This document shows, piece by piece, positions 1-27,714 of a stretch of DNA of 27,714 nucleotides. The notes below the pieces were generated by a model that worked only from the letters and a program-made list of their open reading frames with translations, had not been told where the DNA came from and searched no databases. This stretch comes from a virus: positions 1 to 27,714 of IMG/VR virus record IMGVR_UViG_3300033144_000111; one strand, given 5' to 3'. The stretch's first letter is position 1, and each line of letters starts with the position of its first letter. Both the position numbers and the translations under genes were made by a program.

Positions 1-1
1 T

Positions 2-160
2 AAGAACGGTATACCTGACATCATTGCTATCCCACCCAACTCTAATGTAATCTTTAGTGAAGTCAAAACACCTAAGGGTAAATTGTCTAAGCTTCAAGAG
101 TATAGGTTAAAAGAATTAGAGACGTATGGATTTAGAACAGAGGTATATAGAGGCGAGTAG
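2..160 (+). CDS. VRR-NUC domain nuclease, C-terminal fragment (5' end outside window)
   Basis: The reading frame is open from the left edge and ends in TAG, leaving 52 C-terminal residues. The fragment carries the core of a VRR-NUC (PD-(D/E)XK-type) nuclease: GIPDIIAI with the metal-binding Asp (fragment residue 6), SEVKTPKG with the Glu-x-Lys pair (residues 20 and 22), and a conserved-looking Gln in KLQEY (residue 32), followed by a helix and a final YGFRTEVYRG strand. Small stand-alone VRR-NUC proteins in phages are thought to act as structure-specific or junction nucleases in replication or recombination; that role is inferred. The next gene starts inside its last 35 bases. The domain call is fairly firm; full length and start cannot be seen. 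Confidence 0.8.
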   Translation, partial: KNGIPDIIAIPPNSNVIFSEVKTPKGKLSKLQEYRLKELETYGFRTEVYRGE

Positions 161-497
161 GTTTGATATTGACGATTGGTTTAGGGATAAGATTACCGGA
201 CTATCCTTCAAGGCAAGACAAGAGTTAATATACGACATTGCCTCTGTGGTTGAGTACCTTCCTGTGTCTAACGGATGGTCTCAAGAGGTATACGGAGTCA
301 TCTATTCTATAGATAAGTTTTACGTTTTAGAATATCTAAAACAAAATGAAGAGATACCACTCATAGTTGACATAGACTTTGTCGAATGTGATGAATACTT
401 AGATGCAATAATTGACAACAAAACAATTAAATCATATTATAATGTTGAACGAACACATAACCCCAACACACAAAGAACTGCTGAAGAAAGCAGTTAA
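126..497 (+). CDS. hypothetical protein, 123 aa
   Basis: I do not recognise this protein. It starts at an ATG overlapping the end of the VRR-NUC gene by 35 bases, and its own end overlaps the likely start of the DnaA-like gene by 56 bases. It is acidic, with mixed helix and strand character; the middle (residues about 45-90) has hydrophobic strand-like runs such as VYGVIYSI and IPLIVDIDFV, with no transmembrane segment or signal peptide. The last 20 or so residues, encoded in the overlap, are polar and low in hydrophobics. No catalytic motif is visible. Its place between a nuclease and a DNA-binding protein suggests an accessory role in phage DNA metabolism, by context only. Confidence 0.6.
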   Translation: MDLEQRYIEASRFDIDDWFRDKITGLSFKARQELIYDIASVVEYLPVSNGWSQEVYGVIYSIDKFYVLEYLKQNEEIPLIVDIDFVECDEYLDAIIDNKTIKSYYNVERTHNPNTQRTAEESS

Positions 498-975
498 CTT
501 TCATTTTGAATGCGACATAGATAACCCGTGTCGTGAACGAAAGTATGTTAATGCACGAATGACATTCGCATACATTATGAAGAAGAGAGGATACAGTCTA
601 TCAAGTATCGGACGTATGCTCGTAAAGAATCACGCAACAATCATTCATTACCTAAAGAATGTAGAATGGTATATGAAAACAGATGCAGAATTCAGGGAAA
701 ACTTTAATAATGTATACCAAGACACGTATTTAGATGACGAATCTATACATCTTTTAGACACGGATGCGTTAATAAAAGAAGTATTCTCTTTGCGGAAAGA
801 AAATAAATCACTATATTCGCTTATAGAAGGTCTAAAAAAAGAACAATTAGAGTCTAAAAGAGACCGGGAAAGATTTTCAAGTATCTTTGAAATGGTGAGA
901 CAGAGAACCCACGAAGGTAGTGAGGAGCAGGTTCTTAAAAAATTAAATCATATGTACAATGGACTATACAGTTGA
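442..975 (+). CDS. DnaA domain IV-like DNA-binding protein with helical C-terminal extension
   Basis: Starting from the ATG at 442 gives 177 residues. Residues about 11-75 resemble the C-terminal DNA-binding domain of DnaA: a VNARMTFAYIM helix, then SLSSIGRML, then KNHATIIHY, matching the DnaA pattern of a variable helix-turn-helix followed by the (D/N)H-x-T-hydrophobic-hydrophobic-H DnaA-box reading motif. There is no AAA+ ATPase: no Walker A or B is present. Residues about 100-160 are strongly helical and charged (SLRKENKSLYSLIEGLKKEQ), a likely coiled coil for dimerisation. It overlaps the next gene by 17 bases. It may bind DnaA-box-like sites in the phage or host origin and act in replication initiation or control; this is inference. 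An upstream in-frame TTG at 412 would add ten residues but lies deeper in the previous gene. Confidence 0.72.
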   Translation: MLNEHITPTHKELLKKAVNFHFECDIDNPCRERKYVNARMTFAYIMKKRGYSLSSIGRMLVKNHATIIHYLKNVEWYMKTDAEFRENFNNVYQDTYLDDESIHLLDTDALIKEVFSLRKENKSLYSLIEGLKKEQLESKRDRERFSSIFEMVRQRTHEGSEEQVLKKLNHMYNGLYS

Positions 976-1195
976 AGCAATAAATAAGATAGTGGAGTAT
1001 AAAACTTGGTCGAACAAAAAAAAGTTAGATAAACTTTTATTTATGGACTGCAGACTTTATACAAACATTGGAATTGAATCCACTCCAAAAGAAAAGGAAG
1101 AGGTTAGAAAAATATCAAGAAGAATATATACCGCCATAAAGAAAGTTAACCCAAGAATGGGCGAAGACTTTCTCCGCCTAATGGATAAAAAGTAA
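959..1195 (+). CDS. small hypothetical protein, 78 aa
   Basis: The family is not recognised. The ATG lies 17 bases inside the end of the DnaA-like gene, and the TAA stop is followed at once by the ATG of the next gene, so it fits the operon. The product is basic and helical: residues 8-28 (NKIVEYKTWSNKKKLDKLLF) and 43-70 (a Lys/Arg/Glu-rich helix ending near KKVNPRMGEDFL) would be two amphipathic helices. There is no membrane segment and no Cys or His metal cluster. The charge would suit nucleic-acid contact or partner binding, but nothing defines a function. Confidence 0.6.
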   Translation: MDYTVEAINKIVEYKTWSNKKKLDKLLFMDCRLYTNIGIESTPKEKEEVRKISRRIYTAIKKVNPRMGEDFLRLMDKK

Positions 1196-1387
1196 ATGAC
1201 AAAACCATCAGCATACGATAACGAAAGGCTTAAGCATATCAACCACCTGATGGAAGAAATCAACGACTCCGCTACCGAAATCTACGAAAGCTTAATCGAT
1301 AGAGAATTTGATGAACTGAAAGATGTAATATCAAAACTCATAACACGATTAAAAGAAATTCAAAACTCAGTAGAGGATGAAATATAA
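1196..1387 (+). CDS. small helical hypothetical protein, 63 aa
   Basis: The ATG directly abuts the TAA of the previous gene, and the end overlaps the metallophosphoesterase start by 11 bases; both junctions indicate translational coupling. The product is acidic and almost entirely helical, with heptad-like hydrophobics (LKHINHLMEEINDSATEIYESL, then LKDVISKLITRLKEIQNSV), so a coiled-coil dimer or small adaptor is likely. I recognise no family and no catalytic residues. Confidence 0.6.
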   Translation: MTKPSAYDNERLKHINHLMEEINDSATEIYESLIDREFDELKDVISKLITRLKEIQNSVEDEI

Positions 1388-2093
1388 TGACTTTAGACCA
1401 AGACTAAAAGGAAACAAGAAGGTTGCATACGACTTCATTAATAGCAGGGAGCGTAGGATACTCGTCATTGGCGATATCCACGCTCCATTTACTCTCCCTC
1501 AATACCTTGACTTCTGCAAGGATATGTATGCAAGACACAATTGTAACCAAGTAATTTTTATTGGAGACATAATCGACAATCACTATGCATCCTTTCACAC
1601 CACAGACCCCGATGGTATGGGTGGTGGAGATGAACTTGACTTAGCAATCAAGCACGTAAAGAAATGGAAGAAGGCGTTTCCTGTTGCTGATGTGTGTATA
1701 GGAAACCACGATAGGATTATAATGCGCAAGGCATTTGATTCACAGATACCAAGCCGTTGGATTAAATCCTACAACGAGGTACTCGGAACTAAATGGAATT
1801 GGGTAGAGCAGATTGTTTATGATGGCGTTCAGTATGTACACGGAGAAGGTGGTACTGCAAGAACTAAATGCAAGAACGATATGATGTCTACGGTTCAGGG
1901 ACACATACATACACAGGCATACACAGAATGGACTGTCGGAAAGAACTTCAAGATATTTGGAATGCAGGTAGGGTGCGGAATAGATTCTAAATCATACGCA
2001 GCCGCTTACGCAAAGAACTTTAAAAAGCAAGCTATTGGTTGTGGTGTTGTCATCGGAGGACACACCGCAATAAATTGTATGATGGACTTATAA
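1377..2093 (+). CDS. calcineurin-like metallophosphoesterase
   Basis: A 238-residue protein with the ordered metal-binding motifs of the calcineurin-like phosphoesterase fold: GDIHAP (D33, H35), GDIIDNH (D64, with D67 and N68 after it), GNHD (N110, H111) and GHIHT (H176, H178). A further HGEGG at 155-159 probably supplies another ligand. The family binds two divalent metals and hydrolyses phosphodiesters or phosphomonoesters. Phage members are proposed to act on DNA ends, nucleotides or RNA; the substrate cannot be read from sequence. It is cytoplasmic, with no signal or membrane segment. The start overlaps the previous gene by 11 bases, and its TAA shares its last A with the ATG of the next gene, so it is probably co-translated with the adjacent putative nuclease. 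Confidence 0.88.
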   Translation: MKYNDFRPRLKGNKKVAYDFINSRERRILVIGDIHAPFTLPQYLDFCKDMYARHNCNQVIFIGDIIDNHYASFHTTDPDGMGGGDELDLAIKHVKKWKKAFPVADVCIGNHDRIIMRKAFDSQIPSRWIKSYNEVLGTKWNWVEQIVYDGVQYVHGEGGTARTKCKNDMMSTVQGHIHTQAYTEWTVGKNFKIFGMQVGCGIDSKSYAAAYAKNFKKQAIGCGVVIGGHTAINCMMDL

Positions 2094-2506
2094 TGAGGTT
2101 TGAATCCAATGCAGATTTATCGAGAGAGAGAAGAGCAATAGAAACATTCGTCAGGATGTTTGGTGGCTCTTATAAAAAACTTGACCCTAACGATGTAGAC
2201 TATAGGGTTTATGACAAGGATGGTAAACTCATATCCTTTGTCGAAGTAAAGGGCAGACTTAGACCATACGAGAAAGCATATCCTCTTCCTGTCGCAGCAC
2301 GTAAGCTTGTTAAGTTAGCAGATAAAAGACTAAACCCTGTGATGATATGGGCCTGTGATGATGGGATAGTTTATTCACGCATCACGTCACTATTAGGAAC
2401 TATCAGATGGGGTGGCAGGAAACCACGTGCGGGTTCATACAACGACCAAGAACTAATGGCATACTTTGATAAGGCCGACAACTTTAAATACATACCCTAT
2501 GTCTGA
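2093..2506 (+). CDS. probable PD-(D/E)XK-fold nuclease, 137 aa
   Basis: I chose the ATG at 2093, where TAATG joins it to the phosphoesterase stop; a longer start at 2039 would run 54 bases into that gene and add non-conserved residues. The N-terminal half matches a PD-(D/E)XK arrangement: helix ERRAIETFVRMFG with E17, then DVDYRVYD with D36, then a strand carrying SFVEVKGR with E51 and K53. The C-terminal half has NPVMIWACDDGIVYSRI, a plausible later core strand of the fold. Such small phage nucleases are often Holliday-junction resolvases or nicking enzymes. This fits next to VRR-NUC and phosphoesterase genes, but the subclass is a guess. Confidence 0.68.
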   Translation: MRFESNADLSRERRAIETFVRMFGGSYKKLDPNDVDYRVYDKDGKLISFVEVKGRLRPYEKAYPLPVAARKLVKLADKRLNPVMIWACDDGIVYSRITSLLGTIRWGGRKPRAGSYNDQELMAYFDKADNFKYIPYV

Positions 2507-2594
2507 CAATCAGAAAAAAATCTTAGAGTTTATATTAGTAATAATTATAAATGGTATGTTGTTGTATACCATATATAAGTTGTTGTGTCTTTGA
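2499..2594 (+). CDS. 31-residue single-span membrane peptide
   Basis: This short gene starts 8 bases before the end of the nuclease gene. It begins with a polar stretch, MSDNQKKILE, followed by a hydrophobic run of about 20 residues (FILVIIINGMLLYTIYKLL), ending in Cys-Leu. The positive charge precedes the membrane segment. It closes the + strand block, and its TGA lies within the hairpin motif that separates the convergent operons. Small one-span phage peptides can be holins, antiholins or regulators of membrane proteins, but nothing here settles which. The overlap-type start and clean hydrophobic profile favour a real gene; the small size limits confidence. Confidence 0.5.
   Translation: MSDNQKKILEFILVIIINGMLLYTIYKLLCL
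2551..2572. repeat. short inverted repeat in convergent region
   Basis: ATGGTAT at 2551-2557 pairs with ATACCAT at 2566-2572 across an 8-base loop. It lies inside the 31-residue gene, just before the 17-bp hairpin motif. There is no T-run after it on either strand, so it is not a typical intrinsic terminator. It may be a weak element of the convergent junction or chance in AT-rich DNA. Confidence 0.35.
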
Positions 2595-2601
2595 AGACAC
2601 T
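2585..2601 (-). repeat. 17-bp hairpin motif, copy 1 (convergent junction)
   Basis: The sequence GTGTCTTTGAAGACACT is identical to three other copies in this window. Stem GTGTCT/AGACAC closes a TTGA tetraloop (TCAA in the late transcript). It sits where the + and - strand genes meet: the TGA of the 31-residue gene falls within it and the TAG of the giant late gene overlaps its last bases. Neither side has a T-run, so it is at best a weak intrinsic terminator alone. Confidence 0.8.
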
Positions 2602-5600
2602 ATTCAAGGTCTCCATATATCTCGTCCTTTATATCTCTTTTCATTTGTCTAACCTCTGCTTTTATTTCAGCAGCAGGGTCTTCCATGTCACCGTAAATCT
2701 CATCGTAAAGGTCAGGCATATACTTCTTCATATCGGTCTTAGACATATCTTTTCTTTTACTTCCTGAAGACTTTCTTTTTCTCTTACCGTATCCCGGACG
2801 ATATGAAGGTGTTATACCAAACGCATCATAGAAGTCTTCTTCCTCTCCTTGACCTGTCATTATATTAAACAAACCTATTGGTGAATCAAACTGAGCACCA
2901 ACTGCAATTTCAAATATTGGCTTTATTGCTCTGATAACATTACCATCAGACGTGTCTTTAAATGCTTTCTCTATTTTTCTACCAACAGATATAAATGGGT
3001 TGACCCCTTCACTTGTTGGCCTTCTCTCTCCGCTAAGTTTATTGATAGCGCCTTCAGCAAAAGAACCAAACAAAGGTATTTGATAAATAAGATTAAGACC
3101 TAATGCTGCATCTCTTACTGCTCTCCAAGCCCTGTCCTTATCTTCACTATCTCCTTTTATTAAAGCACCTGAATACGATGCCATTGTAAACAATGCGTTT
3201 GCTACAGATATATTTAAGGCAAGCGCTCTGTAATCTTTTAAGTCTCCGAACTTACCTTTTTTAACATCCATATTTTTCACTATGTTGTTTGCTGATTGGA
3301 ATGCTTTATTTAATTGTAAGTACAATGTGCTTCCAAACATAGTAAAGAACTTTCCTGCAAACCCTTGGTCCTGTTGAAGAGCAACCTTCTCTGTGCTTCT
3401 TCTTGTTTGCTGAGTTTGGTTGTAGTTATTAAACAATGCAAGGGCCTCTGCTTTAGACATACCATTCTTTATGGCTCTATTGTATACCGCCTTGTATCCA
3501 AGTACACCCGCAATATCACCCGCTACTGTAAACAAAGCTGCACCTGTATCAAAAGCACGCTTCAGTCTACCACCTCTGCCTTGTGATGCCCCTAATTTTT
3601 TATAGGTTCTACCACCTGATTCTAAACCAAACAAGTCACCCGACATACCGCTTCTAATACGATTCTTAAATGTAGCTGATATCTCTTTAGCCTCTCTTAC
3701 CTGTTTAGGTATAGTCGCTAATACATAAGCATAGTCTGCTATAAAACCTAAAGCATCTACCACAGGAGTCTTTCTGTTTGAGAATAACTGATAGTCTTCG
3801 TATGCCTGCACAAATGAAGTGGCCTGCTTCAGAACTTGAATAGGCTTAAATGCAAGAGCAAAACCTGTGAAGTTCCTTTGCAACCAACTAACAACACCAC
3901 CCTCAGGCTTAGGTCCTGAATCAGGATTAATTGCGTAGTTAATCATCTGTCTAAACACCGGTCCTAATCCTGTAGTTTCTAATAGAGTTTGTATAGCCTC
4001 TGATTTGTACACCTCATTCATTTGCTTAACACCAAGTGCATAAGCTTTGTATCTCTCCATACCTTGAATGTGGTTCTCAACTACATCAGTAAACGAATCA
4101 CCAATAAAAATATCTCCCGTAGTATCTGTTCTTTCCTGCAGAGCAGGAGAAGTGTCAGCAGTAAATATCTTAGCGAAGTCTCCGCTAATCATATCCTGAA
4201 CCTGAGCGTTCTTACTTATTGTTTTTGTAGGGAAGTAGTTCTCTACATAACCTAAGTTTACATCATTTGCCTGTACGAATACATCATTCACTTGATTGTA
4301 GTATTCGTTACTAAAGTAATCTACTATCTGCTCAGCAATTGCAATACCTTCAGGTCCAATGAAGTTTTTAATTCGCTCCATTTTTGCATCATCAAAACCT
4401 TGTCTCTCAAGTTTTTTTCTTTGTAATGGATTTAATGACAAAGCATAGACCCTCATTGCTTGGTCTCTATTAAGAGCCTCAGTAAACTCAGCTTCAGTCT
4501 TACCATTCCTTACCCCCTCAAGGGTTAGGGTATCAGTACCTAATGTATACTTCCACTTTCTCCAAGCTTTTCCTAAAACAGATTCAGTAACATCATTCAG
4601 TTTATCTTCCTGCTCGAACACACCCTGCAGGTTTCTTTCATCCATATCATTCAGTTGGTTATAGAATACCTTAGTAAACATTCCATCTTTACCTCTGTCT
4701 AATATGTTTGTAATTGTACCTAAATGCTGAATTGTGTTTCGTAGAAACTTTTGAATCTGATTAGCATTGTACTTGTTATTTCTTTTGAGGTTGCTAAATA
4801 AATCTTTAACACCCTGAACAAACCCTTTGTCCTTAAACGATTCTATAATAGAATCATTGTCACGTTGTATCTGACGTTTGTTTTTTAGGCTACCATTCTC
4901 ATCATAAAGTTCTGAGTAATCGTCCTCTATCTGTTCATCAAATTGTGACTGAACATTTTTTATCGCTTCTCGCCTTGCGGCTTTTCTGTTGTTTAATCTT
5001 GCAATAGATTCTGCCCTTGTTTGTTTTACCTCATCAAACAATTGCGAAACCTCTTCCAACTCCATACCCATAACATCAGAGAATGTATCAAGCGCAAGCT
5101 GCTTATCTATCAGCGCTCTCTCTTGTCTTGTTATTTTTTCTCCTGCCTCTACCTTAGCAATAGCTTCAGTAAGAGAGGCCTCATCAACCTCTGCTTGTAG
5201 CGCTGCAAGTCCTGCAACATCATTGTTCTTAACCATCTTAAGAACCTTTTTAACCTCAGCAAAGTATGCCTGACCTATAGCATCAAGACCTGCGCTTCTT
5301 CTTCTTTTAGAAGATGTCTGTGCAGCCTTAGCCTTTTTCTCTACAAGCTTTTGAATCTTGTCGATTAACTGATTCTTTATAACCTGACGTTGTGCTTCAA
5401 CTTGGTTTAATACAACCTCTACTTGACCATTAAAATTCTTTGGTGTAGTTTCATTAATAGCTTTTAGAAGTTTATTTATAGCAGCATTAGAATAGTTCTT
5501 AGACTTTGGCAACGCCTTTCTAATAAACATTCTTAATTGACGTTGTGCATCAGTAATGTTTTTGATTGCACCCTTTCTTTCACGAAGTCTCTTTCTTATG

Positions 5601-8600
5601 TTTCCTATCTCCTGCCTAACCTCAGGGTTACTTCTAATACCAAGACTTCTGTCTAATGCATTCCTAAGTTCCAACTGTGTTTGTTCAGGTTGTGATTGGT
5701 ATGTTGGGTCAGCTTGAAGTATCTCTTGAGCCTTTGCTCTTATCTCTGAGAATGACTTAGTTCTTGTAGTACCTCTACCACCTCTTGGTCCTTCTGTAGA
5801 GAATCTGTTAACCTTATCTCTAACCCTGTTAAATAAATCAACACCAACATTAGAGCCACCCTCTACATTACCAAACTCTCTCGGCATAGGAGTAAGTAAA
5901 TCTATCCTTACCTCCATTGCATTGTTGATAGCGGTAGCCTTAAACCCTTTTTCTTTTAACACCACACGGATAGCATCATCACTAAACCCTGCTTCACGTG
6001 CTCTTTGTATGAGAGAATCGATTGATGGGTTAGGTGATGAGGTCATAAGCTGCAACTCGTTTGACAGTCCTTTAACCTCTGCATCTTTAAACAATTTATT
6101 CTCAGACATCAGGTCTACAACAACACCCTCTAAGAATTTATCGAAATCAATATTCTGTAATTCTTCAGATGTCATCTCGCTTATACCAACAAGCTTCTTA
6201 ACGAAGTCGAACAAATCATTCAACCAAGTCTTAAAGTTTCTTTGCTGCGCAGCAGTCGCAAATGATTCTCCCTTATCACCAATAGCAGTAGCAAGTGCTT
6301 CTTCAAGGATATAGTTTCTTATGTCTTGTTCAGACATACCATCCTTCTTCATTTGTTTAATTACTCTTTGGTACTCTTTATTGTTCTCAATCTGAGAAAC
6401 ATATTCAGTACCCTCTACTAATTCAAGACCACGTTTGTACGCCTCAGGATTCATCTCCTTCGAAACGTTCATCCAAATGTGTCCGAACTCGTGAATAGGT
6501 GTATTGTAATTTTCGAGTGCGGGGTTTAAATAAAGTTTACCCTGATATACTGCACCATATATCTTTTGATTTTTAGTAGCAAGCTTCTTAGCATTTAGGT
6601 CACTAACCAAATCATCAAACGCTTGTTGGTCTGTCATCACCTCAACACCGGGGAAAGCCTTGCTTAATCTATTTATAAACTTCTCATACATTGTTGCGGT
6701 TGGTGTCTCCACAACATCTGTTCTGCTTGCTTGCATAGATGCTCTTCTCATCTCAGCAGAGCGTGCCTGACCTGCGCTATATTTTTTGCCCTTGTCATCT
6801 GTTACAACTCCCGCAACCTTAGCATCAATGGTATTACGATGTCTTTTACTTACCGTCCAAAACGGAGCAGTTTCCTCCATCATACCAACTGCCTTACCTC
6901 TTAAGTAGAACGGATAGTTTCTATGCTCTTTTAAACCTCTTTCCTTTTGCTCTTCAGGAGTTATTACCGCTTCTTTATAGGTCTCGTTTGTAACAGGGTT
7001 TCCATTCTTATCGGTAACCTGCAGCACCATAGTCATAGCCCCCATAGGGAGGTCTGACACAAACTGTTCTACATTTTCTTGGCGCACAGACTCTTGAGAT
7101 ATTCCTTCAGATTGGAATAATCTACCAACCCCTGTAGATGCTTCTACATTTTGAGACGGAAGTACATCTCTAAATATCTTTGCTTTTGTATCAACATCTA
7201 ACTGAGCAAAGCCCTCTGCAAAGTCATCAATGTTTTGAGATTCTGCTGCTATCTTGTGAACAAAATCCGTCTTAGGTCCATATACCTTACTTTGAATATC
7301 AGCCATCATTGCCTCAAAAAGTTGAGGTCTGTTAGGAGACTCTTTAACTTTGTCTATTAATGTGTCTAATAGAACAAGATTAGAATCAACTGCTGAAGGT
7401 GACATATTGTATACCACACTATAGTCTGCATTAACTGCACCCTTGGCAATACCTTCTGCTGCGGATTGACTTATAGATGCCCAAGCTACTTCTCCGAATA
7501 AACCCTCTTGTAATGGAAAGAATGGACCGCCCATTCTTTTATCGTCAACCTTTAATTGGTCTGCCATAACAAAGTTAACTCGCTTACCAACAAGGTCATT
7601 CAATCCCATCTTGCTTACCTTGTTCGCAAGTTCTGTGTTTTCAGTAACAGTTACAGGGTAAACCTTTGCAGGTGTTTCTACTGTAACTGATTCAGATTCA
7701 ACCTCAGGTTGTACCTGCTCCATTAACTTAGTTGCGCTTGAAACAAGTTGTTGTTTCTTTTCAGGAGATGTTTCCTGTGCATCAAGCTGAAACTGAGGGT
7801 CTGCATCATTATCAAACAAGGAGTTAAGGTCATCAACCTCTTGCTCGTTTAGTGTCTTTGAAGACACTTCTTGAGTTGTTATCTCTGTCTCAACGTCCGG
7901 CTGAGTTTGTTCTTGGATTTCGGGTGTAGTCGTTTCGGTAACTTCTCCCTCGATGGATACTCCTGTTCCCACCGGGCTGCTATCTCCGGTTTGTTCTTGT
8001 GCATCCACGCTCTCTGTGCTTGGCTTTTGAATGGCATCGAATTTCTGTGTTAAAATATCACTAACCTCCTCATCATTCTCTACACCTATAGTTGACTTCA
8101 TAAGTCTGTTTGAACTCATCTTATTCAACTCAGCAAGGAACTGCTCTTTGGTTAGTGATTTACCGTTTATCTTATATTTTTGTATTTGACCACGAACATC
8201 TGTGTCTGTTGATTGACCAAAGACACCTGCGCCTGCAAGTTGTGTACGTTCGTTTTCAGGTCTTAGTTTTTTTGTAGTAGCTATCTCGCTAATCTCAGCA
8301 TTGATTTCTGATATCGTTCTTGAGAAAACGTTTTGCCTGTTAGGTGTTGAAGATAACTCATCACGAGCAGCCAACAATTCCATTAGTCTCGTCTCAACAT
8401 CTGAACTTGTGTTGGATGAAAAAATATTTCTGCCGCTACCTACATTTAAAAGTTCTCTTGCTTCTCTTCTTAATCCTACGTTCTCTTGTATTCTTTGGTT
8501 TTGCTCACTTGAAATCTTTCCTAAAGATTCCATATTGTTAGCCCAACTTGAGATTCGGGAATCAGATGCCGACTCCATAGCTATACCGTCAATAGAACTA

Positions 8601-11263
8601 AGCTTATTTCCTATATCAACATTGTTCTTTGCTCTACCATCAAGGTAAACATTTACTGCAGCCATAGGTGCTTGACTACCAATACCACCTATACCTTCAG
8701 CCATAATTTCTGTTATGCTTAACTCTTGTCCTGCCACAACCTGAGCGGCTGCTTCACCAATCATCTCTGTTGCAGGGTCAAACACAACTCTTTCTGTTGC
8801 ACCAACGGCAACTCTTTTTAGGGGAGATGCTAACGAACCACCTACCTTAAATACTCTACCCGCTAATCCTGCAGATAAGAAATCAATAGCACCGATAGTA
8901 AGTCCACGCTTCAGCCCTACCTCTTTGCCTTCTGCCCAAACCTCTTCATCTTGTAGTGCAAGAATTAATTGCTCAGGGTCTTGGACATTATATTTTTTTC
9001 GTGCCGCCTCCATTACGGCATTAGTATATTCTAAAGCTACGTTGGTTGCTGCGAAACCTGTACGCAAACCGTACCCTGCTCCCGTTACTGCACCGGCTGC
9101 AGTACCCGCACCGGGCACTACACTACCAACTACTGCACCTGTACCTGCTCCTGTGGCGGTACTTCCTGAAATAATCTTCCACCCATATGGAAGCATTTGT
9201 CCTATTGAGTTAGCAGCAAAAGCTAAAGCCAATTCTCCGGGGTCATCTTTGAAGACATCCCAAGCCTCTGCAAAACCACGTGCTTGATGGTATCGAGATT
9301 CAGCCCTTCCCATTTTACCTGTCTCAGCTTCTTCTAAATACTTTATAATAGCGGATGCTACTTCTTTTGTGTCCGCATCATCGTCAAGGTCTTTAAGACC
9401 TAATGACATTTTTAATATCTCATTACCAACATTACCATTTGCAAGACCTTTGTCCCAAGCATTTGAAACTGCAGACCAATTCGACACGTAAGAATCACGT
9501 GAGTTCTTATCTGCCTTGGCATCAAACCAAGTTTTAGCAACCTCATATTTATTAGCGGCTTCTTCAGATACTGCCTTTGATTCTTCGTATTGTGTGATTA
9601 AAGCATTTAATGTGTTCTGCTCTTCAGGAGTTTCTGCCTTTAGTTTTTTAAGGTCTTCGCCCATAACGCCAAAGGTTTGAAGTGAAATAAGGTCCACTTC
9701 TTCTCTAAATGCTTTAGCTTCTCTATTTGCAGATATAGCAATCCCTGCTTTTTCTTGGTATCCCTTCTCAAGTTCAAGGTCAAAATCCTCTCTCACCTGT
9801 CTAAACTCTGATGCGTTTACAGATGGTCTAAGCTTATCTGCCTCATCTTCGAGTTCCTGTATTACAGTACCGTAGTCGTTCCTCTTTCTACCGTTTACAT
9901 AGAAAGAACCAAACTCTTCTTTTTGTGCATCAGATAAATCCTCTTTTAAATAAGGACCTTTCTTCAAGAAGTCAACAGTATTCATCAGGTCTTCATACCT
10001 GTCATATTGCTTCTTATACGTATTATAATCTAACCCTCTATCCTTGTAGAATTTATTAGCTTGATAGTCAAGAGTGTTTGCATCCTTCCAAGAACCCTCG
10101 GCAAAATCAATGGCTTCTTGCTCTGTATCGAATTCAAATACCTCTCCTCGTTTTAATGCTTCCTCATAAGCCTGATTACCGCTTAACTCAGACCACCACA
10201 ATGGATGAGAGCCATACTCTTTCGTTGTACTCTTAGGAAATAGTGTAGGGTACACCACATTCTTGCCATCAATATTGGCTTGTTCAAATAGCACAGTAGA
10301 CTCTGTACCATCTTCGTTAATTCTACCACCATTAGAGCGCATCTCACGAACTTTCGCTGCTCTCTCTATACCATCTAACTCTGAAACATTTAAAGGCTCT
10401 TGAGGCTTGTTTGCTTTGCTTGATACAAACGACTTTAATTTTGCAGCCTCACCCTCATTAGAGAAGAATGTTTGAAGGTCAATCTCTTTTGTAGTACCAT
10501 CACTTGCGGTTACAGTTAAAGCATCACCGATTCCCGTCTCTTGAAATATAAAGCCATATCTACCATAAAGATTATTGAAGTATCCGATTGCCTCTTCCTC
10601 ATCCAACTCCATAGAGTCAGCATTAGTAAGGCTTAGTGCTTTTTGAAAGTCATCAGATACAATAGCTTCTTGGCGTTCTTGGTTTTCTTTTTGCGCTTGC
10701 TTAGCAAGTCTCTGTGCCTTTTCGTCCTCTATTCTCTGTATTTCTGCAGCCTGTGATTCTTCTAAGAGTTTTGCATATTCAAGGTCAGCCTTTCTTTGTG
10801 CGTTCGCACGTTTGTAATCTTCTCCGCTAAACAAAGTTTTCTGCTGCATACCATATACAGACATAGGCGCACCTTGTCCCATCGTAGCCGCTTGCTGATG
10901 GAATACTTCTGTTGGGTCTACATAGTCATCAGCACGAGGGTCTGTTCCAATAACCTCATAACCATCAATAACTATAGGTTGAGACTCAGGGATTTCATAA
11001 TCGAACGAATCCAAAGAACCATCCTCCAAGTTTGATTCCGATTCTTCTTTTTTTTTTTGACCGTTGATGTTGTCAAGAAAATCTTTTATACCAACATCCT
11101 GTTTGTAAGAAGGGTCTAAGTCAGTAATGTAGCCATACATATTTGCGGCATACTTCCTGTCTCCCATACTAATCTTAAAGTCGTCAAACGAAACATCGTC
11201 TTGATACGTTGAATCATTTGAACTAATGTATTCGTATAAACTCTGTAAATATTCCTCGTTCAT
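2600..11263 (-). CDS. giant polyvalent-type internal virion protein with zincin-like motif, 2887 aa
   Basis: The largest gene in the window and the last of the late operon. Residues 1-67 hold two related short helical units (SLYEYISSNDSTYQDDV and MYGYITDLDPSYKQDV). Residues about 315-392 have a DGTESTVLF...VVYPTLFP...FAEGSWKD block resembling one seen in large phage ejection proteins. Residues about 700-740 are Gly/Ala-rich and hydrophobic, a possible membrane-inserting segment. Residues about 1090-1140 form a Thr/Glu/Gln-rich linker. HEFGH at 1591-1595, with a downstream EEALATAIGDKG at 1654-1665, looks like a zincin metalloprotease site. Residues about 1950-2060 are coiled-coil, about 2465-2720 a conserved C-terminal block (FKPIQVLKQATSF, NYNQTQQTRRS), and about 2825-2840 a basic KRKRKSSGSKRKD tail. 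By family knowledge such proteins enter the host with phage DNA; the protease role is inferred. It starts 4 bases after the previous stop. Confidence 0.75.
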   Translation of the reverse strand: MNEEYLQSLYEYISSNDSTYQDDVSFDDFKISMGDRKYAANMYGYITDLDPSYKQDVGIKDFLDNINGQKKKEESESNLEDGSLDSFDYEIPESQPIVIDGYEVIGTDPRADDYVDPTEVFHQQAATMGQGAPMSVYGMQQKTLFSGEDYKRANAQRKADLEYAKLLEESQAAEIQRIEDEKAQRLAKQAQKENQERQEAIVSDDFQKALSLTNADSMELDEEEAIGYFNNLYGRYGFIFQETGIGDALTVTASDGTTKEIDLQTFFSNEGEAAKLKSFVSSKANKPQEPLNVSELDGIERAAKVREMRSNGGRINEDGTESTVLFEQANIDGKNVVYPTLFPKSTTKEYGSHPLWWSELSGNQAYEEALKRGEVFEFDTEQEAIDFAEGSWKDANTLDYQANKFYKDRGLDYNTYKKQYDRYEDLMNTVDFLKKGPYLKEDLSDAQKEEFGSFYVNGRKRNDYGTVIQELEDEADKLRPSVNASEFRQVREDFDLELEKGYQEKAGIAISANREAKAFREEVDLISLQTFGVMGEDLKKLKAETPEEQNTLNALITQYEESKAVSEEAANKYEVAKTWFDAKADKNSRDSYVSNWSAVSNAWDKGLANGNVGNEILKMSLGLKDLDDDADTKEVASAIIKYLEEAETGKMGRAESRYHQARGFAEAWDVFKDDPGELALAFAANSIGQMLPYGWKIISGSTATGAGTGAVVGSVVPGAGTAAGAVTGAGYGLRTGFAATNVALEYTNAVMEAARKKYNVQDPEQLILALQDEEVWAEGKEVGLKRGLTIGAIDFLSAGLAGRVFKVGGSLASPLKRVAVGATERVVFDPATEMIGEAAAQVVAGQELSITEIMAEGIGGIGSQAPMAAVNVYLDGRAKNNVDIGNKLSSIDGIAMESASDSRISSWANNMESLGKISSEQNQRIQENVGLRREARELLNVGSGRNIFSSNTSSDVETRLMELLAARDELSSTPNRQNVFSRTISEINAEISEIATTKKLRPENERTQLAGAGVFGQSTDTDVRGQIQKYKINGKSLTKEQFLAELNKMSSNRLMKSTIGVENDEEVSDILTQKFDAIQKPSTESVDAQEQTGDSSPVGTGVSIEGEVTETTTPEIQEQTQPDVETEITTQEVSSKTLNEQEVDDLNSLFDNDADPQFQLDAQETSPEKKQQLVSSATKLMEQVQPEVESESVTVETPAKVYPVTVTENTELANKVSKMGLNDLVGKRVNFVMADQLKVDDKRMGGPFFPLQEGLFGEVAWASISQSAAEGIAKGAVNADYSVVYNMSPSAVDSNLVLLDTLIDKVKESPNRPQLFEAMMADIQSKVYGPKTDFVHKIAAESQNIDDFAEGFAQLDVDTKAKIFRDVLPSQNVEASTGVGRLFQSEGISQESVRQENVEQFVSDLPMGAMTMVLQVTDKNGNPVTNETYKEAVITPEEQKERGLKEHRNYPFYLRGKAVGMMEETAPFWTVSKRHRNTIDAKVAGVVTDDKGKKYSAGQARSAEMRRASMQASRTDVVETPTATMYEKFINRLSKAFPGVEVMTDQQAFDDLVSDLNAKKLATKNQKIYGAVYQGKLYLNPALENYNTPIHEFGHIWMNVSKEMNPEAYKRGLELVEGTEYVSQIENNKEYQRVIKQMKKDGMSEQDIRNYILEEALATAIGDKGESFATAAQQRNFKTWLNDLFDFVKKLVGISEMTSEELQNIDFDKFLEGVVVDLMSENKLFKDAEVKGLSNELQLMTSSPNPSIDSLIQRAREAGFSDDAIRVVLKEKGFKATAINNAMEVRIDLLTPMPREFGNVEGGSNVGVDLFNRVRDKVNRFSTEGPRGGRGTTRTKSFSEIRAKAQEILQADPTYQSQPEQTQLELRNALDRSLGIRSNPEVRQEIGNIRKRLRERKGAIKNITDAQRQLRMFIRKALPKSKNYSNAAINKLLKAINETTPKNFNGQVEVVLNQVEAQRQVIKNQLIDKIQKLVEKKAKAAQTSSKRRRSAGLDAIGQAYFAEVKKVLKMVKNNDVAGLAALQAEVDEASLTEAIAKVEAGEKITRQERALIDKQLALDTFSDVMGMELEEVSQLFDEVKQTRAESIARLNNRKAARREAIKNVQSQFDEQIEDDYSELYDENGSLKNKRQIQRDNDSIIESFKDKGFVQGVKDLFSNLKRNNKYNANQIQKFLRNTIQHLGTITNILDRGKDGMFTKVFYNQLNDMDERNLQGVFEQEDKLNDVTESVLGKAWRKWKYTLGTDTLTLEGVRNGKTEAEFTEALNRDQAMRVYALSLNPLQRKKLERQGFDDAKMERIKNFIGPEGIAIAEQIVDYFSNEYYNQVNDVFVQANDVNLGYVENYFPTKTISKNAQVQDMISGDFAKIFTADTSPALQERTDTTGDIFIGDSFTDVVENHIQGMERYKAYALGVKQMNEVYKSEAIQTLLETTGLGPVFRQMINYAINPDSGPKPEGGVVSWLQRNFTGFALAFKPIQVLKQATSFVQAYEDYQLFSNRKTPVVDALGFIADYAYVLATIPKQVREAKEISATFKNRIRSGMSGDLFGLESGGRTYKKLGASQGRGGRLKRAFDTGAALFTVAGDIAGVLGYKAVYNRAIKNGMSKAEALALFNNYNQTQQTRRSTEKVALQQDQGFAGKFFTMFGSTLYLQLNKAFQSANNIVKNMDVKKGKFGDLKDYRALALNISVANALFTMASYSGALIKGDSEDKDRAWRAVRDAALGLNLIYQIPLFGSFAEGAINKLSGERRPTSEGVNPFISVGRKIEKAFKDTSDGNVIRAIKPIFEIAVGAQFDSPIGLFNIMTGQGEEEDFYDAFGITPSYRPGYGKRKRKSSGSKRKDMSKTDMKKYMPDLYDEIYGDMEDPAAEIKAEVRQMKRDIKDEIYGDLE
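7852..7868 (-). repeat. 17-bp hairpin motif, copy 2 (inside giant gene)
   Basis: An exact copy of GTGTCTTTGAAGACACT lies within the giant late gene, where it is translated in frame as part of VSSKT near residue 1133, in a Thr/Glu-rich linker between domains. It has A before and T after on the + strand, giving an 18-base version shared with the copy after the capsid gene. No T-run follows on the late strand, so it should not be a strong terminator. Confidence 0.85.
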
Positions 11264-11266
11264 ATA

Positions 11267-13285
11267 TTATGGTCTTGGTGCTCCGCCTCCACTTGGTCTT
11301 GGTGCATTTGAATTATTTGAACTACCATCTAATCTACCCCTACCCTTTCTTTGGGTTGTGGTTGTTTTTCTTTTACCCTTAGTTGCCAATGCTTTTTGGT
11401 CTATACTTGCTCTGTTATTTGCAAGTTCGACAAGAGTTCTTAACATATCAGCTTGCATTGCTTTTTGTTCATCACCGCTCAAGTCATCCAACATATCTAA
11501 ATCAAAGGTAGCTACTACATTTGCCCCGTCCTTTACTGTTACAGTATCATTAGTTCCACTACCCGTCTCTACTGAAAGTCCCGAAAGACCCGGTGTTGAG
11601 GCTATGAAGTTTTGAAGTAAAGGTCCTGTTTTCTCTCTTCCATTAGGAACAAACATATCAGGGGTTGCGTTAGATTTTCTAATCACCTCTCTCTTAAATG
11701 CGTCATCGAGACCCTCTTGAGATTGTGAATCAGATGCAGAGAAACCATATGAATCAGGGTTAAACGCTCTTGAGGCATCAATACCTGCGCCCGCTACAAT
11801 ATCATTAATATTTCCAATTGCTTCTCCTTTTGGTCTGAATGCGTTTGCTGCACCAATCACCCAAGAATCTTGCGCTAACAGAGTACCATCATCACCTCTC
11901 CATTTTATAGTCTCAGGATTTCTTCCGTCATTGTATGTTATAACTAAGTCATCACCTCTTCTGTCTATAGTGTCAATAGTAGGGTTATATGTTCTTAAGA
12001 AGTTTTCTGCTTCAACAACCTCGTCATCACTACCATAATACAACTTAGCTACATTCTGTACGTAATCCTCATCCTCTTTCTTTTTCTGATTCGCTTTTAT
12101 TTGAGGGCTTGTTGGTTGAGGAGGGTTCGTTGCGTAATCTCTAACAGTCTTAACTTCAGCCGTTACGTTATGTTTATTTCGTATTGCGTTACGCATATAT
12201 TGGCGGAACACCTCTTCTTGTTCTTCACCATTTGGATTTACGCTCTTATCAAAAATAGGTTGATTACTTTGAGGGTCAAGCAGAATTTTTTCAGGGTTTG
12301 CTTTTGCATCGTCTACAGAATATGTAGACGTAAACTCTTTACCGTTTGATGCCGTTCCTGCATTCTCTGTAAGGACAGATGACACAGTAAGTGGGTTTGC
12401 TGCCTGACCTGTAATCCAATCATCCTCTGCTTGTATGTAAAGGTTCATTGCCTCAAGGTCTGATTCAGGAACTCCTAACGCCCTTGCTTTATCTATATCA
12501 AATATTCTCTTACCGCTTTTATCAACCGTAAGTAGTTTTTCCATAGGATTCATAATGGTCTCAATAACACCTGATTGGGTTCTCGTTCCTATATCTCTAA
12601 TTATCTGAGTCCACTTCCCATTACCCTCTACCCACTCGGCAGTTTTAGATTCTAAATTGTATTCATTAAACTCACCCATAAGCTGACCACGTAAAGCGCT
12701 AACGCTACGTCTGTCGTTAGGGTCTGTGCTTAACTCCATTAACCCTGTTTTAGGATTTCTTACCTTCATACCAACAACTACTTTACCGGTTCTTGGGTCG
12801 GGCATAAGTTGGCTTCTGTTGAAGTTTGCAAAACCTTCTGCGTTCTCCATAAGCCATACCTCTAACTGTTGAGACGACATATCAGGATTATCATTCTTCA
12901 TACGCTCCATCTTCTTTGCGTATACATCTTGATATTCTTGCATCAACGTAAACGCTTGGTCTGTACCGTCCTGAAGGTTTTGTCTTGCAGTTAAAAAATC
13001 AGTCATATTGATATCACCTTTTTTCAAAAGGTCCTGCTGAAGTCTAACTGCTTCTGTAAGTTGACCACTATATTGTAATCCCCACTCTCTAATAGATGTA
13101 GACTCACCCTGAGGTATGTTCTCTGCTTGTTTTAAAAACTCACGGGTTTGGTCGTTAATCTCAGCAACTTTTGCATCACGCTTTGCAGCCTCTGCATTTA
13201 AAACATTACTAAGATTCTGACCTACCTCAGCCCAATTTAATTGAGCCTGCGGGTCTGTGGGTTGATATGCGTATCCTGTTGCCAT
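11267..13285 (-). CDS. putative internal (ejection) virion protein, 672 aa
   Basis: I do not recognise a named family; the call rests on context and composition. It lies between a 314-residue protein with an N-terminal hydrophobic segment and the 2887-residue giant, the same small-medium-giant order as the T7 ejection proteins gp14-gp15-gp16. It is hydrophilic and largely helical over residues 1-170 (LNAEAAKRDAKVAEINDQTREF), more mixed later, with a disordered basic/Gly/Pro C-terminus (GKRKTTTTQRKGRGR, then PRPSGGGAPRP). No catalytic motif or membrane segment is seen. The start is chosen at the ATG at 13285, the first in-frame one. A second ATG at 13314, created or displaced by a 29-bp tandem duplication, is out of frame and gives only a 25-residue peptide ending at 13237. 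Confidence 0.65.
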   Translation of the reverse strand: MATGYAYQPTDPQAQLNWAEVGQNLSNVLNAEAAKRDAKVAEINDQTREFLKQAENIPQGESTSIREWGLQYSGQLTEAVRLQQDLLKKGDINMTDFLTARQNLQDGTDQAFTLMQEYQDVYAKKMERMKNDNPDMSSQQLEVWLMENAEGFANFNRSQLMPDPRTGKVVVGMKVRNPKTGLMELSTDPNDRRSVSALRGQLMGEFNEYNLESKTAEWVEGNGKWTQIIRDIGTRTQSGVIETIMNPMEKLLTVDKSGKRIFDIDKARALGVPESDLEAMNLYIQAEDDWITGQAANPLTVSSVLTENAGTASNGKEFTSTYSVDDAKANPEKILLDPQSNQPIFDKSVNPNGEEQEEVFRQYMRNAIRNKHNVTAEVKTVRDYATNPPQPTSPQIKANQKKKEDEDYVQNVAKLYYGSDDEVVEAENFLRTYNPTIDTIDRRGDDLVITYNDGRNPETIKWRGDDGTLLAQDSWVIGAANAFRPKGEAIGNINDIVAGAGIDASRAFNPDSYGFSASDSQSQEGLDDAFKREVIRKSNATPDMFVPNGREKTGPLLQNFIASTPGLSGLSVETGSGTNDTVTVKDGANVVATFDLDMLDDLSGDEQKAMQADMLRTLVELANNRASIDQKALATKGKRKTTTTQRKGRGRLDGSSNNSNAPRPSGGGAPRP

Positions 13286-13314
13286 GTGGGTTGATATGCG
13301 TATCCTGTTGCCAT
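13256..13314. repeat. 29-bp tandem duplication of a gene start
   Basis: Positions 13257-13285 and 13286-13314 are identical, and one more base (T at 13256 and 13285) also matches. Each unit contains the ATG and first codons (MATGYAYQP) of the 672-residue virion gene, read on the - strand. Because 29 is not a multiple of three, the upstream ATG reads out of frame into the gene and stops after 25 codons. Only the copy next to the gene body is in frame. Confidence 0.95.
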
Positions 13315-13327
13315 ATTTGTATTTTAA

Positions 13328-14272
13328 TTAACCGCCATTACCATAACCGCCATTACCATAACCGCTATTACCAAGTCCAAGTCCTCCAAAAGAATAAGGT
13401 TGTTGACCGTAGTAGAATGGGTTTGGTTGCATCCCTATATTTAAACCATTAATTGAAGGGTTTTGTAAACCATACTGTAATGGTATCCCTATATTTAAAC
13501 CATTAATTGAAGGGTTTTGTAAACCATACTGTAATGGTTGAATTTGTAAGTTGGATGGTATCTGAAATTGAGAACCACCTATCTGAGGTTGACCAATAGT
13601 TGGTGTACTACCATATAGATTAGGGTACTGTTGTCTTAATGCATCCATTCTTGGAGTAGATGGGGACTGCGTACTAACGGGTGTGACATCTGCCAACTGC
13701 TTGTTGTGCGTTCCTCCCTTACCAAACATAGGATACATTGCAACCCCTTGTTGTACAAAACTTACTGCACCCTGAAACCCTTCAGCTTTTGCTTTCTCTG
13801 CTCTTGCTCTTGCTTCAGCAGCTTCTCTTTGTTTACCTGCCACTTCGCCCAAGTCCAACTGTACATTTACATCACGATTACGAGACTCTTCCTCTATAAT
13901 CATACCTTGGATATCAGACAACTCCTCGCCCATTGCTGAGCGAATAGCACCCTGACCTTGTTGTTGAAGGGCTAATACTTTTCCTGCCGTAGTTTGAGAG
14001 CCTCTCTCACTTTCCTGACCTGCCTCAATAAGTTGAGCAGTACCTGTAAGTTCTGCTTCTCTTTGTAGTTCATACGGTTCTTTTTGAACCGCCATAGACT
14101 TAGCATAGTTCACTTCTAATCGTGCCCTTGCTTCTGCCATTTTTTGGTCGGCCTCTCTTGTTGCTCTTTCAGCCGCTTTTCTTTGACTTGATGCTTGACT
14201 AAAAGACATTGCGGTAGAAACACCTGTTGCTGCTAATCCAACACCTGCCGCTATAGTTGTAAATGCTGCCAT
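13328..14272 (-). CDS. putative internal virion protein, gp14-like, 314 aa
   Basis: Residues 3-24 are hydrophobic and small-residue rich (AFTTIAAGVGLAATGVSTAM), a possible membrane-inserting helix. Residues 25-185 are a long Ala/Glu/Arg/Gln-rich helix with coiled-coil character (AERATREADQKMAEARARLE, and AAEARARAEKAKAE at about 150-165). From about 185 the chain is Pro/Gln/Gly/Tyr-rich and probably disordered, with an exact two-fold 18-residue repeat (PLQYGLQNPSINGLNIGI) and a final run of YGNGG units. A short hydrophobic-plus-coiled-coil protein next to two larger ones matches T7 internal virion protein B in layout; sequence homology is not claimed. The ATG is one base after the stop of the acetyltransferase gene. 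Confidence 0.65.
   Translation of the reverse strand: MAAFTTIAAGVGLAATGVSTAMSFSQASSQRKAAERATREADQKMAEARARLEVNYAKSMAVQKEPYELQREAELTGTAQLIEAGQESERGSQTTAGKVLALQQQGQGAIRSAMGEELSDIQGMIIEEESRNRDVNVQLDLGEVAGKQREAAEARARAEKAKAEGFQGAVSFVQQGVAMYPMFGKGGTHNKQLADVTPVSTQSPSTPRMDALRQQYPNLYGSTPTIGQPQIGGSQFQIPSNLQIQPLQYGLQNPSINGLNIGIPLQYGLQNPSINGLNIGMQPNPFYYGQQPYSFGGLGLGNSGYGNGGYGNGG
13331..13372. repeat. 15-bp tandem repeat (YGNGG codons)
   Basis: About 2.8 units of a 15-base repeat (ACCGCCATTACCATA on the + strand), the last imperfect, at the very 3' end of the 314-residue virion gene. On the - strand they encode its terminal YGNGG-type repeats. The unit is in frame, so variation in copy number would lengthen or shorten the tail without a frameshift. 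Confidence 0.8.
13431..13538. repeat. perfect 54-bp tandem duplication, in frame
   Basis: Positions 13431-13484 and 13485-13538 are identical. On the - strand each encodes the same 18 residues (PLQYGLQNPSINGLNIGI in phase) in the disordered C-terminal part of the 314-residue virion protein. Identity at every base, including third codon positions, indicates a very recent duplication, or an assembly or amplification artefact. Confidence 0.95.
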
Positions 14273-14273
14273 A

Positions 14274-14684
14274 TTATAATACTTTTATCATCTCACTTGT
14301 GTACGAGTCGCCCTTGATATATCCAAGCTTCTCGTATGTTCCGATTAGCCCTTTGTGTTTTATCAAAGCATATGAGTATTTATACCCACTACTCTTACAT
14401 ATATTTGTTAGCGTTTCAATCAACAGTCCAATCGCTTGTTGTCTTTGTGGTTTCTTTCTGTATGTCTTACTCGAAACAATCCAATCAACCCAAGCTACTG
14501 AAGAGTTGGTAACGTAGATAAATCCTGCGCATATTGGCTCTTCTCCATCTAACACTATTACTCCGCCTGTCCCGTTGTCAGGTAAGAAATCTTTTTGTGG
14601 TGCTTCCCAACCCCAATCATCCCACCATTTTGTGAGTACATTATCGTAGTCAGATTCCACAAGTGTTCTTACGTCTAACGCCAT
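14274..14684 (-). CDS. GNAT-family N-acetyltransferase
   Basis: A 136-residue protein with GNAT-like order: an N-terminal strand-helix (VRTLVESDYDNVLTKWWDDWGW), a central sheet (GGVIVLDGEEPICAGFIYVTN, SVAWVDWIVSS), the acetyl-CoA-loop region YRKKPQRQQAIGLLIETL, and a final strand-helix (YSYALIKHKGLIGTYEKLGYIKG). The usual Q/R-x-x-G-x-G/A loop is degenerate (RKKPQRQQA), as in many phage members. It would transfer an acetyl group from acetyl-CoA to an amine; the substrate is unknown. It sits among virion genes between tail and ejection proteins, so it could modify a virion or host surface or translation target. I chose the ATG at 14684; an upstream in-frame GTG at 14723 falls inside the hairpin repeat. 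Confidence 0.78.
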   Translation of the reverse strand: MALDVRTLVESDYDNVLTKWWDDWGWEAPQKDFLPDNGTGGVIVLDGEEPICAGFIYVTNSSVAWVDWIVSSKTYRKKPQRQQAIGLLIETLTNICKSSGYKYSYALIKHKGLIGTYEKLGYIKGDSYTSEMIKVL

Positions 14685-14687
14685 ACG

Positions 14688-14695
14688 CAAAGATA
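14688..14695 (-). promoter_or_regulatory. TAnnTTTG match before the acetyltransferase gene
   Basis: TATCTTTG on the - strand matches the Bacteroidetes -7 consensus, but it ends only 3 bases from the chosen ATG and has no clear -33 TTG. If used, transcription would begin at about the start codon (leaderless) or inside the gene. It may be chance. Confidence 0.2.
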
Positions 14696-14707
14696 CTAAA
14701 ATAAATT

Positions 14708-14724
14708 GTGTCTTTGAAGACACT
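14708..14724 (-). terminator. 17-bp hairpin motif, copy 3; possible terminator
   Basis: An exact copy of GTGTCTTTGAAGACACT begins 2 bases after the stop of the preceding tail gene in late-strand order. On the - strand the hairpin is followed by AATTTATTTT, a broken U-rich tract, so it could work as a modest intrinsic terminator between the tail genes and the acetyltransferase/ejection genes. The acetyltransferase ATG lies 23 bases downstream of the hairpin. Confidence 0.55.
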
Positions 14725-14726
14725 AA

Positions 14727-15524
14727 TTATGGGTATGATTTCATAACCTCAGACTCAACCGCAAAGAGGTTGATACCACTTGTATTGGTGTTGGTTATGT
14801 CAAATACGCAGTAGTGTCCTAATACACCGTGTGATTCAGCGATTGCATTTTTAATAAATAAAAAGAACGCATCCTGAATTGGTATTGGTACTGCACCCGG
14901 AATAGTTGTATCTATTTCTAAGTTGTTTGTCCCCGATAAAGGGTCGTAGTTTATAGCGGTTACCTGACCTGCAAGTTGTGGTGTTGTATAGGGTGGTAGT
15001 GCGAAGTATAACATATCCCCTACAGATATAATGTTATTTATCTTATACTGTAAATCAAAGAATACTGTGTTACCAACAACACTATCGCTTCTTCCTATAC
15101 CATTTAGAGAACGCAAAGCATACTCGTCTTGACCCGCAGGAACTGTGCCTGAGTTTCTTACAAAGGCGTAGTACACCTGCTCCTTTCTTTCAAACCATCC
15201 CGCTTGAATAAATCCTGAGTCCTGAATATCAGTAGCCAATGTAGCCCCCCAAGTATCATCACCTTCTAAGTTTATGGTTTTAAACAACTTGTTTTCAAGT
15301 GGCATATCATTAAATACAGACCTTAGCGTAGAACTATACTGAATACCATAGAAGTTATTTCTCGTATTGTTTACGTTGTGTCGATACAAATCTCCGCCCT
15401 TAAACGTATAGAAATAATTATTCATACCTATCATCCAATCGGGTAGGTACGAGTAGAACGAAGGCCATCCTTGAACGCCTTGGTCATATGTTAGTGTATA
15501 TTCTTGAAAGTTCTGTGCTGCCAT
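14727..15524 (-). CDS. conserved phage structural (tail) protein, 265 aa
   Basis: The N-terminal region (residues 5-60) has a pattern I associate with structural proteins of marine tailed phages: LTYDQGVQGWPSFYSYLPDW, then a KGGDLYRHNVN...RNNFYG motif. The rest is strand-rich (YYAFVRNS, FFDLQYKINNIISVGDMLYFAL), with Gly/Asn/Thr turns as in tail-tip or fibre-associated proteins. No enzyme motif, signal or membrane segment is seen. It lies just downstream of a candidate receptor-binding protein in the late operon, 9 bases after that gene's stop. It is probably a tail or fibre component; its exact position in the virion is unknown. Confidence 0.6.
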   Translation of the reverse strand: MAAQNFQEYTLTYDQGVQGWPSFYSYLPDWMIGMNNYFYTFKGGDLYRHNVNNTRNNFYGIQYSSTLRSVFNDMPLENKLFKTINLEGDDTWGATLATDIQDSGFIQAGWFERKEQVYYAFVRNSGTVPAGQDEYALRSLNGIGRSDSVVGNTVFFDLQYKINNIISVGDMLYFALPPYTTPQLAGQVTAINYDPLSGTNNLEIDTTIPGAVPIPIQDAFFLFIKNAIAESHGVLGHYCVFDITNTNTSGINLFAVESEVMKSYP

Positions 15525-15533
15525 ATTCTTTTA

Positions 15534-16460
15534 TTATGTTGGGTCACAATTTCCTATTGTAATAATAATACCATTAGCATCAACCTCAATAGGGTACTGT
15601 ACTCCGTTTACATTCTCTATTTTATACCATCCTGCTAATAAAGTTGACTGTCCATTTTGGTCACTAAACACCCAATCATAAAGAGCGGGAACTCCTGCAG
15701 TTCCATTTACAGGTGCGTGATAATATGTTTGATTAATAGTGTCTCCACACGCCTCTAAAAACCCCGGTCTTGCAACAGTCGTACTGCTATAGCTTGGTAG
15801 TGCTGCAGGACACGAAACGCTAATATCAAATGCAGTCCCACTACAAGGACCTACAAATTCAAAGTTCACAACGCTTGGTGCAGGATTTGGTTTAGGTATA
15901 ACCATAACACAATTACCCGGGTCGGTTGAACTAAAAGACACATCGCCCGCATTTGCGGTAACTGTTTGAGTGTTGCCCGTTGGTTGAAAAGAACCACTCG
16001 TATAATTAAACTCGTTAAGGTTATATGTAGAACCCGCTACACCACAGTCATCATTTGTGTTACCTATAAATGTATAGTTAGAGTTACTTGTTGAACCGTG
16101 ATACCCATCAACAGGCGAACTAATCTTATTATATATAGTGCTACCAAATGTTGCTCTAATTCCATCAGGTATACCAAATGGATTAAATCTTACGATAATC
16201 GCACCTATATCAGTAGGAGTTCCTCCAACATCTAAATCAAGAAGATATATACCTTGGTTACCACTTCCGCTAATTGCTCCTCCACAAGGCTCAGCACACG
16301 TGGGACACGTTTGAGCAGGAAGAAGGCTACAATTAACCTGCTCTCTTACTATTACACCGTCTGAATAAAATCCATCTGCGGCACATAACGTCATTGCTGC
16401 GTTGTCATACACCGCAGTTGAGTTTGATAATGTTGTTCCGTCTATATAGTATGTCGCCAT
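15534..16460 (-). CDS. putative tail fibre or receptor-binding protein, 308 aa
   Basis: The chain is rich in Gly, Asn, Ser, Thr and strands. Residues 1-65 form a compact unit: YYIDGTTLSNSTAVYDNAAM, then LCAADGFYSDGVIVREQ, then a Cys cluster CSLLPAQTCPTCAEPCGG (C-x7-C-x2-C-x3-C). The middle (65-200) is probably beta-rich and surface exposed. Residues about 245-305 form a second unit (YYHAPVNGTAGVPALYDWVF...GWYKIENVNGVQYPIEVD). The Cys cluster could bind metal or form disulphides outside the cell. A position after the large tail protein suits a receptor-binding or fibre protein, by context. It starts 19 bases after the preceding stop with an A-rich leader. Confidence 0.55.
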   Translation of the reverse strand: MATYYIDGTTLSNSTAVYDNAAMTLCAADGFYSDGVIVREQVNCSLLPAQTCPTCAEPCGGAISGSGNQGIYLLDLDVGGTPTDIGAIIVRFNPFGIPDGIRATFGSTIYNKISSPVDGYHGSTSNSNYTFIGNTNDDCGVAGSTYNLNEFNYTSGSFQPTGNTQTVTANAGDVSFSSTDPGNCVMVIPKPNPAPSVVNFEFVGPCSGTAFDISVSCPAALPSYSSTTVARPGFLEACGDTINQTYYHAPVNGTAGVPALYDWVFSDQNGQSTLLAGWYKIENVNGVQYPIEVDANGIIITIGNCDPT

Positions 16461-16479
16461 AATTTAATCTAATTTAAAT

Positions 16480-19400
16480 TTAACAATCTCCATCGTCAAA
16501 CAAGTCATTACTTCCGGGGTCTACCGTTCCTTCCTGAGCACAGAATGTCTCTGAATCAACTCCACTTGCACCACCAATAAACTCTTGTTGTGCTACCCCA
16601 TTGCAGTCTATGTAGGAATATCCGCTCCCCGTTCCTGAACGTGTTGAAACTGTATATCTTTTACAAAGAGGCGTTGGGTCAGGGTCAGGGTCTGAGCCAC
16701 CTCCACTACTTTCTTCACATCCGCAGCAAGCTTCTGTGACATCTAAACCTTGACATAAGTCAATAGGTGTACTGTTTCTGTAATCCCAAATCATATACAA
16801 CTTATCACCCGCTACACTTGGCATATTGAACTGCGCTTGGTAAAAAGTGTTACCCTGCGTTGGCCCTTGTATAGGGTTTGCGGTATTACTTGCGTTAATC
16901 AAGTCAATGATATCAGATGTTGTGTTTTGATATAATGTATTTGTTCTTAAGTATCTAAACTTATCTGCATTGATATCAAAATTAAAATCATCTGTACCTA
17001 TCTTATTACTTCTAATAGATATTACCGCCTGATTAGCAGGTATTGTACCACCACCTTGTGGTCCTGAAATAATATTGTATTGAGAAACTATAGGACTTGC
17101 GCCTGAGCCGAATTCAATCTGCTCACTATGTAATGGAGAAACAAATCCATTATCAGTCCATCTGTAATCATTATGAATAAACAGACCCGCCTCGTTATCA
17201 CTTGTCAAACAAACCAATATAATATCAATCTCTTGTGCCAATGGACAATTAACAGTTAGTGTTAATACACAACTCCCTGTAGATGTTATGTTGATGCTTG
17301 CCTCTTCCCCTAATATCTTAGATTTATCAAAGGTTACCTTACCGCTTGTACTTACATTTCCTGATGTGTATGTAGAGCCATCATACTCTGCCGATACGTT
17401 AAACGTACCCGATACAGACACAACCTCATATACAATCTCTACATCCCCAACTAAGTTACCTAAGTTGTAGCATAACTCGTATGGTTCTGTATTGGTGATG
17501 TTAATCGTAGTAGTGATACCACAGTCAGCACACTCAATATCTTGAGGGAGTTGTTGGTTGTTTGATGACAAAACGAACTCATTCATATAAGGGTCAAACC
17601 CACCCAACTTCTGAGTTTCAAAAGACGTGTTAAATAAATCTCTAAACCACGTTCTCATACCCAACGTTGACACCACCTGTAGCGAATCATTGTTTGGCCC
17701 TGAGCCTGTCAACTGTATAACCACACCTCTCTTGGCATCAGTAAAGTATTTGTCTGCACCCCATTGAGCAAAACTCTCAGGGTTATGTGAGATACCATAC
17801 TCCTCTATTCTTGCAATCTGAGTTCCTAAAACCTCAGGTGTTGACACAATAGCATTACCTGCTCCTGCATCTGATAATAAGTTTTTACCTGCTAATACAT
17901 AAGATATCTTATCCTCTTGTAGAACCAATATATCCGTCTCTCTTGCAAAGAGTTTCATAACAGGACCAAATCCAAATTCCAAAGGTTTAAAGTTTGACAA
18001 CCCTAAGTTGAACTCATTCAGTCTATTTATATTGGTCTCAGCGTTATATACACCACTATAGGTAAGGTCAGCAAATCGCAACTCTTCACCATATAGTTTT
18101 GAATCAGTTGTTGTGGCACGGTTACCTAATACAAGTTCCTTGCCTACAAGAGAGTCATTAATCTTATAACTCTCAACACCATTACCAAACGCATAACAAT
18201 TAAAGAATGCAGTTTTAACTAATCCCGGTGCTCCTGTACCAAAGTTTTGATTTTGGATATTACCAAGGTGTTCTCCGTTTGGACCTATGCCAAATGATAC
18301 AGAACTTTCGTACCATAAATCCGGTTCAGCATCTTGAGGGTCTGATTCAAACACAACCGTGTCTGCCGTTCTAATAACCTCAATCTCTACCTTTAATGTA
18401 GTCTTCTTCTTACGTCCACTATACCCCTCACTACTTTTAACGCTAAAATAATATCTATTTCCTACCTGTCTGAACGTAGAAGATATGTTACCTACGCCAC
18501 AGTTTTGAAACGTACCATCAATTGAATCAAATCCCGGCCCTGTCACACCTGTTCCGCTATCAGTAGCCTGAGCCTCTAATGCAGATGCAACATTATCCCC
18601 AACAAACCAATCCTTGAAGCTTGGATACTCTTGTGATGCAGTAAACTTAGCCTCAACAGACCAATGCTTTGGTGGTACATTACCAAGGAATGAATCTAAA
18701 TTACCCCGTCTGTTGTTGTTAATTTTTATTCTTACTCTACTACCTGCAGGAAGGGTATAATCAATAAAACTACCCGGTGTATTAGGGTCTTCTGTGTCAA
18801 CAGGATAATCTACCGTTCTACACCCGCTACCACTTGAAGACTTTTCCCCGTATGCAACCACAGGAAGTTCACCAACCTCTGTGCTAAAGTTGTTCGCACG
18901 AAGCTTCATATAAGTACCCGCAGGTACAGGTATAATAGTTCCATTTGCATCAACAGGTTCTATGAAGTCAGCCATCTGAGCATCCTTCTCTAATACCGTT
19001 GTCCAAGTACAATTGTTTCTCGGACCTTGGGTATCTGTCTTTACAATCAACTCATCTCCAACCTCAACCTTTTGAGAGTTCTGTCCCTCAAGTAAGAAGT
19101 AGTCAGCACCTGATGCGGGGTCTCTAAAGAATAGGTTTGAATATATGATATTGTAATCCTTCTTATCAGGCTTGATACAGAACTTGTATCTCGTAGCCCA
19201 ACTTGGAGCAACCTGAGCAACAGGAATATTTACGTCTATAGTGTTTTTAAATTCAGATGAACTACAGGGTACGTGCACCGTGTTATTTGGACTAACCAAT
19301 GCAGTTGTCATACGGTTGTATTCATCCATATAAAGAATACCAATCTCGTACCCTCTGTTGCTATGTAGACTTGATGGGTCTCCAATTTCTGCAAACTCTA

Positions 19401-21081
19401 TGTCAGCAGTTGATATTGCGTAGTATTCATAAACCTCTTGTGTAATATTACCACCCGTAGGGTCATCCACAAACTCCATAGATGGTAATTGAAAACCAAT
19501 CACATCAGAACCGGGGCTTGTAATTATAGCTATAGGTTGGTCAGGACCTGATATCCCACTTCTATATTTGAATAATCCGTTTAACTCGTTTGGAACGATA
19601 CAGTTAAATAAATCTGTAAACGTCTGACCATTACAAGCATCTGCTATAATCTGTATGTTTGCTACAGTACCTATCTTCTCCTGAAAATCAGTTGACGTAG
19701 CAAGGTCATACACACTATTAAAATCTTGTGGTAGTATGTATGTGAAATCAACAGTTTGTTCTTCTGTTGTTTCGGTAGGGAATGGTGGAGTTCCCGACCA
19801 TTGATTATGTGAGAACCTAAATAAAATATTTATTACTGCACCTGACACCAAGTTCGCATCCGTAAGGTCAATCTCTAATACAGATTGTGGTATTGTTTGA
19901 GCGCCATTCCAAGAGTAGTTTCCTGATGAGGTTTCGTCTTCTATTTGACTTAAACCGATATCCTCAGATGCTAATGTGGTAATGTACTCAAACTTTGTAG
20001 GATTTCCGTCTGTATCTTCCAAGTCATACCCCTCAACGTAGTTACCATACACAAGCCTGTTACCCATTAGGGTTTGCGCTTGAGCAAGTCTCGGTACGTT
20101 ATCAAACAACCTAAGAATCTCTCCTGATGGAGCGATAGTAAATATCTTACTATTATTAAATGTGTATGTATAGTCTGTATTATTAGCAAGACCCAACTCT
20201 TCTTTATCAAGTTTTTCAATAATCTTGATAGTAGAGTTGTTCATATCCTTAAATAATAAATCCACAGACTTTACAAGAGGCCCTCCTGAGTTGTATGTTA
20301 TCTTACATTGATTTGTAATATTCAACATACCTTCATTCAATGCAGTTGCAGAACTATATCTAAATGGCCCGGGCAAAAAGCTTGGCTCAGAAAACTGAGA
20401 CGTAGCAGAATACTCACCATCTTCATATCTGTATCTGTATGCAAAACATATAAACCTATCTTCTAAGAAGTTATCTTGGCTTGACGTTGCTTCAGGTACA
20501 ATGGTTGGTGAGTTTGCAGGTGGTTTCTTAATTACAAGAATAGACTCTTCACTAAAGCCATCTACCCCCGCTACGGGGTTTGCGTAGTTTCTTGTTACGT
20601 TTACCTGTTTAGGTTGGTTGAGGTTGTCTGTAAAATACAGTAGGTTCTCAATCTTGTTTATACCCGTTATAAGATATTGTTTATCAAAGTTGAGCGTGGT
20701 ATTTACACCACCACCATCATTAACTGATACAAGGTGATACGTAGTAGTATTAGTGTTGTCGTTGTAAGAAACAATCATATCCAACTTGCCTGTTGGAGAA
20801 GATGTAAAACTTGGGTCGTGTACAAACCAATAGATGGTTTCTATCGCCCCGTCTTCAAAAGCACCTATACAACGAGCCGCCCCACTTAGTGGTGTGCCAT
20901 TGTAGGCTAACTGAGTTAATGGAAGGTTACCCCTTGTGTTCTCTATTACACCTATCTCAGAGCCTTCAGTAGACCCCATACGAACATTTAATGCATCAAT
21001 GTACTCCCCGTTAGGAACGAGTCGCTCATCAACCATCTTGTTCATTTTTCCCGAAATGAAGTTTCTTGTCAGATTTGCCAT
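16480..21081 (-). CDS. large tail hub/stabilisation-like protein, 1533 aa
   Basis: The first 60 residues (MANLTRNFISGKMNKMVDER, then PNGEYIDALNVRMGSTEGSEIGVIENTRGN) match the N-terminal pattern of phage tail stabilisation or nozzle-like proteins (P22 gp10-type and the so-called stabilization protein of crAss-like phages); homology is recognised by eye. The body is strand-rich and repetitive, consistent with beta-propeller or beta-sandwich modules: YWFVHDP and YLITGINKIENLLYFTDNLNQ near the start, KLFARETDILVLQEDKISYVL past residue 1000. The C-terminal 120 residues are different: an ACCGCEE cluster, an Asp-Pro linker (GSDPDPDPTP), then a small Cys-containing module (CKRYTVSTRSG...YIDCNG...CAQEG). 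It likely forms the tail nozzle below the connector. The ATG is one base after the upstream stop. Confidence 0.68.
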   Translation of the reverse strand: MANLTRNFISGKMNKMVDERLVPNGEYIDALNVRMGSTEGSEIGVIENTRGNLPLTQLAYNGTPLSGAARCIGAFEDGAIETIYWFVHDPSFTSSPTGKLDMIVSYNDNTNTTTYHLVSVNDGGGVNTTLNFDKQYLITGINKIENLLYFTDNLNQPKQVNVTRNYANPVAGVDGFSEESILVIKKPPANSPTIVPEATSSQDNFLEDRFICFAYRYRYEDGEYSATSQFSEPSFLPGPFRYSSATALNEGMLNITNQCKITYNSGGPLVKSVDLLFKDMNNSTIKIIEKLDKEELGLANNTDYTYTFNNSKIFTIAPSGEILRLFDNVPRLAQAQTLMGNRLVYGNYVEGYDLEDTDGNPTKFEYITTLASEDIGLSQIEDETSSGNYSWNGAQTIPQSVLEIDLTDANLVSGAVINILFRFSHNQWSGTPPFPTETTEEQTVDFTYILPQDFNSVYDLATSTDFQEKIGTVANIQIIADACNGQTFTDLFNCIVPNELNGLFKYRSGISGPDQPIAIITSPGSDVIGFQLPSMEFVDDPTGGNITQEVYEYYAISTADIEFAEIGDPSSLHSNRGYEIGILYMDEYNRMTTALVSPNNTVHVPCSSSEFKNTIDVNIPVAQVAPSWATRYKFCIKPDKKDYNIIYSNLFFRDPASGADYFLLEGQNSQKVEVGDELIVKTDTQGPRNNCTWTTVLEKDAQMADFIEPVDANGTIIPVPAGTYMKLRANNFSTEVGELPVVAYGEKSSSGSGCRTVDYPVDTEDPNTPGSFIDYTLPAGSRVRIKINNNRRGNLDSFLGNVPPKHWSVEAKFTASQEYPSFKDWFVGDNVASALEAQATDSGTGVTGPGFDSIDGTFQNCGVGNISSTFRQVGNRYYFSVKSSEGYSGRKKKTTLKVEIEVIRTADTVVFESDPQDAEPDLWYESSVSFGIGPNGEHLGNIQNQNFGTGAPGLVKTAFFNCYAFGNGVESYKINDSLVGKELVLGNRATTTDSKLYGEELRFADLTYSGVYNAETNINRLNEFNLGLSNFKPLEFGFGPVMKLFARETDILVLQEDKISYVLAGKNLLSDAGAGNAIVSTPEVLGTQIARIEEYGISHNPESFAQWGADKYFTDAKRGVVIQLTGSGPNNDSLQVVSTLGMRTWFRDLFNTSFETQKLGGFDPYMNEFVLSSNNQQLPQDIECADCGITTTINITNTEPYELCYNLGNLVGDVEIVYEVVSVSGTFNVSAEYDGSTYTSGNVSTSGKVTFDKSKILGEEASINITSTGSCVLTLTVNCPLAQEIDIILVCLTSDNEAGLFIHNDYRWTDNGFVSPLHSEQIEFGSGASPIVSQYNIISGPQGGGTIPANQAVISIRSNKIGTDDFNFDINADKFRYLRTNTLYQNTTSDIIDLINASNTANPIQGPTQGNTFYQAQFNMPSVAGDKLYMIWDYRNSTPIDLCQGLDVTEACCGCEESSGGGSDPDPDPTPLCKRYTVSTRSGTGSGYSYIDCNGVAQQEFIGGASGVDSETFCAQEGTVDPGSNDLFDDGDC

Positions 21082-21082
21082 A

Positions 21083-22009
21083 TTATTTCAGCCACTTGTC
21101 TTGTCCTCTTAGGTTCATTAATAACCTACCGGGATGAATATTACTTATTCTAATCTTAGCATTCCTTAAGAGTGCTCCTTTTCTTTTTCTTGTTCTTGCA
21201 ATGATATACTCCTGTACACCTAACTTAGAACTTAGAATAGCATATTCGATAGCAGCATAAATATAATCTTCGAAAAGTTTGTTTACCGAAACTCTTGAGT
21301 CATCTCCATTTTCCATACCATCAGACACGTATTCAAGTATGATTAAGTTGTTACCTACGCTTGAACTGAAGTTTATAACTCCTGCCTTTTTATCAATCGT
21401 GAATGTAGGATTAGCATTAGCAGTCTCAGTATTCAAACCAAACCTTGCGCCAACTTCAAAATCAAAATACCAAGAACCATCAACGTTATATCCGGGCATA
21501 CCGTTAAACTGTGCGTTGTTTTGGTCTAAGTAAATACTTTGTTTAGTCCCCGTGATTCTATCATAATCAATATGAGAAAATTGAGGTCTTAATATATTAC
21601 CGTCTATATCGAATAGTATTCTACCTGTGTTGTCCTGCAGATATGCGTTTGATGTTTGTGTCTGTACGTTTTCACTAAGAGGGTACAATACACCATCTTT
21701 ATACATAGATATTCTTACCCAATTAACATAGTCAGAGGGCAGTACATATCTGAGGTTTTCTGTTACGTTCAACTCCAATACCTTTATTTCTTTAAAGGCA
21801 TCATAGTTTAGTTCTTGTATAGCACGCTTTGCGTGAAACAAAACTTTAAATCTTTCTTCGTTGTTTATCAGATTATGATTGCCGGCATACATCAACATAA
21901 AATTGTTGACTATATCGTACAAGCTAACATATTGGTATGAACCCCAATTAGCATCTTCAGGCGTTTGCCCATTGTTTTCGTAATACTGATATTGTGATAT
22001 ATATGCCAT
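21083..22009 (-). CDS. putative connector/adaptor (ring-like) protein, 308 aa
   Basis: The N-terminal half is helical (SLYDIVNNFMLMYAGNHNLI, ERFKVLFHAKRAIQELNYDAF), followed by LELNVTENLRYVLPSDYVNWVRISMY, a pattern common in head-tail connector or adaptor proteins of tailed phages. A strand-rich middle and a basic helical C-terminus follow (FEDYIYAAIEYAILSSKLG, then ARTRKRKGALLRNAKIRISN), which could contact DNA or the portal. Its ATG overlaps the TAA of the upstream gene (TAATG), and its end is one base from the large tail gene, so it is co-translated with the other connector genes. The ring or adaptor role is inferred from order between capsid and tail hub. Confidence 0.62.
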   Translation of the reverse strand: MAYISQYQYYENNGQTPEDANWGSYQYVSLYDIVNNFMLMYAGNHNLINNEERFKVLFHAKRAIQELNYDAFKEIKVLELNVTENLRYVLPSDYVNWVRISMYKDGVLYPLSENVQTQTSNAYLQDNTGRILFDIDGNILRPQFSHIDYDRITGTKQSIYLDQNNAQFNGMPGYNVDGSWYFDFEVGARFGLNTETANANPTFTIDKKAGVINFSSSVGNNLIILEYVSDGMENGDDSRVSVNKLFEDYIYAAIEYAILSSKLGVQEYIIARTRKRKGALLRNAKIRISNIHPGRLLMNLRGQDKWLK

Positions 22010-22962
22010 TATGATTGTTCTTGGTTAGTTTGTGTTTCTTCTCCTTGCGCAAACTGATAAACCTGAGCCTCTCTAATTGATACACCTGCATACTGTAATA
22101 TCTTCATAATTAAATCTGCTTCAGAATCTAAAGCCAATTCAAAGTTTTGAAAATCAGGTTGAGATGGGTCGAATACCGGCTCACCGTTAGCTAATGACAC
22201 ATAAGTCCAATTAGGGTCTCTTGGGTATCTTATGTATTGACACATCACTCTACCTATAGAATCAACAGATTCAGGGAATACATTCATTATGCTTGCTTCT
22301 GTTGTATAAGCAGGGAATGTGGTATTAGGAGATGTTAAGTGAGAGTTGTTCAACATAGTAATCTTACTATGAGTTACTTTCTCTACCTCATTCATTCTTG
22401 TACCTTTTCTGTATATAGCATATGGTAATCCAATAGCATTAATTACCGATGCAGATACAGTTAATTCATTAGCATTATCTACAGACAAAACATTTACATA
22501 CTGAACTCCTGAGTTCTCAACTGCCACAATATCTCCTACCTGAACATCTACAGTAAAGTCTGCTGCAGAGTCAATCAATTTATTTTGACCACCAACAGTT
22601 CCTGTTGTTGTTCCTTCATCTAATACGGTATCATAAATCAATACCTTATTTAATAAGTAGTAGTCACTACCTGTCGTTGTTGGTGATGGTGTAAAATATA
22701 TATTGTCGCTCTGATTATACAAACCGGCAGATACAGAGAAAATATTTAACTCCTCTTCAATCCCCTTTGTTATATCCGCAAGCCCTGTACCTGAGGTACG
22801 AGCGTTCTCTTTATTAATCTGATAGTTGTACTGATAAAAATAACTTTCAAACAAATCCAACTGAGCCTGCTTAGCGAATAAGTTAAAGTCCGATGGCGAT
22901 AGGTATCCGTAGTTATTTTTATTGAGCACAGACAGAACTGTATTTCTTACTGTGTTTATCAT
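22009..22962 (-). CDS. putative ring/connector protein with beta-barrel insert, 317 aa
   Basis: The N-terminus (MINTVRNTVLSVLNKNNYGY, then LSPSDFNLFAKQAQLDLFESYFYQYNYQIN) is a pattern I associate with conserved connector or ring genes next to the capsid gene in Bacteroidetes phages. Residues about 115-190 look like a separate small beta-barrel (KLIDSAADFTVDVQVGDIVA...YVNVLSVDNANELTVSASVI...YAIYRKG), a module also found inside unrelated phage structural proteins. The C-terminal third returns to helix (FELALDSEADLIMKILQYAG) and ends in a Gln/Glu-rich tail. It is the first gene after a strong terminator and has a promoter-like site 15 bases upstream, so it may start a new transcript. Confidence 0.62.
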   Translation of the reverse strand: MINTVRNTVLSVLNKNNYGYLSPSDFNLFAKQAQLDLFESYFYQYNYQINKENARTSGTGLADITKGIEEELNIFSVSAGLYNQSDNIYFTPSPTTTGSDYYLLNKVLIYDTVLDEGTTTGTVGGQNKLIDSAADFTVDVQVGDIVAVENSGVQYVNVLSVDNANELTVSASVINAIGLPYAIYRKGTRMNEVEKVTHSKITMLNNSHLTSPNTTFPAYTTEASIMNVFPESVDSIGRVMCQYIRYPRDPNWTYVSLANGEPVFDPSQPDFQNFELALDSEADLIMKILQYAGVSIREAQVYQFAQGEETQTNQEQS

Positions 22963-22976
22963 CGTAAACTTTTTTA

Positions 22977-22984
22977 CAAAGATA
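22977..22984 (-). promoter_or_regulatory. candidate Bacteroidetes-type promoter (-7 TATCTTTG)
   Basis: TATCTTTG on the - strand matches TAnnTTTG. It lies immediately after a strong terminator and 15 bases before the ATG of the 317-residue connector gene, giving a predicted leader under 15 bases. No clear -33 TTG is visible because that position falls in the terminator. The placement supports it more than the motif alone. Confidence 0.42.
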
Positions 22985-22987
22985 AGT

Positions 22988-23024
22988 AAAAAAAAAGAGG
23001 GGTCTGAAAACAGACCCCCCTCTC
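22988..23024 (-). terminator. strong intrinsic terminator
   Basis: On the - strand a GC-rich stem (GGGGTCTG/CAGACCCC, extended outward by AGA/TCT with two bulged G) closes a TTTT loop and is followed by nine T. It lies about 21 bases after the stop of the 248-residue gene and should end late transcripts there. Confidence 0.88.
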
Positions 23025-23045
23025 ATAACCTATAATAAGGGTTGG

Positions 23046-23792
23046 TTAATCCAACATTTTTTCAAGCAATTTAAGACTCTCAATACCATCGTCACTTGAT
23101 AAGAATGACGACACTAAGTAGTAAGGGTCTTCACCATAAGGCACTACAAGCATTCTTGTTTTATTAGAACTTGTATTGTACCATACCTCTTTTCTGTTTT
23201 TTCTAAATGTAAGGAGATTGTTCTCGAAGAAACTATGAACCTTAGACTGTAGCTTTAGCATAGGGTCGTTAAGTACGTTTAAGAAATCTTCAGGCTCTCT
23301 CTTAGCATAAACCAAGATGTCTCTTTTCAATTCTGCAGTTGACATCTTAGATGTATCACCACCGAATAAAACTCTTGAAACACTTTCAATCATTTCCAAG
23401 TCAAGACTTCTTGCTTCAATAAGTGCATCAACCTCTAAGTTTAGGCTTTCTACAACTTGTGCAGCATCCTTCTCGTCATCAACCTCTACGAATCTATTAC
23501 CATTCAATGGATTATAACTTAAGAACGCCTGAAGTACAGGGTTGGTTCTTGGAACTTGCAACATACCATCAATAAAGATTACAGGGTCTAATATGGAGTT
23601 GCCATCCTGTTCGTCCTCAAACGGACTCTTTTGGTTTCTTGCGTATCTAAGTGCTCTGTTAGTGTTTGATGTCTCATCAAAATACATTAATGGGAATCTA
23701 CGTGAGTTACGTGTTGGCAGCGTGTAAGATAAAGGGGCTGCATCCCTCGTTAATTTGTAGACACGGTCTACTGACTTTACTGTTTTTTTCAT
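23046..23792 (-). CDS. putative capsid-associated protein, 248 aa
   Basis: I recognise no defined family. It lies directly after the major capsid gene and before the connector genes, and is bracketed by two strong terminators. The N-terminus is basic (MKKTVKSVDRVYKLTRDAAP), followed by PLMYFDETSNTNRALRYARN and a strand-turn VIFIDGMLQVPRTNPVLQAF, then a helical acidic C-terminal half (LEMIESVSRVLF, ILVYAKREPEDFLNVLND, LLTFRKNRKEVWYN). No membrane segment or catalytic motif is seen. Placement suggests an auxiliary capsid or head-completion protein. Having a terminator at both ends suggests a separate expression level from its neighbours. No promoter match is visible in the 27 bases between the upstream T-run and its ATG. 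Confidence 0.55.
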   Translation of the reverse strand: MKKTVKSVDRVYKLTRDAAPLSYTLPTRNSRRFPLMYFDETSNTNRALRYARNQKSPFEDEQDGNSILDPVIFIDGMLQVPRTNPVLQAFLSYNPLNGNRFVEVDDEKDAAQVVESLNLEVDALIEARSLDLEMIESVSRVLFGGDTSKMSTAELKRDILVYAKREPEDFLNVLNDPMLKLQSKVHSFFENNLLTFRKNRKEVWYNTSSNKTRMLVVPYGEDPYYLVSSFLSSDDGIESLKLLEKMLD

Positions 23793-23812
23793 AATTAGAT
23801 ATTATTAAAATT

Positions 23813-23847
23813 AAAAAAAGGGAGAGTGTCTTTGAAGACACTCCCCC
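23813..23847 (-). terminator. strong terminator after capsid gene, containing 17-bp motif copy 4
   Basis: On the - strand a 12-bp stem with one G-U pair (GGGGGAGTGTCT with AGACACTCTCCC) closes a TCAA loop and is followed by seven T, 14 bases after the capsid stop. The core (23826-23842) is the exact 17-bp motif found at three other places; here GC pairs lengthen the stem, making it a convincing intrinsic terminator. Confidence 0.88.
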
Positions 23848-23860
23848 AATATTAAACCTC

Positions 23861-25300
23861 TTATTCTGAGAACAAGAAGAAGTTGTTTGCACCAAGGGTA
23901 CATACCGCTCTTTCAGAAAGGAAGTGTACTTCCATTGCATCAAGGTCGCTATTCATTGCACCACCTGCTGAACCTGTAATCCAAGTTTTGTAACGTCTGT
24001 CTTCAGTTTCAGAAGCACGGTAGCGAACGTGTAAGAATGGTCTCTTAGCGTTCTTACCAAGGATTTGGTCATAAACAGAAGTAGAACCTGCAGGAACTAA
24101 CAATCCGCTTACTTTACCTGAACCGGCTGCACCTGACATACCACCACGCATTGTAGGGTCGTTCAAGTATTTCCAATCAGACTTGTAGAAGTCATATCCT
24201 CTACGGAAACCTGTGAAACCTAAGTTCAACGCCATATCCTTGTCGTTGTCAAACAAACCGAAAGATGCGAAGTTAGCAGCACCTGTTGAACTATAACCGT
24301 TCAATCCTGCCAACATATCATCAATTGCAAAAGAGAAATCTCTGTCAATGAACAATACGTTTTCTTCGATAGCACCTTGCTTATCTAAACGAGAAACGAT
24401 AGTATCAAACTCAGTCAATGAGTCAGGGTATCCACCGCCCCAAACGTTACCACGGTTTTCTACTACGTAGAATACACCTTCAGAACCTTTGTCACCAACT
24501 TGGTCGTTAACTGCTTGTGTTGCAGCGCCCGAACCTGCTTCAGCAGGAACTGCTTCAATCATTGCAGTCTCCAAGTAATCGTCAAAACGAAGTCTTGTTT
24601 CGTGCTCTGATTTCAAATACCATAGGTATCCGCTTGCACCGTTTTCAGTTGTTACCTCAACCCATCCGATTTGAGCCATATCAGAACCTGATACTGCATA
24701 CTTATCTTTGATGATGATTGGTGAGTTCTCGAAGATTTCATCGTCAGCTTCCAAAGAACCTTCCATACCACGAACTCCTTTTTTGAATTCAGAACCGTAG
24801 ATGAAGATGCTCACAACTGCTGAACCGGCAAATGCCTGTCCTGCTGCTTCGTAGTAAGCTACGTCAATAGTACCTGCAGTTGTGTCAACATCAACAACGA
24901 TACCTTTGTTAGAACCTGTACCTGCGTTGTCAGAAACCATAATGGTTTGACCTTTACGTACTGCAATACCACCTGTGCCCGGAGACAAAGTGTCGTTTAC
25001 AGTAATAGTAGCCGTTAGGTCACCTGCTGCACCTGCAGAAGCACAGTTTACATATTTAGTGTGTAGTCTTCCTTGCTCAGCCCATTTGATAAGGTCAGAG
25101 TTAGAAGGCATTTCCGCACCTACCATTCTTAAGAATGAAGAGATTGTGCGGTTACCATATCTTTCAAACTCTTTCTCGTAAGTATCAGGAAGATACTGAT
25201 TCAAGAAATCAAAGTTTGTGATATAGTTAGTCGATAAAGGGACTTGCTCAGCGCTTGGCTGTAATGCGAATCCCGGAGTAGGGTTTACTTGTCCTGCCAT
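23861..25300 (-). CDS. major capsid protein, 479 aa
   Basis: The length, composition and position after the scaffold-like gene fit an HK97-fold major capsid protein of the type seen in Bacteroidetes phages. The N-terminus (MAGQVNPTPGFALQPSAEQV, then NFDFLNQYLPDTYEKEFERYGNRTISSFLRM) is followed by a strand-rich insert at about 90-165 (TITVNDTLSPGTGGIAVRKG...IVVDVDTTAGTIDVAYYEAAG). The core then resumes with GSEFKKGVRGMEGSLEADDE and the long helix region HETRLRFDDYLETAMIEA. Late motifs include RLDKQGAIEENVLFIDRDFS and FRRGYDFYKSDWKYLNDP. It assembles the head shell. It starts after an A-rich stretch in the 20-base gap behind the scaffold gene and is followed by a strong terminator, as expected for a gene needed in high amount. 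Confidence 0.85.
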   Translation of the reverse strand: MAGQVNPTPGFALQPSAEQVPLSTNYITNFDFLNQYLPDTYEKEFERYGNRTISSFLRMVGAEMPSNSDLIKWAEQGRLHTKYVNCASAGAAGDLTATITVNDTLSPGTGGIAVRKGQTIMVSDNAGTGSNKGIVVDVDTTAGTIDVAYYEAAGQAFAGSAVVSIFIYGSEFKKGVRGMEGSLEADDEIFENSPIIIKDKYAVSGSDMAQIGWVEVTTENGASGYLWYLKSEHETRLRFDDYLETAMIEAVPAEAGSGAATQAVNDQVGDKGSEGVFYVVENRGNVWGGGYPDSLTEFDTIVSRLDKQGAIEENVLFIDRDFSFAIDDMLAGLNGYSSTGAANFASFGLFDNDKDMALNLGFTGFRRGYDFYKSDWKYLNDPTMRGGMSGAAGSGKVSGLLVPAGSTSVYDQILGKNAKRPFLHVRYRASETEDRRYKTWITGSAGGAMNSDLDAMEVHFLSERAVCTLGANNFFLFSE

Positions 25301-25320
25301 TTTTTTCTTTTTTTAAATAT

Positions 25321-26439
25321 TTACTTTTTACTTTTTATCCGTAAGCCTTTTCCCGATGAAGGGTTAACGGCTCTAATTTGCATTCCCCCTTTATTTGTTA
25401 CTTCCGGTGCACTACGTGTAGTCATATTGACATTTTTAGTTTGACGTATTACATCTTCTGTTGCAATTGATTTGCCTTGCTCATAAAAGAACTTAGCAAA
25501 CTTTTCAGGGTTCATTGCGATGGCTAATGACTTATGGTATCCAACTGCATCTTTGAGTAACCCATCTTCGTCCAAGAACTTTTGAATAAAGTTCGCAGGA
25601 TTTTCTTGAGCACTCTTCAATTCATTTGCATCACCCGGAGAGTAGATTACCTTCTTGTCTTCATCAATAGCAAACTCAAAACCTTTGAATTCACCTCCGA
25701 ACACTTCGTTAGTTTTCTGCATAAACCAATCGGTTTTACGCTTGGCCTCTTCCTCATAAGTGGTCGCCTGTTGTACATACTGCTTGTAGTCCTCTAAAGC
25801 TTTTTTGTCTTCATCAGAAATAGAACCCCCGCTTGACTCAAGAGGAACTCTGTATTTTTCTTTTTCAGACTCAAAGTATTCTTTGGCCTTAGCAATATCT
25901 TTTTTCTTTTTTAATCTAATCTTCTTTACTGAGGTCTCGTCATCAAGTTCTTCATCATAAGAATAGTCCTCCATTAGAGAGTCTATGTCTTCTTCATCAA
26001 GACCTTTTTCAGTAGCCATTAGATATTCCTTAAGAAGTCTATCAGGATTTACAGTATCAAGGTCTCTGTTTAGTTTAGAGAAATCCTCGAACCCTCGTCC
26101 TGTTTCCTTCTTATATTTAAGATAAGTAGCCACATCTTCAGGTAGTGGTTCAGACTCTTCTCGTGCCTGAAACAAATCCTGTACCGAAGTGATTTCCTTA
26201 TCGTACTTCTTTTTAATAAATGAAAGAACGTCATCCTCACTTAACTCTGAGGCTTGAGTTTCCGTGGCCTGTGCAGTTTCTGCACTAACCTTATTATTGT
26301 CAACCTCCGAGGTTACCTCGGTAGTCTGTTCGTCAGCTTCTGAGTTTACTTCTTGCTCGTGTTTTTCAAGCAGTTCGCTTTCAACTTCTTGAACCGACTT
26401 CTGCTCGATGCCATCAATGGCTCTTACCTTTAATTCCAT
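25321..26439 (-). CDS. putative scaffolding protein, 372 aa
   Basis: A highly charged, acidic and helical protein between portal and capsid genes, the standard place for a scaffold. Residues 1-75 are Glu/Gln/Ser/Thr-rich and disordered; 75-230 are long charged helices (DVLSFIKKKYDKEITSVQDL, KKIRLKKKKDIAKAKEYFES). Residues about 245-275 include FMQKTNEVFGGEFKGFEFAI, and 285-330 DANELKSAQENPANFIQKFL. The C-terminus is basic (SSGKGLRIKSKK), a common capsid-binding feature of scaffolds. No protease catalytic pattern is seen, so it is not obviously a protease-scaffold fusion. It has a promoter-like site upstream in the 46-base gap after the portal gene. Confidence 0.72.
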   Translation of the reverse strand: MELKVRAIDGIEQKSVQEVESELLEKHEQEVNSEADEQTTEVTSEVDNNKVSAETAQATETQASELSEDDVLSFIKKKYDKEITSVQDLFQAREESEPLPEDVATYLKYKKETGRGFEDFSKLNRDLDTVNPDRLLKEYLMATEKGLDEEDIDSLMEDYSYDEELDDETSVKKIRLKKKKDIAKAKEYFESEKEKYRVPLESSGGSISDEDKKALEDYKQYVQQATTYEEEAKRKTDWFMQKTNEVFGGEFKGFEFAIDEDKKVIYSPGDANELKSAQENPANFIQKFLDEDGLLKDAVGYHKSLAIAMNPEKFAKFFYEQGKSIATEDVIRQTKNVNMTTRSAPEVTNKGGMQIRAVNPSSGKGLRIKSKK

Positions 26440-26458
26440 ATGAGTTTAATTTAAGTTA

Positions 26459-26466
26459 CAAATTTA
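26459..26466 (-). promoter_or_regulatory. candidate Bacteroidetes-type promoter (-7 TAAATTTG)
   Basis: TAAATTTG on the - strand matches TAnnTTTG in the gap between portal and scaffold genes, 20 bases before the scaffold ATG. Upstream is a run of AT only, with no clear -33 TTG. In AT-rich spacer DNA a chance match is quite possible. Confidence 0.35.
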
Positions 26467-26485
26467 ATATAAAAAATTTAGACAT

Positions 26486-27714
26486 TTATCGGGGTGAGAA
26501 CTCAGCTAAATCAAAACCATCTAAGCTATCCTCATTCGACTCGAAGTTCATCGGAGGAAGATTGTTCTTTCTCTGATTAATAAGCTTTGACTGTTCTGTA
26601 TTCTGCTGACTAATTCTACTCGACTTAGCCTTTTCTCTTTCTTTCTCACGCTCTTGTAAAGCGCCAACCTCCATACCACGTAGCTGCATATTGATTTGGA
26701 ACTCTTTATCCATAAGAATAGACTTCAGTTCTGCCTCTTGCTGCAGCTTCATAATTTGGTTTTGAATCTCTGACTGTTGAATCTGTATCTTAGCCTGAGT
26801 TTCCATTTCTATTTTCTTCATTGCTAACTGAGCAGCAATCTCTTGAGATTTTAATTGTTGTTGAGATTGCATTGCTTGCTTCTGCATTTGCATCTGCTCT
26901 TCTCTGTCTTGCTTAGCTTTACGTTTAACCTTTAGTAATTGGTTAGCAAGCTTGATGTTTTTAATCTCTCTAATATCAATAGCATCCTCAAGGTTAATAT
27001 CACCTTTCGATAGTGCCATCTGAATATTCTGCTCAAGTTGTGCTTTCTCTTCTTCATCAGGTGCTACCTCAATAAAGATTCCGAAATCATAAATATATAA
27101 GTCCTTAATGTCGTTAAGGATACTTACATTATACTTACCAATCTTATTTGCAAAATCATCTGCGAAATCAGCATACTCTAATATATCACCAATCCTATAC
27201 GTTAATGCCTCTGAAAGACTTCTAAACATATATAAGCTACCATCAAGAATGTGACGAGTTGCAGTATTAGAATTTAAGGCTGCTAACTTCTGTAGACCAA
27301 CCAATGAATTAGGGTCAGGCATACTACCATCTCTCGCTTCATTTAAGCCCGTTACAGAGCGTATCATATTTAAGTAATGATTATAGTTACCTATAAGCAT
27401 TTGAGTCTTAGATGCGCCTGAATTAGATGTTAGTTGCTGAATAGGAACTCTTGCATTATTAAATTCACCATCCTGCGTATAAGACCTACCAATAACAGAA
27501 CCTGTTTGGAAGTATAGTCTTAATGCATCTTCAGGATTGTAGGCGTTACCCGTACCAAGGTCCACCTCGTTCAAACCATCGGCATCTATAAATACACCAT
27601 CAGGCACTACCTTAGCAATAACCTGTTGTAACTTTAGGTGTGTAATCTGAATCAGGTCAGCGAATGGTATCATTCTTCTAACCAAAGATTCAATAACACC
27701 CTTATACATTCTTG
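26486..27714 (-). CDS. portal protein, C-terminal part (5' end outside window)
   Basis: The frame is open at the right edge. The ATG at 27709 is probably internal, since phage portals are usually longer than 407 residues and the first visible residues (GVIESLVRRMIPFADLIQIT) read as mid-protein. Visible parts include VPDGVFIDADGLNEVDLG, the stem-like LRLYFQTGSVIGRSYTQDGE, and GNYNHYLNMIRSVTGLNEARDGSMPDPNSL, which resembles portals of crAss-like and related Bacteroidetes phages. Residues about 255-370 (counted from 27709) are an exceptionally Gln/Met-rich coiled coil (EEQMQMQKQAMQSQQQ), a likely helical barrel inside the head. The portal ring is the DNA gate and nucleates head assembly with the scaffold encoded next. 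Confidence 0.78.
   Translation of the reverse strand, partial: RMYKGVIESLVRRMIPFADLIQITHLKLQQVIAKVVPDGVFIDADGLNEVDLGTGNAYNPEDALRLYFQTGSVIGRSYTQDGEFNNARVPIQQLTSNSGASKTQMLIGNYNHYLNMIRSVTGLNEARDGSMPDPNSLVGLQKLAALNSNTATRHILDGSLYMFRSLSEALTYRIGDILEYADFADDFANKIGKYNVSILNDIKDLYIYDFGIFIEVAPDEEEKAQLEQNIQMALSKGDINLEDAIDIREIKNIKLANQLLKVKRKAKQDREEQMQMQKQAMQSQQQLKSQEIAAQLAMKKIEMETQAKIQIQQSEIQNQIMKLQQEAELKSILMDKEFQINMQLRGMEVGALQEREKEREKAKSSRISQQNTEQSKLINQRKNNLPPMNFESNEDSLDGFDLAEFSPR

Follow-up and report, generated by a model that had tools for sequence, protein, structure and literature searches.

A strictly conserved zincin-like domain in a giant, probable ejection protein of a Bacteroidota podophage

A 2887-residue protein encoded by a viral DNA fragment (IMG/VR record IMGVR_UViG_3300033144_000111, positions 1 to 27,714; these 27,714 nucleotides are referred to as the window) contains a strictly conserved zincin domain that matches no Pfam, PHROGs, or NCBIfam model above cut-off. 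Comparison of its relatives shows that the HEFGH motif of this domain is under strict constraint, and the protein is very probably the zincin-bearing ejection protein of a short-tailed Bacteroidota phage (podovirus). Both the open reading frame and the HEFGH zincin-like site had been put forward in a preliminary description of this DNA, and both stand: the frame is uninterrupted on the minus strand of the phage fragment, and the motif forms part of a conserved HExxH plus Glu set within a zincin-like predicted layout. The features of the giant are as follows.

2600..11263, minus strand: giant virion- or ejection-type protein (P0001), 2887 aa; a single open frame, with relatives in viral contigs and in phage MW202828
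7994..9496, minus strand: conserved N-terminal block, residues 590-1090 (alignment A10)
9023..9202, minus strand: Gly-rich, glycine-zipper-like segment, residues 688-747, a possible membrane-active stretch (14 Gly in 60 aa, hydropathy peak)
6104..6679, minus strand: zincin domain, residues about 1529-1720 (tblastn/blastp boundaries common to Gundel_1; AlphaFold2 model)
6479..6493, minus strand: HEFGH, residues 1591-1595, two putative His ligands and the putative general-base Glu (conserved in 65/65 and 30/30 sequences)
6299..6301, minus strand: E1655, predicted third zinc ligand (conservation; located in helix 146-176 of the AlphaFold2 model)
2864..4816, minus strand: conserved, mostly helical C-terminal block, residues 2150-2800 (alignment A9; AlphaFold2 pLDDT 74, pTM 0.75)

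Could a long structural protein have acquired an HExxH by chance? Protein length speaks for this explanation, but the giant, which has ten His residues in total, contains just one such motif where its composition predicts 0.003; the motif is invariant across many distant relatives, and the fold around it is confidently predicted to be zincin-like. A fortuitous match is thus vanishingly improbable, and the conservation tests have already refuted it. In the first of these, 80 viral loci were picked by the unrelated C-terminal region, i.e., without selecting on the zincin motif. The domain is present in 64 of them, with H1591, E1592, H1595, and E1655 kept in every one (65/65 when the window is added; 29 sequences are non-redundant at 70%). 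The other 16 loci lack the window-type domain: four are truncated and 12 have a different HExxH, of the HE[VI]xHA type in 11, so that some HExxH is found in 76/76 testable giants of this C-block clade, 12 having swapped in another type. For a second zincin type found among relatives (HExQH, DUF6782/M78-like), no homology to the window zincin was detected beyond the motif. Among bacterial genome contigs, the H, E, and H residues are retained in all 30 sequences that cover them and E1655 in 31/31 (window included); E1655 is also invariant in 56/56 non-redundant domain relatives. A third-ligand region had been anticipated about 60 residues after the motif, and E1655 lies 60 residues after H1595, a gluzincin-like arrangement; non-conservation of His or Glu among homologues had been named as evidence against a zincin, and these residues are conserved in all three samples.

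The structure prediction gives the same picture. An AlphaFold2 model of residues 1500-1760 (pLDDT 88, pTM 0.83) runs in the order helix, three strands, HExxH helix, glutamate helix; the comparison with zincins proposed earlier for residues about 1500-1700 gave a zincin layout, and not the unrelated fold at 1591-1655 that had been named as a refutation. H1591, H1595, and E1655 would bind zinc, and the site would be catalytic. The libraries contribute little: no domain scored above the cut-off when Pfam, PHROGs, and NCBIfam were run against the whole giant, curated models that include Pfam MPTase, LPD, DUF6782, and M78 did not match the window zincin at their curated cut-offs, and 52 members of the domain family gave only scattered sub-threshold or unrelated matches in the three collections. 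Sequence searches of the PDB returned nothing credible, and a PDB fold search with the zincin model returned no significant match, the top one being anthrax lethal factor (E 0.44). Direct profile comparison was more productive: the window zincin aligns with the zincin of elemo-type phages over 172 columns, HExxH on HExxH (prob 94, E 2e-7), and weakly with the N4 virion RNAP (vRNAP; prob 33, E 5e-4). That no solved peptidase matches significantly would suit a zincin fold that has no protease role and serves instead as a metal-dependent fold for nucleic-acid binding, structure, or regulation; in N4, the C-terminal domain, with HExxH in its C1 part, inhibits the polymerase, and HExxH also occurs outside proteases (PMC12633501). 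However, E1592, which metal binding alone does not need, is as invariant as the ligands, and a non-proteolytic role appears quite improbable.

The giant and two smaller neighbours close the structural module in the order small (314), medium (672), giant (2887); portal, capsid, and further structural genes precede them.

11267..13285, minus strand: medium protein of the trio, 672 aa, at the position of T7 gp15 and N4 gp51 (of 108 loci, 81 have a homologue encoded upstream of the giant)
13328..14272, minus strand: small protein of the trio, 314 aa, at the position of T7 gp14 and N4 gp52 (profile similarity to the gp99 family of phi40:1; PHROG)

The two upstream genes had been taken for virion genes, a proposal borne out most directly by the 314-aa protein, which is homologous to a virion protein detected by MS/MS. 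In Cellulophaga phage phi40:1, the syntenic trio gp099/100/101 was detected in this way; the 314-aa protein matches the gp99 family (profile prob 97, E 3e-11) and its PHROG annotation is virion structural protein, while the 672-aa protein gives only a weak profile match to gp100. The three proteins are likely virion components, the small one judging by homology, the medium one by the weak match, and the giant by position only. Homologues of the small protein occur in 71 of the 108 loci. T7 gp14/gp15/gp16 are likewise three adjacent genes of rising size, a likeness of gene order and position; T7 gp16 (the giant's positional counterpart) is not known to have a zincin. N4 gp52/gp51/gp50 follow the same order, small (150), medium (644), and giant (3500), and DEV gp71-73 have been equated in function with T7 gp14-16, with T7 gp16 being ~1300 aa long (PMC10925440). 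The closest parallel is the vRNAP of N4 (gp50) and DEV (gp71), which has a membrane-active N-terminal domain and, further on, an HExxH domain, behind which lies a large helical C-terminal part (PMC12633501); the distance from HExxH to the C-terminus is 1272 aa in N4 vs. 1235-1371 aa in the window clade. Homology did not accompany this parallel when the window's trio partners and C-terminal block were compared by hhalign with N4 gp52, gp51, and C2, and no model for a T7-like RNAP domain in Pfam, PHROGs, or NCBIfam matched the giant.

If the zincin is a protease, what does it cut? The reading that best explains the data, though tentative and a shade below even, is that it cuts the giant itself or trims the trio partners, either while still in the head or once ejected. 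In the loci recovered, the domain is confined almost solely to giant ORFs or fragments of such ORFs; it is preceded by a variable N-terminal half and followed by a fixed C-terminal block (zincin-to-C-terminus distance 1307, sd 31, vs. an N-side sd of 305; n = 35), and where it has been lost, another zincin replaces it. Iyer 2017 inferred a precedent, in which the C-terminal MPTase of P1 DdrB cleaves its own chain before packaging (PMC5512222). Against autoprocessing, no cleavage site was identified, N4 vRNAP is packaged unprocessed (PMC5512222), and recombinant N4 vRNAP, which has a comparable domain, gave no evidence of degradation (PMC12633501). Alternatively, the zincin could be delivered into the cell as an effector and cut, in trans and early in infection, a host protein with a role in defence, regulation, or the envelope. 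Relatives with the same domain also carry ART, kinase, and InPase domains, which are classic early effectors; some virion giants have no zincin, which makes the zincin an addition to the ejection core; and polyvalent MPTases have in some cases been proposed to be effectors (Iyer 2017; PMC5512222). Yet none of the data suggest a host target, in defence or the cell wall included; the loci recovered contain no small stand-alone protein with this domain, gene fragments aside; and the fixed distance to the C-terminus marks the zincin as a part of the ejection protein and not as the occupant of a free cargo slot. Cleavage of host proteins thus appears unlikely, with self-processing holding a slight edge; the earlier suggestion that the zincin processes the ejection complex is possible.

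In the favoured picture, the giant, whose ejection is suggested by its place in the trio, is very probably the largest of three internal proteins, the counterpart of T7 gp16 and N4 gp50 by position and size. It would be packed in the head and leave through the tail along a channel assembled beforehand by its two smaller partners. Contact with the membrane is probably made by its Gly-rich N-terminal block. The Gly-rich segment noted in the preliminary description is confirmed (14 Gly within residues 688-747), coincides with the N-terminal hydropathy peak, and contains several Gly that are invariant in 25 relatives. Beyond the variable N-terminal half would follow the zincin, with H1591, H1595, and E1655 binding Zn and E1592 acting as the general base, held at a fixed spacing from a mostly helical C-terminal part of ~1300 residues. 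The coiled coils also listed in the preliminary description are putative; the block conserved within this part is predicted by AlphaFold2 to be helical nearly throughout, and a fold search with it was uninformative. The “basic tail” described earlier is only a short RKRKSSGSKRK near residue 2828, while the final 87 residues have a net charge of -3; the basic regions of the giant are residues 1801-2000 and 2501-2700. The zincin would most likely become active after the giant has unfolded, traversed the tail, and refolded, and its cut could free an envelope-anchored part from a cytoplasmic part. Taken by itself, the step in which the giant or a partner is cut is given slightly less than an even chance.

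Does the giant merit the name “polyvalent”? Iyer 2017 published 12 MPTase clades (PMC5512222), and the giant resembles the phage-type polyvalent proteins with a zincin-like MPTase in its size, its late or virion neighbourhood, and its HExxH with a Glu on a second helix (PMC5512222); multi-domain architecture is seen only in its relatives. Relatives with a window-type zincin carry ART-PolyVal, Kinase-PolyVal, InPase, LPD1, LPD5, LPD23, and LPD38. In the window protein itself, the zincin is the only identifiable domain: the suggested search against polyvalent families in Pfam matched no model, and LPD38, considered for the C-terminal block, was rejected (hhalign prob 0.3 vs. LPD38-bearing relatives). 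Because the window protein has neither a curated domain nor an LPD38 alignment, the part of the polyvalent assignment that holds is the one drawn from the multi-domain relatives and the virion-gene neighbourhood.

No domain is commoner in polyvalent proteins than the zincin, which is present in the classic N4 vRNAP as well, but in the polyvalent-protein and N4 papers cited here its substrates have been inferred rather than demonstrated. The window family offers a clean test case, in which the predicted catalytic quartet is invariant over wide divergence and is available in cultured relatives, Gundel_1 and the elemo phages. Tenacibaculum phage Gundel_1 gp074 has the same zincin (34% identity, HEFGH and the third Glu), and the giant structural protein of Flavobacterium phage elemoA has a divergent one (HEIFH); outside the zincin, no similarity was found between the window giant and either protein. 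Giants that occupy the corresponding position among the structural genes, phi38:1/phi40:1 gp101, phi13:2 gp127, and Panino CDS0069, provide the opposite case: those of phi38:1 (1691 aa), Panino (1829 aa), and phi13:2 (1990 aa) contain no HExxH, so a zincin is unnecessary for ejection in general, and these giants can serve as a comparison. The N-terminal block of the window clade gave no profile-level alignment with the phi38:1, phi13:2, Gundel, or elemoA giants. A broader generalisation, speculative and rather doubtful at present, is that the Bacteroidota podophages include a large class, not yet catalogued, to which the window belongs and in which zincin and helical C-terminal block together make up a fixed processing module, a built-in protease that cuts the ejection machine after envelope passage, N4 vRNAP being one specialised form of a general zincin-bearing ejection protein. 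Prophage-like loci with members of the zincin family are also found in cultured hosts, Aquimarina longa among them.

The 2600-11263 product is best read as a giant ejection protein whose zincin is competent. Its gene is a single ORF of the 27,714-base IMG/VR fragment, preceded in the same direction by structural genes (portal, capsid-type and others), whose matches lie in Cellulophaga, Flavobacterium and Tenacibaculum podophages and in the uncultured phage MW202828.

The giant gene and its two partners
Small gene, same direction as the giant: 314 aa, forming with the medium gene the pair directly upstream of the giant
Medium gene, same direction as the giant: 672 aa, directly upstream of the giant
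2600-11263, minus strand: giant gene, 2887 aa

The HEFGH site (residues 1591-1595) is not a chance occurrence: it is the sole HExxH of the giant, whose composition predicts 0.003. When the giant was aligned with Tenacibaculum phage Gundel_1, MW202828 and one Flavobacterium elemo phage, nine columns were invariant, including H1591, E1592, H1595 and E1655. Scanning viral contigs with the zincin domain gave 80 loci, and E1655, which lay outside the search pattern, is invariant in 56/56 non-redundant domain members. Because the HExxH belonged to that pattern, the conservation test was redone with residues 2250-2640 as query; of the 80 loci returned, 64 have the same zincin, and H, E, H and E are retained in every one of them. 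At the third motif position these 64 show M, F or V; the motif was therefore not imposed. Of the other 16 loci, four are truncated on the 5' side and 12 carry another HExxH, in 11 cases of the elemo-like HE[VI]xHA type. The four residues are also kept in every covered sequence from bacterial genome contigs, although these were found with the motif, so that weight falls only on E1655 (partly) and on distant contigs. Thus, both the zincin site and the third-ligand region about 60 residues later, proposed in the preliminary description, are borne out.

The structure prediction suggested there yielded the zincin order of elements. An AlphaFold2 model of residues 1500-1760 (52 sequences; pLDDT 88, pTM 0.83) has N-terminal helices followed by three strands, then the HEFGH helix and then a long helix bearing E1655, the order described for polyvalent MPTases (Iyer et al., PMC5512222). 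Foldseek found no significant match in the PDB (best, weakly, anthrax lethal factor, E 0.44); in BFVD, it matched Gundel_1 (9e-11) and elemoC (5e-4), with weaker hits to phi17:2, crAss-like and LPD-annotated proteins. Profile comparison links the domain to the elemo-type zincin (probability 94) and weakly to N4 vRNAP (33). There is strong support for the zincin reading. The family is missing from the curated libraries that were searched and is fixed within the probable ejection protein of podophages of Bacteroidota. In gut phage MT835470, an 809-aa ORF with HEFAH (16336-18763) adjoins several other very large ORFs; its match to the window zincin is weak (E 0.3).

The label "polyvalent-type" suits the relatives better than the giant itself: relatives with the window-type zincin add ART-PolyVal, Kinase-PolyVal, InPase and LPD domains, none of which was found in the window giant. 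MW202828, the nearest isolate-like relative, has two HEFGH in one giant (residues 1615 and 2500), and locus L082 combines HEFGH, HEYGH and an HExxxH-type motif. At L053, L054, L058, L077, L086 and L140, a second zincin type, HE[VILM]QH (DUF6782/M78-like), often accompanied by LPD23, follows or precedes the window-type domain.

As proposed earlier, the giant comes third after two internal virion-type genes. This small/medium/giant order is that of N4 gp52/gp51/gp50 and of the DEV trio, equated by its authors with T7 gp14/15/16 (PMC10925440). Among 108 loci with enough upstream sequence, 81 carry a medium homologue and 71 a small one ahead of the giant, and the median length of the giant's immediate upstream neighbor is 635 aa. 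GenBank notes cite experimental MS/MS for phi40:1 gp099, gp100 and gp101. In profile comparisons, the 314-aa family matches the gp99 family (probability 97, E 3e-11), a weak match joins the medium protein to its phi40:1 counterpart, and homology between the window giant and phi40:1-group giants was not detected, the link being positional. A virion location thus has good support for the small protein, and we infer one for the giant.

Across 35 complete window-clade members, the zincin lies 1307 aa (sd 31) from the C-terminus, compared with 1272 in N4 vRNAP, while its N-terminal side varies from 1010 to 2167 (sd 305). The conserved C-terminal block (C-block, residues 2150-2800) is predicted to be mostly helical and matched nothing in the PDB; the same is reported of N4 C2 (PMC12633501). 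No sequence homology was found between the two blocks, and the resemblance is therefore one of plan, with descent not shown. What might the zincin cut? Its confinement to giant proteins and its fixed spacing to the C-block favor action on the giant or its trio partners over a host target; we consider the former the leading reading, if somewhat short of an even chance, and the latter less likely. Several facts speak against self-processing: packaging leaves N4 vRNAP whole (PMC5512222), its recombinant form is not degraded (PMC12633501), and phages such as phi38:1, phi13:2 and Panino manage without any HExxH. A non-proteolytic use is less likely still: that the general-base Glu is conserved points to catalysis rather than metal binding alone.

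Relatives also occur in cellular genome assemblies. Aquimarina longa SW024, a cultured Flavobacteriaceae host, has a prophage-like locus with homologues of the window's 1533-, 308-, 265- and 149-aa proteins, followed by a 2670-aa zincin giant. Parts of two giant genes lie on the "archaeal chromosome" of Candidatus Aenigmatarchaeota bin1364 (CP070801.1), with two phage structural genes that share 48-52% identity with those of the window; this is probably the result of misassembly or misbinning of phage fragments into an archaeal genome.

Other ORFs near the giant
14274-14723, minus strand: 149-aa GNAT-like ORF, GTG start, just before the internal virion genes
412-975, plus strand: 187-aa ORF in which, by eye only, the stretch HATIIHYLKNVEW resembles DnaA domain IV
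1377-2093, plus strand: metallophosphoesterase-like ORF (GDIH...GNHD)
2039-2506, plus strand: ORF overlapping the preceding one, both converging on the giant gene

The 149-aa ORF matches Pfam Acetyltransf_1 below the cut-off; 36/108 loci, as well as A. longa, have a homologue upstream of their giant, and MW202828 has a gene annotated N-acetyltransferase in the equivalent position.
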